NCBI RefSeq assembly: GCF_003319185.1
Contig: NZ_QOHJ01000007.1
Span: forward strand, 124,001 to 188,000
Length of the DNA: 64,000 nt
Source of the DNA: Blastococcus sp. TF02A-30
GTDB taxonomy: Bacteria > Actinomycetota > Actinomycetes > Mycobacteriales > Geodermatophilaceae
Direction: 5' to 3'
Position 1 is the first letter of the stretch; each line of letters begins with the position of its first letter. The notes beneath the pieces were generated by a model. That model ran no database searches, was not told where the DNA came from, and worked only from the letters and a program-made list of their open reading frames with translations. The position numbers were made by a program, and so were the translations under genes. Positions 1 through 64,000 of this stretch are shown piece by piece.

Positions 1-595
1 CGTCGTGCCCACCGCAGCCGCAGCTGCCCTTCGCGGGGGTGGCGGGAACGGCTTCGGCGGCATGCCCGTGCCCGTGCGCTTCCTCGCCGAGCAGCTCGTG
101 CATGCCGTCGAGGATCCCGGTGAGCGAGGTATGCGGATCGGCGGCGACCACCGGCAGGACGAGGTCGTTCTCCTTGGACAGGTGGGTGTCGAACAGCACC
201 CGGAGCGCGGCACTCGTCGCGGCGGCGCGGGCCGGCTCCGCGGCGCTCCGCAGCTCCTCGACCAGGCCTTCGAGCACCCGGTGCTCGGCGACCATGGCGT
301 CGACGAGCAGGCGGAGCCGCTCCGACCGCGCGGCCGCCGGGTAGAGCGCACGCTCCTCGGCGGCGGCGTGGGGCATCAGGTAGCCGGAGAGGAAGGCCAG
401 CGCGGCGGTACGGGCCTGGGGGAAGCCGTTCCCACCGTGTGCGGTGGCCGCGGCGAGCAGTGCGTCGACGTGGGCGCCCAGCCTGCCGGCCAGCTCGGCG
501 TGGTGCTGCCGGACGGCGTCGACGGCGGCGGCGTCGTCCGCGTCCGATGCCAGGACCACGTCAGTGGCGGCGCCCGGGGGCAGGGTGATGGTCAC
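1..595 (-). CDS. Hemerythrin-domain protein, 3' end cut by the window edge
   Basis: Translation from the GTG at 595 gives a four-helix hemerythrin-type protein that binds a di-iron site and probably senses or scavenges O2 or NO in the cytoplasm. Ligand motifs in order are QHHAEL (about residue 31), MPHAAAEE, AEHRVLE and DTHLSKEND. After the fold, a His-rich linker ends in KGSCGCGGHD and the frame is still open at base 2. In relatives this kind of Cys/His linker is often followed by a DUF2249 domain, which would lie outside the window (inference). An AGGAG lies just upstream of the start. It is divergent from the regulator at 658 and probably shares its control region. Confidence 0.85.
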   Translation of the reverse strand, partial: MTITLPPGAATDVVLASDADDAAAVDAVRQHHAELAGRLGAHVDALLAAATAHGGNGFPQARTAALAFLSGYLMPHAAAEERALYPAAARSERLRLLVDAMVAEHRVLEGLVEELRSAAEPARAAATSAALRVLFDTHLSKENDLVLPVVAADPHTSLTGILDGMHELLGEEAHGHGHAAEAVPATPAKGSCGCGGHD

Positions 596-645
596 GGGAT
601 CCTCCTTCTCGCCGGCCGTGCTGGCCGACCCGCCCGCAATTTACT

Positions 646-659
646 ACGGTATGCACCGT
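646..659. promoter_or_regulatory. Inverted repeat in the divergent control region, candidate operator
   Basis: ACGGT-ATGC-ACCGT is an inverted repeat with 5-bp arms that overlaps the GTG start of the regulator at 658 and lies about 50 bp upstream of the hemerythrin gene. A short AT-richer patch (AATTTACTAC) is next to it. The position suggests autoregulation of the divergent pair; this is inferred from sequence only. Confidence 0.4.
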
Positions 660-1377
660 GAAAAACAAGAGCGACGCTCCGGCGCTGGGTCCGGCCCCCG
701 CCCGGGGCTCCGGCGGTCCGACGTTGTCCGGCCCGCGTGGCCTCGTGCTCGAGCGGCTGCAGGACTCGGCCGAGCCGGTCACGATCTCCGGCCTGGCCGC
801 TGAACTCGGCGTGCACCCCAACACGGCGCGCGAGCACCTCGACGCGCTCGTCGAGCAAGGCCTGGCGGTGCGGGGCCGCGCCCCGGCCCAGGGGCGGGGG
901 CGGCCGGCGTGGCGCTACACCGCGGCGGACGACCGGCTCGATCGCGATGTGCGGGTCCGCGACTACGTCGGCCTGGCCGCCGCCCTCGCCGGGCATCTCG
1001 TCCGCACGTCCGCCGATCCCGGCGCCGAGGGCCTCGCGGCCGGGCGCGAGTGGGGCCGCACGCTGATGAGCGACCGCCCGGCGGAGGGCGCGGCAAGTCC
1101 GAGGCACAGCGTGCTGCACCTGCTCGACGAGCTGGGCTTCGCCCCCGAGGCCGACGCCGGCGCCACCACCGTCGCGCTGCGCCGCTGCCCGCTGCTCGCC
1201 GCGGCACGACAGCACCCGGAGGTGGTCTGCCAGGTGCACCTCGGCATCGTCCGCGGTGCGCTGGAGCACCACGGCGGTGATCCGGAGCCGACGGCGCTGT
1301 TGCCCTTCGCGGAACCGGGCGCCTGCCGGCTGCACCTAGACACGGCGGCCGTCCGCGCGGGCGGCGCAGGTGAGTGA
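658..1377 (+). CDS. Winged-helix regulator with C-terminal cysteine cluster (SufR-like)
   Basis: The 239-residue protein has an N-terminal helix-turn-helix (about residues 25-85, with LAAELGVHPNTAREHLDAL as recognition region) and a basic wing. The C-terminal half carries three cysteines spaced C-X13-C-X31-C, followed by RLHL. This layout matches the ArsR/DeoR-like SufR class, where the cysteines hold an Fe-S cluster that responds to iron-sulfur status or NO. The gene starts a run with the NnrS-like and nitrite reductase genes and overlaps the next by 8 bp, so an NO- or nitrite-responsive local regulator is the best reading. The effector is inferred, not shown. The start is GTG. Confidence 0.75.
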   Translation: MKNKSDAPALGPAPARGSGGPTLSGPRGLVLERLQDSAEPVTISGLAAELGVHPNTAREHLDALVEQGLAVRGRAPAQGRGRPAWRYTAADDRLDRDVRVRDYVGLAAALAGHLVRTSADPGAEGLAAGREWGRTLMSDRPAEGAASPRHSVLHLLDELGFAPEADAGATTVALRRCPLLAAARQHPEVVCQVHLGIVRGALEHHGGDPEPTALLPFAEPGACRLHLDTAAVRAGGAGE

Positions 1378-2545
1378 GATCGTCGCGCCGCCTGCTCCCC
1401 CGCCGTCCTCACGGGCAAGCGCGGAGGCGGTGGACGGGCAGGGTCGGGCGCCTGCCCCGACCACGCGCGGGACGTCGGCGGGGCGCCTTCTGCTCCTGCT
1501 CCCCGGCGCGATTGCCCTGCTGGCGGGGTTGGACGCCGCACTGATCCTGCTGGACCTGCCCGCCCCCGTGCGCATCGACCGGTTGCCGCAGGTGCACGGC
1601 GTGCTGCTCGTCCTCGGGTTTGTCGGCACCCTCGTCGCGCTCGAACGGGCCGTCGCGCTACGCCGGCCGGCCGGCTTCCTCGCCCCCGCGCTGCTCGGCC
1701 TCGGCGGCCTGCTGCTGCTCACCCCGCTGCCCCTGCGGCTGGGGCAGACCGTGCAACTGCTCGGAGCCGCCGCGTTCGTCGGCGTGTACGCGTCGCTGTG
1801 GCGCCGGCAGCGGGACCACGCCGTTCTGGTGCAGGCGTTGGGCGCCGTCCTGGCCGGCGGCGCGGCCATCCTCTGGCTGGGCGGCGTCCCGGTCCCGTTG
1901 CTGCTGCCCTGGCTGGTCGGCTTCGTCGTCCTCACCATCGGCGGCGAGCGGCTGGAACTGGCGCGGCTGGCGATGGGACCGGGGGCCGGGCCGACGCTGG
2001 TGCTGCTCGCAGCCTGCCTGCTGGCCGGCGTCGTGGCCGCGCTGCTGTGGCCGGCCCCCGGGTCGGCGCTGCTCGGGGTCGCGCTGCTGGCGCTGGTTGG
2101 TTGGCTGGCGGCGCACGACGTGGCCTGGCGCACCATCCACGCGCAGGGGCTGACGCGTTTCATGGCGGCGTGCATGCTCGCCGGCTACTTCTGGCTCGGT
2201 GTCGCCGGGATGATCTGGCTGCTGGGCGGCGCCGCGACCACGGGGGTGCGCTACGACGCGGTGGTCCACGCCGTCTTCCTCGGCTTCACGATCTCGATGA
2301 TCATGGCGCACGCGCCGGTGATCCTGCCCGCCGTCCTGCGCCGGCCGCTGCCGTACCACCCGGTGCTCGTGGTCCCGGCCGTGCTGCTGCACGTCTCGCT
2401 GGTCGTCCGGCTGTGGCTCGGTGACGCGCTCGGGCACGAGGTCGCGTGGCGCTGGGGCGGGGTGCTCAACATCGTCGCCGTGGTCTCGTTCCTGGTGCTG
2501 GCGGCCGGCTCGGTGGTCGTCGCCGCACGGACGGCAGGCCGATGA
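1370..2545 (+). CDS. Polytopic membrane protein, NnrS-like
   Basis: The 391-residue protein has a roughly 40-residue Pro/Ala-rich N-terminus and then about ten to twelve hydrophobic segments to the end. Conserved-looking histidines sit in QVHGVLLVLGF, VHAVFLGFTISMIMAHAPVIL and YHPVL, as in the NnrS family of heme- and copper-containing membrane proteins linked to NO tolerance and denitrification. The GTG start overlaps the regulator's stop, and its own stop overlaps the next ATG (ATGA), so the three genes are translationally coupled. The NnrS label rests on topology, histidines and context and is not certain. Confidence 0.65.
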   Translation: MSEIVAPPAPPPSSRASAEAVDGQGRAPAPTTRGTSAGRLLLLLPGAIALLAGLDAALILLDLPAPVRIDRLPQVHGVLLVLGFVGTLVALERAVALRRPAGFLAPALLGLGGLLLLTPLPLRLGQTVQLLGAAAFVGVYASLWRRQRDHAVLVQALGAVLAGGAAILWLGGVPVPLLLPWLVGFVVLTIGGERLELARLAMGPGAGPTLVLLAACLLAGVVAALLWPAPGSALLGVALLALVGWLAAHDVAWRTIHAQGLTRFMAACMLAGYFWLGVAGMIWLLGGAATTGVRYDAVVHAVFLGFTISMIMAHAPVILPAVLRRPLPYHPVLVVPAVLLHVSLVVRLWLGDALGHEVAWRWGGVLNIVAVVSFLVLAAGSVVVAARTAGR

Positions 2546-5139
2546 GCCGGTCGACGGCGCAGGCACGGGGCTTCTGGCCGCTGCGCGACCTGCCGGTGGT
2601 GTTCTGGCTGCTCGCCATCGGAGTCGTCGCGCTGGCGCACCCAGTCGTCCCGGCCCCGCGATGGCTGCTCATCCACCTGCTGCTGCTCGGCGCGGTCAGT
2701 CACGCGATCCTGGTGTGGAGCCGCCACTTCGCCGACGCCCTGCTGCGCACCCCGGCACGCCCGGGGGACCGCACCTCGCAGTCGCGGCGCCTGCTGCTGC
2801 TCAACGGTGGCGCCCTGCTGGTGATGGCCGGCGTGAGCCTCGCCGTCTGGCCGCTCACCGTCGCGGGTGCGACGACGGTGGCCGGTGCCGTCGTCTGGCA
2901 CGGCGCCGTCCTGGCCGGCCAGCTGCGCCGGTCGCTGCCGGGCCGCTTCCGGTCGACCGTCCGCTACTACCTGGCCGCCGCCGCGCTGCTGCCGGTGGGG
3001 GCCGTCCTGGGCACCCTGCTGGCTCGCGGGCTGGCCGGCCCGTGGCACGACCGCGCCGTCCTGGCGCACGCCGTCGTCAACGTCCTGGGCTGGATGGGCC
3101 TGACCGTCGTCGGGACGCTGGTGACGCTCTGGCCCACGCTGCTGCGCACCCGCATCGCCGAGGACGCCGAACGCTCCGCCAGGCGCGCCCTGCCCGTCCT
3201 CGTGGGGGCGCTCCTCCTCACCGCGGCCGGGGCACTGACCGCTCCCCAGTGGGTCGCCGGTCTGGGCCTGGCCGCCTACGTGGGCGGCCTGGCGCTGGTC
3301 GCCGGTGCGCTGGTCAGCACCGCGCGCAGCCGCCCGCCATCGTCCTACCCCGCGTGGTCGGTGGCCGCCGGACTGCTCTGGCTGACCGGCTGCCTCGTCG
3401 CGGCCTCCTTGTCGGTCGGGCTGGCGGACACGTGGCTGGAGGCCGGTGAGCGGTTCCGCTGGCTGACGCCGTTCCTGGCCACCGGCTTCGGCGCGCAGGT
3501 CCTGCTCGGTGCGCTGTCCTACCTGATCCCGGTCGCGCTCGGCGGTGGGGCGGTACCGGTGCGCGCCGCCAACGAGGGGCTCGACCGCGGCGGAGCGCTG
3601 CGCATCGCCGTCGTCAACGCCGGTCTGCTGGTCTGCGTGCTGCCCGTGCCGAGCGTCGTCCGGGTCCTTGCGTCGATGCTGGTGCTCGGCGGACTGGCCG
3701 CCTTCGTCCCCCTGCTCCTCCTCGCCATCCGCGCCTCGCGCCGGGCCAAGCGCGGGGACCTGCCCGCCCGGCCTCCGGGCCGCCCTCCGGGCCAGGTCGC
3801 CGGCCTGGCCGCCACCGGCGTGGCCGTCGTCCTCGTCGCCGTGGCGACGGGCGTGGCCGTCGACCCCTCCGCGCTGGCCGACGTCCGGGCCATGTCCGCG
3901 CCGTCCTCCGACGTGGCGGCCACCGGTCGCACCACCACCGTGCGGGTCGAGGCCGCGGGGATGCGCTTCACCCCCGGCACGATCGAGGTGCCCCTCGGCG
4001 ACCGGCTCGTGATCGAGGTGGTCAACACCGACCACGACGCGGTGCACGACCTGGTGCTCGGGTCCGGGCCCGCCACCGACCGCCTGGCCCCGGGCGATTC
4101 GGCGACCCTGGACGCCGGGGTCATCGGAGGCGACGTGGACGGCTGGTGCTCGGTGGTCGGGCACCGCCAGATGGGGATGACCCTGGAGGTCCGCGCGATC
4201 GGGGCCGCACCCCTGGTGGCGGCCGTCCCGCACCACGACGGTCACCCCGCGCACGCGGCGAGCGCCGCGGACGATCTCGACTTCGCCGCCGAGGTCGACG
4301 ACGGCTTCAAGTCGCACGACCCGGTGCTGCCACCGCTGGACGACGACGTCGTGCGGCGCTTCACCTTCCCCGTGACCGAGGTCGAGCGCGAGGTCGCCCC
4401 CGGCGTGACCCAGCGGCTGTGGACCTTCGGCGGCACGGCACCGGGTCCGACGCTGCACGGGCGGGTCGGTGACGTCTTCGAGATTACCCTCGTCAACGAC
4501 GGAACCATCGGGCACTCCATCGACTTCCACGCCGGATCCCTGGCACCGGACCAGCCCATGCGGACGATCGCCCCCGGCGACTCACTCGTCTACCGCTTCA
4601 CCGCCACGCGGGCCGGGGTGTGGATGTACCACTGCTCGACGATGCCCATGTCGGCCCACATCGCCAACGGCATGTTCGGCGCCGTGGTGATCGAGCCCCC
4701 GGACCTGACCCCGGTGGAACGCAGCTACCTGCTGCTCCAGTCCGAGCTCTACCTGGGGCCTCAGGGTGGCACGGTGGACACGGCGAAGCTCATCGAGGAG
4801 CGACCCGACGCCGTCGTGTTCAACGGATACGCCAACCAGTACGACGCCCGACCGCTGGAGGCTCAGGTCGGCGAGCGGATCCGCATCTGGGTGCTCAACG
4901 CCGGTCCGAACCGGGCGACCAGCTTCCACGTCGTCGGCGGCCAGTTCGACACCGCCTACGCCGAGGGCGACTACCTGCTCCGACCGGGCGCCGGCGGCAG
5001 CCAGTCGCTGGCACTGACGCCGGCCCAGGGCGGGTTCGTCGAACTGTCGTTGCCGGAAGCCGGGCGCTACCCGTTCGTCTCGCACGTGATGGTCGACGCC
5101 GAGCGGGGGGCGCACGGCGTGATCCGGGTCACCCCCTGA
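2542..5139 (+). CDS. nirK: Membrane domain-cupredoxin-copper nitrite reductase fusion
   Basis: This 865-residue protein joins three parts. Residues 15-430 hold about eleven membrane segments resembling NnrS. Residues 455-555 form a cupredoxin with a type 1 copper set (His502, Cys536, His541, Met544 or 546). Residues 585-865 form a two-domain NirK: H658-S-I-D661-F-H663, H697-C698, H706 and M711 match the type 1 ligands, the first type 2 histidines and the catalytic Asp; H796 and H848 match the catalytic His and the third type 2 His. All catalytic residues are present, so it should reduce nitrite to NO outside the membrane, with the extra cupredoxin as a likely built-in electron carrier. The ATG overlaps the upstream stop; an in-frame GTG further upstream lies inside the previous gene. 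Confidence 0.88.
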   Translation: MSRSTAQARGFWPLRDLPVVFWLLAIGVVALAHPVVPAPRWLLIHLLLLGAVSHAILVWSRHFADALLRTPARPGDRTSQSRRLLLLNGGALLVMAGVSLAVWPLTVAGATTVAGAVVWHGAVLAGQLRRSLPGRFRSTVRYYLAAAALLPVGAVLGTLLARGLAGPWHDRAVLAHAVVNVLGWMGLTVVGTLVTLWPTLLRTRIAEDAERSARRALPVLVGALLLTAAGALTAPQWVAGLGLAAYVGGLALVAGALVSTARSRPPSSYPAWSVAAGLLWLTGCLVAASLSVGLADTWLEAGERFRWLTPFLATGFGAQVLLGALSYLIPVALGGGAVPVRAANEGLDRGGALRIAVVNAGLLVCVLPVPSVVRVLASMLVLGGLAAFVPLLLLAIRASRRAKRGDLPARPPGRPPGQVAGLAATGVAVVLVAVATGVAVDPSALADVRAMSAPSSDVAATGRTTTVRVEAAGMRFTPGTIEVPLGDRLVIEVVNTDHDAVHDLVLGSGPATDRLAPGDSATLDAGVIGGDVDGWCSVVGHRQMGMTLEVRAIGAAPLVAAVPHHDGHPAHAASAADDLDFAAEVDDGFKSHDPVLPPLDDDVVRRFTFPVTEVEREVAPGVTQRLWTFGGTAPGPTLHGRVGDVFEITLVNDGTIGHSIDFHAGSLAPDQPMRTIAPGDSLVYRFTATRAGVWMYHCSTMPMSAHIANGMFGAVVIEPPDLTPVERSYLLLQSELYLGPQGGTVDTAKLIEERPDAVVFNGYANQYDARPLEAQVGERIRIWVLNAGPNRATSFHVVGGQFDTAYAEGDYLLRPGAGGSQSLALTPAQGGFVELSLPEAGRYPFVSHVMVDAERGAHGVIRVTP

Positions 5140-5262
5140 GCCGTGGCTGCTGCCGAGACGTCGTCGCCGGCTCGCGGCACACCGGCCGGCTGACGAGCAT
5201 GGAGCCAACCGGTCCGCGCCGACGAGCGTCCGGATGGAGTCGACGGGAGGAGAGAAGAAGGC

Positions 5263-5703
5263 ATGGCGCTCGCCACCGCCCCCGCCGGACGCGACACCAC
5301 GGTCGCCGACGTGATGGTCCACCGGCCGAAGGTCATGCCGGCCGACGTCGCCCTCCGGGAGGTGGTCGAGGTCTTCGCGGACGAGCACGTCGTCATGCTG
5401 CTGCTCACGGACGCGGGAATCTTGCGCGGCACCCTCCTGCGCGAGGACCTCCCGGCCGACGCCTCTCCCACCGACCGCGCGTTACCGCTCTCCCGACTCG
5501 AGGGCCGGGTCGTGGGGCCCGACGAGCCGGCGGACACGGTGTTCCAGCGGCTCCTCGACACCGGGGCACGACGACTCGCCGTCGTCGACGGCGGCGGGAC
5601 GTTGTTGGGCCTGCTCTGCCTCAAGCGCCGTCGCAACGGCTTCTGCAGCGACGCCGGGATCGCGGCGCGCGCCCGTGGGAACCGTGGTGCCGGTGTGTCC
5701 TGA
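5263..5703 (+). CDS. CBS-domain pair protein
   Basis: The 146-residue soluble protein contains two CBS motifs: TTVADVMVHRPKVMPADVAL to about residue 60, and the repeat ending RLAVVDGGGTLLGLLCLK at 105-122. CBS pairs bind adenine nucleotides and act as energy or redox sensors. No catalytic domain is attached. A GGAGGAGAG stretch lies upstream of the ATG. It follows the nitrite reductase by 123 bp and precedes a hemerythrin, so it may be part of the same accessory module. Its partner is unknown. The basic, Gly-rich C-terminus beyond residue 122 looks disordered. Confidence 0.75.
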   Translation: MALATAPAGRDTTVADVMVHRPKVMPADVALREVVEVFADEHVVMLLLTDAGILRGTLLREDLPADASPTDRALPLSRLEGRVVGPDEPADTVFQRLLDTGARRLAVVDGGGTLLGLLCLKRRRNGFCSDAGIAARARGNRGAGVS

Positions 5704-5744
5704 CGCGACCGAGCATGCGCGGGCGCCTTCATTTTCGACGGCGA

Positions 5745-5764
5745 ACACTGTAGAAAATAAGTGT
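5745..5764. promoter_or_regulatory. AT-rich inverted repeat before hemerythrin gene
   Basis: ACACT and AGTGT flank a 10-nt AT-rich core (GTAGAAAATA). In a stretch this GC-rich the block stands out and lies 28-47 bp before the hemerythrin start, where a promoter and operator would be. It is a candidate site for the module's SufR-like regulator or another redox regulator (inference). Confidence 0.45.
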
Positions 5765-5791
5765 CAACCGTTCCGACCATGGAGGTCCGTC

Positions 5792-6259
5792 GTGACCGTC
5801 GCCCTCGAGCACCTCACCGCCGCCGCCGAGAACCACCACGAGGACCTACGGGACCGGTTGGTCTGGTACACCGAGACGCTGATCGCCGCGGTGGCGACCC
5901 GTCAGCCGCACGAGGCCGCCCGGGCGGTCCTCCTGGAGTTCCTGCGTGACGAGCTCCTCGCACACACCGAGGTCGAGGACGGCCTGCTCTTCACGTCCGC
6001 CGAGGACGACCGGACGGCGCTACTGGCGGCTGCGATGCAGGACGAGCACCGGATGGTGGCCACGCTGGTCCGGGAGATCGAGCAGACCACCGACACCATG
6101 GACCTGGTCATCGCGGCCGGCGCCCTGGTCGTGCTGTTCGACGTGTGCGTCCACCAGGAGAACCGGTACCTGCTGCCGGCCCTCGCCGCGGCGGGCGTGG
6201 ACCTGGAGGGGTTGCTCGTGGACGTCCCGGAGATCCTCGGCGCCGGGAACGAGCGGTGA
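5792..6259 (+). CDS. Hemerythrin-domain protein
   Basis: This is a complete 155-residue hemerythrin-like four-helix protein. Candidate di-iron ligands are His16, His58, Glu62, His86, His121 and Glu123 (NHHED, HTEVED, DEHRM, HQENRYLLP). The start is the GTG at 5792, preceded by GGAGG with 6-nt spacing; upstream in-frame starts would include the AT-rich control region. The expected role is binding O2 or NO or storing iron in the cytoplasm. It is a second hemerythrin in the module and overlaps the downstream cupin start by GTGA, so both are co-translated. Confidence 0.85.
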   Translation: MTVALEHLTAAAENHHEDLRDRLVWYTETLIAAVATRQPHEAARAVLLEFLRDELLAHTEVEDGLLFTSAEDDRTALLAAAMQDEHRMVATLVREIEQTTDTMDLVIAAGALVVLFDVCVHQENRYLLPALAAAGVDLEGLLVDVPEILGAGNER

Positions 6260-6624
6260 GCGGCCACCACGCCGTCGACCTGCGCGGCCTCGCCGAGGAG
6301 CTGCTCGCGGACGCCGCCATGCAGACAGCCCTGCGCGCCGCGCACACGCTGCCCCATCCCGTCGACGGGCTGCGGCAGACCGTGATCGCGCTGATCGGCG
6401 GCCAGCAGCTGGCCGAGCACGAGAGCCCCGGCCCGTCCAGCCTGCACGTCCTCCGCGGCCGGGTCCGGCTCGTCGCAGGCGACGAGGAGCTGAGCCTGGA
6501 GCAACACCAGGTGGCACCGATCCCGAACCGCCGGCACAGCCTGCAGGCCGACGACGACTCCGTGGTCCTGCTCAGCGTCGCCGTCCCCCAGCGCGCCGGG
6601 ACGCCGGAACACACCCGTCAGTAG
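6256..6624 (+). CDS. Small cupin protein, paralogue of the cupin at 63590
   Basis: The 122-residue protein has a short helical N-terminus (VDLRGLAEELL) and one cupin barrel: AEHESPGPSSLHVLRGRVRL is motif 1 and PNRRHSL followed by DDDSVVLLSVAVP is motif 2. Only a few potential metal ligands (His, Glu) are present. Over an 85-residue core 63 positions are identical to the cupin at 63590-63949. The start is chosen at the GTGA overlap with the hemerythrin stop. Its role is unknown; pairing with a hemerythrin suggests a redox or metal-stress function. Confidence 0.8.
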   Translation: MSGHHAVDLRGLAEELLADAAMQTALRAAHTLPHPVDGLRQTVIALIGGQQLAEHESPGPSSLHVLRGRVRLVAGDEELSLEQHQVAPIPNRRHSLQADDDSVVLLSVAVPQRAGTPEHTRQ

Positions 6625-7697
6625 GTGCTCACGTCGCTGCGCCCGCTGACCGCCCCCTCGCGAGCCGTCGCCTCCCGGTAGACGCTCAGCAGCATCGCCA
6701 CCAGCAGGGTCGCCCACACGGTGAAGGCGACCCAGACGCCGACCTCACCGACCACGCCGACCAGCGGCAGGTCGTCGGCCCGGGAGAGGTACGTGGCCGC
6801 GACCGCGTACATGCCGAGCGGGAAGACGATGCTCCACTGGGACGGCTCGTAGGTCAGCGGCACCCGGTGGGTGTGGTGGCGCCACCAGCCGGCGGCCACG
6901 AGCACGGGGATCAGCCAGCTCCCGAACAGCCAGATGCTGACCGACACGCCGGCCACCAGGCCGCGGACGGCCTCGACCATCGGGGTGTCGACCATCTCCA
7001 CGATGCTGGCACCCGCGAGCACCGTGATCGCCCCTGCCCCCATCGCGACCCAGTACGGCGGGGTGAGGTCCGTCGGGCGGAGCTCGTAGAGGAGGAGCCG
7101 GGCAGAGACCATGATCCCGACGGCGGCGTACAGGACCAGGCCGACCGACCACGCGAACGCCGCCACGACCGCCAGCGCGTCCCGGAGCACGGGCAGCGCC
7201 GGCTGCAGCGTCGCGGACGACGCCGCGACCGACTGCGCCGCGACCACCCAGATGAACCAAGTCCCGTTGGCCTTGGTCAGCACCGGCCGCTCCGCCCGAC
7301 CGAGGACCGAGGTCCACGGAACGACGTAGCCCAGGAGGAGCCAGGCCGACAGGCCGACCACGAGCAGCACCCCGGCCGCGAGGTGGTGCCCGTCCATCGC
7401 GAGCCGGACGCCCAGCACGTTGCCGCCCGCGATGAAGGTGAAGAACCCGAAGCCGCGGGCGGGGTCGGTGAGGTCGGCCAGCACAGCGTCGCGGAAGGCG
7501 AGCATCCGCCACACGTTGAGCGCGAGCAGGACGGCGAAGGAGACCCCGCAGACGCCCAGGAGCAGCGCGGACAGCGTCTCCTGGTCCTGCAGACGCAGGC
7601 CGACGGAGATGATGCCGCTGGCCATGACCAGCGCGAAGTAGCCGGGTGTGAGGTCCCGGACCATCGCACCGAGCCGACCCGGCTGCGCCGTTCCCAT
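6618..7697 (-). CDS. TehA/SLAC1-type voltage-dependent anion channel family protein
   Basis: About 359 residues and ten membrane segments, beginning LTPGYFALVMASGIISVGL and including GGNVLGVRLA and TKANGTWFIWVVAAQSVA, mark the TDT family (TehA, Mae1, SLAC1), which moves small anions such as nitrate, chloride, sulfite or dicarboxylates. Its tail overlaps the cupin gene by 7 bp. Next to a nitrite reductase, nitrate or nitrite movement is an attractive but unproven substrate. I chose the ATG at 7697; a GTG at 7727 would add ten residues. Confidence 0.82.
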   Translation of the reverse strand: MGTAQPGRLGAMVRDLTPGYFALVMASGIISVGLRLQDQETLSALLLGVCGVSFAVLLALNVWRMLAFRDAVLADLTDPARGFGFFTFIAGGNVLGVRLAMDGHHLAAGVLLVVGLSAWLLLGYVVPWTSVLGRAERPVLTKANGTWFIWVVAAQSVAASSATLQPALPVLRDALAVVAAFAWSVGLVLYAAVGIMVSARLLLYELRPTDLTPPYWVAMGAGAITVLAGASIVEMVDTPMVEAVRGLVAGVSVSIWLFGSWLIPVLVAAGWWRHHTHRVPLTYEPSQWSIVFPLGMYAVAATYLSRADDLPLVGVVGEVGVWVAFTVWATLLVAMLLSVYREATAREGAVSGRSDVSTY

Positions 7698-7970
7698 CAC
7701 CCCAGCGACGCTAGCGCTGGGAAGCACCTCGTGCGCCGCCCGCCGGCGTCTCGGCCGTCGGAGCCCGACCTGCTTCCTCCGTCATCAGTCGGGGCAGCCA
7801 GGGTCGCGGCCGCGGCGATGGGCACCTGGGCGGAGTGTTTGCGTGCTCATGGCGTCCGCGGCAACACGGCCCTCCGCAGGTGACGCCGTGACTCCCCCGC
7901 TCGAGCAGGACAGCACATCGGCGACCGGCCGCGTGCTCGGGCAGCGGCCCTCCCCGCGCGTCCGCTCTGG

Positions 7971-8372
7971 TCATTCGCTGTCGTCCGGCTCACGCCGGGG
8001 CTCCAACTGCGGGTCTGCTGGCTGAGCCACGTCGACCGATGGCGCGCGAGGGCCGGTTCGGCGTGAGCCGGTGGAGCCGAGTAGCGCAGCGACGACGTCG
8101 GACAGCTCACGACTTGCCGGGAGGCGGGCAGGCGGGCTGGACAGCGGAACGCGGACGCTGCGGTAGAGCTCCTCGAGCCGCTCGTTGACCGCGGTGGCCA
8201 GCACGTCCTGGTCGAAGGGATTCAGCTGCAGTAGGCCGTTCAAGTAGCCGTCGACGTCGAACAAGTCCCCATTGCCACCAAGGGCGACGTAGCGCAGCCA
8301 CAGGTCTGAGACGGTCAGCTCTCCACGCACCCGAGCGGCCTCGACCAGCTCGTGCCGGTTCTCAGGTGCCAT
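7971..8372 (-). CDS. Conserved hypothetical protein
   Basis: The 133-residue soluble protein has a helical core, with ELTVSDLWLRYVALGGNGDLFDVDGYLNG at about residues 18-46, and a charged, Pro-rich tail. I do not recognise a named family. It sits 17 bp after the GAF-ANTAR gene on the same strand and is probably co-transcribed, so it may be a signalling accessory. The 270 bp between this gene and the TDT gene contain no convincing ORF on either strand. Confidence 0.55.
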   Translation of the reverse strand: MAPENRHELVEAARVRGELTVSDLWLRYVALGGNGDLFDVDGYLNGLLQLNPFDQDVLATAVNERLEELYRSVRVPLSSPPARLPASRELSDVVAALLGSTGSRRTGPRAPSVDVAQPADPQLEPRREPDDSE

Positions 8373-8389
8373 GTCAGCCGTCGGCTCGG

Positions 8390-9055
8390 TCAGACCGGCG
8401 AGGAGTCGGCGTCGTCCGCGGTGACCGTGGCCAACAGCTCCACGGCCACCTCCCGCACCGACCGTCCGGATCGCTCAGCTGCGGCGACGAGTTCGGCGAA
8501 AGCGACCTCACGGTCCGGCGCACCCCGGCCCAGCAGGACCCCCGCGGCCTGGCTGACGACATCCCTATCGGCCAGCGCGTCAGTCAGCCGACGGCTGAGC
8601 GCCCGGGCGTTGGCCAAGTCCCGAGTGGTAGTGAGCAGGATCGCCGCCTGCCGCGCGAACAGCACCATGACCTGCTCTGCGTGCTCATCGAACCGCCCAG
8701 CCTGCAGCGCGTACAGCTTGATCGCGCCGATCTTCTCTCCGCCGGCCAGCAGCGGCGCGCTCAACGCCGACCGGACGCCCAACTGGGTGGCCGCCTCGCT
8801 CCACTTCGGCCAGCGCCGATCGCCGGCGGCGTCGTCGACACGGATCATCTGCCCGGTGCGCCAATCGACGACATCGACATGGTGGAGCGCGCCTCCCTCG
8901 AGCCGAACGGCATGATCAGTGTGATCCGCCGCGATGGGGAGGAAAGTGAACCGGCCGAACGTCCGGAAGCTCTGTAGCTGGTATCGCGCGATCAAGCCGC
9001 GGCAGGCGACTGAACCACGGTGCCTCTTGCACTGGGCAACTACCGCTCGATGCAT
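8390..9055 (-). CDS. GAF-ANTAR domain protein, N-terminus uncertain or lost
   Basis: From the ATG at 9055 the product has 221 residues. The second half of a GAF domain is clear (VDWRTGQMIRVDDAAGDRRW, then LGVRSALSAPLLAGGEKIGA and a long helix), followed by an ANTAR RNA-binding domain (RRLTDALADRDVVSQAAGVLLGR). ANTAR proteins bind paired hairpins in RNA and act as antiterminators. The first 60 or so residues lack the usual GAF start and are rich in Arg, Cys and His, so the gene may be 5' truncated or rearranged. It lies next to the tRNA-derived att-like site, where an integration break is plausible. Confidence 0.65.
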   Translation of the reverse strand: MHRAVVAQCKRHRGSVACRGLIARYQLQSFRTFGRFTFLPIAADHTDHAVRLEGGALHHVDVVDWRTGQMIRVDDAAGDRRWPKWSEAATQLGVRSALSAPLLAGGEKIGAIKLYALQAGRFDEHAEQVMVLFARQAAILLTTTRDLANARALSRRLTDALADRDVVSQAAGVLLGRGAPDREVAFAELVAAAERSGRSVREVAVELLATVTADDADSSPV

Positions 9056-9503
9056 GGAAGGCGCCCAGAGGTCGTGGTGGGGCGCGGCACGCAGAAGGTC
9101 GGCGAGGTTGGGCCGACTCCGTGCGTGGCGCACACCATGGCAACGCGATGGTGCAGAGCGGCTCGTCCACCGGGGGGCTGCGGTAAGGCACGCGAAAGGC
9201 ACGCCATCCAACTGACAGGTCTCTGACCAGGTAGTCTGCCCCCGGAGCGACCATGCCTTCCAAGCTGGCCATGCCGGTTCGATCCCGGTCACCCGCTCCA
9301 CATCCTGACCTCGATGACCCTCAACACCGGGTTCGGCCGGTGCGCGGAGCACGGATGAGGCAGGTCCTCGAGAGACCGTTCCTGACGAACCGACTCGGCC
9401 CTCTCCGAGCCTGCGCGCGCTACCGTCCGGCGTCCGCACGCCAATGGGCGTCACCGTGGCGGCGCAAGCGGCCCGGCCGCCCTTCCCCTGTCCGGAGGTG
9501 GTC
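9056..9503. other. Non-coding stretch holding the tRNA fragment
   Basis: No ORF here has convincing codon use or family similarity. The left part (9056-9250) looks like decayed sequence upstream of the GAF-ANTAR gene. Bases 9255-9300 are the 3' half of a tRNA-Gly. The rest, to 9503, is the leader of the heliorhodopsin gene, ending with its GGAGG ribosome binding site at 9494-9498. Confidence 0.6.
9255..9300 (+). other. 3' half of tRNA-Gly(UCC), probable attachment site
   Basis: The fragment reads as anticodon loop CTTCCAA (anticodon TCC), 3' anticodon stem GCTGG, a 4-nt variable loop, T stem and loop GCCGG-TTCGATC-CCGGT, acceptor strand CACCCGC, discriminator T and encoded CCA. Upstream bases do not form the 5' anticodon strand, D arm or acceptor strand, so this is not a working tRNA. 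Homology stopping at the anticodon stem is typical for att sites of tyrosine-recombinase elements, where the 3' end of a tRNA is duplicated. The orientation implies that an intact tRNA-Gly and the element lie to the left, beyond base 1. Confidence 0.75.
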
Positions 9504-10292
9504 GTGACCAGCACCGGTCCCGGGTCCGCACCGGTCGCGACGGGCGTCGACGACGCGCGCCTCGCCGGCCTCCGGCGCTGGAACCTGGCGCTGACAGTGC
9601 TGCATGCCGCGCAGGCCGTCGCGGTCCTCCTGCTGGCCAGCAGCTTCGCCATCACCGTGACGTCGTCGTTCCCAGCCGGTCCGCCGGGTACGGCGGTGCC
9701 GGCGCCGGAGCCGCTGGTCGACGTCGGCGTGGGCGCGGCGATCGCGGTCTTCCTCGGGCTGGCCGCGCTGGACCACCTGCTGACCGCCACCGTGCTGCGC
9801 CGGCGCTACGAGGAGGATCTCCGCCGCGGCCTCAACCGGTTCCGCTGGCTGGAATACTCGGTCAGCTCGACCATCATGGTGCTGCTGATCTGCGCCTATA
9901 CCGGCATCACCGGCCTCAGCGCGCTGATCGGCATCGCCGGCGCCAACGTCGCGATGATCCTTTTCGGCTGGCTGCAGGAGCTGATGAACCCGCCCGGCCG
10001 CACCCGGACGACGATGCTGCCGTTCTGGTTCGGCTGCGTCGCCGGGGCCGCGCCCTGGGTGGCGGTCACCGCCAACATCGTCGGGGCCGAGCAGATACCC
10101 GGCTTCGTCTACGCAATCTTCGTGTCGCTGTTCGTCTTCTTCATGAGCTTCGCGGTCAACCAGTGGCTGCAGTACCGGGAGATCGGCCCGTGGCGCAGCT
10201 ACGCCTACGGCGAGAAGGCCTACCTGCTGCTGAGCCTGGTCGCCAAGAGCCTGCTCGCCTGGCAGATCTTCGCCGGCTCACTGGCCACCTGA
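9504..10292 (+). CDS. Heliorhodopsin
   Basis: The 262-residue protein has seven membrane helices and the signature of heliorhodopsins rather than type 1 pumps. In the third helix RWLEYSVSS carries the carboxylate counterion Glu117, and the last helix has SLVAKSLLAWQ with the retinal Schiff-base Lys248; QYREIGPWRSYAYGEKAY precedes it. Heliorhodopsins are retinal-binding light sensors with an inverted membrane orientation and no clear ion pumping. The GTG start follows GGAGG by 5 nt. No carotenoid cleavage gene lies nearby, so retinal must come from elsewhere. The gene begins about 200 bp right of the tRNA fragment. Confidence 0.93.
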   Translation: MTSTGPGSAPVATGVDDARLAGLRRWNLALTVLHAAQAVAVLLLASSFAITVTSSFPAGPPGTAVPAPEPLVDVGVGAAIAVFLGLAALDHLLTATVLRRRYEEDLRRGLNRFRWLEYSVSSTIMVLLICAYTGITGLSALIGIAGANVAMILFGWLQELMNPPGRTRTTMLPFWFGCVAGAAPWVAVTANIVGAEQIPGFVYAIFVSLFVFFMSFAVNQWLQYREIGPWRSYAYGEKAYLLLSLVAKSLLAWQIFAGSLAT

Positions 10293-10451
10293 TCCCGACA
10301 CGCGGCACCAGGTGAGGACCCAGCGCCCCGCCGCTGCGTGGTCAACCTCGACTCGGTCGAGGCGTCTCCACGGCACCTCGACGTCCCCTCGGCAGGACCC
10401 CCGTGGGCGCGTACGCGATCACTCGGGACGCGGGTTCTCCCCGTCACGGAC

Positions 10452-10826
10452 TCAGCTCGCCGCGCCGTCGAGCAGCCAGTGGTATCGGAGCCGGAGCCCC
10501 CGTTCCATGCTGGCCATCACCGCACCCAGGCCCAGGGCGACGGTGAGCCACAGCGGCAGCTGCACCGGGGAAGCGAAGCCCCCGTACCGGTCCACCACGG
10601 GAGGGATCCGGCCGACCACGTCCACGAGCTCGAGGACGACGACGCTCAGGCCGCCGACGAGCAGCACCACGGACATGGCGCCGATGGACCGGCTCAGGGC
10701 CGGGTGGTCGTGCTCGAGGCGGAGGCGGCGCCCGGCGGCGGACCGCGGGTCCGGGACGAGGCGCTGCTCTCGCCCGTCGGGGGTGACGTAGTGGCAGCGC
10801 TTGAGCCCGAACATGGTCGCGGCCAC
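10452..10826 (-). CDS. Small membrane protein, unknown
   Basis: The 124-residue protein has a basic N-terminus (FGLKRCHYVTPDGREQRLVPD) and two or three hydrophobic segments (AMSVVLLVGGLSVVVLELV at about 50-68 and LPLWLTVALGLGAVMAS near 92-108), ending RLRYHWLLDG. I do not recognise a family. The start may be the GTG at 10826 or the ATG at 10814. It is convergent with the heliorhodopsin gene. The 279 bp to its right up to 11105 hold no supported gene. Confidence 0.5.
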   Translation of the reverse strand: MAATMFGLKRCHYVTPDGREQRLVPDPRSAAGRRLRLEHDHPALSRSIGAMSVVLLVGGLSVVVLELVDVVGRIPPVVDRYGGFASPVQLPLWLTVALGLGAVMASMERGLRLRYHWLLDGAAS

Positions 10827-11105
10827 CTCGATGACGCCGCTCTCGTCGTGGCCGGCTTCGACCGCTGGTGCGTCATCGCGGCCCCCCTGTCGGCGAACGT
10901 CTCCCGGTCATCGCGCTCCTTGCAGCGCCCTGGCCGCGCCCAGCGGCCGGGGTCCCGTGCCGGCGATCTCCTGCGTCGACGCTTCCGGGGATCGCCTTCC
11001 GCGACCAGGGCCCATGCGCACGACACCGAGCCGACCAACGCCCCTGTCGGCCGGCCGTGGCCCGCCGCAACCTTCGGGGGCCCGGGGGCTTCATGGAGGT
11101 GCGTG

Positions 11106-11375
11106 GTGGACCAGCAGCCGGAGACGACGGCGAAGTACCTGCGCGTGCGGGTGCTCGACCACAGCAAGGCGGACAGCCCGGCGGTCACCATCACGGTGCC
11201 GATCGGCGTCGTCCGGTGGGGGATGTCGATGGCGCAGGCCTTCTCCCCGCAGATGAAGGGCGTCGACCTCGACTGGGACAGCGTCACCGCCATGGTGGAG
11301 GACGGCGGCACCGGGAAGATCGTCGAGGTCGAGGACGAAGGCCAGCAGAAGACGATCGAGATCTGGCTGGAGTGA
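11106..11375 (+). CDS. Small conserved hypothetical protein
   Basis: The 89-residue acidic protein reads LRVRVLDHSKADSPAVTITVPIGV, then RWGMSMAQAFSPQMKGVDLDWDS and a strand-rich acidic end (GKIVEVEDEGQQKTIEIWLE). The pattern of two strand pairs around a helix resembles small SHOCT-like/YvlB-type stress-associated proteins, a tentative family assignment. The GTG at 11106 follows GGAGGT by 5 nt, which decides the start over the GTG at 11103. It appears monocistronic and converges on the enoyl-CoA isomerase-like gene. Confidence 0.6.
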   Translation: MDQQPETTAKYLRVRVLDHSKADSPAVTITVPIGVVRWGMSMAQAFSPQMKGVDLDWDSVTAMVEDGGTGKIVEVEDEGQQKTIEIWLE

Positions 11376-11410
11376 GGCCGGGCGGCGGGCCCGCTGCCCG
11401 GCCGTCCCGG

Positions 11411-12079
11411 TCAGCCTCGCGGAGCCGTCCGGTCGCGCAGCACCGCGACCACCGGCGCGTACATCCGCTGCTTGATCGTGGCCAGGGTCGCGCCGGCCTT
11501 GCCGGCCAGCGAGCCGGCCAGCTCCACGGCGGCCGACCGCACCGCCTCCTCGACCGCGGCGTCGACGATCCCGGCCGCGAGGGCGTCCCCGCCCCCGTAG
11601 CGGCGAGCAGTGGTCATGGCCACGTGCGCCGTCTGCGGCGTCAGCCGGGCCTGGATCAGCGCTGACATGCCCGGGGTGAACGGGATCTCGATGTCGACCT
11701 CGGGCAGGCACCAGAAACCGCGATCGGCCCGCATGACCCGGAGGTCGTGGGCGAGGGACAGCATGGCCCCGGCGGCGAAGGTGTGCCCCTGCATCGCCGC
11801 GACCGTGGCCACCGGCAGGGTCAGCACGCGGGCGAACAGCTCCTGGACCCGCACGACGTAGTCCTCGCTCTGGTCGGCGTGCGCGAGCAGCCAGTCGAGG
11901 TCCAGGCCGTTGGAGAAGAACTTGCCGGTGGCCGTGGTCACCAGGGCGCTGGGCCGGCCGGCCCCCTCGACCTCGTCCAGCGCCGCCTCGACGGCGGCCA
12001 ACCAGTCGGGGTGGAAGCGGTTCTCGGTGTCGCCGAGGTCGAGGACGAAGACGTCGTCGGTGCGGTCGAGCGTGGGCAT
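11411..12079 (-). CDS. Enoyl-CoA hydratase/isomerase family protein
   Basis: The 222-residue crotonase-fold protein has the oxyanion-hole motifs GKFFSNGLDLDWL (about 52-64) and GHTFAAGAMLSLAHDLRVM, and a single acidic residue in LPEVDIEIPF. One glutamate at that position is typical of Delta3,Delta2-enoyl-CoA isomerases rather than hydratases, so a role in unsaturated fatty acid beta-oxidation is likely. AGGGA precedes the ATG. The divergently functioning partner is the MarR regulator directly upstream on the same strand, probably its regulator. Confidence 0.8.
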   Translation of the reverse strand: MPTLDRTDDVFVLDLGDTENRFHPDWLAAVEAALDEVEGAGRPSALVTTATGKFFSNGLDLDWLLAHADQSEDYVVRVQELFARVLTLPVATVAAMQGHTFAAGAMLSLAHDLRVMRADRGFWCLPEVDIEIPFTPGMSALIQARLTPQTAHVAMTTARRYGGGDALAAGIVDAAVEEAVRSAAVELAGSLAGKAGATLATIKQRMYAPVVAVLRDRTAPRG

Positions 12080-12108
12080 GGCGGTTCCCTCGGTTCGGAG
12101 TGGTGTGG

Positions 12109-12543
12109 TCAGCGGGCGGCGAGCCGGGAGAGCTCGGTCGTGCGCGCCAGCCAGCGAGCGACGGTGGCCAGCTCCTCGGGTGTGAAGCCGTCGACGAGCA
12201 GCTCGTTGAGCTCGGCGAGGATCGAACGGGCCGCCGCCTCGACCTCGCGGCCGCGCGGGGTCAGGCTCAACCGCACCGCGCGGGCGTCAGCCGGGTCGGG
12301 CGTCTTGCGCAGCAGGCCGGCGGCGGCGAGCCGGTTCACCAGGCCGCTCGTCCCGGCCGCGGACGCGTTCAGGGCCGCCGTCACCTCGCCGACCAGCGCG
12401 CCGTCGTGGGCGGCCAGGTGGAACAGGACGCCGGCTCCTGCCGCGCCGATCCCGCTGTCGCCCGAGCGCCCGTCGACCCAGCGCCGCACAGCACGCTCGG
12501 CCGACATCAGCCCGAGGACGAGCCGCGGCGGACTAGTTCGCAT
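12109..12543 (-). CDS. MarR-family transcriptional repressor
   Basis: The 144-residue protein has the MarR winged-helix layout: a helical dimerisation start, recognition helix ALNASAAGTSGLVNRLAAAGLLRK and wing DPADARAVRLSLTPRGREV. It precedes the enoyl-CoA isomerase-like gene by 29 bp in the same direction, so it probably controls an acyl-CoA or aromatic catabolic gene and itself. The ATG at 12543 sits in the centre of a perfect palindrome and 7 nt after a TAGATT box, indicating a leaderless, self-repressed transcript. Confidence 0.87.
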   Translation of the reverse strand: MRTSPPRLVLGLMSAERAVRRWVDGRSGDSGIGAAGAGVLFHLAAHDGALVGEVTAALNASAAGTSGLVNRLAAAGLLRKTPDPADARAVRLSLTPRGREVEAAARSILAELNELLVDGFTPEELATVARWLARTTELSRLAAR

Positions 12544-12556
12544 GCGAACTAATCTA
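12534..12556 (-). promoter_or_regulatory. Leaderless promoter with 18-bp palindromic MarR operator
   Basis: TAGTTCGCATGCGAACTA (12534-12551) is a perfect palindrome covering the MarR start codon. On the minus strand TAGATT (12551-12556) ends 7 nt before the ATG and fits a -10 box of a leaderless transcript. Repressor bound here would block both initiation and start-codon access. Confidence 0.75.
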
Positions 12557-12593
12557 GCCGATCCGCTTCGCGCGCCCGATCAGCCCTCGTGGC

Positions 12594-13577
12594 TCAGTCG
12601 AGCGCCGCGGGGAGGCCCAGCTTCACGAACAGACCCGAGCCGAGGTCGAGGAAGCTGGAGATGTGGGCGATCCGGCCGTCCTCGATCTCCAGCACGTGCA
12701 GCCCCCACGGCTCGTGCCCACCACCCGCGCGGGGCCGGTACTGCGCCACCGCCGGCGTGCCGTTCGCCGAGACCGGGAGGAGCCGCGATCCCGCGCACTC
12801 GCTGCCCGGGCCCCGCATCCAGGTGCCGATGTCCTGAGCCCCGCGGAGCCACATCTCGAAAGGGGGCATGTGCTGCGTGGCGTCCTCGTGCAGCAGCCGC
12901 ACGAAGGCGTCGATGTCGTACCGCTCGAAGGCGTCGAGGTAGCGCTCGAGCAGGTCGCGCGCCTCGTCGTCGAGGGTGCGGGGCGCCGGCCGGCCGCCGA
13001 GGTCCGCGAGCGTGGCGCGCGCCCGCTGCAGCGCGCTGTTCACCGAGGCCACCGTGGTGTCGAGCAGCTGGGCGACCTCGTCGGCCTTCCAGCGCAGCAC
13101 CTCGCGCAGGATCAGGACGGCTCGCTGCCGCGGGGGCAGGTGCTGCAGCGCCGCCACGAACGCCAACCGCACCGACTCCCGGGCCACCGCCTGGTCCGCC
13201 GGGTCGCCGTCCTCGGGCAGGACCTGCCGGTCGAGCACCGGCTCCACCCAGGCCGTACCCGGCCGCCGGCCGGCGAGCGAGGCCTCCACCGGCGGGTACG
13301 GGTTGCCGGCGAGGTCCATCGGCAGCGCCCGGCGCTGCCGGCCGGACAGCTGGTCGAGGCACACGTTGGTGGCGATCCGGTACAGCCACGACCGCAGCGC
13401 CGACCGGCCCTCGAAGTCGTCGAGCGCGCGCCAGGCGCGCACCAGCGTCTCCTGGACGGCGTCCTCGGCGTCGAACACCGAGCCGAGCATGCGGTAGCAG
13501 TAGCCGGTGAGCTCGCGGCGGTGCTCGAGCAGCCGCGGGTCGAGCTGGTCGGTCGGGCCGAGGGCCACGCTGGTCAC
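12594..13577 (-). CDS. ECF RNA polymerase sigma factor with SnoaL-like C-terminal domain
   Basis: The 327-residue protein has sigma region 2 (about 18-85, [19 protein letters not shown] and [13 protein letters not shown]), region 4 (about 150-205, [21 protein letters not shown]) and a C-terminal SnoaL-like domain (about 210-320, [22 protein letters not shown] and [12 protein letters not shown]). This architecture matches the SigG/SigX5 type, in which the SnoaL domain replaces a classic anti-sigma factor. No anti-sigma gene is adjacent, consistent with that. The GTG start gives MTSVALG. The target regulon is unknown. Confidence 0.88.
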
Positions 13578-13664
13578 CCGGGAATCACCCCTCCGGTCGA
13601 TGTGGGCGCCAGCACACCACAGGGCACCGACAGTCCGGGAGGGGTCGGGGCCCGGACCACCCGG

Positions 13665-15299
13665 CTACTGGTAGCTCACCAGCTCCGGGACCGGGTCGAC
13701 CTGGTCGACCGTCTGCTCCGGCGTCAGCATCGGGGCGTCCTCGTCGTAGAAGTTCTTCCAGCCCCACGTGATCCCCGCCGGCGGGTTCTCGTGCAGCCGA
13801 GCCCAGGTCGCCTGCTTGTCGCCCTGCGACCCCTGCCCGTCGGCGTGGATCAGCACGGCCAGCTCGTCGCGCGAGGTGTCCAGGCGCTCCCGCCCCGGGA
13901 GCATGTCGGTGCGGAACTGGTGCAGCACGAGGAGCTTCTGCGGCAGCGCGGCCGCGCGCGTGAGGTCGGCCAGCCAGGTGACGACGGCGTTGACCTCCTC
14001 CACCGGCACCGAGCCGATCTGGGTCAGGTGGACCTGGTCCGGGGCCAGCCGCCACTCGGGGTCCAGCGCCAGCCCGACGTGCGGCAGCTCGAGCAGCGAC
14101 CGGTACCGCTCCGCCTGGGTCACGAAGTCGGTGCGACCCGGCTGCAGGTCCAGGACGACGTAGACCCCGGCCTCCCCCGCGGCCTCGACCCAGGGCCGGA
14201 GGAACTCGGGATCGGCCTCGGCGGAGTAGTTGCCGTCGCCCCCGGCCGCCGAGGACGCGACCGTCGCGATGATCTCGAACGCGGGCACCACCTCGGCGTC
14301 GACGAGCGGCTCGTAGGGCGCCGCGTGGTCGCGCGCCCGCTGGATGGCCGCCTCGACCGGCTGCTCCCCCAGGACGCCGAGCGCACCGGTGCCCGGGTGC
14401 CCGTACAGGGCGACCAGCATCCGGCCCGGGAAGAGCAGCTGGCCACCACCGGGCAGCTGGGCTCCGGTCGCCGCCGTCTCCACCTTCCAGTCCAGCCCCG
14501 GTTCGGCACCGAACCCCGCTCCGAGCGCGAGCACGGACTCCGGGTCGTCGGCGAGGAGCTCCACCACCTCGGCCGACGCACGGGGGTCGGTGTCCGCACC
14601 CACCAGCTGCACCCGGGCCCCGGCGGCGCGGGCGGTGGCCACCGCGGCGGGCACGGCGTCGGCGGCGGCCAGCACGACCGCCCCCCGGAGCGGTTCCGGG
14701 CGGTCGAAGGCCGGCAGGGCTCCCACGTCGTCACCCGGGGCCGGGGCGCCCTCGTCGTCCGGCCGGAGCGCGGCCGGGCGGTCCGCGTCCAGGGCCGCGA
14801 CCGCGGCGAGGTCACCGTCGGTCGGCACCTCCTGGCGCTCCCCGAACCCGAGACCCGCGGTGTCGGCGACCCGCCCGGCGTCCGTGGGCACCCGGCGGAC
14901 CTCGACGTCCAGCCCCTCCCCCTCCGCGTCGCCGACGGCGAGCACGGTGCGGGCACCCAGGCGGGCCAGCTCCGCGGCCGGTCCGTCGCCGTCCCCGTCC
15001 GCGGGGGTGAGCAGCAGCGGCACCCCCAGGCCGACCGCGGCCGATGCGCCCAGGAGCACCCCTGGGCGGTCGTCGGCCTGCGCCAGCACGGCGGCAGGGG
15101 CGGATTCGAACAGCGCGCGGCTGGTGCTCAGCGCCTGGTCGACCGGGTCCGCATCGGCGACGACGGTCAGGCGCGCCCCCGGCGCCGAGACCACCGGCGC
15201 CGCGGCCCGCTGGACGGAGGGCTCGCCGTCGTCGGAGGCGCTGCAGCCCCCGGCGAGCAGGGCGATCGCCGCGGACAGGACCACCGCACGTGAGCGCAC
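13665..15299 (-). CDS. Secreted lipoprotein with TIM-barrel-like C-terminal half
   Basis: The 544-residue protein starts with a lipoprotein signal peptide (lipobox LAGGC, Cys19). Residues 40-260 resemble cell-wall-binding repeat type 2 segments: repeated Ala-rich units with LLLTPADG and ARTVLAVGDAEGEG. Residues 270-540 look like a hydrolase-type barrel (YVVLDLQPGRTDF, VGLALDPEWRL, LLVLHQF, GITWGWKNFYDED). It is probably anchored outside the membrane and acts on or binds the cell wall. GGAGG precedes the GTG. Catalytic activity is not assigned. Confidence 0.65.
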   Translation of the reverse strand: MRSRAVVLSAAIALLAGGCSASDDGEPSVQRAAAPVVSAPGARLTVVADADPVDQALSTSRALFESAPAAVLAQADDRPGVLLGASAAVGLGVPLLLTPADGDGDGPAAELARLGARTVLAVGDAEGEGLDVEVRRVPTDAGRVADTAGLGFGERQEVPTDGDLAAVAALDADRPAALRPDDEGAPAPGDDVGALPAFDRPEPLRGAVVLAAADAVPAAVATARAAGARVQLVGADTDPRASAEVVELLADDPESVLALGAGFGAEPGLDWKVETAATGAQLPGGGQLLFPGRMLVALYGHPGTGALGVLGEQPVEAAIQRARDHAAPYEPLVDAEVVPAFEIIATVASSAAGGDGNYSAEADPEFLRPWVEAAGEAGVYVVLDLQPGRTDFVTQAERYRSLLELPHVGLALDPEWRLAPDQVHLTQIGSVPVEEVNAVVTWLADLTRAAALPQKLLVLHQFRTDMLPGRERLDTSRDELAVLIHADGQGSQGDKQATWARLHENPPAGITWGWKNFYDEDAPMLTPEQTVDQVDPVPELVSYQ

Positions 15300-15496
15300 G
15301 TTCCTCCTCCGACCGCCGACAGCGGGTCTGCGCCGACCCTACGACCCACCCCGACGGGGCGCGGGTGCTGGACACCCGGCGTGCCGCACCGGGAGCATCG
15401 GCGCGACATGAGCAGCGCACGGTCGGGTCAGCCCGACTCCCGAACGGCCAGGCAGCGGGATGGGTCCGGAACCGCCCGCCGACCAGGCTCGACGGC

Positions 15497-16807
15497 ATGA
15501 TGACCGACACCGCCGTCCTCCCCGCGATGCCTCCCACGGCACCGCCCGCCCGCCGCCCGGGCCGCCTGCAGCAGCTCGGCGTGGACACCGCCTACACGCT
15601 CGTCGGCTTCCCGGTCGCGATCGCCTCGTTCGTCGTCGTGGTCACCGGGCTCTCGGTGGGCGCCGGGTTGCTGGTCGTCTGGGTGGGCGTCGCCGTCCTC
15701 GCGGTCACGCTGGTCGCGGCGCAGGGGTTCGCCGCCGTCGAGCGGGCCTGGCTGCCGAAGGTGCTGGGCCGGCCGGTGCCGCGCCCGGTGTACCGCCGGG
15801 CCGACGGCGGCGGCGTGCGGGCGGTCACCACCCCGCTGCGCGATCCGCAGCGCTGGCTGGACGTGCTGCACGCGCTGGTCCAGTTCCCGGTCGCGATCTT
15901 CTCCTTCGTCGTGACCGTGACCTGGTGGTCGGTGACGCTGGGCGGGCTGACGTACGGCGCGTGGGACTGGGCGCTCCCCGACCCCTCGACCGACCCCGAC
16001 AACAACGACCTGCTCGAGCTGCTGGGCTTCGAGAGCTCCGCGGGGCGCCGCATCGCCTTCTACACCGCGATCGGGATCCTCTTCGCCGTCCTCCTCCCCT
16101 TCGTCGTCCGCGCCGTCGCCCTGCTCCAGGCCCAGCTGGGCCGCGTCGTCCTCACCTCCCGCGCCGCCACGCAGCAGGAGATCGACCGGCTGGCCGGGGG
16201 CCGCGACGCCGCCGTCGCCGCCGAGGCCGTGGCCCTGCGCCGGCTGGAGCGCGACATCCACGACGGCCCGCAGCAGCATCTCGTGCGGCTGTCGATGGAC
16301 CTGTCGCGTGCGCAGCGCCAGCTCGACCGGGACCCGGACGCGGCGCGCGGCACGCTGACCGAGGCGGCCGGCCTCGCCCGCGAGACGCTGGAGGAGCTGC
16401 GGGCGCTGTCCCGCGGCATCGCCCCGCCGGTCCTCGCCGACCGCGGACTCGCCGCCGCGCTGGCCGCCCTCGCCGCCCGCTCCCCCGTGCCGGTCGAGCT
16501 CGCCGTCGACCTGCCGGCCGAACGGCTCGCGCCGGTCACCGAGAACACCGCCTACTTCGTCGTCAGCGAGGCGCTGGCCAACGTCGCCAAGCACAGCGAC
16601 GCCGCCACCTGCCGCGTCGACCTGGTCTGCACCGGCGGCCGGCTGCGCGTCGTCGTCGAGGACGACGGCTCCGGCGGCGCCGTCCTCGCCCCCGGCCACG
16701 GCCTGTCCGGGCTGGCCGACCGGCTGCAGGCGGTCGACGGCACCCTCGCCGTCGACAGCCCCCGCGGGGGCCCCACCCGCCTCACCGCGGAGCTCCCGTG
16801 CACGTGA
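15497..16807 (+). CDS. Two-component sensor histidine kinase (HisKA_3 type)
   Basis: The product has about 436 residues. The N-terminal half contains two pairs of membrane segments in the 'putative sensor' arrangement (YTLVGFPVAIASFVVVVTGL and a similar repeat near 135-155). The phosphoacceptor is His255 in RDIHDGPQQHLVRL, followed by an HATPase_c domain with NVAKHSDA and GHGLSGLADR. It overlaps or abuts the response regulator gene, so the two form a NarL-type system of unknown signal. The start may be the ATG at 15497 or 15500. Confidence 0.9.
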   Translation: MMTDTAVLPAMPPTAPPARRPGRLQQLGVDTAYTLVGFPVAIASFVVVVTGLSVGAGLLVVWVGVAVLAVTLVAAQGFAAVERAWLPKVLGRPVPRPVYRRADGGGVRAVTTPLRDPQRWLDVLHALVQFPVAIFSFVVTVTWWSVTLGGLTYGAWDWALPDPSTDPDNNDLLELLGFESSAGRRIAFYTAIGILFAVLLPFVVRAVALLQAQLGRVVLTSRAATQQEIDRLAGGRDAAVAAEAVALRRLERDIHDGPQQHLVRLSMDLSRAQRQLDRDPDAARGTLTEAAGLARETLEELRALSRGIAPPVLADRGLAAALAALAARSPVPVELAVDLPAERLAPVTENTAYFVVSEALANVAKHSDAATCRVDLVCTGGRLRVVVEDDGSGGAVLAPGHGLSGLADRLQAVDGTLAVDSPRGGPTRLTAELPCT

Positions 16808-16827
16808 GCCGACCACCGGACCGAGGC

Positions 16828-17472
16828 ATGCGGGTGGCGCTCGCCGACGACTCGGTCCTCCTGCGGGAGGGCCTGGTCCGGCTCCTCGAGGAGGCCGGCA
16901 CCGAGGTGGTCGCCGCCGTGGCGGACGGACCGTCGCTGGTGAAGGCCGTCCGCGAGCACCGGCCCGACGTCGCCGTCGTCGACGTCCGGATGCCGCCGAC
17001 GCACACCGACGAGGGCCTGCGGGCCGCCGTCGAGGCGCGGACGGCGGTGCCCGGCACCGCCGTCCTCGTGCTCTCCCAGTACGTCGAGGTGGCCTACGCC
17101 GACGAGCTGCTGGCCGACGGCCGGGGCGGGGTGGGCTACCTGCTCAAGGACAGGGTCGCCGACGTCGACACGTTCCTCGCCGCGCTCGAGGACGTCGTCG
17201 GCGGCGGCACGGTCCTCGACCCCCAGGTGGTGTCGCAGCTGTTCGCGCGCCGGCGGGCCGACGACCCGGTGCGGCGGCTGACCCCGCGCGAGCGCGAGGT
17301 CCTGGCGCTGATCGCCGAGGGGCACTCCAACACCGCGATCGCCCGCGAGCTGGTGGTCACCCAGGGCGCGGTGGAGAAGCACACCCAGCACATCTTCGCC
17401 AAGCTCGGGCTGGCCCAGGACGAGGACCAGCACCGGCGGGTGATGGCCACGCTGGCCTACCTGCGCAGCTGA
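16828..17472 (+). CDS. NarL/LuxR-family response regulator
   Basis: The 214-residue protein has a receiver domain (DD at 7-8, phosphoacceptor Asp52 in VVDVRMPP, Lys in YLLKDR) and a C-terminal LuxR-type helix-turn-helix (LTPREREVLALIAEGHSNTAIA, then GAVEKHTQHIFAKLGL). It is the cognate partner of the kinase immediately upstream. I chose the ATG at 16828; a GTG at 16804 overlaps the kinase stop (GTGA) and would add eight residues, so translational coupling is possible. Confidence 0.9.
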   Translation: MRVALADDSVLLREGLVRLLEEAGTEVVAAVADGPSLVKAVREHRPDVAVVDVRMPPTHTDEGLRAAVEARTAVPGTAVLVLSQYVEVAYADELLADGRGGVGYLLKDRVADVDTFLAALEDVVGGGTVLDPQVVSQLFARRRADDPVRRLTPREREVLALIAEGHSNTAIARELVVTQGAVEKHTQHIFAKLGLAQDEDQHRRVMATLAYLRS

Positions 17473-17901
17473 TCAGCCGCGGCCCAGCGCCCGCTCCATG
17501 TTCTCGACCATGCGGGCCAGGACCAGGATCGTCCGCTCGTACTCCTGCCGGGACATCCCGTCCGCGGCGTGCCGGCGCACCCGGCCGACGGCCCGCAGCA
17601 CCCGGTCGTGCCCGGCGGCGCCGTCCTCGGTCAGCCGGACCTGCCCGGGCGCCGGTCGGGCCACCCAGCCACGGGCGGCGAGGTCGGCCACCACGCCGGG
17701 GACGTCGCCGGCGAAGTCGCGCAGCGCGTCGGAGACCGCCGCCTCCCGCGCCTCGCCCTCGGCCAGCGAGTGCAGCACCTGCCAGTGCCGGCGGGTGAGC
17801 CCCTCCCCCGCCACGGCGGCGTCGACGGCCTCCTCCAGGAGCGCGTCGAGACGCTTGACCCACCAGCCGATCGGGCGCTGCTCCTCGGGCATGGGCGGCA
17901 T
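17473..17901 (-). CDS. MarR-like transcriptional regulator
   Basis: The 142-residue protein has a MarR-type fold: helical start (IGWWVKRLDALLEEAV), LTRRHWQVLHSLAEGEA, recognition region GDVPGVVADLAARGWV and wing QVRLTEDGAAGHDRV, followed by a long C-terminal helix. It ends exactly where the response regulator ends (convergent, adjacent stops), and it is divergent from eis with about 100 bp between. It may control eis. The start is the ATG at 17901 or 17892. Confidence 0.78.
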   Translation of the reverse strand: MPPMPEEQRPIGWWVKRLDALLEEAVDAAVAGEGLTRRHWQVLHSLAEGEAREAAVSDALRDFAGDVPGVVADLAARGWVARPAPGQVRLTEDGAAGHDRVLRAVGRVRRHAADGMSRQEYERTILVLARMVENMERALGRG

Positions 17902-17985
17902 CCTGACACCCCGACCTGCGATGTCGCGCGCCGATCCGCGCGCGACGGTGCCGGAACTCGTTGGCGGACCGTCGTCCCCGCCCGG

Positions 17986-17991
17986 TAGACA
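17986..17991 (+). promoter_or_regulatory. Leaderless -10 box of eis
   Basis: TAGACA ends 7 nt before the GTG start at 17999, with no ribosome binding site in between. This is the spacing expected if transcription starts at the start codon. Confidence 0.5.
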
Positions 17992-17998
17992 CGTCCTC

Positions 17999-19243
17999 GT
18001 GCCCGAGGACCTCGCCGCCCAGCTCCGCGCCGCCACCGCCGACGAGTGGCCCGCCTTCACGCGTGCGATGAGCCGGGTGTTCGCCGAGGATCCCTCGGGT
18101 CCGTACCTGGACACGCCCTCGCCGGTGGCCGAGCTGGACCGCTCGCTGGGCCTGTTCGACGGCGACCGGGTGGCCGCCACCTCGGGCATCTACAGCCTGG
18201 AGATGACCGTGCCCGGCGCCGTCGTCCCGTGCGCCGGCATCACGTGGGTGACCGTCTCCCCCACCCACCGGCGGCGGGGCGTGCTCACCGCGATCATGCG
18301 GCGCCAGCTGGAGGAGATCCGGTCGGCCGGGCGCGAACCGGTGGCGGCGCTGTGGGCCGCGGAGTCCTCCATCTACGGCCGTTTCGGCTACGCGCCCGGC
18401 TCGTACCGGGGTGGCTGGACCGGGCGCACCGAGCGGCTGCGCCTGCGGGCCGACGTCGACACCGGGACGGGCACGGTGCGGCTGGTCGACCGCGACGAGT
18501 ACCTGGCGGCGGCGCGGTCGGTGCACGAGCAGGTGCGCCGGTTCGTCCCGGGCAACATGGCCCGCGACGACCGCTGGTGGGACCGCCAGCTGTTCGACCC
18601 CGCCGAGCGGCGGCACGGCTGGACCGCCCGGCAGCTGGTGCTGCACACCGAGGACGACGGCTCGGTGACCGGGTACGCGAGCTACCGGCTGAAGTCCTCC
18701 TGGACGGAGGGCAGCGAACCCGACGGCACGCTGCAGGTCGGCGAGGTGCGGGCCACGCACCCCGCCGCGTACGCGGCGCTCTGGCAGTACCTGCTCTCGC
18801 ACGACCTCATCCGGACGGTGAACGCCTCGCACGCGTCGGACGACGACCCGCTGCAGCACCTGCTGGCCGACCCGCGGGCGCTGCACGCCCGGCCGGTCGA
18901 TGCGCTGTGGGTGCGGGTGGTCGACGTCGGCCGGGCGCTGTCGGCCCGCCGGTACCCCGCTCCGCTGGACATGGTGTTCGACGTCCGCGACGACTTCTGC
19001 CCCGAGAACAGCGGCCGGTGGCACGTCTGGGGCCACCCCGCCGGCGCGTTCTGCGACCGCACCGACCGCGACCCCGACCTGGCGTTGGACATCCAGGCGC
19101 TGTCGGCCGCCTACCTCGGCGGGGTCTCGCTGGCGACGCTGCAGGCCGCCGGACGGGTCCGCGAGATCAGCCCCGGAGCGGTCACCCAGGCGTCGACCGC
19201 GTTCGGCTGGCCGGTCGCTCCCTGGTGCCCCGACGAGTTCTGA
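17999..19243 (+). CDS. eis: Eis-family GNAT N-acetyltransferase
   Basis: The 414-residue length and layout match Eis: an N-terminal GNAT domain with the acetyl-CoA motif VSPTHRRRGVLTAIMRR (about 82-98), the middle pseudo-GNAT domain and a C-terminal SCP2-like domain ending in a free carboxylate Phe (PWCPDEF), which is catalytic in the family. Eis enzymes acetylate amines on aminoglycosides, polyamines or proteins in the cytoplasm. The start at 17999 is supported by the TAGACA box and the N-terminus MPEDLAAQLR. A MarR-like gene is divergent. Confidence 0.88.
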   Translation: MPEDLAAQLRAATADEWPAFTRAMSRVFAEDPSGPYLDTPSPVAELDRSLGLFDGDRVAATSGIYSLEMTVPGAVVPCAGITWVTVSPTHRRRGVLTAIMRRQLEEIRSAGREPVAALWAAESSIYGRFGYAPGSYRGGWTGRTERLRLRADVDTGTGTVRLVDRDEYLAAARSVHEQVRRFVPGNMARDDRWWDRQLFDPAERRHGWTARQLVLHTEDDGSVTGYASYRLKSSWTEGSEPDGTLQVGEVRATHPAAYAALWQYLLSHDLIRTVNASHASDDDPLQHLLADPRALHARPVDALWVRVVDVGRALSARRYPAPLDMVFDVRDDFCPENSGRWHVWGHPAGAFCDRTDRDPDLALDIQALSAAYLGGVSLATLQAAGRVREISPGAVTQASTAFGWPVAPWCPDEF

Positions 19244-19282
19244 GAGGACCCCTCCCTCCCCCGCCCTCGCACGCTCGGGCCG

Positions 19283-19300
19283 GGTCCCTGGCAGGGGACC
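19283..19300. terminator. Short hairpin between convergent genes
   Basis: GGTCCC and GGGACC flank a 6-nt loop in the gap between eis and rpiB, which converge. It is a modest stem without a T tract, so a terminator role is only possible. Confidence 0.3.
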
Positions 19301-19315
19301 GCTCCAGCACGTCGC

Positions 19316-19795
19316 CTAGCGGGTGGGCAGCCCGCCGGCGGGGCGGTGGCGGTCGCGCTCGTAGTCGGTGATCAGCCCGATCCGGCGCACGTGCCGCTCG
19401 TCGCCGCTGAACGGCGTCCGCAGGAACTCCAGGACCAGCTCGGTGGCCTCCTCGATGGAGTGCTGCCGGGCGCCGATCGAGACGACGTTCGCGTCGTTGT
19501 GCTGGCGGGCCAGCTGGGCGGTGTCGGTGTTCCACACCAGGGCGGCGCGGACTCCCGGCACCTTGTTCGCGGCGATCTGCTCGCCGTTCCCGGAGCCGCC
19601 GATCACCACGCCCAGCGAGCCCGGCTCGGCGACGGTCCGCTCGCCGACCTCGAAGCAGAACGGCGGGTAGTCGTCCTGGGCGTCGTACTCGAACGCCCCG
19701 CAGTCGACCGGCTCGTGCCCGGCCTCGGCCAGTGCCTGCTTGAGGTGCTCCTTGAAGTCGAGGCCGGCGTGGTCGGTACCGACGAAGACGCGCAT
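19316..19795 (-). CDS. rpiB: Ribose-5-phosphate isomerase B
   Basis: The 159-residue protein opens with VGTDHAGLDFKE and has GVVIGGSGNGEQIAANK, where Glu72 corresponds to the catalytic base of mycobacterial RpiB. It then has NDANVVSIGAR. It interconverts ribose 5-phosphate and ribulose 5-phosphate in the non-oxidative pentose phosphate pathway. It is the left end of a block that keeps M. tuberculosis Rv2465c-Rv2478c order. The ATG is 26 bp from the divergent DUF429 gene. Confidence 0.94.
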   Translation of the reverse strand: MRVFVGTDHAGLDFKEHLKQALAEAGHEPVDCGAFEYDAQDDYPPFCFEVGERTVAEPGSLGVVIGGSGNGEQIAANKVPGVRAALVWNTDTAQLARQHNDANVVSIGARQHSIEEATELVLEFLRTPFSGDERHVRRIGLITDYERDRHRPAGGLPTR

Positions 19796-19821
19796 GACGA
19801 GCAGTTTGACAGGCTGCCCGC

Positions 19822-20487
19822 ATGGCGGTTCTGGGGGTCGACGGCTGGCGCGGGCGCTGGGTGGGCGCGCTGCTCGACGGCCGCGCGGTCCGGTTGCTCG
19901 ACCTGCCGGACGTGGCCGCCGTCCTCGCCGTCCCGGAGGCCGAGCTGATCGCGATCGACATGCCCATCGGGCTGGCCGAGGACGGCGTCCGCGTCTGCGA
20001 CGTCGCCGCGAGGAGACGCCTGGGTCGAGCCGGGAGCTCGGTCTTCCCGGCTCCCCTGCGCCCGGTCCTGGACGCCGTCGACTACGCGGACGCCTGCCGG
20101 ATCTCCCTGCAGGCGTCGGGCAGGGCGCTGTCGAAGCAGGCGTGGAACCTGGTGCCGGCCATCCGCTCGCTCGATCTGGCCCTCGGCGCCCCGCCGTCCG
20201 AGCGGGTCGTGGAGGTGCACCCGGAGCTGGCCTTCCGGGCGATGGCCGGCACGGTGACCGACCCCAAGATCACCGCCCGCGGCACGGTGCAGCGGCTCAC
20301 CGCCCTCCGCGCCGTGTTGGACGTGGAGGAAGCGCTGGCCGGCGCGCCGGCTCGCGTGCCGATGGTCGACGCCCTGGACGCCTGCGCGGCAGCCTGGTCG
20401 GCCGCCCGTCTGGCCCGCGGTGAGGGCGAGTGCCTCGGCGACGGCTCGCGCGACGCCCGCGACCGCCCCATGCGGATCTGCTTCTGA
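19822..20487 (+). CDS. DUF429 family protein (predicted RNase H-like nuclease)
   Basis: The 221-residue protein starts AVLGVDGWRGRWVGALL, with a first acidic residue on strand one, then LIAIDMPIGL, VVEVHPELAFRAM and VDALDACAAAWSA. These acid-bearing strands fit the RNase H-like fold predicted for DUF429. No substrate is known. It is divergent from rpiB and its stop codon's last base begins a long palindrome that probably ends its transcript. Confidence 0.82.
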   Translation: MAVLGVDGWRGRWVGALLDGRAVRLLDLPDVAAVLAVPEAELIAIDMPIGLAEDGVRVCDVAARRRLGRAGSSVFPAPLRPVLDAVDYADACRISLQASGRALSKQAWNLVPAIRSLDLALGAPPSERVVEVHPELAFRAMAGTVTDPKITARGTVQRLTALRAVLDVEEALAGAPARVPMVDALDACAAAWSAARLARGEGECLGDGSRDARDRPMRICF

Positions 20488-20512
20488 CCAGCTTTCGGTA
20501 CCGAAAGCTGGT
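20487..20512. repeat. Palindromic intergenic repeat, copy 1
   Basis: This is a perfect 26-bp palindrome with arm ACCAGCTTTCGGT, centred between convergent genes and starting in the DUF429 stop codon. The same core occurs at 20521-20544 and, more diverged, at 48855-48878, always between convergent genes. It can form a hairpin and is a candidate bidirectional terminator or nucleoid-protein site. Confidence 0.7.
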
Positions 20513-20520
20513 GCCCTCCC

Positions 20521-20544
20521 CCAGCTTTCGGTACCGAGAGCTGG
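20521..20544. repeat. Palindromic intergenic repeat, copy 2
   Basis: This is a 24-bp near-palindrome (arms CCAGCTTTCGG and CCGAGAGCTGG, one mismatched pair) placed 8 bp after copy 1. It ends just before the SDR stop codon at 20545. The tandem pair fills the whole gap between the DUF429 and SDR genes. Confidence 0.7.
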
Positions 20545-21324
20545 TCAGTCGCCGGTGAGGCGGCGGACGGCCGGCAGGGGCAGCACCCGCAGCAGCCGCG
20601 ACACCGGGCGCCACGGCCACTCGGGCACGTAGCCGCGCACCGGCTCGCGCTCGATCGTCTCGGTCAGCGCGCGGACGCCCTTGTCCAGCCCCACGGTGAG
20701 CGGACCGCGGCGGCCCTCGTTGATCGCCGTCTCGATGTAGCCCGGCAGGATCGTCGAGACGACGATCTGCGAGCCCAGGACGTCGGACCGGATGCCCTCC
20801 GCGAGGGCGTTGAGCGCAGCCTTGCTCGCGCCGTAGGCGGTGCGGCTGCCCTTCATGCCGCGGACGCTGGCCACCGAGCTGATCAGCACCAGGTGCCCGG
20901 CGCCCTGGTCGCGGAACAGCTCCATCGCGACCTCGCACTGGGCGTGCGAGCCGAGCACGTTGGTGACCAGGATGGCCCGGTTGACCTCCGCGGCGCCGGT
21001 GCCGATCGAGGCGCCCGCGCCGATGCCGGCGTTGACCACCACCCGGTCGAAACCGCCCAGCTCGTCGGCGAGCCGGCGCATGCCGGTGCCGACCGAGGCG
21101 GGGTCGTCGACGTCCATGGCGCTGGTGGCCACCCGGATGCCCGGGTGCGCGGCGAGCAGCTCCGCGCGGAGGGAGTCGAGCCGGTCGGTGCGGCGGGCGG
21201 CGAGCGCCAGGTCGCGGCCCATGGCGGCGAACCGGCGGGCCATGCCCTCGCCGAGGCCGGCGCTGGCGCCGGAGATGAAGATGCGCTGGCGGACGGGGTG
21301 CGGCACCGCACCAGCATGCCGCAC
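20545..21324 (-). CDS. Short-chain dehydrogenase/reductase
   Basis: The product has about 259 residues with the classical SDR Rossmann motif SGASAGLGEGMA near residues 18-29, a Ser in LVLISSVASV and the catalytic YGASK pair. It uses NAD(P)(H); the substrate is unknown. The C-terminal 40 residues (EWPWRPVSRLLRVLPLP) are typical of longer-tailed actinobacterial members that lean on membranes or lipids. The start may be the GTG at 21324 or one at 21306, six codons downstream; neither has a good ribosome binding site. Confidence 0.87.
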   Translation of the reverse strand: MRHAGAVPHPVRQRIFISGASAGLGEGMARRFAAMGRDLALAARRTDRLDSLRAELLAAHPGIRVATSAMDVDDPASVGTGMRRLADELGGFDRVVVNAGIGAGASIGTGAAEVNRAILVTNVLGSHAQCEVAMELFRDQGAGHLVLISSVASVRGMKGSRTAYGASKAALNALAEGIRSDVLGSQIVVSTILPGYIETAINEGRRGPLTVGLDKGVRALTETIEREPVRGYVPEWPWRPVSRLLRVLPLPAVRRLTGD

Positions 21325-21480
21325 GGGTTCGCACGGTGACCGGGCGCTCGCGGCCGATCAGGCCACGCCCGGACGGCCGGGGTCCGCCGGGCACGGGCTC
21401 CCCGGCGGGCAGCGCCGTCGCTACCGTGCCGCGCGGATGCAGCCGCGCGCCCACGTCTCCCGTCGAAGCGGAGCGACGAC

Positions 21481-23118
21481 ATGACCGACGACCCGCCCCT
21501 CCCGCCGCCGCGCACGTCCGGCGAGGCCGCTACCGCGGCCGACGAGGCGACCCCGCGCCGGACCGGCCCCGGCGGGCGCCCGCTGTGGGTCGCGCTGGTC
21601 CTGATCAGCACAGCGCAGCTGATGGTGGTGCTGGACGGCTCGGTGGTGAACATCGCGCTGCCGCGGATCCAGGAGGACCTGGCGATCTCGGACGCCGACC
21701 TCACCTGGGTGGTGACCGCCTACGCGATCGCCTTCGGCGGCCTGCTGCTGCTCGGGGGCCGGTTGGGCGACATCATCGGCCGCCGCCGGGTCTTCGTCGC
21801 CGGCGTGCTGCTGTTCTCGCTGGGCTCGTTGCTCGCCGGCATCGCCCAGGAGCAGTGGCAGCTGCTCGGCTCCCGCGCACTGCAGGGTGCCGGCGCCGCG
21901 GCGGCCTCGCCGACCGCCCTCGCCCTGATCACCACGACGTTCCCGGCGGGCCCACCCCGCAACCGGGCGTTCGCCGTCTACGCCGCCATGTCGGGCGCCG
22001 GCGCGGCGGTCGGGCTGATCCTCGGGGGCGCGCTGACCGAGGCGTCGTGGCGCTGGACGATGCTGATCAACGTGCCGATCGGCCTGGTCGTGGCGTTGCT
22101 GGCACCGCGCTTCCTGGCCGAGTCGCGGCCGCAGCCGGGCCGGTGGGACCTGCCCGGGGCGCTCACCGCGACGACCGGCCTGGCCGCGATCGTCTACGGC
22201 TTCAACCGCAAGGCGCAGACCGACGCCGACACGGGGCAGCCGCAGGAGTGGTCGGACGCCCTGGTCCTCTGGCCGATCCTGGGCGGCGTCCTGCTCCTGG
22301 TGCTGTTCTTCGTGATCGAGGCCCGGTCCTCGACCGCGCTGCTGCCGATGCGGGTGATCGCCGACCGGACCCGCGCGGTGAGCTTCGTGGCGATGCTTCT
22401 CACCGGCGCGGCGATCTTCGCGATGTTCCTGTTCATCTCGCTGTTCGTGCAGCAGGTGCTGGGCTACGGGCCGCTGAAGGCCGGCGTGGCCTTCCTGCCG
22501 TTCACGGCCGGCATCGTCGTCGCCGCCCAGATCGCCTCGGCGCTGGCGTCGCGGCTGGACCCCCGGTGGATCGCCGGGGCCGGTGGCGGGCTGTCGGTGC
22601 TGGCCATGTGGGGCTACAGCCGGATGGACGTCGGCGCCGCGTACGCCACCGACGTGCTGCCGTGGATCGTCGTCCAGTCTGTCGGCATGGGCCTGCTGTT
22701 CGTGCCGCTCACGCTGACCGCGGTGAGCCGGGTGGACCCGGCGGACGCCGGCGTGGGCTCGGCCGTCCTCAACACGGTGCAGCAGATCGGCGGCGCGATG
22801 GGCATCGCGGTGCTGGGCACCGTCTTCGCCAACGGGATCGCCGAGCGCCTCGCCCAGCTGTCCGCGGCCGGGCCGCCCGGGCCGCAGGCCGCGCTCGAGG
22901 CCCAGGCCTACGGGACCTCGCAGGCGTTCACGGTCGCGATCTGGATGATGGCCGCGGTGACCGTCGTCGTCCTGGTCGGGCTCTCCATCCGGCACCAGGA
23001 CCTGGCCACCGACGTCCCGCCGGGGGCACCGCCGGCCGCTCCGGAGGGCGCGGTCGCGGTGCCCGAGCCGGCCCGCCCGGCGAGCGACGAGTCGCTCCCC
23101 GAGCGGGACCGGACCTGA
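21481..23118 (+). CDS. DHA2-family MFS drug efflux transporter
   Basis: The 545-residue protein has about 14 membrane segments. Signatures include LMVVLDGSVVNIALPRIQEDL (motif D1 of the drug:H+ antiporter-2 family) and GGRLGDIIGRRRVF (motif A). It resembles EmrB/QacA exporters and probably extrudes lipophilic or cationic compounds using proton flux. The cytoplasmic tail (470 onwards) is Pro/Ala-rich. A MarR/TetR regulator is not adjacent; the nearest neighbour is the divergent SDR gene. Confidence 0.9.
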   Translation: MTDDPPLPPPRTSGEAATAADEATPRRTGPGGRPLWVALVLISTAQLMVVLDGSVVNIALPRIQEDLAISDADLTWVVTAYAIAFGGLLLLGGRLGDIIGRRRVFVAGVLLFSLGSLLAGIAQEQWQLLGSRALQGAGAAAASPTALALITTTFPAGPPRNRAFAVYAAMSGAGAAVGLILGGALTEASWRWTMLINVPIGLVVALLAPRFLAESRPQPGRWDLPGALTATTGLAAIVYGFNRKAQTDADTGQPQEWSDALVLWPILGGVLLLVLFFVIEARSSTALLPMRVIADRTRAVSFVAMLLTGAAIFAMFLFISLFVQQVLGYGPLKAGVAFLPFTAGIVVAAQIASALASRLDPRWIAGAGGGLSVLAMWGYSRMDVGAAYATDVLPWIVVQSVGMGLLFVPLTLTAVSRVDPADAGVGSAVLNTVQQIGGAMGIAVLGTVFANGIAERLAQLSAAGPPGPQAALEAQAYGTSQAFTVAIWMMAAVTVVVLVGLSIRHQDLATDVPPGAPPAAPEGAVAVPEPARPASDESLPERDRT

Positions 23119-23127
23119 GCCGGGCGG

Positions 23128-23793
23128 TCAGCGGCGGCCGGTCAGCTCCAGGGCGTCGGCCGGGACGGAGTCCATGTCGGGACCGGAGAGCCGGGTGCGC
23201 TTGAGCTCCCAGAAGTCGGGCAGGTTGGCGAGCAGGACGGCGCCGTCGAACGCCTTGCCGGCGTCCTCACCGGTCGGCACCCTGCTGATCACCGGGCCGA
23301 AGAACGCGACGCCGTCGATGTGCATGACCGGGGTGCCGACGTCGTCACCGACCGGGTCCATGCCCTCGTGGTGGCTCTTCTCCAGCGCCTCGTCGTACTC
23401 GGTGGAGCCGGCGGCCTCGGCCAGCGACGCGGGCAGCCCCACCCGCTCCAGCGCCGGCGCGATGAGGTCGGGCAGCTCGACTCCCTCGTGGTGCCGCAGC
23501 GTGCCCATGGCGGTGTAGAGGTCGCCGAGCACCTCGTCGCCGTGCTGCTGGGCGGCGGCGACGGCGACCCGCACCGGGCCGATCGCCTGCTCCATCATCT
23601 CCTGGTACTCCTCCGGCAGGTCCCGCCCGCGGTTGAGCACCGCGAGCGACATGACGTGCCAGTGGAGGTCGATGTCGCGGACCTTGGCGGCCTCGAGCAC
23701 CCAGCGGCTGGTGAGCCAGGCCCAGGGGCACAGCGGGTCGAACCAGAAGTCCACGCGTGCCTTCACGGGGGCGCTCTGCACTGCCTCGGTCAT
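23128..23793 (-). CDS. DsbA-like mycothiol-linked oxidoreductase (Rv2466c-like)
   Basis: The 221-residue DsbA-fold protein has its active site at C22-P-W-A-W ([12 protein letters not shown]), a cis-Pro region GTPVMHIDG, and the [13 protein letters not shown] stretch of the actinobacterial Mrx2/mycothiol-dependent group. Only one cysteine is in the motif, so a monothiol mechanism with mycothiol is likely. The start at 23793 is set by GAGGAGAA. It is divergent from pepN, as Rv2466c is from pepN in M. tuberculosis. Confidence 0.85.
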
Positions 23794-23927
23794 GCGGTTC
23801 TCCTCGCGCGTTCGTGGCCCGCCGGGACGGTGGCGGGCACCTGGCTCCTGCCAATCCGGATCAGGAGCGGGTTGTTCCCCAGGACGCACGGGGACTGCCG
23901 TCGTCACGCCGTGGGAAGCTGCCGGGC

Positions 23928-26480
<2,553 letters not shown>

Positions 26481-26528
26481 ACGACGAAGGCCCCGCTCCT
26501 CCAGCCGGAGGAGCGGGGCCTTCGTCGT
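26481..26528. terminator. Strong bidirectional terminator hairpin
   Basis: A perfect 22-bp stem (arm beginning ACGACGAAGGCCCCGC) closes on the 4-nt loop AGCC. It starts right after the pepN stop and ends 3 bp before the stop of the convergent DUF5130 gene, so it can serve both. Confidence 0.88.
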
Positions 26529-26531
26529 CGT

Positions 26532-26987
26532 TCAGTGGTGGCGCAGCGCCGCCGGGTGCCCGGCCTGGTCGGAGAGCTGGCGCAGCCCGTTGACGATGCC
26601 GCCCACCAGGTCACCCCCTGCGAAGGCGGTGGTCATGGAGAGGACGGCGAGCGCGCAGGCGCGGTCGGGCAGCCGGCGCGCGGCCGCGGAGCCGGTCACG
26701 ACCTCGACGACCCGCTGCCCGGGCGAGACGGCGATGAGCACGGCCTCCGCGGTGTTCCCCCCGGACCGGGCGTGCAGCTCCTCGGCGCGGGGGCGGGTGG
26801 GCTTGCCCAGGTCGCCGACGTACAGCGTGAACCGCAGGCCGGTCTCGCGGGAGGACATGGTGAGCGCTTCGTCCAGGCGGGCCAGCTCGCGGAACGAGAA
26901 GACCTGGTCGATGCCCTCGTCGGTGCGGGCCGGACCGGTCTGGCTGGTCGCGGTGTCGTGGGACTCGACCTCGAGCGCGCTGGTCAT
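26532..26987 (-). CDS. DUF5130 family protein
   Basis: The 151-residue protein resembles the TPM-like DUF5130 group: RELARLDEALTMSSRETGLRFTLYVGDL, the HARSGGNTAEAVLIAVSPGQRVVEVVTG core and a hydrophobic C-terminal helix pair. Its M. tuberculosis counterpart by position is Rv2468c. Function is unknown. It converges on pepN across the terminator and lies 45 bp upstream-side of the next minus-strand gene. Confidence 0.8.
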   Translation of the reverse strand: MTSALEVESHDTATSQTGPARTDEGIDQVFSFRELARLDEALTMSSRETGLRFTLYVGDLGKPTRPRAEELHARSGGNTAEAVLIAVSPGQRVVEVVTGSAAARRLPDRACALAVLSMTTAFAGGDLVGGIVNGLRQLSDQAGHPAALRHH

Positions 26988-27032
26988 CGCCGGCCTCCGT
27001 GCGTGTCGTGGGTGGGGGTGCGGGTCACCGGG

Positions 27033-27389
27033 TCACCAGGTCCCGCGGGCGCCGCCGAGCGGCCCGGCCGGCTTGGGCGCGTGCGGCTGGGCGGCGGTCC
27101 CGCCGCCGTGGGGGGCGCCCGAGACGGCGTGCGTGGCCGCGGCCTCGATGCCGTGGCGCTCGGGGTAGACCGACGAGCCGATGGCGTTGGTGTCGTCCCC
27201 GTGGCCGCCGCCGTGGCCCGAGCCCTCGGGGTGCGGCTCGTACCAGATGGCGTCGTGCTCCCAGGGCTGGCCGGGCTTGTAGCGCGGCCGGCGCTCGCGG
27301 ACCGCGGGCCCGAGGGTCAGCAGCGCGAGCAGCAGCACGATGGCCAGCGGGGCCACGACGAAGACGAGGATGGTCTCGACGACGGTCAC
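27033..27389 (-). CDS. Single-pass membrane protein, unknown
   Basis: The 118-residue protein has one N-terminal membrane helix (ETILVFVVAPLAIVLLLALLTL) and then a soluble tail with PRYKPGQPWEHDAIWYEPHPEG followed by a His/Gly-rich stretch. The PWEHDAIWY element is conserved-looking, but I cannot name a function. The GTG at 27389 is chosen because TAAGTT at 27397-27402 ends 7 nt upstream, the leaderless pattern; a longer start at 27467 adds unlikely sequence. It is divergent from kynU. Confidence 0.65.
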   Translation of the reverse strand: MTVVETILVFVVAPLAIVLLLALLTLGPAVRERRPRYKPGQPWEHDAIWYEPHPEGSGHGGGHGDDTNAIGSSVYPERHGIEAAATHAVSGAPHGGGTAAQPHAPKPAGPLGGARGTW

Positions 27390-27460
27390 GGGGCTCAACT
27401 TACCGGCAGCCGGTGCGCCCAGCCGGTCGGCTCCGTGCGCGCCGCCGCCGGGCCGTCGGG

Positions 27461-27466
27461 TAGACA
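27461..27466 (+). promoter_or_regulatory. Leaderless -10 box of kynU
   Basis: TAGACA ends 6 nt before the GTG at 27473 and no ribosome binding site is present. The divergent gene has a matching box (TAAGTT, minus strand, 27397-27402). Confidence 0.5.
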
Positions 27467-27472
27467 TCGGCC

Positions 27473-28738
27473 GTGGACCTCACCCGCGCCGCCGCCGAGG
27501 AGCTCGACGCCGCCGATCCGCTGGCCTCCTTCCGCTGCCGCTTCGCCGGTGCCGACGACGAGGGCCCCGACCGGCTGCTCTACCTGGACGGCAACTCGCT
27601 CGGCCGGATGCCGCTGGACACCCCGGCGGCGGTCTCCCGGGTGGTCGAGCAGGAGTGGGCGCGCGGGCTGGTCGGCTCGTGGTCGCGGTGGATCGGCACC
27701 GCCGCCCGCCTGGGCGACCGGCTCGGCGCCGGCGTCCTCGGCGCGGGTCCCGGCCAGGTGCTGGTCGGCGACTCGACCACGGTGAACCTCTACAAGCTGC
27801 TGGTCGCCGGCGCGGCGGCGCGGCCCGGTCGCGACGTGCTGGTCTGCACGGCCGACGACTTCCCCACCGACCGCTACGTCGTCGCCGGGGTGGCCGAGGC
27901 GCGGGGCATGACGGTGCGCGAGATCGAGGCCGACATCGACCAGGGCCCGGACCCGGCGGTGCTCGCCGCGGCGCTGGACGAGCGGGTCGCCGTCGTCGTC
28001 CTGTCGCTGGTGGCCTACCGCTCCGGCGGGCTGGCCGACGTCGCCGCGATCACGCGGGTGGTGCACGACGCCGGGGCGCTGGTGCTCTGGGACCTCTCGC
28101 ACGCCGTCGGGGCGGTGCCGGTGGACCTCGACGCCGCCGGCGCCGACCTGGCCGTCGGCTGCTCGTACAAGTACCTGAACGGTGGGCCCGGGGCGCCGGC
28201 GTTCCTCTACGTGCGCCGGGACCTGCAGGAGGAGCTGCGCTCCCCCATCCAGGGCTGGTTCGGGCAGAAGGACCAGTTCGACATGGGGCCGGTCTACGTC
28301 CCGGCCGACGGCGTCGAGCGGTTCGGCGTGGGGACGCCGCCGGTGATCGGCATGGCCGCGGTCGAGGTGGGCGTGGAGCTGATCGCCGAGGCCGGGATCG
28401 AGCGGCTGGCCGCCAAGGGCCGGACGATGACCGACCTGGTCGTAGCGCTCGGCGACGAGTGGCTGGCCCCGCAGGGGGTGGCGCTGGCCTCGCCGCGGGA
28501 CGCGGCCCGCCGCGGCTCGCACGTCACCTTCGCCCACCCGCAGGCCTGGCAGCTGACCCAGGCGCTCATCGACCGCGGCGTGGTGCCCGACTTCCGGACC
28601 CCGGACCGGGTGCGGCTCGGGCCGGCGCCGCTCTACACCCGGTTCGTCGACGTCTGGGACGCCATGGACCGGTTCCGCGCGATCCTGGCCGACCGCACGT
28701 ACGAGGCCTTCCCGGCGGAGCGCGCCCGCGTCACCTGA
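27473..28738 (+). CDS. kynU: Kynureninase
   Basis: The 421-residue PLP fold-type I enzyme has the kynureninase hallmarks LYLDGNSLGRMP, WDLSHAVGAVPVDL and CSYKYLNGGPGAPAF, with Lys233 as the PLP lysine. It cleaves kynurenine to anthranilate and alanine in tryptophan catabolism. Neither tryptophan dioxygenase nor kynurenine formamidase is in the window, so the rest of the pathway must be elsewhere. It is an insert relative to the mycobacterial gene order. Confidence 0.93.
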   Translation: MDLTRAAAEELDAADPLASFRCRFAGADDEGPDRLLYLDGNSLGRMPLDTPAAVSRVVEQEWARGLVGSWSRWIGTAARLGDRLGAGVLGAGPGQVLVGDSTTVNLYKLLVAGAAARPGRDVLVCTADDFPTDRYVVAGVAEARGMTVREIEADIDQGPDPAVLAAALDERVAVVVLSLVAYRSGGLADVAAITRVVHDAGALVLWDLSHAVGAVPVDLDAAGADLAVGCSYKYLNGGPGAPAFLYVRRDLQEELRSPIQGWFGQKDQFDMGPVYVPADGVERFGVGTPPVIGMAAVEVGVELIAEAGIERLAAKGRTMTDLVVALGDEWLAPQGVALASPRDAARRGSHVTFAHPQAWQLTQALIDRGVVPDFRTPDRVRLGPAPLYTRFVDVWDAMDRFRAILADRTYEAFPAERARVT

Positions 28739-28740
28739 GA

Positions 28741-29604
28741 TCAGTCGGGTTCCGGGACGCCGATCGGGTTGCCCGCCGCCCAGTCACCGGCGGCAACGAC
28801 CGCCCGGCGCACCGGCCCCAGCAGCTCGGCCAGCCGCCTGGCCCGCTCCTCGCCCAGCTCCCGCCACGGCCCGAGCGCCAGCCGGTCGGTGTCGGCCTCG
28901 ACCCCGGCGACCACCGACCGGCCCTCCGCGGTCAGCTCGCCGCCGTCCAGCCACCCGCGGTCGCGGAGCGCCTCGGCGGCGTCGTCCCACTGCCCGTCGT
29001 CGAACCCGCGGGCCCGCTGCAGCCACTCCCGGTCGGTCCGCCCGGCCGCGACGGCGAGCACGTGCGACTCCAGACCGGAGATGTCCCGCTGGAGCAGGGC
29101 GGCGTTGTGGCCGTCGCCGCGGTGCTCGCGCAGCGTGCTGAGCGCCTGCCAGAGGGCCAGGTGGGCCTCCCGCGGACGATCGAGGGCCGCGTTGGCCGCG
29201 GCGAGCGGGCGACCCGACGCACCGACGGCCGTCGCGGCGGTCCAGGCCAGGTCGGCGGCCTGCTCCGCCTCGGACGCGGAGACCCAGTCCCCGCCGAGGA
29301 CCCGCCGGACCGCGGCGTCGACGCCGGCCAGCCGGGCGTCGAGCGCCGCGGCCGGGGTCACGACGTCCCAGATCCCGGGCACCGCACGCGCGACGAACCC
29401 CGGTGCGAACCCGTAGAAGGCGGCGACGACGACCGGCGCCCCCACCGGACCGAGCGGCGCGGCGCGCATGGCGAAGTAGCCGCGCCAGAAGCCGCGCAGC
29501 CCGCGCTCCTCCGCGGCGGTGCGGCTCTCCGCCGCGAAGTAGGTGAGCGCGTGGTACGGCTCGGCGATCGCCCAGAGCCGGCGCGCGGTGGTCGGGGTCG
29601 TCAT
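28741..29604 (-). CDS. SCO6745-family helical protein
   Basis: The 287-residue all-helical protein reads RRLWAIAEPYHALTYFAAESR at the start, then GFWRGYFAMRAAPLGPVGAPVVVAAFYGFAPGFV, and a C-terminal winged-helix-like part (ALRDRGWLDGGELTAEGRSV). This matches a widespread actinobacterial family named after Streptomyces SCO6745, whose function is unknown. Its ATG overlaps the stop of the HNH endonuclease gene (ATGA), and it ends 2 bp from the kynU stop. Confidence 0.78.
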   Translation of the reverse strand: MTTPTTARRLWAIAEPYHALTYFAAESRTAAEERGLRGFWRGYFAMRAAPLGPVGAPVVVAAFYGFAPGFVARAVPGIWDVVTPAAALDARLAGVDAAVRRVLGGDWVSASEAEQAADLAWTAATAVGASGRPLAAANAALDRPREAHLALWQALSTLREHRGDGHNAALLQRDISGLESHVLAVAAGRTDREWLQRARGFDDGQWDDAAEALRDRGWLDGGELTAEGRSVVAGVEADTDRLALGPWRELGEERARRLAELLGPVRRAVVAAGDWAAGNPIGVPEPD

Positions 29605-30206
29605 GCCGAGACGCTCTCGGGGACGCCCAGCCACTCGCGCCAGCGCGGGTCGACGGTGCGGTGGCCGAGCAGCCGCCAGGCGGCTCCGCTCGGCGTCCGC
29701 GGCGGGTGCGGCAGGTGCCAGCCCAGCTCGGCCAGCGACCGGTCGGCCTTCGTGTGGTTGCAGCGCCGGCAGGCGGCGACGACGTTGTCCCAGGTGTGGG
29801 TGCCGCCGCGGCTGCGGGGCACGACGTGGTCGATGCTGGTCGCCGAGCCGCCGCAGTACACGCAGGTCGACCCGTCGCGGGCGAAGACCGCCCGCCGCGA
29901 CAGCGGGACCGACGCCGGGTACGGCACGCGGACGTAGCGGGTCAGCCGGGCGACGACGGGCACCGGGAGGCTGAGCGTGGCGGCGTGGACGACGTCGGCG
30001 GCGGAGTCGACCGGCTCGGCCTTCTCCGCCAGCACGAGCACGATCGCCCGCCGGCTGGAGACGACGCACAGCGGTTCGTACGTCGCGTTGAGCAGCAGGG
30101 TGGCGCCGGTGGTGCCCGCGGAGGGCACGGGGGCGAGCGGTGGGGCGGGGTCGCGGCGCGGGCCTGGGTGACCCGCCGTCGACGACCCAGGCGCGGAACG
30201 CGGCAC
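29601..30206 (-). CDS. HNH endonuclease domain protein
   Basis: The product has up to 201 residues. The core begins GATLLLNATYEPLCVVSSRRAI, and the HNH zinc-finger nuclease is FARDGSTCVYCGGSATSIDHVVPRSRGGTHTWDNVVAACRRCN (written here in parts: CVYC, IDHVVPRSRGG, CRRCN). This is the chromosomal Rv2469c-type family found in nearly all actinobacteria and is not part of a phage. DNA nicking or repair is presumed. The true start may be downstream at an in-frame GTG near residue 27, as the first 26 residues are low in conservation. Confidence 0.85.
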   Translation of the reverse strand: MPRSAPGSSTAGHPGPRRDPAPPLAPVPSAGTTGATLLLNATYEPLCVVSSRRAIVLVLAEKAEPVDSAADVVHAATLSLPVPVVARLTRYVRVPYPASVPLSRRAVFARDGSTCVYCGGSATSIDHVVPRSRGGTHTWDNVVAACRRCNHTKADRSLAELGWHLPHPPRTPSGAAWRLLGHRTVDPRWREWLGVPESVSA

Positions 30207-30337
30207 GGATCACCTCCGGACGCCCCGGACCGCCGGGTGCTGCGCGACCCGCGGGCGGAGCCCATTCTGCCCGGAACGGCGCGGTCCGCGCTGGCCGTCG
30301 CCCCGGGAGGGTCGGCGGCGGCGGTTAGCGTGCAGGC

Positions 30338-32413
30338 ATGCGCTACCCCGAGGCCCCCCGGCTCGACCTCGTCGAGGACCTGCACGGACACGCCGTCGCC
30401 GACCCCTACCGCTGGCTCGAGGACCCCGCCGACGCACGCACGCAGGCGTGGAGCGAGGCGCAGGACGCGCTCGCCGCCGAGACCCTCGGGGCCCTCCCGC
30501 TCCGCCCCGCCTTCGCCGCGCGCCTGGAGCAGCTCGTGCACGCCGGCGCGGTCGGGGTGCCGGTGTGGCGCGGCGAGCGGGCCTTCTCCACGCGCCGCGA
30601 CCCGGGTCAGGAGCACGCCGTGCTGCGGGTGCGCGAGGCCGACGGCAGCAGCCGCGTGCTGGTCGACCCCATGGCGCTGGACCCGGAGGGCACCACGACC
30701 CTCGACGCGTGGTCGCCGTCCTGGGAGGGCGACCGGCTGGCCTACCAGGTCTCCACCGGCGGCGACGAGGAGTCGCGGCTCTACGTGCTCGACGTCGCCA
30801 CGGGCGAGGTGCTCGACGGGCCGATCGACCGCTGCCGCTACTCCCCCGTCGCCTGGCTGCCCGGCGGCGAGGAGCTCTTCTACGTCCGCCGCCTGGCTCC
30901 CGACCAGGTGCCGGCCGGCGAGGAGCAGTTCCACCGCCGGGTGTGGCGCCACCGGGTGGGCGGCGACCCCGACGGCGACCTGCTCGTGCACGGTGAGGGC
31001 AGTGATCCGTCCAGCTACTTCGACGTGCACACCAGCCGCGACGGCCGCTGGCTCGTCGTCTCCCGATCCGTCGGGACCGCCCCGCGCGACGACGTCTGGC
31101 TCGCCGATCTCGCCGGGGACGGCGCGCTGCGCGACCTCCAGGTGGGCGTCGACGCCCGGACGACGGCGTGGGTGGCACGCGACGGCCGGCTGTGGCTGTT
31201 CTCCGACCGCGACGCCCCGCGCAGCCGGCTGGCGGTCGCCGACCCGGCCGATCCGTCGACGTGGCAGCCGCAGGGGTGGCGGGATGTCGTCCCGCAGCAG
31301 GACGGCGCGGTCCTCACCGACGTCGCGATCGTCGACGGCCCCGAGGGCGGGCTGCAGGTCCTGGCCGTGCACGCCGTCGACGCCACCGACCGGCTGTCGG
31401 TCTGGGCCGCGGACGGGACCGGCCGGCTCGGGCAGGTCACCGGGCTCGGGGCCGGCAGCATCTCCGGGGTCACGTCCCGGCCGGAGGGCGGCAGCGAGGC
31501 GTGGGTGGGCCACACCGACTTCGCCACCCCGCCGTCGGTGCTGCGCTGGGATGCGTCCGCCCCCGAGGCGCTGCAGCCCTGGGAGTCCGCCGACGTCGCC
31601 GGCGAGGTGCCCGCCGTGCACGTCGTGGAGACCCACGCGACGTCGGCCGACGGCACGCCGGTGCACGTGTTCGTCCTCTCGGCGGCCGGGACCCCCGACC
31701 GGCCCCGGCCGACCGTCCTGTACGGGTACGGCGGCTTCAACGTGTCGCTCACCCCGGCGTACAGCGCCCAGGCCCTCGCCTGGGTCGCGGCCGGCGGCGT
31801 GTGGGCGGTCGCCAACCTGCGCGGTGGCTCGGAGCACGGCGAGGAGTGGCACCGCGCCGGCATGCGCGAGCGCAAGCAGAACGTCTTCGACGACTTCGCC
31901 GCCGCGGGTGAGCACCTCGTCGCCCAGGGCTGGACGTCGCACGAGCAGCTGGGGATCTTCGGCGGCTCCAACGGCGGGCTGCTCGTCGGCGCGAGCCTGA
32001 CCCAGCGGCCCGACCTGGCGGCCGCGGTGGTGTGCTCGGCACCGCTGCTCGACATGGTGCGGTACGAGCTGTTCGGGCTGGGCCGCACCTGGAACGACGA
32101 GTACGGCACGGCGGCGGACCCGACGGAGCTGGGCTGGCTGCTGGGCTACTCGCCCTACCACGCGGTGCGCGAGGGCAGGGCCTACCCGGCGGTGCTGCTC
32201 ACGACGTTCGAGTCCGACACCCGGGTCGACCCGCTGCACGGCCGCAAGCTGGCCGCCGCGCTTCAGCACGCGACGACCGCGGAGGCGCCGGTCGTGCTGC
32301 GCCGCGAGACGTCGGTCGGGCACGGGGCGCGGGCGGTGAGCCGCACCGTCGGGCTGGCCGCCGACCAGCTGGCCTTCCTGGCCCGCTACACCGGGCTCAC
32401 GTCGGAGGGGTGA
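30338..32413 (+). CDS. Prolyl oligopeptidase family S9 serine peptidase
   Basis: The 691-residue protein has an N-terminal beta-propeller (about 1-400) and a C-terminal alpha/beta-hydrolase. The nucleophile is Ser544 in FGGSNGGLLV, with Asp631 (TRVDPLHG) and His662 (VGHGARA) completing the triad. It cleaves short peptides after proline or basic residues, probably in the cytoplasm since no signal peptide is seen. TTAGCGT lies 6 nt before the ATG, a leaderless pattern. It is divergent from the HNH gene. Confidence 0.92.
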   Translation: MRYPEAPRLDLVEDLHGHAVADPYRWLEDPADARTQAWSEAQDALAAETLGALPLRPAFAARLEQLVHAGAVGVPVWRGERAFSTRRDPGQEHAVLRVREADGSSRVLVDPMALDPEGTTTLDAWSPSWEGDRLAYQVSTGGDEESRLYVLDVATGEVLDGPIDRCRYSPVAWLPGGEELFYVRRLAPDQVPAGEEQFHRRVWRHRVGGDPDGDLLVHGEGSDPSSYFDVHTSRDGRWLVVSRSVGTAPRDDVWLADLAGDGALRDLQVGVDARTTAWVARDGRLWLFSDRDAPRSRLAVADPADPSTWQPQGWRDVVPQQDGAVLTDVAIVDGPEGGLQVLAVHAVDATDRLSVWAADGTGRLGQVTGLGAGSISGVTSRPEGGSEAWVGHTDFATPPSVLRWDASAPEALQPWESADVAGEVPAVHVVETHATSADGTPVHVFVLSAAGTPDRPRPTVLYGYGGFNVSLTPAYSAQALAWVAAGGVWAVANLRGGSEHGEEWHRAGMRERKQNVFDDFAAAGEHLVAQGWTSHEQLGIFGGSNGGLLVGASLTQRPDLAAAVVCSAPLLDMVRYELFGLGRTWNDEYGTAADPTELGWLLGYSPYHAVREGRAYPAVLLTTFESDTRVDPLHGRKLAAALQHATTAEAPVVLRRETSVGHGARAVSRTVGLAADQLAFLARYTGLTSEG

Positions 32414-32437
32414 TGTCGGCGGTGCGTCGCTGACATC
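32412..32437 (+). terminator. Hairpin after the prolyl oligopeptidase gene
   Basis: GATGTCGGCG and CGCTGACATC form a 10-bp stem with one mismatch around a 6-nt loop. It begins inside the TGA stop codon and precedes the MFS gene, so it may separate the two transcripts. Confidence 0.5.
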
Positions 32438-32482
32438 CGAGACGGCACCTGCAAGTATTTCCGCCGTGATGAGCAGGTCACG

Positions 32483-33808
32483 GTGCGTCATTCCGACCGG
32501 CGAGGGGGCACGCTGACAGCCGAGGTGCCGGGGAGCGGCTCGTCGCCGCGCCCGGCCGATCGGCCGGCGACCTACCGCGAGGTCTTCGGCGTCCCCGAGT
32601 TCCGGCCCCTGTTCGGCACGTTCCTGCTCTCGACCGCCGGCGACGAACTGGCCCGCGTCGCGCTGACCGTGCTCGTCTACCAGCGCACCAGCTCGCCGCT
32701 GCTGTCGGCGCTCACCTTCGCGATCAGCCACTTCCCGTGGCTGATCGGCGGTCCGCTGCTCTCGACCCTGGCCGACCGGCTCCCCCGCCACCGGGTGGTC
32801 ATCGGCGCCGACGCCGTGCGGGCGGTGCTGCTCGGCCTCATGGCCGTGCCGGGGATGCCGCTGCCCGTGCTGCTGGGCCTCCTGCTGCTGGTCTCGCTGT
32901 GCGCGCCACCGTTCGAGTCGGCCCGGTCCGCGCTGATGGCCGACGTCCTCGAGGGTGAGCGGTACGCGCTGGCGACGTCGCTGACCACGATCACCCTCCA
33001 GGTCGCGCAGGTCGTCGGATTCCTGGTCGGTGGCGCGCTGGCGGCCCTGCACCCCTCGACGGCGCTGGCGATCGACGCGGTCACCTTCGCCGTCTCCGCG
33101 CTGTGGCTGTGGGCCCGGCTCGAGCGGCGCCCGGCACCGGCCACGAGCGAGACGGGGACGCCCCGGTCGCTGTGGCGGGACACCACCGAGGGGCTGCGGT
33201 TCATCGGCTCCACGCCGCGGATGCTGGCGATCATGGCGGTGCTGTGGGTCGGCGCGCTGTTCGGCAACGCCTGGGAGGGCATCGCCGCGCCGCTCACCGA
33301 CGAGCTGGGCCGCGGATCCATGGCGCTCGGCGTCCTCCTGGCGGCCAACCCGGCGGGCATCGTCGTCGGCGGGCTGGTGCTGGGCCGGTTCGTGCCCTCC
33401 GCCCGGAGGGAACGCCTGGTCGTGCCGCTGGTCCTGCTGTCGCTGGCGCCGCTGCTGATCGCCGGCCTGGTCGCGGCGGAGGGCGCCGTCCCGTTCGGGG
33501 CGGTCCTGGCCCTGCTGTTCCTCTCCGGGCTGGGCGCCACCTGGCTGATCCCGCTCAACGTGTCCTTCGTCCAGGCCGCGCCGGCCGCCTACCGGGGGCG
33601 CGCGTTCGGTGTCGCGGTGAGCGGGCTCTACGGCGTGCAGGGCATCGGTGCGCTGCTGGCCGGCCTCACCGCCGAGGGGCTGCTGCCCAGCAGCGTGCTG
33701 GCGCTGTGCGGCGGCCTCGGAATGATCGCCGTCGCCCCGGCGCTGGTCTCCTACCGACGGACGCAGCAGCGGACGGCGATCGAGGCTGAGGGAGCACCAC
33801 GAGCATGA
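32483..33808 (+). CDS. MFS transporter, macrolide/enterobactin exporter-like
   Basis: The 441-residue protein has about 12 membrane segments. [36 protein letters not shown] and [19 protein letters not shown] are typical of the MFS_3/MefA-EntS group of exporters. The substrate is unknown. The GTG at 32483 has a weak AGG upstream. Its stop overlaps the ATG of the globin gene (ATGA), an unusual coupling of an exporter with glbO. Confidence 0.85.
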
Positions 33809-34221
33809 GCGGGTCGAGGCGGTCGTTCTACGACGAGGTCGGCGGGCACGCGACCTTCGACCGGCTGGTGGCCCGGTTCTACGCCCTCGTGCGCACCGAC
33901 CCGGTGATCGCGCCGCTCTACCCCCAGGACGACTGGGAGGGCGCCGAGACCCGGCTGCGGATGTTCCTCGAGCAGTACTGGGGCGGGCCGGGCACCTACT
34001 CCGAGCAGCGCGGGCACCCCCGGCTGCGGATGCGGCACGCGCCGTTCGCGATCGGGCCGGCCGAGCGCGACGCCTGGCTGCGGCACATGCGCAGCGCCGT
34101 CGACTCGCTGGAGCTGACGCCCGAGCAGGACGCGACGCTGTGGGGCTACCTCGAGATGGCCGCGGCGAGCATGCAGAATCGTTTCCCGGCAGACGCCGGC
34201 GGGGACATGTCCCCCCGCTGA
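33805..34221 (+). CDS. glbO: Group II truncated hemoglobin
   Basis: The 138-residue globin has [19 protein letters not shown] at the start, YP and W residues of the group II pocket ([19 protein letters not shown]), and the proximal heme ligand His78 in [10 protein letters not shown]. It binds O2 and may handle NO or peroxide. It is the positional counterpart of Rv2470 (glbO), directly before the aglA-like glucosidase as in M. tuberculosis. Confidence 0.93.
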
Positions 34222-34285
34222 GCCGCCTCCCCGAGCAGCGCCGCCCGGGCCCTCCCCCGCACGTCCGCACATCCCAAGGAGCCCG

Positions 34286-35860
34286 GTGCACACGCCTGCG
34301 CACGTCCGCCCCACCGACTGGTGGCGCGAGGCCGTCTTCTACCAGGTCTACATCCGCAGCTTCGCCGACGGGAACGGCGACCGCGTCGGCGACCTCGCCG
34401 GCCTGCGGGCCAAGCTGCCGTACCTGCGCGACCTGGGCGTCGACGCGCTCTGGATCACGCCGTTCTTCCCCTCGCCGATGGCCGACCACGGCTACGACGT
34501 CGCCGATCCGCGCGACGTCGAGCCGGTCTTCGGCAACCTCGCGCTGTTCGACGCCATGCTGGCCGAGGCCCACGAGCTGGGCCTGTGGGTGACCATCGAC
34601 CTGGTCCCGAACCACAGCTCGCACGAGCGCGAGTGGTTCCAGGCGGCGCTGGCCGCCGGCCCCGGCTCGCCGGAGCGCGCTCGCTACCTGTTCCGCGAGG
34701 GCACCGGTCCGGACGGCGCCGAGCCGCCGAACAACTGGCCTTCGGTCTTCGGCGGTCCCGCCTGGACCCGCGTTCCGGACGGCCAGTGGTACCTGCACAT
34801 CTTCGCGCCGGAGCAGCCGGACCTGAACTTCGCCAACCCCGAGGTGGTCGCCGACCTCGAGGAGACGATGCGGTTCTGGCTGGACCGGGGTGTCGACGGC
34901 TTCCGCATCGACGTCGCCCACGGCATGGCCAAGCCCGACGGGCTGCCGGACATGGTCCCGATGGACGACACCGGTCTGCTCGACGACCACGGCCCGGGTG
35001 ACCACCGCTTCGACAACGACGGCGTGCACGTGGTGCACCGGAAGATCCGCGCGGTGCTCGACCAGTACCCCGGCACGATGGCCGTGGGCGAGGTCTGGGT
35101 GTCCGACGACGACCGGCTGGCCCAGTACCTGGCCCCCGACGAGCTGCAGCTGGCGTTCAACTTCAAGCTGCTGACGGCGGACTGGTCGGCCGACGAGATG
35201 CGCGACGCCATCGATCACTCGCTGGCCGCGGTCGGGCAGACGCCCGCGCCGGCCTGCTGGGTGCTGTCCAACCACGACCGCCCGCGGCACGTCACCCGCT
35301 ACGGCGACGGCGAGGTCGGCACCCGGCGGGCCCGCGCCGCGGCGCTGCTGCAGCTGGCCCTGCCCGGGGTCGCCTACCTGTACAACGGCGACGAGCTCGG
35401 CATGCCCGACGTCGACCTGCCCGACGAGGCCCTGCAGGACCCGATGTGGTTCCGGTCCGGCGGTGCCGAGCGGGGGCGCGACGCCTGCCGCATCCCGGTG
35501 CCGTGGTCGGGGACGCAGCCGTCGTACGGCTTCTCGTCCGACGCGGAGACGTGGCTGCCCATGCCGCGGGGGTGGGCGGGCCTGACCGCGGAGGCGCAGG
35601 AGCGCGACCCGGCGTCGATGCTGTCGCTGTACCGAGCCGCGCTGGAGCTGCGCCGGTCGGACGCCGTCTCCGGCGACGGGCTGGAGTGGCTCCCCGCGCC
35701 GGACGGTTGCCTGGCGTTCCGCCGGCCCGGTGGGCTGGTGTGCCTGGTGAACTTCTCCGGCTCCCCGGTGCCGCTGCCCGAGGGGCGGGTGCTGCTCGCC
35801 AGCGCGGACGTCGCCGGGGGTTCGCTGCCCGGGGATGCGGCCGTGTGGCTGCAGGCCTGA
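34286..35860 (+). CDS. aglA: Alpha-glucosidase, GH13 family
   Basis: The 524-residue GH13 enzyme has the four conserved regions: TIDLVPNHSS, GFRIDVAHG with nucleophile Asp209, MAVGEVWV with acid/base Glu269, and LSNHDRPRH with Asp331. The substrate loop and lack of a signal peptide fit a cytoplasmic oligo-alpha-glucosidase acting on maltose, trehalose-like or isomalto-oligosaccharides. AAGGAG precedes the GTG start. It corresponds to Rv2471 by position. Confidence 0.92.
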   Translation: MHTPAHVRPTDWWREAVFYQVYIRSFADGNGDRVGDLAGLRAKLPYLRDLGVDALWITPFFPSPMADHGYDVADPRDVEPVFGNLALFDAMLAEAHELGLWVTIDLVPNHSSHEREWFQAALAAGPGSPERARYLFREGTGPDGAEPPNNWPSVFGGPAWTRVPDGQWYLHIFAPEQPDLNFANPEVVADLEETMRFWLDRGVDGFRIDVAHGMAKPDGLPDMVPMDDTGLLDDHGPGDHRFDNDGVHVVHRKIRAVLDQYPGTMAVGEVWVSDDDRLAQYLAPDELQLAFNFKLLTADWSADEMRDAIDHSLAAVGQTPAPACWVLSNHDRPRHVTRYGDGEVGTRRARAAALLQLALPGVAYLYNGDELGMPDVDLPDEALQDPMWFRSGGAERGRDACRIPVPWSGTQPSYGFSSDAETWLPMPRGWAGLTAEAQERDPASMLSLYRAALELRRSDAVSGDGLEWLPAPDGCLAFRRPGGLVCLVNFSGSPVPLPEGRVLLASADVAGGSLPGDAAVWLQA

Positions 35861-35874
35861 TCCGGGGCCTCCGG

Positions 35875-35880
35875 TAGCTT
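35875..35880 (+). promoter_or_regulatory. Leaderless -10 box of bioY
   Basis: TAGCTT ends 7 nt before the GTG at 35888, only 14 bp after the glucosidase stop, so bioYMN can be transcribed on its own. No BirA-type palindrome was seen next to it. Confidence 0.5.
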
Positions 35881-35887
35881 CCGGCGG

Positions 35888-36454
35888 GTGAAGTCCAGGG
35901 ATCTCGCCTACGTCGCGCTGTTCGCCGCCATCGTCGCGGTGCTCGGTCTGGTGCCGCCGGTGCCGGTACCCGGGCTGCCCGTGCCCATCACCGCCCAGAC
36001 GCTCGGCGTCATGCTCGCCGGGTCGGTGCTCGGCGCGAAGCGCGGCGGGCTGGCGCTGCTGGCGTTCCTGGCCGTGGTCGCGGTCGGCCTGCCGGTCCTC
36101 TCCGGCGGCCGGGGCGGGCTCGGCGTCTTCGTCGGGCCCACCGCGGGCTACCTGTACAGCTGGCCGATCGCCGCGTTCGTGATCGGGCTGCTCACGCAGC
36201 TGTTCTGGCGCCGGTTCAACCTGGCCTGGGCGCTGATCGCGAACATGGTCGGCGGCATCCTCGTCATCTACGCGATCGGCATCCCGTTCACCGCCCTGTA
36301 CGGCGACATCTCGCTGTGGGCGTCGTTCACCGGGTCGTTCACGTTCATCCCGGGCGACCTGGTGAAGGCGGTCGCCGCCTCGGTGGTGGCCGTGGCGGTG
36401 CGCCGCGCCTACCCGGTGATCGAGCTGCCGGGCCGGCGCGCCACCGCGGGCTGA
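35888..36454 (+). CDS. bioY: Biotin ECF transporter S component BioY
   Basis: The 188-residue membrane protein has the BioY pattern VPITAQTLGVMLAGSVLGAKRGGLALLAFLAV and GGRGGLGVFVGPTAGYLYSWPIAAFVIG, with six hydrophobic segments. It binds biotin at the membrane for uptake. The energizing ATPase and T component follow immediately, forming a bioYMN operon. Confidence 0.93.
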   Translation: MKSRDLAYVALFAAIVAVLGLVPPVPVPGLPVPITAQTLGVMLAGSVLGAKRGGLALLAFLAVVAVGLPVLSGGRGGLGVFVGPTAGYLYSWPIAAFVIGLLTQLFWRRFNLAWALIANMVGGILVIYAIGIPFTALYGDISLWASFTGSFTFIPGDLVKAVAASVVAVAVRRAYPVIELPGRRATAG

Positions 36455-36456
36455 CC

Positions 36457-37188
36457 GTGCGCTGGGGACGGCGCCCGGCCGCGCTCGAGGAGGCGCCGTC
36501 CGTCGAGCGGACGGGCATCGAGCTGCGCGACGTCGTCCACTCCTACGGCGACCGCACGGTGCTGACCGGGGTGTCGCTGACCCTGACCGAGCGGCGGGTC
36601 GGCGTCATCGGCGCCAACGGCTCGGGGAAGAGCACCTTCGCCCGGCTGCTCAACGGGTTGGTGCTGCCCACCGAGGGCACCGTGCTGGTGGACGGGCTGG
36701 ACACCGCGACCCGTGCCCGCGAGGTGCGCCGGCGGGTCGGGTTCGTGTTCCAGGACCCGGACGCGCAGATCGTGCACCCGACGGTCGCCGAGGACCTCGC
36801 GTTCGGGCCGACGAACCAGGGTGTGCCGGCCGACGAGATCGAGCGGCGGGTCGCCGACGTGCTCGACCGCTACGGGCTCGCGGGGCACCGCGACCACCCG
36901 GCCCACCTGCTCAGCGGCGGCCAGAAGCAGCTGCTGGCCATCGCCGGGGTACTGGTCATGCGGCCGGAGCGGATCGTGTTCGACGAGCCGACGACGCTGC
37001 TCGACCTCGCGAACGCCCGCCGGGTGGCGCGGGTGATCGAGGAGCTGCCGCAGGACGTCGTCGTCGTCAGCCACCACCTCGAGCTGCTGGACGGGTTCGA
37101 CCGGGTGCTGGTGTTCGAGGACGGCCGGGTGGCCGCCGACGGCCCGCCGGCCGAGACGGTGCCCTGGTACACGGCGAGGATGGGTTGA
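36457..37188 (+). CDS. bioM: ECF transporter ATPase BioM
   Basis: The 243-residue ABC ATPase has Walker A GANGSGKST (52-60), Q-loop VFQDPDAQI, signature LSGGQKQ (152-158), Walker B IVFDEP and a His switch in VVSHH. It powers biotin import by BioY. The GTG start at 36457 is 2 bp after the bioY stop. An extra 18-residue N-terminus precedes the usual first strand. Confidence 0.93.
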   Translation: MRWGRRPAALEEAPSVERTGIELRDVVHSYGDRTVLTGVSLTLTERRVGVIGANGSGKSTFARLLNGLVLPTEGTVLVDGLDTATRAREVRRRVGFVFQDPDAQIVHPTVAEDLAFGPTNQGVPADEIERRVADVLDRYGLAGHRDHPAHLLSGGQKQLLAIAGVLVMRPERIVFDEPTTLLDLANARRVARVIEELPQDVVVVSHHLELLDGFDRVLVFEDGRVAADGPPAETVPWYTARMG

Positions 37189-37823
37189 TGCAGTCGCTGT
37201 ACCGACCGGGGAACTCGCTGGTCCACCGCGTGCCTGCCGGGCTCAAGCTCGCGCTGCTCGCCGCGCTGGGCGTGGGGCTATTCCTGACCGGTTCGCTCCC
37301 GGTGGTGGCCGGCGCCGTCGTGCTGGTGGTCGCCGTCGGCCTGCTGGCTGCCCGGCTGCCCTGGTCGGCGCTGCTGGTGCAGGTGCGCCCGGTCCTGATC
37401 TGGCTGGCCGTGCTGCTGGCCTTCCACGTGCTGGTGACCGACCCGCGCACCGGTGCGGTGGCCGTGCTGCGGCTGCTCGCCCTGCTCGTGGCCGCAGCGG
37501 TGGTGACGGCCACGACCCGGGTGACGGCGCTGGTGGCGGTGGTCGAGCGGCTGGCCTCGCCGCTGCGCGTGGTCGGCGTGCGACCGGCCCGGATCGGGCT
37601 GGTCATCGCGATGACGCTGCGCTTCATCCCGCTGGTGGCCGACCGCGCCGCGCGGGTCAGGGAGGCGCAGGCTGCCAGGGGCGCGTCGCGGGTGGGGCTG
37701 GGCATCGTCGTCCCGCTGCTCGTGCAGGTGCTGCGGATGGCGGCCACCGTCGGGGAGGCGCTGGACGCACGGGGTGCCGACGACGCGCCTGCCCGCCGGC
37801 GCCTCGCCCGGGCGGCGTCGTGA
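37188..37823 (+). CDS. bioN: ECF transporter T component BioN
   Basis: The 211-residue protein starts QSLYRPGNSLVHRVPAGLKL and has five or six hydrophobic segments. Two Ala-Arg-Gly coupling motifs, EAQAARG and EALDARG, contact the ATPase. It links BioM to BioY. The ATG at 37188 overlaps the bioM stop in TGATG. Confidence 0.92.
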   Translation: MQSLYRPGNSLVHRVPAGLKLALLAALGVGLFLTGSLPVVAGAVVLVVAVGLLAARLPWSALLVQVRPVLIWLAVLLAFHVLVTDPRTGAVAVLRLLALLVAAAVVTATTRVTALVAVVERLASPLRVVGVRPARIGLVIAMTLRFIPLVADRAARVREAQAARGASRVGLGIVVPLLVQVLRMAATVGEALDARGADDAPARRRLARAAS

Positions 37824-38353
37824 CCGGGACGCTGCGCGAGATCTGGCGGACGTCCGCGGCCGCCGCGCCGATGGAGCCGATCCCGTCGGGGACGCTGGTG
37901 GCCGGGGCGGGCCTGGTCGGCGACCGCTACGCGCTCGGCGGCGGCACGTGGGCGCAGTACCCGGCGCTGGAGAAGCAGCTGACGTTGATCGACGCCGACG
38001 ACGTCGCGGCGGTGGGCGCGGAGGTCGGCGTCGACCTCTCCCCCAGCGACACCCGGCGCAACCTGGTCACCTCCGGCATCGAGCTGCCGTCGCTGGTCGG
38101 CCGGTGGTTCGCCGTCGGCGACGCGCTGCTGTTCGGGATGAAGCGCTGCCCGCCGTGCACGCACCTGGAGCGGCTGACCGGCGCGAAGCTGGTCAAGGCG
38201 ATGGTGCACCGCGGTGGGATCAACGCGGCGGTGTTCGAGGGCGGCGTGATCGCACCGGGCGCCGTCGTGCGGCCGGTGCCGGAGGAGGAGGCCGCCCGGC
38301 GCGGGGCGTCCACGGGTCCCGACCGGCCGGTCCCCCGCCACGTGCCGGGCTGA
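37820..38353 (+). CDS. MOSC-domain protein
   Basis: The 177-residue MOSC protein has GLVGDRYALGGGTW, QLTLIDADDV, DTRRNLVTSGIEL and the conserved cysteine in MKRCPPCTHLER. MOSC domains bind molybdenum cofactor or carry sulfur through that Cys, for example in YiiM-like detoxifying reductases. The GTG overlaps the bioN stop (GTGA), so it is translated with the biotin transporter; the functional link is unclear. Confidence 0.88.
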   Translation: MTGTLREIWRTSAAAAPMEPIPSGTLVAGAGLVGDRYALGGGTWAQYPALEKQLTLIDADDVAAVGAEVGVDLSPSDTRRNLVTSGIELPSLVGRWFAVGDALLFGMKRCPPCTHLERLTGAKLVKAMVHRGGINAAVFEGGVIAPGAVVRPVPEEEAARRGASTGPDRPVPRHVPG

Positions 38354-38362
38354 CGCCCCGGA

Positions 38363-39439
38363 TCAGCCCACGAGCCGGTAGAAGCGGAAGAAGTCGTCGG
38401 CGATGTCGAGCACCTCGATGTCCTGGAAGCCGGCCTCGCGGGCGTAGCGGCGCAGGACGGCGGGGCGCATGACGGTGCCGGTGCCGACCGAGGGCTGGTG
38501 GGCCAACCCGTCGGCCAGGCAGCACAGGATGCTGTAGCCGTACATGAGCCGCTCGACGTCGTCGCCGGGCGCGGTGAACGCCTCGGCCACCCGCTCGTCC
38601 ATCACCAGGACGTACCCCTCGGGTCCCGCCAACCGCCGCATGGCGGCGAGGACCGCGACCGGCTGCGGCAGGTCGTGGATGCACTCGAAAGCGGTGACGA
38701 GGTCGTACCGACCGGCCTCGTCCACCGCGGCCGCGTCCACGGCGGTGAAGCGCACCCGGTCGGCGACGCCGGCCTGCTCGGCGTTGCGGCGCGCCGCCTC
38801 CACCGAGGGGACGTCGACGTCGTAGCCGTCGACGGTGGCGCCGGGGTAGGCCAGCGCGATGCCGATCGACGACCAGCCTTCGCCGCAGCCGACGTCGGCG
38901 ACCCGGCCACCGGCGCGGAGCACCGCGTCCAGCTCGGGAACCGACGGCAGGTGCTCCCGCCCGAGGGCGCCGAGGAACAACGGGCGGTTGGCCGCCGCCT
39001 GCGCCTCGCGGACGTCGTCCCCCAGCTCGGCCCAGGCGACCCCGCCGCCGGTGCGGTGCGCCTCGACGAGTGCGTCGACGTGCTTGCCGGCGCCGACCAG
39101 GAATCGGGCCAGGGGCACGAGGTGGTTCGGGCTGAGCTGGTCGGTCAGCGCTTCGACGTGGGCCGGTGGCAGGGCGAACCTCCGGTCCGGCGCGCGGGGG
39201 TCGTCGACCTCGAGCAGGCCGGTGACCGCTTGCTGCTCGAGCCACTCGCGGGTGTACCGCTCGACGGTGCCGCAGCGGGCAGCCAGCTCGGCCGGCGTCT
39301 GCGGACCACCGTCGGCGAGCGCGCGGTAGTAGCCGAGCCGGTCACCGAAGCAGATGGACTGGACGTCGATGGTGGCGAGCACCGCCGCGAACAGCCGGTC
39401 GACGAGCGTCCCGGTCGAGGTCGCGGGGCTGGTGGTCAT
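38363..39439 (-). CDS. Class I SAM-dependent methyltransferase
   Basis: The 358-residue protein has an N-terminal winged-helix-like dimerisation region (AELAARCGTVERYTREWLEQQ) and a SAM-binding Rossmann domain with VADVGCGEGWSSIGIALAYPGATVDGYDVD written in motif order: motif I DVGCGEGWSS, acidic post-I YDVD, and DLVTAFECIHDL. This resembles O-methyltransferase-like proteins with an rRNA/ubiquinone-type methylase domain. The substrate is unknown. It is monocistronic and convergent with the MOSC gene. Confidence 0.85.
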   Translation of the reverse strand: MTTSPATSTGTLVDRLFAAVLATIDVQSICFGDRLGYYRALADGGPQTPAELAARCGTVERYTREWLEQQAVTGLLEVDDPRAPDRRFALPPAHVEALTDQLSPNHLVPLARFLVGAGKHVDALVEAHRTGGGVAWAELGDDVREAQAAANRPLFLGALGREHLPSVPELDAVLRAGGRVADVGCGEGWSSIGIALAYPGATVDGYDVDVPSVEAARRNAEQAGVADRVRFTAVDAAAVDEAGRYDLVTAFECIHDLPQPVAVLAAMRRLAGPEGYVLVMDERVAEAFTAPGDDVERLMYGYSILCCLADGLAHQPSVGTGTVMRPAVLRRYAREAGFQDIEVLDIADDFFRFYRLVG

Positions 39440-39529
39440 GGCGAGGTTCTCCCGACAGATCAGGCGGTCCCCGTGCGCGCCCAGCCTGGCCCCGCCGTCG
39501 CATCGGCGGAACCGCTTTTCCCGGGTGGC

Positions 39530-39943
39530 TCAGCCCGCCGGTTCGTCGAAGCAGGTGGCGAGGAACGCCTTCTCCTCGGGCGTGAGGCGGCGCGGGCGCT
39601 CGAGGTCGAAGTCGTAGGGCACCAGCTGCGTGCTGCCGGTGACCGCGAGCCGGCCGTGGTCGAAGACCTCGTAGTGGCAGCGGAACGAGGCGGCGCGCAC
39701 GTCGGACACCCAGATCTCGACCTGCAGCGGCGCGGCGGCGTAGACGACCGGGCGCTTGTAGGCGATCTCGTGCGCGGCGACGACGAGGCCCCGGCGCAGC
39801 CCGCTGCGCTCCTCCAGGCTCGGCCGCTCGAAGAACAGGTGGACGCGGGCCATCTCGAAGTAGCCGAGGAAGGCCACGTTGTTGACGTGCTGGTAGGCGT
39901 CCATGTCCGACCAGCGCATGGGGACGTCGACGGTGTGCCTCAC
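39530..39943 (-). CDS. 4HBT-family acyl-CoA thioesterase
   Basis: The 137-residue hotdog protein has the 4-hydroxybenzoyl-CoA thioesterase motif PMRWSDMDAYQHVNNVAFLGYFEMAR, with the catalytic Asp in DMDAYQHVNN, then YKRPVVYAAAPLQVEIWV. It hydrolyses acyl-CoA. Its counterpart by order and family is Rv2475c. The start is the GTG at 39943, 40 bp from the divergent phosphatase gene. Confidence 0.88.
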   Translation of the reverse strand: MRHTVDVPMRWSDMDAYQHVNNVAFLGYFEMARVHLFFERPSLEERSGLRRGLVVAAHEIAYKRPVVYAAAPLQVEIWVSDVRAASFRCHYEVFDHGRLAVTGSTQLVPYDFDLERPRRLTPEEKAFLATCFDEPAG

Positions 39944-39983
39944 ACCCTCACCTTGCCCTACCGCCCTCCCCTAACGTGCGCGC

Positions 39984-40424
39984 ATGGGTTCTCCCTGGGA
40001 CGCCGGCACCCCGGGGGTGCTGACGCTCCCGTCGGGACGCCGGGTCCGCGGCCGCGCCCTGCGCCGCCGGGCTCCGGACGGCCCGCGGCCGGAGTTCGGG
40101 CTCTACCTTCTCGGCCGTCCGCCCGCGCCGGTGCCGTGGCCGTCGCGGTGGGTGCGCTGGCCGGACTTCCGGCTGCCCGGCGATCCGGACGACCTGCGGG
40201 CGGCGCTGTTCGAGACCTGGAACCGGTCAGCGGGCGAGCGGGTCGAGGTGGCCTGCGGGGGCGGGCGTGGCCGGACCGGGACGGCGCTGGCTTGCCTGGC
40301 CGTGCTCGACGGAGTGCCCGCGGACGAGGCCGTCGCGTTCGTGCGGGCGGGGTACCGGCGCGACGCGGTGGAGGGTCGCCGGCAGCGCGCGTTCGTCGAG
40401 GCGTTCCGCCCGCACGCGAGGTAG
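39984..40424 (+). CDS. Protein-tyrosine phosphatase-like protein
   Basis: The 146-residue protein carries the Cys-X5-Arg P-loop as C91-G-G-G-R-G-R97-T-G in EVACGGGRGRTGTALACLAVL, the dual-specificity phosphatase type, and a preceding Asp/Trp-rich stretch (WVRWPDFRLPGDPDD). It is probably a small cytoplasmic phosphatase of unknown target. The C-terminal part (ADEAVAFVRAGYRRDAVEG) matches the family helix after the P-loop. Confidence 0.78.
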   Translation: MGSPWDAGTPGVLTLPSGRRVRGRALRRRAPDGPRPEFGLYLLGRPPAPVPWPSRWVRWPDFRLPGDPDDLRAALFETWNRSAGERVEVACGGGRGRTGTALACLAVLDGVPADEAVAFVRAGYRRDAVEGRRQRAFVEAFRPHAR

Positions 40425-40428
40425 GGCA

Positions 40429-40485
40429 CGTTCCCGCGGGAACGCCGACGGCCGGCCCGGAGCGCCTGCTCCAGACCGGCCGTCG
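40429..40485. terminator. Palindrome and hairpin terminator between convergent genes
   Basis: CGTTCCCGCGGGAACG (40429-40444) is a perfect 16-bp palindrome. It is followed by a longer hairpin at 40446-40485: outer arms CGACGGCCGG and CCGGCCGTCG with inner arms GGAGC and GCTCC around a 4-nt loop. The pair lies between the phosphatase gene and ettA, which converge, so it can terminate both. Confidence 0.75.
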
Positions 40486-40559
40486 TGAGGTGCTCGAACG
40501 GCCCCGCTGCAGAGGCCCGCGCCGAGCGTGCGAGGCGTGGGTGGCAGCGGGGTCCTTGA

Positions 40560-42230
<1,671 letters not shown>

Positions 42231-42332
42231 TGGGCTTCGGAGCCTTCCGTCGGGTTCGCGAGCGGGGGCGGGCCGGCGTTCGCGGCCCGGCCCCCTGGCG
42301 TTCTCACCTCCGATCCTCCCAGCCCGGGGCAA

Positions 42333-42848
42333 CTAGGCGTGCGCGGGCTCTCCGGTGAGGTCGTCGGCGTTCACGTGGTCCAACGCCTCGACCGCCGCCT
42401 GGTAGTCCCGGCCGGCCCGCGGCTCGCCGTCGTCGAACTCCTGCGCTCCCGGGTCCGTCGGCACCGGGGGCTCGTCCGCCCGGGGCTCGGAGCGCTGGGT
42501 CTTCCGGAACTCCGCGACCCCGCGTGCCAGGTTGGGCGCCACCGCGTCGGCGCGGACGCGGGACCGGCTGCGGCGCCCCTCGTCGGACTCCCACTCGTCG
42601 GTGCGGATGGTGCCCACGACGACGACGGGGTCGCCCTTGCTGATGCTGTGCGAGACGTTGCCGCCGAGGTCGCCCCAGCACTCGACGTCGACGAAGAACG
42701 AGTTGCCGTTCCCCCAGGTCTCCGTCGACCTGTCGTAGCGGCGCTCGGTGGAGGCGACGCGGAAGTTGGTGACGCTGCCGTTCTGCGTCCGGTTGCGGCT
42801 GGGCGAGTTGACGACGTTGCCCACGACGGTGATCTGGGTGCCGTTCAC
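42333..42848 (-). CDS. ssb: Single-stranded DNA-binding protein, second paralogue
   Basis: The 171-residue protein has an N-terminal OB fold (TQITVVGNVVNSPSRNRTQNGSVTNFRVAST written in parts: VVGNVVNSP, FRVASTERRYD, FVDVECWGDLGGNV). The C-terminal 70 residues are acidic and Pro-rich but end LTGEPAHA, without the DDDIPF-type tip that recruits repair proteins. It is therefore a second SSB (Rv2478c-like, SsbB type), not the replicative one next to rpsF/rpsR. AGGAG precedes the GTG. It lies upstream of ettA on the same strand. Confidence 0.9.
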   Translation of the reverse strand: MNGTQITVVGNVVNSPSRNRTQNGSVTNFRVASTERRYDRSTETWGNGNSFFVDVECWGDLGGNVSHSISKGDPVVVVGTIRTDEWESDEGRRSRSRVRADAVAPNLARGVAEFRKTQRSEPRADEPPVPTDPGAQEFDDGEPRAGRDYQAAVEALDHVNADDLTGEPAHA

Positions 42849-43038
42849 GGTGCTCCTCGGGTCTGCGGCGCCGGGTGGCGCGGCCGGCGCGGTGCCGGTG
42901 TGCGATCGACTCTGGGGTCCGCTGGTCGCCCGGGGAGCCGCGCGTGCGCATCTGTGGACGGCGGCGCGGGGTGTGGACGGGGCCGCCTCGGCGGCGTGCT
43001 CCGGTCCGGCCCGCCGTGATGCGATGATCGGCCGTCGA

Positions 43039-43111
43039 GCGCCCGTAGCTCAGCGGATAGAGCAGGTGCCTTCTAAGCACTTGGTCGCAGGTTCGATCCC
43101 TGCCGGGCGCA
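43039..43111 (+). tRNA. tRNA-Arg(UCU)
   Basis: The gene folds as a normal tRNA: acceptor strands GCGCCCG and CGGGCGC, D arm GTAGCTCAGCGGATAGAGC, anticodon loop CTTCTAA (anticodon TCT), T arm GCAGG-TTCGATC-CCTGC and discriminator A. The CCA end is not encoded (ACCG follows). It reads AGA codons, which are rare in this GC-rich genome. Confidence 0.96.
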
Positions 43112-43207
43112 CCGCATCGTCGCAGGTCATGTGATTGAGACCACGCGACACGGGTAACGAGCCCCCGCCGACCGGGGGGCGGCATCGGTTCTCCAGGTGA
43201 GCGACGG

Positions 43208-44536
43208 ATGCGAGGGTCCATGGGCATCGGGCGGTTCGGCGGGCAGTCACGACCCGGGCGGCAGCGGCAGCACCGCTGGCTCCTCGTCGCCGCTGTCGTC
43301 ATCGCGTGGGCGGGGCTCATCGCGGGGCTCACCGCGCCCGGCGGCACCGACGTGCAGGCCGCCCGTGCCGAGACACCCGAGAGCGGGCGCCCGGAGATCA
43401 CCGTGGCCGACCTCTCCGAGGGGGCACCGCCCGGCGCCGAGACCCTCCCCGTCCAGCCGGTGCGCGGCGCCGAGCAGCCCGCGGACGCTCCCGTCATCGA
43501 CGGGCTGGCCGCCAACGGCATCCCGAACGTCGCGCTCAACGCCTACCGGGTCGGCGCCACCCGCATGAACGCCACGAAGCCGGGCTGCGGCATCGACTGG
43601 TCGCTGCTGGCGGGCATCGGCCGCGTCGAGTCCAACCACGGCCGCTTCGCCGGCGCGACGCTCAACCCCGACGGCACCTCGACCCCGGAGATCCGCGGGC
43701 CGGCGCTGGACGGTGGCCAGTTCGCCTACATCGGCGACAGCGACGACGGCCGCTACGACCACGACACCCGGTACGACCGGGCCGTCGGCGCGATGCAGTT
43801 CATCCCGACCACCTGGCGCGCCTACGCCGTCGACGGCGACGGCAACGGCACGACCGATCCCTTCGACATCGACGACGCGGCCCTCGCCGCGGCCAACTAC
43901 CTGTGCGCCTCCGGCGGCGACCTGCGCACCGAGTCCGGCCAGCGCCGGGCAGTGCTGGCCTACAACCACTCCGACAGCTACGTCGCCCAGGTGCTCGCCC
44001 TCGCCCGGGCCTACGCCGGGGGCATCCCGGTCGACGCGCTGCCGCTGGTGGGCGACACCAGCAGCCCGGTCCCGCCGCCGGACCGCAGCTACCGCGGCCC
44101 CGCTGCCCCCGGCCCCGCGCTGGGTGCCCAGGACATGACCCCGGCCTCGGGCGAGACGGCGGGCGTCCGCGACGGGGGCCAGGCCGCCCCGCCGGCCGGG
44201 GGCGCTCCGGCCGGGCAGCCCGTCTCCTCCGGCGGCGGGAGCGGCTCCGCCCCGGCGCCGGCGGGCGGCAGCGGTGGCAGCACCAGCGGGAACACCGGCG
44301 GCGGGGACCAGGGCTCCCAGCCCGCGCCGGCCCCCGTGGCCCCGGCGCCCGCACCGGCCGCCCCGCTGCCCCTGCCGCTGCCGCTGCCGCTGCCGAGCAA
44401 CCCGGTGCCGCTGCCTCCGGCCCCCGCCGTGCCGCCCCCGCCGCCGGTGGTGACCCAGCTGGTCCCGGGGGTCACCTGCACGCTGCTCGGTCCGCTCGGG
44501 CCGCTGCTGCCGAACCTCCCGGTCTGCCCGGAGTAG
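43208..44536 (+). CDS. Secreted lytic transglycosylase (SLT_2/MltB-like)
   Basis: The 442-residue protein has an N-terminal membrane anchor or signal (WLLVAAVVIAWAGLIAGLTA, about 23-42) and a transglycosylase domain at about 100-275 with catalytic Glu141 in GIGRVESNHG, the AVGAMQFIPTTWRAY motif and AAANYLCA. It cleaves peptidoglycan between MurNAc and GlcNAc outside the membrane. The last 170 residues are Pro/Gly/Ser low-complexity, including a short Pro-Leu repeat, and probably span the wall. The start is ATG 43208 or 43220. Confidence 0.88.
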   Translation: MRGSMGIGRFGGQSRPGRQRQHRWLLVAAVVIAWAGLIAGLTAPGGTDVQAARAETPESGRPEITVADLSEGAPPGAETLPVQPVRGAEQPADAPVIDGLAANGIPNVALNAYRVGATRMNATKPGCGIDWSLLAGIGRVESNHGRFAGATLNPDGTSTPEIRGPALDGGQFAYIGDSDDGRYDHDTRYDRAVGAMQFIPTTWRAYAVDGDGNGTTDPFDIDDAALAAANYLCASGGDLRTESGQRRAVLAYNHSDSYVAQVLALARAYAGGIPVDALPLVGDTSSPVPPPDRSYRGPAAPGPALGAQDMTPASGETAGVRDGGQAAPPAGGAPAGQPVSSGGGSGSAPAPAGGSGGSTSGNTGGGDQGSQPAPAPVAPAPAPAAPLPLPLPLPLPSNPVPLPPAPAVPPPPPVVTQLVPGVTCTLLGPLGPLLPNLPVCPE

Positions 44537-44542
44537 CGGGGT

Positions 44543-45247
44543 TCAGCGGCCACACGGCGGCCGGAACACGGCGAAGGGATCGGTGACCTCGAGACCGGCC
44601 TGCACGAAGCGGTACAGCGCGGCCGGTCGGCCACCCGCGCGTCCGGGCGGCGCGGTCTCGCCCGTCGGCTCCAGCACGCCGCGGCGCAGCAGGACGCGCT
44701 GCAGGTTGGTCGCCGCGACGTCGTAGCCGAGCGCGGCCACGTAGATCTCGCGCAGCTCGGCGATGGAGAAGGTCGGCGGCGCCAGCGCGAAGCCGACGTT
44801 CGTGTACGAGAGCTTGGCGCGCAGCCGGCCCACGGCCGAGCCGACGAGCGACCCGTGGTCGAACGCGGTGGCCGGGAGGTCCTCGACCGGGTGCCAGCCG
44901 GTGTCCTCCGGCAGCTCCGGGTCCAGGTGCGACGGGATCAGCCCCAGGTAGGCGGTGGCGACCGTCCTCCCCCGGGGATCGCGCCCGGGGTCAGACCGGG
45001 TCTCCAGCTGCTCGAGGTGGGCGAGGTGCCCGAGCTCCACCTTGGACGCGAGCTGCCGCGCCACCGAGGCGCCGAGGGTCTCCTCCCCCAGCAGCGGCCC
45101 GCCCGGGAGCGCCCACGCCCCCGCGAACGGCTCGTTCGGCCGGCGCCACAGCATGGCGTGCAGCCGCCGCGCGCGGACCTGCAGCACCACGGCCAGCGCC
45201 TGGTGCGGATAGGCCGGGCGCTCCGGCGACGACCACACGGAACCCAC
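44543..45247 (-). CDS. nrtR: NrtR-like Nudix-family transcriptional regulator of NAD synthesis
   Basis: The 234-residue protein has a Nudix domain at about 15-140 and a C-terminal winged helix (FSIAELREIYVAALGYDVAATNLQRVLLRRGVLEPTG in parts: AELREIYVAAL, NLQRVLLRRGVL). The Nudix box reads GGPLLGEETLGASVARQLASKV, so the catalytic RE..EE core is lost, as expected for a ligand-sensing regulator rather than a hydrolase. It is divergent from nadABC by 73 bp and is the likely repressor of that operon. The GTG at 45247 has TAGCAT (45255-45260, minus strand) 7 nt upstream, a leaderless promoter. Confidence 0.85.
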   Translation of the reverse strand: MGSVWSSPERPAYPHQALAVVLQVRARRLHAMLWRRPNEPFAGAWALPGGPLLGEETLGASVARQLASKVELGHLAHLEQLETRSDPGRDPRGRTVATAYLGLIPSHLDPELPEDTGWHPVEDLPATAFDHGSLVGSAVGRLRAKLSYTNVGFALAPPTFSIAELREIYVAALGYDVAATNLQRVLLRRGVLEPTGETAPPGRAGGRPAALYRFVQAGLEVTDPFAVFRPPCGR

Positions 45248-45274
45248 GCCCGGAATGCTAGGGTCTTCCCACGA

Positions 45275-45299
45275 GGTTTTCGCCTGATAGTCAGAAACC
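45275..45299. promoter_or_regulatory. Candidate NrtR operator between nrtR and nadA
   Basis: GGTTT and AAACC flank the interrupted palindrome CTGATAGTCAG (45284-45294) in the only AT-richer part of the 73-bp divergent gap. The two symmetric elements have centres 2 bp apart. The site overlaps the place where the nadA promoter should be, so a repressor bound here could turn off nadABC. Confidence 0.6.
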
Positions 45300-45320
45300 C
45301 CACTCGCACGGAGGTTCCCC

Positions 45321-46334
45321 GTGACCGCGACGATCCCCGCTCCGCGCACCGCCGGTTGGACCCCCGAGCAGTGGCAGGACTGGCGCGACGAGGTCCGCCG
45401 CCTGGCCGCGGAGCGCGACGCCGTCGTCCTGGCGCACAACTACCAGGCAGCCGAGATCCAGGACGTCGCCGACCACGTGGGCGACTCCCTCGCCCTCTCC
45501 CGCATCGCGGCCGCCAGCGAGGCGAGCACGATCGTGTTCGCCGGCGTCCACTTCATGGCCGAGACCGCCAAGATCCTCGCGCCGGAGAAGACCGTGCTGG
45601 TCCCCGACGCCGCCGCCGGCTGCTCGCTGGCCGACACGATCACCGCCGACCAGCTCCGCGCCTGGAAGGCCGAGCACCCCGGCGCCGTCGTCGTCTCCTA
45701 CGTCAACACCTCCGCGGCGGTGAAGGCAGAGACCGACGTCTGCTGCACCTCCTCCAACGCCGTCGAGGTGGTCGAGTCGATCCCCGCCGACCGGGAGGTG
45801 CTCTTCCTCCCCGACCAGTTCCTCGGCGCGCACGTCCAGCGGGTCACCGGCCGGACCAACATGCGCATCTGGATGGGCGAGTGCCACGTGCACGCCGGCA
45901 TCTCCCCCACCGACCTGCGCGCGAGCGTGGAGAGCAACCCCGACGCCGAGCTGCTCGTGCACCCCGAGTGCGGCTGCGCCACCAGCGCGCTGTGGATGGT
46001 CGGCCAGGGCGACCTGCCCGAGGACCGCGTCCACGTCCTCTCGACCGGCGGAATGCTCGACCAGGCCCGGCGGACGACGGCGCAGCGCGTGCTCGTCGCG
46101 ACCGAGATCGGCATGCTGCACCAGCTGCGGCAGGCCAACCCGACCACGGTCTTCGAGCCGGTCAACAGCCGGGCGGCCTGCCCGTACATGAAGATGTCGA
46201 CGCCGGAGAAGCTGCTGCGGGCGCTGCGCGAGGGCCGCGACGAGGTGACCGTCGACCCCGAGATCGCCGCGCGCGCCCGGGCCGCCGTCGAGGCGATGGT
46301 GGCCATCGGCACGCCGTCGCCGGTGGCCGAGTGA
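45321..46334 (+). CDS. nadA: Quinolinate synthase
   Basis: The 337-residue enzyme has the NadA Fe-S cysteines Cys101 (AAGCSLAD), Cys188 (MGECHVH) and Cys287 (RAACPYMKM), spaced as in the family, plus [21 protein letters not shown] for substrate binding. With NadB it makes quinolinate from iminoaspartate and dihydroxyacetone phosphate. GGAGG lies 5 nt before the GTG. It is the first gene of nadABC, and the operon is probably under NrtR. Confidence 0.96.
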
Positions 46335-47974
46335 CCCCCGCCGTCGCGCCGGCCCTCCCCCTGCCGGTGGCGACCTGGACGCGCAGCACTGACGTCGTCG
46401 TCGTCGGCAGCGGCGCGGCCGGGCTGATGACCGCGGTGCGGCTGGCCGACGCCGGGCGCTCGGTCGTGCTGGTCACCAAGGGCGAGCTCGGCGCGGGGTG
46501 CACCGCCTGGGCGCAGGGCGGCCTGGCCGCCGTCCTCGGGGACGACGACGCCGCCGAGCTGCACGTCCGCGACACCCTGATCGCGGGCGCGGGGCTCTGC
46601 GACGAGCCGGCGGTCCGCACCCTCGTCGGCGAGGCACCGGGGGCGATCGCCGACCTGCTCGAGCTCGGCGCGCAGCTGGACCGCGACGCCGCCGGCCGCC
46701 CCGCCCTGACCCGCGAGGGCGGGCACAGCCGCGACCGGATCGTGCACGCCGGCGGCGACGCGAGCGGCGCCGAGGTGACCCGGACGCTGGCCGCGGCGCT
46801 GCGCGCCCGGGGCGTCGACGTCCTGGAGCACACCGTCGCGCTGGACGCGCTGACCTCGGTCTCCGGCCGGGTGACCGGGCTGCGGGTGGCCGCGGTCGGG
46901 GACGACGGCGCGCTGACCCGCCCCGGCGACCTGCTCACCCGGGCGGTCGTCCTCGCCACCGGCGGCTACGGCCAGGTCTACGCCGCAACGAGCAACCCCG
47001 AGGGCGCCACCGGTGACGGGCTGGCCCTGGCGTTGCGCGCCGGCGCCGAGGTCGCAGACGTCGAGTTCGTGCAGTTCCACCCCACCGTGCTGTGGCTCGG
47101 TGCCGGCGCGCGCGGCCAGCAGGCACTCGTCTCCGAGGCGGTCCGCGGCGAGGGTGCGGTGCTGGTCGACGGTTCCGGCCGCCGCCTCATGGCCGGCGCC
47201 CACCCGCTGGCCGACCTCGCCCCGCGCGACGTCGTCTCGGCCACCGTCGCCGCGCACCTGCGGGCCACCGGTGCGGCGCACGTGTTCCTCGACGCCACGC
47301 ACCTCGGGCGCGAGTTCCTGGAGCGCCGCTTCCCCGGCATCGTGGCCGCCTGCCGCGCCGCCGGCGTCGACCCCGCGACCGAGCCGGTGCCGGTGGTGCC
47401 GGCCGCGCACTACGCGTGCGGCGGCGTGCTGGCCGACCTCGACGGGCGGACCTCCGTCCCCGGCCTCTACGCCGTCGGCGAGGTCGCCTGCACCGGCGTG
47501 CAGGGGGCCAACCGGCTGGCGTCGAACTCGATCACCGAGGGGCTGGTCGCGGCCCGCCGCTGCGCCGCGCTCCTGGCCGCCGACCTCCCGCCGTCCGCTC
47601 CCGCACTGGAGCCCGGCCGCGGATGGGCGGTCGACGCCACGGCACGGCCGGGCATCTCCACCGCGGTGAGCCGGTCCGCCGGCGTCCTGCGGGACGACGC
47701 GGGGCTCGCCGCCCTCGCCGCCGTCCTGGACGCGGCACCCGTGGCCGGCACGCTCGACCTCGCCGCCGTCGAGGCCACCGCGCTGCACACCGTGGCGGCG
47801 CTGCTGGCCCTGGCCGCGCGGGAGCGCACGGAGAGCCGCGGCTGCCACCGCCGCACCGATGCGCCGGAGCCGCGACCGGAGTGGGCGGTGCGCCTGGCGC
47901 ACCGGCTGACCCCGGACGGCGGCGTGGCCACCCGGCGGCTGCCGGTCCGGACCGAGGAGCTGGTGCCCGCGTGA
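46331..47974 (+). CDS. nadB: L-aspartate oxidase
   Basis: The 547-residue flavoprotein has the FAD-binding motif [20 protein letters not shown] near 25-44, then [32 protein letters not shown] and the C-terminal [17 protein letters not shown] of the fumarate reductase/succinate dehydrogenase superfamily. It oxidises aspartate to iminoaspartate for NadA. Its GTG overlaps the nadA stop (GTGA). The C-terminal helical domain has the [14 protein letters not shown] motif. Confidence 0.95.
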
Positions 47975-48846
47975 ACGGCGACCTGGCGGCGGCGCTGGAG
48001 AAGGACGGGCTCGATCCCGAGGAGGTGCTCCGCGTCGTCCGGCTCGCCCTGGACGAGGACCTCGCCTTCGGCCCCGACGTGACGACGACGTCGACCGTCC
48101 CCGCCTCGGCGACCGCGACCGGCGAGGTGGTCGCCCGCTCTCCCGGCGTCCTGGCCGGGGTGCACGTGGCGGCCGCGGCGTTCGACCTCGTGGGGAGCCC
48201 GGACGTCGAGGTGCGCGTGGGCGCGGCCGACGGAGACCGCATCGGGCCGGGCGACGCCGTCCTCACCGTCAGCGGGCCGACGCGGGCGCTGCTCACCGCC
48301 GAGCGCACCGCGCTCAACCTGATCGGGCACCTGTCGGGGATCGCCACGCTCACCGGGCGGTGGGTCGACGCCGTCGCGGGCACCGGCGCCGCGATCCGCG
48401 ACACCCGCAAGACGCTGCCCGGCCTGCGGGCGCTGGAGAAGTACGCCGTCCGCTGCGGTGGGGGCGTCAACCACCGCATGGCGCTGGGCGACGCCGCCCT
48501 GGTCAAGGACAACCACGTGGCCGCGGCCGGCGGGATCACCCCGGCCGTCGAGGCGGTCCGGGCGGCGGCGCCGGGCATCCCGCTCGAGGTCGAGTGCGAC
48601 ACCCTCGACCAGGTGCGCGAGGCGATCGCGGCCGGGGTGCAGCTGGTGCTGCTGGACAACTTCTCCACCGCCGACACGCGGACCGCCGTCGCGCTGGTGC
48701 GGGGCAGCGGCGTGCGCCTCGAGGCCAGCGGCGGGCTGTCGCTGGAGCGGGCGCGCGAGGTGGCGGCAACCGGCGTGGACTACCTCGCCGTGGGGGCGCT
48801 CACGCACAGCGCACCGGTGCTCGACCTGGGCTTCGACCTGCGCTGA
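47971..48846 (+). CDS. nadC: Nicotinate-nucleotide pyrophosphorylase (carboxylating)
   Basis: The 291-residue enzyme has the phosphoribosyltransferase motifs RTALNLIGHLSGIATLT, IRDTRKTLPGLRALEKYAV and RCGGGVNHRMALGDAALVKDNHV, followed by EVECDTLDQV. It converts quinolinate and PRPP to nicotinate mononucleotide. The GTG start overlaps the nadB stop, completing a tightly coupled nadABC operon. A copy of the palindromic repeat follows. Confidence 0.96.
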   Translation: MNGDLAAALEKDGLDPEEVLRVVRLALDEDLAFGPDVTTTSTVPASATATGEVVARSPGVLAGVHVAAAAFDLVGSPDVEVRVGAADGDRIGPGDAVLTVSGPTRALLTAERTALNLIGHLSGIATLTGRWVDAVAGTGAAIRDTRKTLPGLRALEKYAVRCGGGVNHRMALGDAALVKDNHVAAAGGITPAVEAVRAAAPGIPLEVECDTLDQVREAIAAGVQLVLLDNFSTADTRTAVALVRGSGVRLEASGGLSLERAREVAATGVDYLAVGALTHSAPVLDLGFDLR

Positions 48847-48854
48847 GCTCCCTC

Positions 48855-48878
48855 CCAGCTCTCGGTGCAGAGAGCTGG
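48855..48878. repeat. Palindromic intergenic repeat, copy 3
   Basis: CCAGCTCTC and GAGAGCTGG form perfect 9-bp arms around GGTGCA. The sequence is a diverged copy of the repeat pair at 20487-20544 and again sits between convergent genes, here nadC and the luciferase-like gene. Substitutions are compensated in both arms, which argues for selection on the hairpin. Confidence 0.72.
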
Positions 48879-48904
48879 AAGGGGTGCCCGTTCCCCGGAC
48901 CGGG

Positions 48905-49951
48905 TCAGCCGCGCTGGTCGGGGTGGATCCAGCCGATGGCCGGGGCGACGTGCCGGACGACCGTCTCGAGCAGGGAGGCGTTGTACTCGACGCCCAGCAT
49001 GTTGGGCACGGTGAGCAGCAGCGTGTCGGCCTCCTGGACGGCGGTGTCCTTGGCGAGCTCCTCGGCCAGCTGGTCGGGCTCACCGGTGTAGCTCTTGCCG
49101 AACCGCGCCCGCACGCCCTCGAGGATGCCGACCTGGTCCTCGCCGTCGCGGTCGGAGCCGAAGTACTGGCGGTCCAGGTCGCTGACGATCGGCAGCACGC
49201 TGCGGCTGACCGAGACCCGCGGCTCACGGTCCCAGCCGGCCGCGGCCCAGGCCGCCCGGTAGCGGGCGATCTGCTCGGCCTGCAGCTGGTCGAAGGGCAC
49301 GCCGGTCTCCTCGCTGAGCAGCGTGGAGCTCATCAGGTTCAGGCCCTGCTGCGCGGTCCACTCCGCGGTCGCGAACGTGCCCGACCCCCACCAGATGCGC
49401 TCGGCCAGACCCGGCGACTGCGGCTGGACCGCCAGCTTGCCGGCCATCCCGCCGGTCATCCGCGGATCGGCGTCGACGACCGGCTGGCCGGAGATCGCGG
49501 CCAGGAACAGCGCCGTCTTCTGCCGGGCCAGCTCGGCGTCGCTGCTGTCCGGTCCGGGCACGTAGCCGAAGGCCTCGGAACCCCGCAGCGCCGTCTCCGG
49601 TGACCCCCGGCTCACGCCGAGCTGGAGCCGCCCGCCGCTGATCAGGTCGGCCGCCGCGGCCTCCTCCGCCATGTAGAGCGGGTTCTCGTAGCGCATGTCG
49701 ATGACACCCGTGCCCAGCTCGATGCGGCTGGTCCGCGCCGCCATCGCCGAGAGCAGCGGGAACGGCGAGGCCAGCTGCCGGGCGAAGTGGTGCACCCGCA
49801 CGTAGGCGCCGTCCAGGCCCAGTTCCTCGGCGGCGACCGCCAGCTCGATGCTCTGCACCAGCGCATCCCGTCCGGTGCGCACCAGCGACCCGGGGATGGG
49901 CTGCCAGTGCCCGAAGGACAGGAAACCGATCCGCTTCTCCACCGCACTCAC
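48905..49951 (-). CDS. Luciferase-like (LLM) flavin-dependent monooxygenase
   Basis: The product has about 348 residues of bacterial luciferase-like TIM barrel: RIGFLSFGHWQPIPG at the start, GAYVRVHHFARQLASPFPLLSAMAARTSRIELGTGVIDMRYENP (in parts: VRVHHFARQLASP, RTSRIELGTGVIDM) and GGRLQLGVSRGSPE. Members use FMN or F420. The HHFA motif is typical of LLM monooxygenases near MsnO8 (msn) type. Substrate unknown. The start is the GTG at 49951 or 49942; GAGAGG favours either. Confidence 0.85.
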   Translation of the reverse strand: MSAVEKRIGFLSFGHWQPIPGSLVRTGRDALVQSIELAVAAEELGLDGAYVRVHHFARQLASPFPLLSAMAARTSRIELGTGVIDMRYENPLYMAEEAAAADLISGGRLQLGVSRGSPETALRGSEAFGYVPGPDSSDAELARQKTALFLAAISGQPVVDADPRMTGGMAGKLAVQPQSPGLAERIWWGSGTFATAEWTAQQGLNLMSSTLLSEETGVPFDQLQAEQIARYRAAWAAAGWDREPRVSVSRSVLPIVSDLDRQYFGSDRDGEDQVGILEGVRARFGKSYTGEPDQLAEELAKDTAVQEADTLLLTVPNMLGVEYNASLLETVVRHVAPAIGWIHPDQRG

Positions 49952-50129
49952 CTCTCGTCGACGCTGGAGCGAGCAGCGCCGGCGGGGCCGCCGGTGTTCC
50001 CGGGACAGCATCCACCGGCGCCCTCCTCGGTCCGCTGGCGACATCTGCCGAGACATACGCCTCTGCTAACCCGCTGTGACGGCACGATCACGACTCTCCG
50101 TGCACCGGTTCCGTCACTTCTCGCCTCCG

Positions 50130-52091
50130 ATGCGTGACCCTGTTCCGGTGAGCCTCCCCGCCTCCGACACGCCGTGGCAGCCGGCCGGCACCCCCAGCGC
50201 CGCCGCGCGGCAGCGCATGCGGGCCATCGACACCCTGCTGGCCGACCGCGGGCAGCTGTTCCAGGCGCTGTTCCTGGCCGCCCCGATCGCCAAGGCGCTG
50301 GTCGACCTGGACGGGCACGTGCTGGTCGCGAACCCGATGATGTGCGCCCTGACCGGCCGCACCGCCGACGACCTCGCCGGCCGGCACGTCGACCTGCTCG
50401 CCCACCCCGACGACCCGCCGGTCGGCGACCTCGGCCTCGTCCCGGACCCGGCCGAGCCCGGCCTCGACCCGAACCTGCTGCTGGACGGCGAGCGCCGGAT
50501 GCGCCGCTCCGACGGCACCGAGCTCTGGGTGGTCCAGGCGCACGAGGTGGTGCGGCACAACGACGGCAGCCCGCAGTTCGTCGTCCTCTCGCTGGTCGAC
50601 GTCACCGACCGCCGCCGGGCCGAGGACGACCTGGTCCGCCGCGCGTTCACCGACCCGCTCACCGGCCTTCCCAACCGGCGCGCGCTCAGCGACCGGCTGC
50701 GGCACGCGGTCGCCCTCTCCCGGCGCCGCGGGCTGCAGGTCGGCCTGGTGCACCTCAACATCGACCGCTTCCGCGCGGTCAACGACGCCCTCGGCCACGA
50801 GGCGGGTGACCAGCTGCTCAGCCAGGTCGCCGACCGGCTGCGCTGGAGCACCCGGGTCGAGGACACCGCGGTGCGCCTCGGTGCCGACGAGTTCCTCGTC
50901 GTGGCCGAGGACGTCGAGGACCTCGACGGGCTGCGCGCCCTGGCCGAGCGGCTGCTCAGCGTGCTCGACGAGCCGTTCGTCGTCGAGGACCGCGAGATCA
51001 CGCTGTCGGCCAGCGTCGGGCTCACCCTCGGCTCCGACCTGACCCCCGACGACCTGCTCCGCCAGGCGCAGAGCGCGCTGACCAAGGCCAAGGCCGACGG
51101 CAGCCGCGCCCGGGTCGAGGTGCACGAGGGCGCGCTCAGCGACAGCGAGGTCGACGCGCTGCAGCTGGAGACCGACCTGCGGCACGCGCTCGACAACGAC
51201 GAGCTGCGGCTCTTCTACCAGCCGATCGTGCACCTGGCCGACGAGACGCTGCTCGGCTACGAGGCGCTGATCCGCTGGCAGCACCCCACCCGCGGGCTGC
51301 TCCCGCCGGGGGCTTTCCTGGAGGCGGCGGAGAACAACCGCCTCACCTCGAAGCTCGGCGCGTGGGTGCTGCGGCGGGCCTGCCTGGACGCCGCCACCTG
51401 GCCCGACGACCTGCGGGTGCACGTCAACATCTCCGCCCGGCACCTCGCCGAGGAGGGCTTCAGCGAGCTGGTCGCCGCCGCCCTGGAGGAGTCCGGGCTG
51501 CCGGCGCAGCGGCTGGAGCTGGAGATCACCGAGTCGACAGCGCTGTTCGCCGCCGAGGCCACGCTGCACTCCGTCGCCGTCGTCACCGACCAGGGCGTCA
51601 CCCTGGCCCTCGACGACTTCGGCACCGGGTACTCCGCGATCACCGCGCTGCACCGGCTGCCGATCCACACCGTGAAGATCGACCGGTCCTTCGTCGCCGA
51701 CGTCGTCACCGAGCCGGCCACCGCCGCGCTGGTGCAGGGCCTCCTGCAGCTGGGCCGCGGCATGGGCCTGCAGGTGATCGCCGAGGGCATCGAGGACCTC
51801 GACCAGGCCGACTGGCTGCTGCGGCACGGCTGCGCGATGGCGCAGGGCTACGCCTTCGGCCGGCCCGCGCCGCTGCCGAGCCCGGCGGAGGTGCTGATCG
51901 GCGAGGTCACCGACATGCCGGCCGAGGAGGTCGCCGGCCCGCTGCTGCCCGCGACCCTCGAGACGCCGGTCGTGCCGCAGCCGCGGCCCATGCCGGAGAT
52001 GCCGCCGCGGCGCCCGGTCGTCCTGGCGATGGACGACACCGGCGCGCTGTTCGACTACTTCGGCGACGAGCCGGAGGACGAGCGCCGCTAG
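50130..52091 (+). CDS. PAS-GGDEF-EAL cyclic di-GMP protein
   Basis: The product has about 653 residues: PAS (about 25-160), GGDEF (about 170-325) and EAL (about 345-590) with a Pro-rich tail. The GGDEF signature is G251-A-D-E-F, one change from consensus. The EAL part keeps E378-A-L (YEALIRW), NIS, ITES, DDFGTGYS and KIDRSF, so phosphodiesterase activity toward cyclic di-GMP is likely. There is no membrane segment. The start is uncertain: GTG 50076, ATG 50130 and GTG 50148 are in frame, and codon use improves only after about 50140. Confidence 0.88.
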   Translation: MRDPVPVSLPASDTPWQPAGTPSAAARQRMRAIDTLLADRGQLFQALFLAAPIAKALVDLDGHVLVANPMMCALTGRTADDLAGRHVDLLAHPDDPPVGDLGLVPDPAEPGLDPNLLLDGERRMRRSDGTELWVVQAHEVVRHNDGSPQFVVLSLVDVTDRRRAEDDLVRRAFTDPLTGLPNRRALSDRLRHAVALSRRRGLQVGLVHLNIDRFRAVNDALGHEAGDQLLSQVADRLRWSTRVEDTAVRLGADEFLVVAEDVEDLDGLRALAERLLSVLDEPFVVEDREITLSASVGLTLGSDLTPDDLLRQAQSALTKAKADGSRARVEVHEGALSDSEVDALQLETDLRHALDNDELRLFYQPIVHLADETLLGYEALIRWQHPTRGLLPPGAFLEAAENNRLTSKLGAWVLRRACLDAATWPDDLRVHVNISARHLAEEGFSELVAAALEESGLPAQRLELEITESTALFAAEATLHSVAVVTDQGVTLALDDFGTGYSAITALHRLPIHTVKIDRSFVADVVTEPATAALVQGLLQLGRGMGLQVIAEGIEDLDQADWLLRHGCAMAQGYAFGRPAPLPSPAEVLIGEVTDMPAEEVAGPLLPATLETPVVPQPRPMPEMPPRRPVVLAMDDTGALFDYFGDEPEDERR

Positions 52092-52894
52092 GGGCGGGGC
52101 AGGGCGAGCGGGACCGGGCGCTTCGGGGCCCGGCCGTCACCCGAGGAGCGCCCGCGCAGCCGGCGCGCGACCCACGGCGCGACGAAACCGCGCACCCAGG
52201 CGGCCTCCTCGGCGACAGCGGCACGGAGCGCCCGCGGCGGGGCCGGGGGCAGCGGGGTGCGCCAGCCGTCGTCCTCGGCCGGCAGGCCCAGCGCGGTCGC
52301 CGCGGCCAGCGCCATGCGGCGGTGCCCCTCGTCGGTCATGTGGATCCGGTCGGTGTCCCAGAGCCGGAAGTCCTGCACCCAGCCCGCGCCCCACTGGTCG
52401 AGGACGGCGGCACCGGTGCGGTTGGCGATCGACCAGATGTTGGCGTTGAAGACGGCGATCTTGCCGCGGACCCGGCGCAGGATCGGGGTGTTGCGGGTGT
52501 CCACGCTGGTGGCCAGCAGCACGTCGGCGCCGGCGTCGCGGAAGCGGACGACGGCGGCCTCCAGCCCCGCGGCCAGCTCGTCGGGATCCGCGCCCGGGCG
52601 CATCAGGTCGTTGCCGCCGGCGACCAGGCTGACCAGGTCCGGCTGCGCGTCGAGGGCCACCTGCACCTGCTCGTCCACGACCTGGCGCAGCAGCCGGCCG
52701 CGGATGGCCAGGTTCGCGTACTCCACCTCGCCGGGGCTGACCGCGGCCAGGTGCTCGGCCAGCCGGTCGGCCCAGCCGCGGAACTCGCCGGGGCGCGCCG
52801 GGTCGGGATCGCTGAGCCCCTCGGTGAAGGAGTCGCCGAGGGCGATGTAGCGGCGCCACGGGGCCGCGGAGGCGGTGAACTGCACGGCGTCCAT
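52088..52894 (-). CDS. SGNH/GDSL-family hydrolase
   Basis: The 268-residue protein has the SGNH blocks: YIALGDSFTEG with nucleophile Ser22, GNLAIRG-type block II (YANLAIRGR), GGNDL block III and the DRIHMTDEGHRRM block V with Asp and His. It probably hydrolyses esters in lipids or sugars; no signal peptide is seen, so it appears cytoplasmic. The start at 52894 removes a basic low-complexity extension. Its stop shares CTAG with the stop of the convergent EAL gene. Confidence 0.87.
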   Translation of the reverse strand: MDAVQFTASAAPWRRYIALGDSFTEGLSDPDPARPGEFRGWADRLAEHLAAVSPGEVEYANLAIRGRLLRQVVDEQVQVALDAQPDLVSLVAGGNDLMRPGADPDELAAGLEAAVVRFRDAGADVLLATSVDTRNTPILRRVRGKIAVFNANIWSIANRTGAAVLDQWGAGWVQDFRLWDTDRIHMTDEGHRRMALAAATALGLPAEDDGWRTPLPPAPPRALRAAVAEEAAWVRGFVAPWVARRLRGRSSGDGRAPKRPVPLALPRP

Positions 52895-53022
52895 GTGACC
52901 ACGGCGCTCCGGCGCACCGCCCGGCTGCCGCCGTGTGCCGTCGGGCACAGCCGCCGGTGAACTCCGCGTTGCGGTCGCGTTGCCCACCTGCGCGGACGCG
53001 GGGCCGGCTCCATGATCACCGC

Positions 53023-53808
53023 ATGCGCATCGACGTGGCCGCCACGCTCACCCTCTCCTCGCCCGCGCCGTCGACCGCGCTGCTGCAGGTGGCGGTGGCC
53101 GCGCCGGTCACCGAGCAGCTCACCGTGCTGTCCGGCGGGCAGGTCGTCGAGCCGGTGCAGTTCGAGGTGGACGGCGCCCGGGTCCACCGGCTGGAGCTGC
53201 ACGAGGGCGGCACGACGATCACCTACTCCGCGACGGCGGAGAGCGACGGCGCCGCGCGGGCGGTCACCCCGGCGGACTGGGCGACGGCGCTGCGGCCGAG
53301 CCGCTACTGCCCCTCGGACCAGCTGGAGGGGTTCGCCTCCGCGGAGTTCGACCGCACGCTGCCCCGGGCGGAGCTGGTGCCCGCGGTCGCCGCGTGGGTG
53401 CACCGGCGGCTGACCTACACCTCCGGGTCGAGCCGCCCGGTGGACACCGCCGTCGACACCCTGCTCATGGGGCAGGGCGTGTGCCGCGACTACGCGCACC
53501 TGACCGTCACCCTGCTGCGGGCGCTGGAGATCCCGGCCCGGCTGGTCGCGGTCTACGCGCCCGGTCTGCACCCGATGGACTTCCACGCCGTGGTCGAGGC
53601 CGATGTCGACGGCGTCTGGTGCGTGGTCGACGCGACCCGGCTGGCGCCGACCCGGTCCCTGGTGCGGATCTGCTCGGGCCGCGACGCCGCCGACACCGCC
53701 TTCCTCACCACCCTCGGCGGGGTGGCCGTCTTCGAGGGCATGACGGTGACCGCCGTCGCCGCGGGGGACCTGCCCGCCCCCGACGACGCACCGTTCCCGC
53801 TGCCGTAG
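53023..53808 (+). CDS. Transglutaminase-like domain protein
   Basis: The 261-residue protein has an N-terminal beta domain (1-95) and a transglutaminase-like core with Cys154 (GQGVCRDYAHL), His188 (DFHAVVEA) and Asp203 (VVDATR), the catalytic triad. Actinobacterial relatives are cysteine-protease-like and often sit with circularly permuted ATP-grasp genes, but none is here. It is presumably a cytoplasmic peptidase or amidase. It is divergent from the SGNH gene. Confidence 0.87.
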   Translation: MRIDVAATLTLSSPAPSTALLQVAVAAPVTEQLTVLSGGQVVEPVQFEVDGARVHRLELHEGGTTITYSATAESDGAARAVTPADWATALRPSRYCPSDQLEGFASAEFDRTLPRAELVPAVAAWVHRRLTYTSGSSRPVDTAVDTLLMGQGVCRDYAHLTVTLLRALEIPARLVAVYAPGLHPMDFHAVVEADVDGVWCVVDATRLAPTRSLVRICSGRDAADTAFLTTLGGVAVFEGMTVTAVAAGDLPAPDDAPFPLP

Positions 53809-53818
53809 GCGGCCGGTC

Positions 53819-53850
53819 GACAGGTCGACGTGTCGACTCCTCGACCTGTC
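53819..53850. terminator. Hairpin terminator between convergent genes
   Basis: GACAGGTCGA and TCGACCTGTC form a perfect 10-bp stem with a 12-nt loop. It overlaps the stop codon of the minus-strand reductase and follows the transglutaminase stop by 10 bp. Confidence 0.65.
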
Positions 53851-55285
53851 AGCTCGTCGACGAGTCGCGCCAGGTCTCCAGCAGGCGCAGCCAGATCTCG
53901 CTGACCGTCGGGTAGGCGGGCACCGCGTGCCAGAGCCGGGCGATCGGGACCTCGCCGACGACGGCGATCGTCGCCGACTGCAGCAGCTCGGCGACCGCGG
54001 GACCGACGAAGGTCACCCCGAGCAGCACCTCCCGCTCGGTTTCGACGACGGCGAGCGCACTGCCGGTGTAGCCGTCGGCGAAGACCTTGGCGCCGCTGAC
54101 CGAGCCGAGGTCGTACTCCACGACCCGGTGGGCCAGCCCGCGCTCGGCCGCCTGCGCCGCGGTGAGCCCGACGGCGGCGACCTGCGGGCTGGTGAACACG
54201 ACCGACGGCACCGCCCGGTCGTCGGCGGTGGCCACGAACGGCGACCAGTCGTCGAGGCCGACCTGCTCGCCGCGCGCCCGCGCGACGATCGCCGCGCCCG
54301 CCTGCCGTGCCTGGTACTTGCCCATGTGGGTTAGCAGCGCCCGGCCGTTGGCGTCGCCGACGCCGTAGAGCCAGTCGCTGCCGCGCACCCGCAGCGAGTC
54401 GTCGACGTCGAGGTACTCCCCCGGCCCCAGGCCGACCGTCTCCAGGCCGATGTCGGCGGTCCGCGCGGCGCGGCCGGTCGCGACGAGCACCTCGTCGCCG
54501 CGGAGCTCCCCGGCCGACGTCGTGAGCACCACGTCGGTGCCGTCGCGGCGGGCAGCGGTGACCTCGCAGCCCAGCCGGACGTCGACGCCGGACGCGCGCA
54601 GCGCCGCAGCCACCGCGTCGCTGGCCACGGGCTCCATGGTGTCGAGCAGCCGGTCCCCGTGCTGGACCAGGGTGACCTGCGAGCCGAGCGCCTGCCAGGC
54701 CGTCGCCATCTCGCAGCCGACGTAGCCGCCACCGAGGACGACGAGCCGGCCGGGCGCCTCCTTGGCGCTGGTCGCCTCGCGCGGCGTCCACGGGTCGACG
54801 TCGGCCAGCCCGTCGACCGGTGGCAGCTTCGCGACCGACCCGGTGCACACGGCCACCGCGTGCCGGGCGGTCAGCCGGGTCTCCGTGCCGTCCTCCGCGG
54901 TGACCACGACGACCTTCTCGCCGGCCAGCCGCGCCGTGCCGCGCAGCAGGTCGATGCCGGCACCGTGCACCCACTCCGCCTGGCCGGAGTCGTCCCAGTG
55001 CGCGGTGAAGGAGTCGCGGCGGGCGAGGGTGGCGGTGACGTCCTGCTGCCCGGTCACCGCCTGCCGCGCGCCGTCGACGGCGCGCGCCTCGGCGAGCACC
55101 TCGGTGCCGCGCAGCAGCGTCTTGCTGGGCATGCAGGCCCAGTACGAGCACTCGCCGCCGACCAGCTCGTTCTCGACGAGGACCGCCGAGAGGCCGCCCC
55201 GGACGACGATGTCGGCGACGTTCTCGCCGGTGGAGCCGGCCCCGAGGACGACGACGTCGTAGGTCTTCCCGTCTGCGCTGCTCAC
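53849..55285 (-). CDS. FAD-dependent pyridine nucleotide-disulfide oxidoreductase
   Basis: The 478-residue class I flavoprotein has the FAD motif VVVLGAGSTGENVAD near 10-24, the redox site C-S-Y-W-A-C in GGECSYWACMPSK, the NAD(P) motif VVLGGGYVGCEMA, the second FAD motif GVGDANGRALLTHMG and the dimer-interface His in HAVPAYPTVSE. The changed residues between the redox cysteines (SYWA instead of VNVG-type) define a dihydrolipoamide/mercuric reductase-like branch of unknown disulfide substrate. The GTG start is 35 bp from the divergent flavin reductase gene. Confidence 0.88.
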   Translation of the reverse strand: MSSADGKTYDVVVLGAGSTGENVADIVVRGGLSAVLVENELVGGECSYWACMPSKTLLRGTEVLAEARAVDGARQAVTGQQDVTATLARRDSFTAHWDDSGQAEWVHGAGIDLLRGTARLAGEKVVVVTAEDGTETRLTARHAVAVCTGSVAKLPPVDGLADVDPWTPREATSAKEAPGRLVVLGGGYVGCEMATAWQALGSQVTLVQHGDRLLDTMEPVASDAVAAALRASGVDVRLGCEVTAARRDGTDVVLTTSAGELRGDEVLVATGRAARTADIGLETVGLGPGEYLDVDDSLRVRGSDWLYGVGDANGRALLTHMGKYQARQAGAAIVARARGEQVGLDDWSPFVATADDRAVPSVVFTSPQVAAVGLTAAQAAERGLAHRVVEYDLGSVSGAKVFADGYTGSALAVVETEREVLLGVTFVGPAVAELLQSATIAVVGEVPIARLWHAVPAYPTVSEIWLRLLETWRDSSTS

Positions 55286-55320
55286 CAGGCCATCCTGCTG
55301 GGTGTGGTCGACTTGTCGCC

Positions 55321-55830
55321 ATGCCGGTCGACCGCGCGGAGTTCGCCGCCGCCCTGGGCCAGTACGCGGCCGGGGTGTGCCTGCTGACCGTCAAGGACGA
55401 CATCGACGACGTCGGCACGACGGTCAGCTCGGTCATGAGCGTCTCGGTCGACCCCCCGCTCGTCGCCGTCGGGCTGAGCGCCGGCGGCTACCCGGCCGAG
55501 GTGCTGGAGACCGTCGGCACGTGCGGGCTGACCGTGCTCGCCGCCCAGCACGCGATCGTGGCCTCCCGGTTCGCCTCGGCCGGCCGGCCCAGCGCCCGGC
55601 ACCTGCTCGAGACCGTGCCGTGGTCGCGGGCGCCGGGCAGCGGGGCGATCGTGCTGGGCGAGGGCCTCGCGGCGCTGGACTGCCGCCTCGAGCGGCTGGT
55701 GGAGGCCGGCGACCACGTGCTGGCCCTGCTGGCCGTCGAGGACGTGCTGGCGGTGGCCCCGGCGGGGCTCCCCCTGCTGCGGCTGCGCGGCCGGTTCGTC
55801 GACGAGACCGGGCGCCCCGCCGGCCGCTGA
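55321..55830 (+). CDS. Flavin reductase-like domain protein
   Basis: The 169-residue protein has the flavin reductase split-barrel motif: FAAALGQYAAGVCLLTVKDD, then TVSSVMSVSVDPPLVAVGLSAGGYPAEVLE and LDCRLERLVEAGDHVLALLAVEDV. It probably reduces FMN or FAD with NAD(P)H to feed monooxygenases such as luciferase-like enzymes. It is divergent from the disulfide reductase and 51 bp upstream of fbiC. Confidence 0.85.
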   Translation: MPVDRAEFAAALGQYAAGVCLLTVKDDIDDVGTTVSSVMSVSVDPPLVAVGLSAGGYPAEVLETVGTCGLTVLAAQHAIVASRFASAGRPSARHLLETVPWSRAPGSGAIVLGEGLAALDCRLERLVEAGDHVLALLAVEDVLAVAPAGLPLLRLRGRFVDETGRPAGR

Positions 55831-55881
55831 CCGGAGCCGGGAACACGATCGTCATCCCGCGGGGATAGCGTCGGTGCCGCC

Positions 55882-58485
55882 ATGACTGCGCTCCCGCCCC
55901 CGACCGAGTCCGCCCTGCGCCGCGCCCTGGTGCGCGCCGAACGCGGGGTGACCCTCGACGCGGTCGAGGCCGAGACCCTCCTGCACGCCCGCGGCCTGGG
56001 CGAGGGCGAGCCGCTGGACCGGCTGCTCACCGCGGCCGGCCGGGTCCGCGACGCCGGCCTGGCCAGCGCCGGGCGGCCGGGCGTCGTCACCTACAGCCGC
56101 AAGGTGTTCATCCCGCTCACCCACCTGTGCCGCGACCGCTGCCACTACTGCACCTTCGTGACGACGCCGGGGCAGCTGCGCGCGCAGGGCACGGCGCCCT
56201 ACCTCTCCCCCGACGAGGTGCTCGACATCGCCCGCGCCGGCGCAGCCATGGGCTGCAAGGAGGCGCTGTTCACCCTCGGTGACCGCCCCGAGGACCGCTG
56301 GCCCGTCGCCGCCGAGTGGCTCGAGGCGCACGGCTTCGACTCGACGCTCGGGTACCTGCGGGCCATGGCGATCCGGGTGCTCGAGGAGACCGGGCTGCTG
56401 CCCCACCTCAACCCCGGCGTCCTCTCCTGGGAGGAGATCCAGCGGCTCAAGCCGGTGGCCGCCTCCATGGGGATGATGCTCGAGACGACGGCGACCCGGC
56501 TGTGGTCGGAGCCCGGCGGCCCGCACTTCGGCAGCCCCGACAAGGAGCCGGCCGTCCGGCTGCGGGTGCTGGAGGACGCCGGTCGCTCCGCCGTCCCGTT
56601 CACCACCGGCGTCCTGCTGGGCATCGGCGAGGACTACGCCGAGCGGGTCGACGCGATCCTGCAGATCCGGGCGAGCGCGCAGCGGCACGGGCACGTGCAG
56701 GAGACCATCGTCCAGAACTTCCGGGCCAAGCCCCGGACGGCGATGCAGGCGCACGACGACCTGGAGCTGCAGGAGTACGTCGCCGCCGTCGCCGTCACCC
56801 GGCTGCTGCTCGGGCCCAAGGCGCGGGTGCAGGCGCCGCCGAACCTCTCGGACTCCACCGAGCTCGGGCTGCTGCTGCGCGCCGGCGTCGACGACTGGGG
56901 CGGGGTCAGCCCGCTGACCCCGGACCACGTGAACCCCGAGCGGCCCTGGCCGAACATCGACAAGCTGGCCGCGCTGAGCGCCGAGGCCGGCTTCGAGCTG
57001 CGCGAGCGGCTGGCCGCCCAGCCGCCCTACGTGCTGCAGCCGGAGCCGTGGCTGGACCCGCGGGTGCGCCCGCACGTCTCCGCGCTGGCCGGCCCGGACG
57101 GCCTGGCCGTCGAGGGGCGGAACCCCGTCGGGCTGCCCTGGCAGGAGCCGGACGAGGCGTGGACGTCGACCGGCCGGGTCGACCTGCACGTCGAGGTGGA
57201 CACCGTCGGGCGGACGTCGGACCGCCGGTCGGACTTCGACGCCGTCTACGGCGACTGGGCCGAGCTCCGCGACCGGACGACGTCGGCCCGCGACGGCTCC
57301 TCGACCGCGCTGGCCGCGGGCGATCCCGAGGTGCGCGCCGCGCTGGCACGGGCCGAGCGGGACCCGGCCGGGCTGACCGACGCCGAGTACCTCGCGCTCC
57401 TGGGCGCCGACGGCCCCGATCTGGACGCGCTGACCGGTCTTGCCGATGCCGTCCGCCGCGACGTCAACGGCGACGACGTCACCTACGTCGTGAACCGGAA
57501 CATCAACTTCACCAACGTCTGCTACACCGGCTGCCGGTTCTGCGCGTTCGCCCAGCGGCGCACCGACGCCGACGCCTACACCCTGTCGATGGCGCAGGTC
57601 GGCGACCGGGTCGACGAGGCGTGGGCGGCCGGGGCGACCGAGATCTGCATGCAGGGCGGCATCCACCCCGACCTGCCCGGCACCGCCTACCTCGACCTGG
57701 CCCGCGAGGTGAAGCAGCGGCAGCCCGGCATCCACCTGCACGCCTTCTCCCCCATGGAGATCGTCAACGGCGCCGCCCGCACCGGGCTGTCGTTCCGCGA
57801 CTTCCTGACCGCGGCCAAGGAGGCCGGCCTGGACTCCGTCCCGGGCACGGCGGCCGAGATCCTCGACGACGACGTCCGCTGGGTGCTCACCAAGGGCAAG
57901 CTGCCGACGGCGACGTGGCTGGAGATCATCGGCACCGCGCACGAGGTGGGCCTGCCGACGACGTCGACGATGATGTACGGGCACGTCGACACCCCGGCCC
58001 ACTGGGTCGCGCACCTGCGCACGCTCAGCCGCCTGCAGGACCGCACCGGCGGGTTCACCGAGTTCGTGCTGCTGCCGTTCGTGCACCACAACTCGCCGAT
58101 CTACCTCGCCGGTGTCGCCCGCCCCGGGCCGACCGTGCGGGAGAACCGGGCCGTGCACGCGGTGGCCCGGCTGCTGCTGCACGGGCGGATCCCCAACATC
58201 CAGACCTCGTGGGTGAAGCTCGGCGACGCCGGCACGCAGGCGGTGCTGCAGGGCGGGGCCAACGACCTCGGCGGCACGCTGATGGAGGAGACGATCAGCC
58301 GGATGGCCGGCAGCGAGAACGGCTCGCTGAAGACCATCGCCGAGCTGGAGGCCATGGCCGCCGCGATCGGCCGGCCGGCCCGCCAGCGGACCACCGAGTA
58401 CGGGACGCCGTCGGCCGAGCGGCTCGCCACCGCCCGCACCGACGAGGGTCGGCGCCGGCTCACGCTGTCGATCCGCCCGACCTGA
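55882..58485 (+). CDS. fbiC: FO synthase FbiC (fused CofG-CofH)
   Basis: The 867-residue protein fuses two radical SAM enzymes. The CofG-like half has C83-X3-C87-X2-C90 ([12 protein letters not shown]) and the CofH-like half has C547-X3-C551-X2-C554 ([10 protein letters not shown]). Together they make the 7,8-didemethyl-8-hydroxy-5-deazariboflavin (FO) chromophore of coenzyme F420 from tyrosine and a pyrimidine. Both Fe-S triads are intact and the length matches other FbiC. The ATG at 55882 gives the usual start. Confidence 0.96.
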
Positions 58486-58498
58486 GGGACGGGCGCGG

Positions 58499-59023
58499 TC
58501 AGCCGGTCCGCTGCCGATCGGAGGCCGCGGGCTCCAGCGGCCGCACGCGGAAGACGGGGTGGTCGGCGGCGACGGCCTCGAACGCCGCCACCGGTTCACG
58601 CCGGTCGACCGGGATGTGCGCTCGGGCGCCCGGCGCCAGGTCGAGGTAGCGCTTGATGATCGGCGCCCGCTCGGCCACCGGGACCTCCTCGAGGCGCACC
58701 GCGGTCCGGGTGCCGCGGCGCAGCACGGCCGCCCCGCGGGCGGCGCGCACGTTGCGCACCCAGTTGCTGCCCGCCCCGAGCATCGAGATGAGGTAGCGCT
58801 CGCCGTCCAGGTCGGCGACGACCACCGGCACGGGGACGACCCGCCCCGTGCGCCGTCCGGCCACCTCAAGGGTGACCGCCCGGTCCACCGGCAGCCGGCC
58901 GCTGCCCAGCACCAGCGCGTCGAGGCGGTTCAGCAGGCGCGCCACACCGCGCGGGCGGCCGCCGCGGTACATCCAGCGGCGCAGGCGCCGGCGCGTCCCC
59001 TCCGCCGTCCAGCTGGTCGGCAC
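58499..59023 (-). CDS. F420-dependent (Ddn-like) deazaflavin oxidoreductase
   Basis: The 174-residue split beta-barrel protein has LNRLDALVLGSGRLPVDRAVTLEVAGRRTGRVVPVPVVVADLDGERYLIS (in parts: LEVAGRRTGRVVPVPV, LDGERYLISMLG) and NWVRNVRAARGAAVL, the nitroreductase/F420H2-dependent family pattern. It would use F420H2 made by the FbiC pathway next door to reduce an unknown substrate. The GTG start lies 4 bp after the CoA-binding protein stop, so they are co-transcribed. Confidence 0.86.
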   Translation of the reverse strand: MPTSWTAEGTRRRLRRWMYRGGRPRGVARLLNRLDALVLGSGRLPVDRAVTLEVAGRRTGRVVPVPVVVADLDGERYLISMLGAGSNWVRNVRAARGAAVLRRGTRTAVRLEEVPVAERAPIIKRYLDLAPGARAHIPVDRREPVAAFEAVAADHPVFRVRPLEPAASDRQRTG

Positions 59024-59027
59024 GGCC

Positions 59028-59498
59028 TCACACCTGCTTGGGCATGTGCCCCACGCCGAACGCGTGCATCACCTTGTGGCCGACGTCCGCGGTGGGGTCG
59101 AACATGCAGGGGCAGCCGCCGTCGATGACCGTCACCCCGTTGGCCCGGCCGTAGGCCGTCGCCTGCTCGGACACGCTGCCGGCGCCGGGCCCGCGGTGCA
59201 TCCACACCCGGCCGATGCCGAGCGAGACGCACTCCCGCATCGTGTCCTCGGCGTGCGCCGGGCTGGTGGCGATGACGACGGCCTCCACGCCGCCGGGTAC
59301 CGACTTCAGGTCGTGGTAGCAGGTGTCGCCCTCCACCTGGTCGGCGTTCGGGTTCACCGCGAAGACGGTGTACCCCCGGTCGCGCAGCCGCTTGTAGACC
59401 ACGTTGGCCCCGTGGTCCTTCGGGGAGCGCGACACCCCCGTGACCGCGATGCGGCGGTGCTCGAGGAACTCGTGGGCGGCTTGCTTGACGGGGATCAC
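59028..59498 (-). CDS. CoA-binding protein (YccU/Rossmann type)
   Basis: The 156-residue protein has the CoA-binding Rossmann pattern RRIAVTGVSRSPKDHGANVVYKRLRDRGYTVFAVNPNA and IATSPAHAEDTMRECVSLGIGRVWMHRGPGAGS (given in fragments). Unlike succinyl-CoA ligase it is a free domain. A Cys pair (GGCPCMFDPTADVGHK) near the end is a distinct feature of this clade. GGAGG precedes the GTG at 59498 by 5 nt, which decides the start. It heads a two-gene unit with the F420-type oxidoreductase. Confidence 0.84.
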   Translation of the reverse strand: MIPVKQAAHEFLEHRRIAVTGVSRSPKDHGANVVYKRLRDRGYTVFAVNPNADQVEGDTCYHDLKSVPGGVEAVVIATSPAHAEDTMRECVSLGIGRVWMHRGPGAGSVSEQATAYGRANGVTVIDGGCPCMFDPTADVGHKVMHAFGVGHMPKQV

Positions 59499-59628
59499 GG
59501 CGACCTCCTGGGCGGGCTGGAGCGGTGCCCCCACGCTGCCGAGCCGCCACCGGTCCCCGCCAACGGCCTTCGGCCCGGAAGACCCCGTCTTTCGTCCTCC
59601 GGAGCAGGCGGACCCCGGAACCCCTGGC

Positions 59629-59793
59629 TCAGCAGAGCTCGGCGCGGAGGCGGGCCGCCTTGCGGGCCGCCCGCTCCGCCTTGCGCGCGGCGCGCTGCGC
59701 GGCGTCCAGGCGGTGCGCGCGCGAGGCGTCCCGCGCCTGCGCCTGCAGCTCGGCCATCCGGCCGGCGACGAACTCGTCGTTGGGGGTGTTCAC
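59629..59793 (-). CDS. Very small Arg/Ala-rich helical protein
   Basis: The 54-residue product MNTPNDEF...RAELC is almost all helix, with a positively charged coiled-coil-like stretch (AQRAARKAERAARKAARL). The GTG at 59793 has AGGAG upstream. It lies 100 bp after the ArsR gene on the same strand and may be co-transcribed with it. I know no family for it. Confidence 0.5.
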   Translation of the reverse strand: MNTPNDEFVAGRMAELQAQARDASRAHRLDAAQRAARKAERAARKAARLRAELC

Positions 59794-59893
59794 GGCAGCT
59801 CCTGGATGACGGGGCGGGGACGGGGCGGGCGGCGCACCGGGTCGGGGCGCGCGGGTGGACGCGGTCGGCGCGGGGTCGCGCTGCGGGGGTGCC

Positions 59894-60472
59894 TCACGGC
59901 GTCGCCGGGACGGCGTAGGTGAAGACGAGGACCGGCTCGCGGTGCGCACCGTCGTCGGGCACGTCCCGCTGCCCCCACCTCTCGAGCAGCGCGCCGACCT
60001 CCTCCGACAGCTGGCCCAGCTCGTCGGCGGTGAGGTGCAGCCACTTCTGCATGCTGAAGGAGGTGCTGCGCCAGGGGTCGCGCTCCTCGTCGTCCGCGGC
60101 GAACCAGGCGCGCACGTGACCGGCGTGCCGGTCGAGGGTCAGCGACTGGACGGCCTGGGCGACCGCCTCGGCCGCGGGGTCGTCGGAGAGGTTCTCGCCC
60201 GACCAGCGCAGGGTCCCGTCCACCAGCCGCCACCACCGCTCCCGGCGGTCCTTGGCCAGCTCGGGCGCCTCGACGACCAGGCCGACGTCGGCCAGCGCCT
60301 TGACGTGGTGGCTGATGTTCCCCACCCGCTGGTCGGTGCGCTCCGCCAGCGCGCTGGCCGTGGCCGGACCGTGCACGCGGAGCACGTCGAGCAGCCGCCG
60401 CCGCAACGGGTGGGCCAGCATCGCCAGCACGCGTGCGTCGGTGACCTCGCGGACGTCCCGGTTCTCGCTCAC
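59894..60472 (-). CDS. ArsR-type helix-turn-helix regulator
   Basis: The 192-residue protein has a winged helix with LAMLAHPLRRRLLDVLRVHGPATASALAERTDQRVGNISHHVKALADVGLV (in parts: LRRRLLDVLRVHG, NISHHVKALADVGLV), then a C-terminal helical sensory domain (STSFSMQKWLHLTADELGQLSEEVGALLERW). This is the YceI-adjacent type of ArsR regulator rather than a metal-binding ArsR; no CXC pair is present. It is divergent from the phosphoesterase gene. The GTG at 60472 gives MSENRDV; longer starts run into the control region. Confidence 0.8.
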   Translation of the reverse strand: MSENRDVREVTDARVLAMLAHPLRRRLLDVLRVHGPATASALAERTDQRVGNISHHVKALADVGLVVEAPELAKDRRERWWRLVDGTLRWSGENLSDDPAAEAVAQAVQSLTLDRHAGHVRAWFAADDEERDPWRSTSFSMQKWLHLTADELGQLSEEVGALLERWGQRDVPDDGAHREPVLVFTYAVPATP

Positions 60473-60499
60473 GAGGACATCATGAACCCACAAGAGGCC

Positions 60500-60532
60500 T
60501 TGCACAAGTACTATTGCGCAACAAGCGTTGCA
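60500..60532. promoter_or_regulatory. Repeated TTGCRCAA elements in the divergent control region
   Basis: TTGCACAA (60500-60507) and the perfect palindrome TTGCGCAA (60514-60521) lie 14 bp apart, with GTTGCA at 60527-60532 as a half site. They sit in the AT-richest part of the gap between the ArsR gene and the phosphoesterase gene, so autoregulation is likely. TATGGT at 60541-60546 ends 6 nt before the GTG at 60553. Confidence 0.55.
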
Positions 60533-60552
60533 GGACTGCCTATGGTGCCGAG

Positions 60553-61290
60553 GTGCGCATCGCGGTCCTCTCCGACGTCCACGGCAACCTGCCCGCGCTC
60601 GACGCGGTGCTGTCCCACCTCGAGGTCCAGCGGGTGGACCTGGTCGTGGACCTGGGCGACCTGCTGTCCGGCGGCGTGCAACCGCGGAAGACGGCGGACC
60701 GGCTCATGGCGCTCGACCACGTCGTCGTCGCCGGCAACCACGAGCGCCAGCTGCTGACGTCCCCGCGGGAACGGATGGGCGCCTCCGACCGGCTGGCGCA
60801 CGACACGATCACCGGGGAGCACCGCGCGTGGCTGGCCGGTCTGCCGGCGACGGCGAGCCCGGCGCCCGGCGTCCTCGCCTTCCACGGCTCCCCCACCGAC
60901 GACCTGGCCTACCTGCTGGAGACCGTCGAGCCGACAGGGGTGCGGCCCGCGACGGTGGCGGAGGTGCTCGACCGGCTGGGCCCGGCCGCGGCGGTCCCGC
61001 TGCTGCTCTGCGGGCACACCCACCTGCAGCGCGAGCTGCGGCTGCCCACGGGCGCGCTGGTGCTCAACCCCGGCAGCGTGGGGTGGCCGGCCTACGCGGA
61101 CGACCTCCCCCACCCGCACGTGATCGAGGCGGGCACCCCGCACGCCCGGTACGCCGTCGCCGACGACGCCGAGGGCGCCTGGCGGGCGGAGTTCCACGCC
61201 GTCACCTACGACTGGGACGCCGCGGCGACCATCGCCGAGGGCAACGGCCGCCCCGACGTCGCCCGCGCGCTGCGCACCGGCCGCGTCTGA
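60553..61290 (+). CDS. Metallophosphoesterase
   Basis: The 245-residue protein is a calcineurin-like phosphoesterase of the YfcE/MJ0936 type: IAVLSDVHGNLPALDAVL, LVVDLGDLLSGG, VAGNHER, and the C-terminal LLLCGHTHLQREL and NPGSVGWPAY. The Asp and His ligands of the dimetal centre are present. Cyclic-nucleotide or phosphodiester substrates are possible. The start at 60553 fits the leaderless TATGGT box. Confidence 0.88.
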   Translation: MRIAVLSDVHGNLPALDAVLSHLEVQRVDLVVDLGDLLSGGVQPRKTADRLMALDHVVVAGNHERQLLTSPRERMGASDRLAHDTITGEHRAWLAGLPATASPAPGVLAFHGSPTDDLAYLLETVEPTGVRPATVAEVLDRLGPAAAVPLLLCGHTHLQRELRLPTGALVLNPGSVGWPAYADDLPHPHVIEAGTPHARYAVADDAEGAWRAEFHAVTYDWDAAATIAEGNGRPDVARALRTGRV

Positions 61291-61329
61291 GCCCGGCTCC
61301 TCGGAACCCGGGACGTCGGACGGCGCGGC

Positions 61330-61335
61330 TAGCCT
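61330..61335 (+). promoter_or_regulatory. Leaderless -10 box of the 61343 gene
   Basis: TAGCCT ends 7 nt before the GTG at 61343, with no ribosome binding site. Confidence 0.5.
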
Positions 61336-61342
61336 CGCGCTC

Positions 61343-61759
61343 GTGGGTCTCTTCGGGAAGTTCGCGTACTCCGACGGGCGGTGGAGCACCGGCGGCCCGA
61401 CCGCGGTGCCGTTCCTCCTCGTCGACGTGCACGACAGCGGCATCGCCACGGTCGACTACCGGTTGGCCGACGCCTCCGGCGGCCGCTTCTACCTCGGCTA
61501 CGAGCCGCGGGTGTACTTCGACGAGCCCGAGGCCGCCCCGCCGGTCGACACCGCCGCCGAGGCCGAGGGCTTCGCCCGCTGGGTCCGCGAGGCCAGCGGC
61601 CGGGAGGTCGACCCCGCCGAGGCCCGGCAGCTCATGGCCGCGTCCGACGGCGCCCCGCCCACCGACGAGGTCGTCGAGCTGACCGTCGACCGGCTCGCGG
61701 AGCTGGCCGGCCTGCCGCCGCTGGACTGGCCCACGGACGCCGACGCCTACGCCGGCTGA
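61343..61759 (+). CDS. Conserved hypothetical protein
   Basis: The 138-residue acidic protein starts GLFGKFAYSDGRWSTGGPTAVPFLLVDVHDS and has YRLADASGGRFYLGYEPRVYFDEPEAAP. It is predicted to be soluble, with a small mixed fold and a helical C-terminus. I do not recognise a family. It is a single gene between the phosphoesterase and quinone oxidoreductase genes, with its own promoter. Confidence 0.6.
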   Translation: MGLFGKFAYSDGRWSTGGPTAVPFLLVDVHDSGIATVDYRLADASGGRFYLGYEPRVYFDEPEAAPPVDTAAEAEGFARWVREASGREVDPAEARQLMAASDGAPPTDEVVELTVDRLAELAGLPPLDWPTDADAYAG

Positions 61760-61782
61760 CGCTTCGCCACGGGCCGGCCGGG

Positions 61783-61788
61783 TAGTGC
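61783..61788 (+). promoter_or_regulatory. Leaderless -10 box of the quinone oxidoreductase gene
   Basis: TAGTGC ends 7 nt before the GTG at 61796, with no ribosome binding site; the final base differs from TANNNT. Confidence 0.4.
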
Positions 61789-61795
61789 CGGGGCC

Positions 61796-62809
61796 GTGCG
61801 CCTGATCTCCTACCGCCGCCCCGGCGGACCCGACGTCCTCGAGCTGCTCGACGCCCCCGTGCCGGAGCCCGGTCCCGGGGAGGTCCGGGTGCGGGTCGCG
61901 TACTCCGGCGTGAACCCGACCGACTGGAAGTCGCGCAGCAACGCCGACCCCGGACCGGACGGCCAGGTGCCGAACCAGGACGGCGCCGGCACCGTAGAGG
62001 CCGTCGGGCAGGGCGTGGACCCGGTGCTCGTCGGCGAGCGGGTGTGGATCTGGGAGGCCGCCTGGCAGCGCCGCTGGGGCACCGCCGCGGAGCACACCGT
62101 CGTCCCCGCCCGGCACGTCGTGCTGCTCGGTACCGACCCGTCGTTCGAGCTGGGTGCGGCCCTCGGCATCCCCTTCCTGACCGCGCACCGCTGCCTGACC
62201 GTCGCCGAGTCGCTGCCCGACCGGCTCGGCCCCGGTGCGCTCGACGGGCACACCGTCCTCGTCCAGGGTGGCGCCGGCGCGGTCGGCAACGCGGCCATCC
62301 AGCTGGCCCGCTGGTCCGACGCCACCGTGATCGCCACGGTCAGCAGCCCGCGCAAGGCCCAGCTGGCCGCGGCCGCCGGCGCCGACCACGTCGTGAACTA
62401 CCGCGACGAGGACGTCGTCGCCGAGGTCCGCAAGATCGCGCCGAAGGGCGTGGACGCGATCGTCGAGGTCTCCGCCGCGGTCAACGCCCCGGTCGACGCG
62501 CAGGTCATCGGCATGCACGGCGCCGTCGCCATGTACGCCGACGACGGCGGCGCGGAGGTCACCGTCCCGGTGCGCGCGCAGATGGGCCCCAACGCCCGCT
62601 GGCAGTTCGTGCTCGTCTACACCGAACCGGAGCGGGCCAAGGTCCTCGGCATCGAGGACGTCGCGACCGCTGTCGCCGACGGCGCGATCCGGGTCGGTGA
62701 GGACGCCGGGCTGCCGCTGCACGTCTACCCGCTCGAGGAGACCGCGCAGGCGCACCGGGCGGTGCAGGAGGGCGCGGTGGGCAAGGTGCTGGTCGACGTC
62801 ACCGCCTGA
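61796..62809 (+). CDS. NADPH:quinone oxidoreductase (zinc-free MDR)
   Basis: The 337-residue medium-chain reductase has VRVRVAYSGVNPTDWKSRSN, the Rossmann VLVQGGAGAVGNAAIQLARW and a C-terminal HVYPLEETAQAHRAVQEGAVGKVLVDV. Zinc-binding Cys and His residues are absent, placing it with zeta-crystallin/QOR types that reduce quinones or enones with NADPH. It has its own -10-like box at 61783. Confidence 0.9.
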   Translation: MRLISYRRPGGPDVLELLDAPVPEPGPGEVRVRVAYSGVNPTDWKSRSNADPGPDGQVPNQDGAGTVEAVGQGVDPVLVGERVWIWEAAWQRRWGTAAEHTVVPARHVVLLGTDPSFELGAALGIPFLTAHRCLTVAESLPDRLGPGALDGHTVLVQGGAGAVGNAAIQLARWSDATVIATVSSPRKAQLAAAAGADHVVNYRDEDVVAEVRKIAPKGVDAIVEVSAAVNAPVDAQVIGMHGAVAMYADDGGAEVTVPVRAQMGPNARWQFVLVYTEPERAKVLGIEDVATAVADGAIRVGEDAGLPLHVYPLEETAQAHRAVQEGAVGKVLVDVTA

Positions 62810-62879
62810 TCGCACCGTTCCCCGTTGACCGGGGCGGCCGGCCCCGGGGACCGTTTCCCCGAGACCGGGGAGGTGCCGG

Positions 62880-63329
62880 ATGGCGGTCGTCGGGCCGGGG
62901 CAGGGCGCACGGATCACCGCGCTGGGCTCCACGTACACGACCAAGGCCGACGCGGCCACCACCCGCGGCGCCTACTGGCTGGTCGAGGAGGAGTTCCGGG
63001 CGGCGGCCACCCCGCTGCACGCGCACGTCACCGCCGACGAGGCCTTCTACGTGCTGTCCGGCCGCGCCGCGGTGTGGCTCGACGACGACGAGCACGAGGC
63101 CGGCCCGGGCGCGTTCGTGCTGGTCCACCGCGGCCGCCCGCACGCGCTGCGCCGGCTGTCCGACGAGCCCGTCCGGATGCTCACCCTGGTCTCGCCCGCC
63201 GGGATGGAGCAGTTCTTCCAGGCCGTCGCCGCCGTCGGCGAGGAAGCACTGCTCACGCACCCCGACCGGCTCGTCACGCTGGCGGCCGAGCACGGCACCG
63301 AGATCCTCGGCCCGCACCCCGGCGCGTGA
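62880..63329 (+). CDS. Cupin-domain protein
   Basis: The 149-residue cupin has motif 1 as PLHAHVTADEAFYVLSGRAAV, with the H.H....E metal ligands, and motif 2 near GAFVLVHRGRPHALRRLSDEPVRML with a His. It probably binds a divalent metal; quercetinase-like or dioxygenase activity is possible. GGGGAGG lies 7 nt upstream of the ATG. It is unlike the small cupins at 6256 and 63590. Confidence 0.82.
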   Translation: MAVVGPGQGARITALGSTYTTKADAATTRGAYWLVEEEFRAAATPLHAHVTADEAFYVLSGRAAVWLDDDEHEAGPGAFVLVHRGRPHALRRLSDEPVRMLTLVSPAGMEQFFQAVAAVGEEALLTHPDRLVTLAAEHGTEILGPHPGA

Positions 63330-63589
63330 CGTGCACGCGCCGGGGGCGCCCCTGCTCAGGCGCGGCGCGACCGGCTGCGCAGGAGGACGTAGCCGCCGAC
63401 GACCAGGGCGCGGAACAGCGTCCCGATGCCGGCCACCGCACCGGCCCGCGAGCCACAGCGGACTGTGGCGGAGCCGCGGCCGGAGCATGATCGACTTCGC
63501 CGGTGGCACACGGGACGATCGGGGACCGATTTCCCACCCGCCCCGCCCGACCCCTGCGACACCCGGCCGGCCCGTCCTAGGGTGCCCGC

Positions 63590-63949
63590 ATGAGCGGAGC
63601 CGACGACGTCCTCGACCTGTCCGCGCTCGCCGACGAGCTGGCGGCCACGAGCGCCGGGGAGCCCGCCGGCCGCGCCGCCCGTACGCTCCCGCACCCGGTC
63701 GACGGCCTGCGCCAGACCGTCGTCGCGCTGCGCGCCGGCACGGAGCTGAGCGAGCACGAGAGCCCCGGCCCCGCCAGCCTCCAGGTCCTCCGCGGCCGCG
63801 TGCGGCTGGTCGCCGGCGAACGGGAGGTGGCGCTCGCCGCGCACGCGATCGCGCCGGTGCCCGCCCGGCGGCACAGCCTGCACGCCGACGAGGACGCCGT
63901 CGTCCTGCTCAGCGTCGCCGTCCCCGCGCGCACCCCCGAGGCCGACTGA
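63590..63949 (+). CDS. Small cupin protein, paralogue of the cupin at 6256
   Basis: The 119-residue single-barrel cupin shares 63 of 85 core residues with the cupin at 6256-6624, including TLPHPVDGLRQTV, HESPGP, VLRGRVRLVAG and RRHSL. It has a short helical N-terminus. TAGGGT ends 6 nt before the ATG (leaderless pattern). No hemerythrin is linked to it here. The 260 bp before it (63330-63589) contain no supported gene. Confidence 0.82.
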   Translation: MSGADDVLDLSALADELAATSAGEPAGRAARTLPHPVDGLRQTVVALRAGTELSEHESPGPASLQVLRGRVRLVAGEREVALAAHAIAPVPARRHSLHADEDAVVLLSVAVPARTPEAD

Positions 63950-63953
63950 AGGG

Positions 63954-64000
63954 CTACCCCACGCCGAGGTCGCGGGCGATGAGCATCCGCTGCACCTCGC
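63954..64000 (-). CDS. C-terminal end of an acyl-CoA dehydrogenase, cut by the edge
   Basis: Only 14 residues and a stop are visible. EVQRMLIARDLGVG is the typical end of bacterial acyl-CoA dehydrogenases, where the last helix carries this motif. The rest of the gene lies beyond base 64000. It converges on the small cupin gene. Confidence 0.7.
   Translation of the reverse strand, partial: EVQRMLIARDLGVG

Follow-up and report, generated by a model that had tools for sequence, protein, structure and literature searches.

A putative 30.4-kb integrative island carrying nitrate and nitrite reductase genes at the tRNA-Gly(UCC) gene of Blastococcus sp. TF02A-30

Gene content of the locus

The window analyzed here, that is, the whole stretch of 64,000 nucleotides, corresponds to G000:C36:124001-188000 in the 4.13-Mb genome of Blastococcus sp. 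TF02A-30 (contig coordinates, prefixed C36, are used for the parts outside the window). At 9255..9301, on the plus strand, the window contains the detached 3' part of a tRNA-Gly(UCC) gene; an intact tRNA-Gly(tcc) gene, adjoining a tRNA-Pro gene, was identified with ARAGORN at C36:102784-102857. The two bracket a segment of 30,443 bp (C36:102812 to C36:133254), of which the right 9.3 kb (window 1..9254) are within the window, and the left 21 kb, or two thirds, lie outside it along with the intact tRNA-Gly gene. Genes were called with a codon-usage script, and the start positions are approximate.

The left end of the segment encompasses a PIN-domain gene (C36:103113-104108, Pfam), two ORFs without a Pfam match, an XRE regulator (C36:106406-106894, minus strand), an HTH_17/excisionase-like gene recognized by family match that ends at C36:107493 (plus strand), and a tyrosine integrase with Phage_integrase and SAM-like domains (C36:107880-109013, plus strand), in which we discerned by eye TGLR, HDLR, GH and Y residues that we take to be typical of tyrosine recombinases. 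The integrase gene is located 5 kb from one end of the segment and 24 kb from the other, adjoining neither. A PHROGs search with six left-end proteins retrieved regulator, excisionase and integrase families only, and PADLOC, run on ten proteins, produced only weak HTH matches.

The cargo that follows, up to the left edge of the window, encodes, in this order, a flavohaemoglobin-like protein, a hemerythrin, a NarK-like MFS protein, NarI, NarJ, NarH, NarG, a ferredoxin-like protein, an HTH protein, another hemerythrin, an acyl-CoA dehydrogenase, and DsbA-like and MauE-like proteins. The window edge itself falls within a gene for a 274-aa hemerythrin and DUF2249 protein (C36:123771-124595, minus strand; window part 1..595). 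Further to the right are an HTH regulator with HTH_20/ArsR-like Pfam matches (658..1377, plus strand), a 371-aa protein that is hydrophobic by eye and has no Pfam or NCBIfam match (1430..2545, plus strand), and an 865-aa NirK fusion (2542..5139, plus strand) whose long N-terminal part matches no family and looks hydrophobic by eye, and is followed by the cupredoxin and copper nitrite reductase (NirK) domains detected with Pfam. These are followed by a CBS-domain protein (5263..5703, Pfam) and a hemerythrin-domain protein (5792..6259, Pfam), both on the plus strand, a 122-aa protein that is cupin-like by eye only, with no Pfam match (6256..6624, plus strand), a SLAC1-family anion channel (6618..7664, minus strand, Pfam), a 133-aa protein with no Pfam match (7971..8372, minus strand), and a GAF-ANTAR protein (8390..8995, minus strand, Pfam) whose 5' end is not fixed, the open frame running on to 9454. 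NarG, NarH, NarJ and NarI scored above the NCBIfam cut-offs, and the matches of NarK, NirK and the flavohaemoglobin were below theirs; in the case of the 865-aa protein, the score against TIGR02376 was 154.6 bits, under the cut-off of 296.3, and the best match among nitrite reductases in the PDB had E=5.2e-48. The GC content of the cargo (0.718) is between those of the left (0.708) and right (0.754) flanks, and the integrase end alone is lower (0.665).

The annotated functions suggest a pathway in which nitrate would be reduced to nitrite by Nar and nitrite to NO by NirK, with the flavohaemoglobin-like protein and the hemerythrins predicted to handle NO. An initial sequence-only reading of the window had placed this nitrite/NO module inside a mobile element, and the nitrite/NO genes indeed lie between the two copies of the tRNA-Gly sequence.

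The attachment core and the arm-type sites

The fragment and the intact gene share a 47-bp exact repeat on the same contig and strand, with an offset of 30,443 bp: window 9255-9301 (C36:133255-133301) is identical to C36:102812-102858, which covers part of the intact gene and extends just beyond it. The repeat starts 2-3 bases inside the 5' strand of the anticodon stem and ends one base past the CCA. Thus, the detached 3' half described in the sequence-only reading is real, with a length of 47 bases rather than the 46 given there, and the break of homology that it had located at the anticodon stem is in place. The fragment is not a stand-alone tRNA gene, because ARAGORN calls a single tRNA-Arg in the window; an Rfam cmscan of window positions 5000-15000, up to E=5, gave no entries near the fragment. 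Nor is the match due to chance, given the results with reversed controls: the last 25 bases of the fragment occur at exactly 2 sites in the 4.13-Mb genome, with one 2-mismatch site on contig C11, and the 43-base core, at up to 3 mismatches, matched 56 times in 23 genomes, compared with 0 matches for the respective reversed controls (the former in this genome). A search of C36:84001-144000 at E 0.01 detected the tRNA 3' part at no third place. Removal of the 30.4-kb segment in silico, by script, produced an intact tRNA-Gly(tcc) call.

Short repeats that might serve as integrase-binding sites mark both ends of the segment. The right-end pair AGGCACG-N4-AGGCACG is at 9186..9203 (plus strand) and precedes the 43-mer core by 71 bp; elsewhere in the genome, this pair recurs only at C36:102975-102992, at the opposite end of the segment, where it is accompanied by one inverted copy of the motif. 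Thus, the initial statement that the window contains no other marker of the island is not quite accurate. Across 23 congeneric genomes, the pair was matched 39 times (reversed control, 3), with 32 of the 39 pairs within 300 bp of a match to the tRNA-Gly or half core: 14 at -70 to -72, 17 at +160 to +162 and one at +172; the remaining 7 are away from any such match. This near-fixed spacing is as expected of putative arm-type integrase sites. The single motif, [A/G]GGCACG, is present 46-58 bp upstream of 17 of the 26 detached halves typed in the examined stretches, which also contained 23 intact genes; 9 halves lack it. We considered the 140 bp that follow the tRNA as a possible ancestral flank and rejected this interpretation in favor of an element arm: the same sequence is found behind detached halves as well, and the paired repeats lie within it.

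We conclude, with a probability of about 0.9, that the fragment is the attR site of a 30,443-bp integrative island inserted in the sole tRNA-Gly(UCC) gene detected in the genome, an island for which excision and transfer would be predicted. This conclusion follows from the order and orientation of attL and the half, the presence of the integrase, the xis-like gene and the XRE regulator inside, and the arm pairs at both ends. Weighing against it are the interior position of the integrase, a cargo that in nar identity and GC content is not conspicuously foreign, the lack of a fully empty site among the relatives, the 7 arm pairs away from any core match, the 9 halves without the motif, and the 65% integrase of G016, located 5' of its tRNA-Gly. 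The search to the left that the sequence-only reading had proposed thus yielded both an intact tRNA-Gly(TCC) gene sharing the whole fragment in the same orientation and, between the two, a tyrosine integrase, which supports its view of the fragment as an att site with the element on the left. Mechanistically, the integrase would bind the paired AAGGCACG arm sites together with the tRNA core; strands would be exchanged within the anticodon loop or directly beside it; and the tRNA would be made whole again by the 3' half that the element brings, with the old half displaced to window 9255-9301. A simple segmental duplication or the decay of a tRNA gene, in either case without site-specific recombination, could be invoked on the grounds that the two copies also share a 70-bp stretch of 77% identity downstream of the core, but this explanation is strongly disfavored by the perfect 47-bp core, the integrase inside, the restriction of the arm pairs to the ends and the occurrence of the same layout in relatives, and we consider it extremely improbable.

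The right flank

The 70-bp similarity (77%, E=4.7e-8) is between the left arm and the DNA just past the fragment, where a decayed copy of the left arm can be delineated at 9327..9375 (plus strand; limits read by eye); this match suggests a relic of an older element to the right of the fragment. The DNA of the window becomes homologous to that of relatives again at 12,592-12,626, at the 3' edge of a sigma-factor gene (12 relatives' examined stretches). Because homology returns only at about 12,592, the segment from the att half to the conserved core, 9302..12590, is variable too, and is itself a probable relic of an earlier element. The placement of the island to the left of the fragment holds, with the qualification that the DNA adjoining on the right is not conserved chromosome. 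This segment contains a heliorhodopsin gene directly to the right of the att half (9444-10292), an enoyl-CoA-hydratase family gene (11411-12079) and a MarR family gene (12109-12489). The heliorhodopsin gene was evaluated as an ancestral right flank and rejected: it was matched in 6 of the 60 genomes searched, this one included, and in the 1.5 kb examined in front of its two close relatives there is no tRNA.

No fully empty site was seen among the relatives, the nearest approximations being three genomes (G009, G019 and G010) with about 2.4, 2.5 and 3.4 kb, respectively, between the tRNA-Gly gene and the conserved sigma-factor gene, and these intervals carry other genes. Comparison with relatives revealed neither of the two patterns that had been named at the outset as contradicting an att site, namely, an intact tRNA-Gly gene elsewhere with no shared flank and close relatives with the same fragment lacking an inserted segment; the comparison did not supply an empty site either.

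Class of the element

The layout is of a known kind, that of tRNA-gene genomic islands. Islands of the Islander type are defined, in the available part of the description (PMC4383910), by an intact tDNA, a cognate 3' fragment downstream, an integrase inside and a length of 2-200 kb. In the present case, the intact tRNA gene is followed in the same orientation by its cognate 3' fragment, the gene between them is a tyrosine integrase, the length is 30,443 bp, and the fragment is clear of any conserved protein domain: of the three ORFs that overlap it and were examined (82, 118 and 354 aa), two lack Pfam matches, and the third carries its GAF and ANTAR domains more than 380 bp away. The anticodon-centered crossover class is also shared with Islander islands as described there; the nar/nir cargo, the interior position of the integrase and the reuse of the site in 20 of 22 congeners set the present island apart from that general description. 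Among the called island genes, there are no Pfam matches to relaxases, type IV secretion systems or coupling proteins that would identify an ICE, no phage structural genes that would identify a prophage, and neither a RepSA-type initiator nor an FtsK/SpoIIIE-like translocase, the features attributed to AICEs in the accessible text of PMC11706625; several small ORFs have no family assignment.

The attB site of mycobacteriophage L5 overlaps a tRNA-Gly gene, according to the part of PMC9262239 available to us. As described there, L5 resembles the present island in using a tyrosine integrase and a site of about 40 bp over a host tRNA-Gly gene that is rebuilt upon integration, and differs in that the island lacks phage structural genes among its Pfam matches. 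Mycobacteriophage integrases among the matches listed are about 33% identical to the island integrase, with L5 itself outside this comparison. We also considered, and discarded, the possibility that the integrase stems recently from a phage or plasmid: a tblastn search of 849 phage records and 46 plasmid records retrieved nothing at 60% or more.

The site and the integrase family in relatives

At least one detached half is present in 20 of the 22 congeneric relatives. In G001, the single core match is the half, and in G006 and G013 it is the intact gene; some of the halves are on contigs other than that of the intact gene, so that their placement relative to it is not fixed. Of the 59 relatives searched besides this genome, 8 encode integrases at least 85% identical to that of the island, at a total of 9 places; in addition, G003 contains fragments of such an integrase and G016 a 65% relative. 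In all 10 genomes in which such an integrase, 85% or more identical, could be assigned to the same contig as the intact gene and a half (the present one, G002, G007, G008, G015, G060, G061, G063, G065 and G066), the integrase is located between the intact gene and a half. A wider scan of contigs yielded 18 integrase loci, 13 of them at no less than 85% identity, from Blastococcus, Geodermatophilus, Modestobacter, Klenkia and one record labeled unverified Bacillus. Among 14 loci (L122-L135), the excisionase-like protein of the island was matched in 12 and the XRE regulator in 10, all 10 of the latter with a CpaF-type gene upstream; Pfam analysis of the copy in Blastococcus aggregatus identified Tad/Flp pilus proteins.

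Several further arrangements were observed at such sites. In G021, a TGGGTCACG repeat at the half is accompanied by a 42%-identical integrase, so that this tRNA-Gly gene seems to be a target of two or more integrase classes. In G016, the 5' part of a tRNA-Gly gene followed by an arm pair is found 37.5 kb upstream of the intact gene (G016:C1:521211-558835), and the 65% integrase ends about 40 bp 5' of the intact tRNA-Gly, as if the element were in another arrangement. The intact tRNA-Gly of G001 (G001:C29:142331) is 90.5% identical to that of the present genome, yet the detached half is 98% identical; the 3' half of this gene may have been swapped by an element. Halves with a variant T arm, changed on both sides of the stem, occur just to the right of the integrase in L125, L126, L133 and L134, near 16017. 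In the present genome, a second site on contig C11 (G000:C11:465481-482728) consists of an intact tRNA-Gly(ccc) gene at 482651-482728 and a partial match at 465481-465559, with an integrase (41%) at 466814-467893 and a TrwC relaxase at 471463-472332, and is probably another island of about 17 kb.

Conjugative-looking relatives and the origin of the island

A related structure is present in Klenkia terrae IHUMI-26.3, where a block extends from the tRNA-Gly gene at 648898-648971 to a half ending at 755873 (G060:C4:648898-755873) and encodes a TrwC relaxase-helicase-primase, a TraG/TrwB-type coupling protein and a Tad pilus operon. About 95 kb of this array (660982-755873) match B. aggregatus DSM 4725 (G022:C11:177783-272848) in five pieces (94.35, 99.98, 99.94, 99.88 and 99.87%), and strain MG754426 likewise in five pieces of 93.2-99.98%; in B. 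aggregatus, the matching stretch stops one base past the CCA of the half, and in MG754426 it continues for another 14 bp. Contamination of assemblies is possible, yet contamination alone would not put the break at a tRNA half. Interpretation of the Klenkia block as a single 107-kb element is weakened by a diverged half (87.8%) inside it, at 702524-702572, 5 kb to the right of the integrase, a weaker match being located near 697.7k; a conjugative-looking element of about 54 kb and a 53-kb segment probably make up the block in tandem. A circularly permuted copy of the Klenkia array on contig C11 of B. aggregatus was initially considered; however, past the joint there is a relaxase region that has diverged (about 67% nucleotide identity), and two abutting elements are assumed instead.

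The island shares with the Klenkia array an integrase that is 89% identical, the tRNA-Gly core, the arm sites and the XRE/xis/int gene order, and differs in its cargo. When nine Klenkia-array proteins, including TrwC, the coupling protein and CpaF, were compared with C36:102858-136600, only the integrase was matched; the other eight, transfer, Tad and neighboring proteins, had no match in the island. Judging from these gene comparisons, the island is probably a non-conjugative derivative of such elements. We consider it reasonably likely that it descends from a family of conjugative elements of Geodermatophilaceae, that its transfer genes were lost, and that it would depend on a helper for movement. 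Three TrwC relaxases are encoded elsewhere in this genome (on contigs C17, C8 and C11), and a helper is therefore conceivable. As a more tentative proposal, in which we place limited confidence, there would be a single family of Geodermatophilaceae elements with one integrase and arm-site code for tRNA-Gly(UCC), in which conjugative members equipped with TrwC, the coupling protein and the Tad pilus would cross genera, and stripped members would ride the same machinery and spread the nitrate-to-NO block; the Tad pilus might serve DNA uptake. Tad-dependent natural transformation is described for Micrococcus luteus in the consulted part of PMC4322843.

The prevalence of tandem arrays also bears on the unity of the island. 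The integrase end and the nar/nir end could derive from two tandem elements of the same class fused by deletion, in which case the cargo would not have been brought by this integrase, although the outer ends now delimit one unit. Compatible with such a composite are the P' arms that follow detached halves in G012, G019:C3 and G022:C13, the two related elements abutting in G022:C11, the Klenkia array with its second, diverged half 5 kb to the right of the integrase, and the homology of the island to its cousins, which stops at C36:105954. Between the ends, however, there is neither a third tRNA-Gly fragment nor an internal arm pair, although a fused joint would leave none anyway, and we regard a composite origin as unlikely.

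The nitrate respiration block in relatives

NarG homologs with at least 88% identity are encoded in 7 of the 22 relatives (in G008, the gene is split over two frames, and G006 has a second NarG at 66%). The nucleotide identity of the nar genes to those of relatives, about 83-88%, is similar to that of the core-flank pieces (mostly about 76-92%). Given this distribution and the core-like divergence, the nar/nir block looks genus-resident, and a fresh import of nar from outside the genus is not supported by the identities.

In G001 and G019 (both flanks) and in G004 (one flank, the other being a contig end), narGHJI is found at a place matching C36:185.8-187.9k of the present genome, that is, at about 61.8-63.9 kb of the window, where this genome has no nar genes. 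G003 and G006 share a further nar place, G014 holds parts of the block, and in G008 about 18 kb of cargo are collinear with the island at 4.68 Mb. The nar contig includes the tRNA-Gly site in G001, G008 and G019, with nar not located at that site, and has no tRNA-Gly core match in G003, G004, G006 and G014. These observations raise the alternative that the block is native to the vicinity of the locus and was enclosed or captured rather than imported, as would be suggested by the three relatives in which narGHJI is located some 52 kb to the right, where the present genome lacks it, and by the core-like divergence of the nar genes of the present genome. The presence of nar at other places, namely, the one common to G003 and G006, that in G008 with its long collinear cargo, and that in G014, fits movement of the block instead, and we consider a native origin somewhat unlikely.

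Mobile nitrate respiration is already known from Thermus thermophilus, where nitrate respiration genes reside on the nitrate respiration conjugative element (NCE), according to the available parts of PMC5748679 and PMC6282519. The likeness of the present island to that element is one of description, without sequence comparison, and consists in nitrate respiration genes on a mobile element; the host is unrelated, and no conjugation genes were recognized in the present island. This island was not found described among the matches listed for nitrate/denitrification islands or Geodermatophilaceae, a set represented by titles and the beginnings of abstracts, with few subscription papers. Here, a nitrate/nitrite respiration block of a soil actinobacterium appears packaged between intact-looking attachment sites, and the att core, putative arm sites and integrase can be specified for an element family reused across a genus; excision, transfer, and gain or loss of nitrate respiration thereby become directly testable, and the same components represent a candidate site-specific integration system for Geodermatophilaceae.

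In G008, the nar/nir cargo of about 18 kb (G008:C1:4669331-4697425) lies near another integrase (35%, at G008:C1:4669331), and a different element may therefore serve as a further vehicle for the block.
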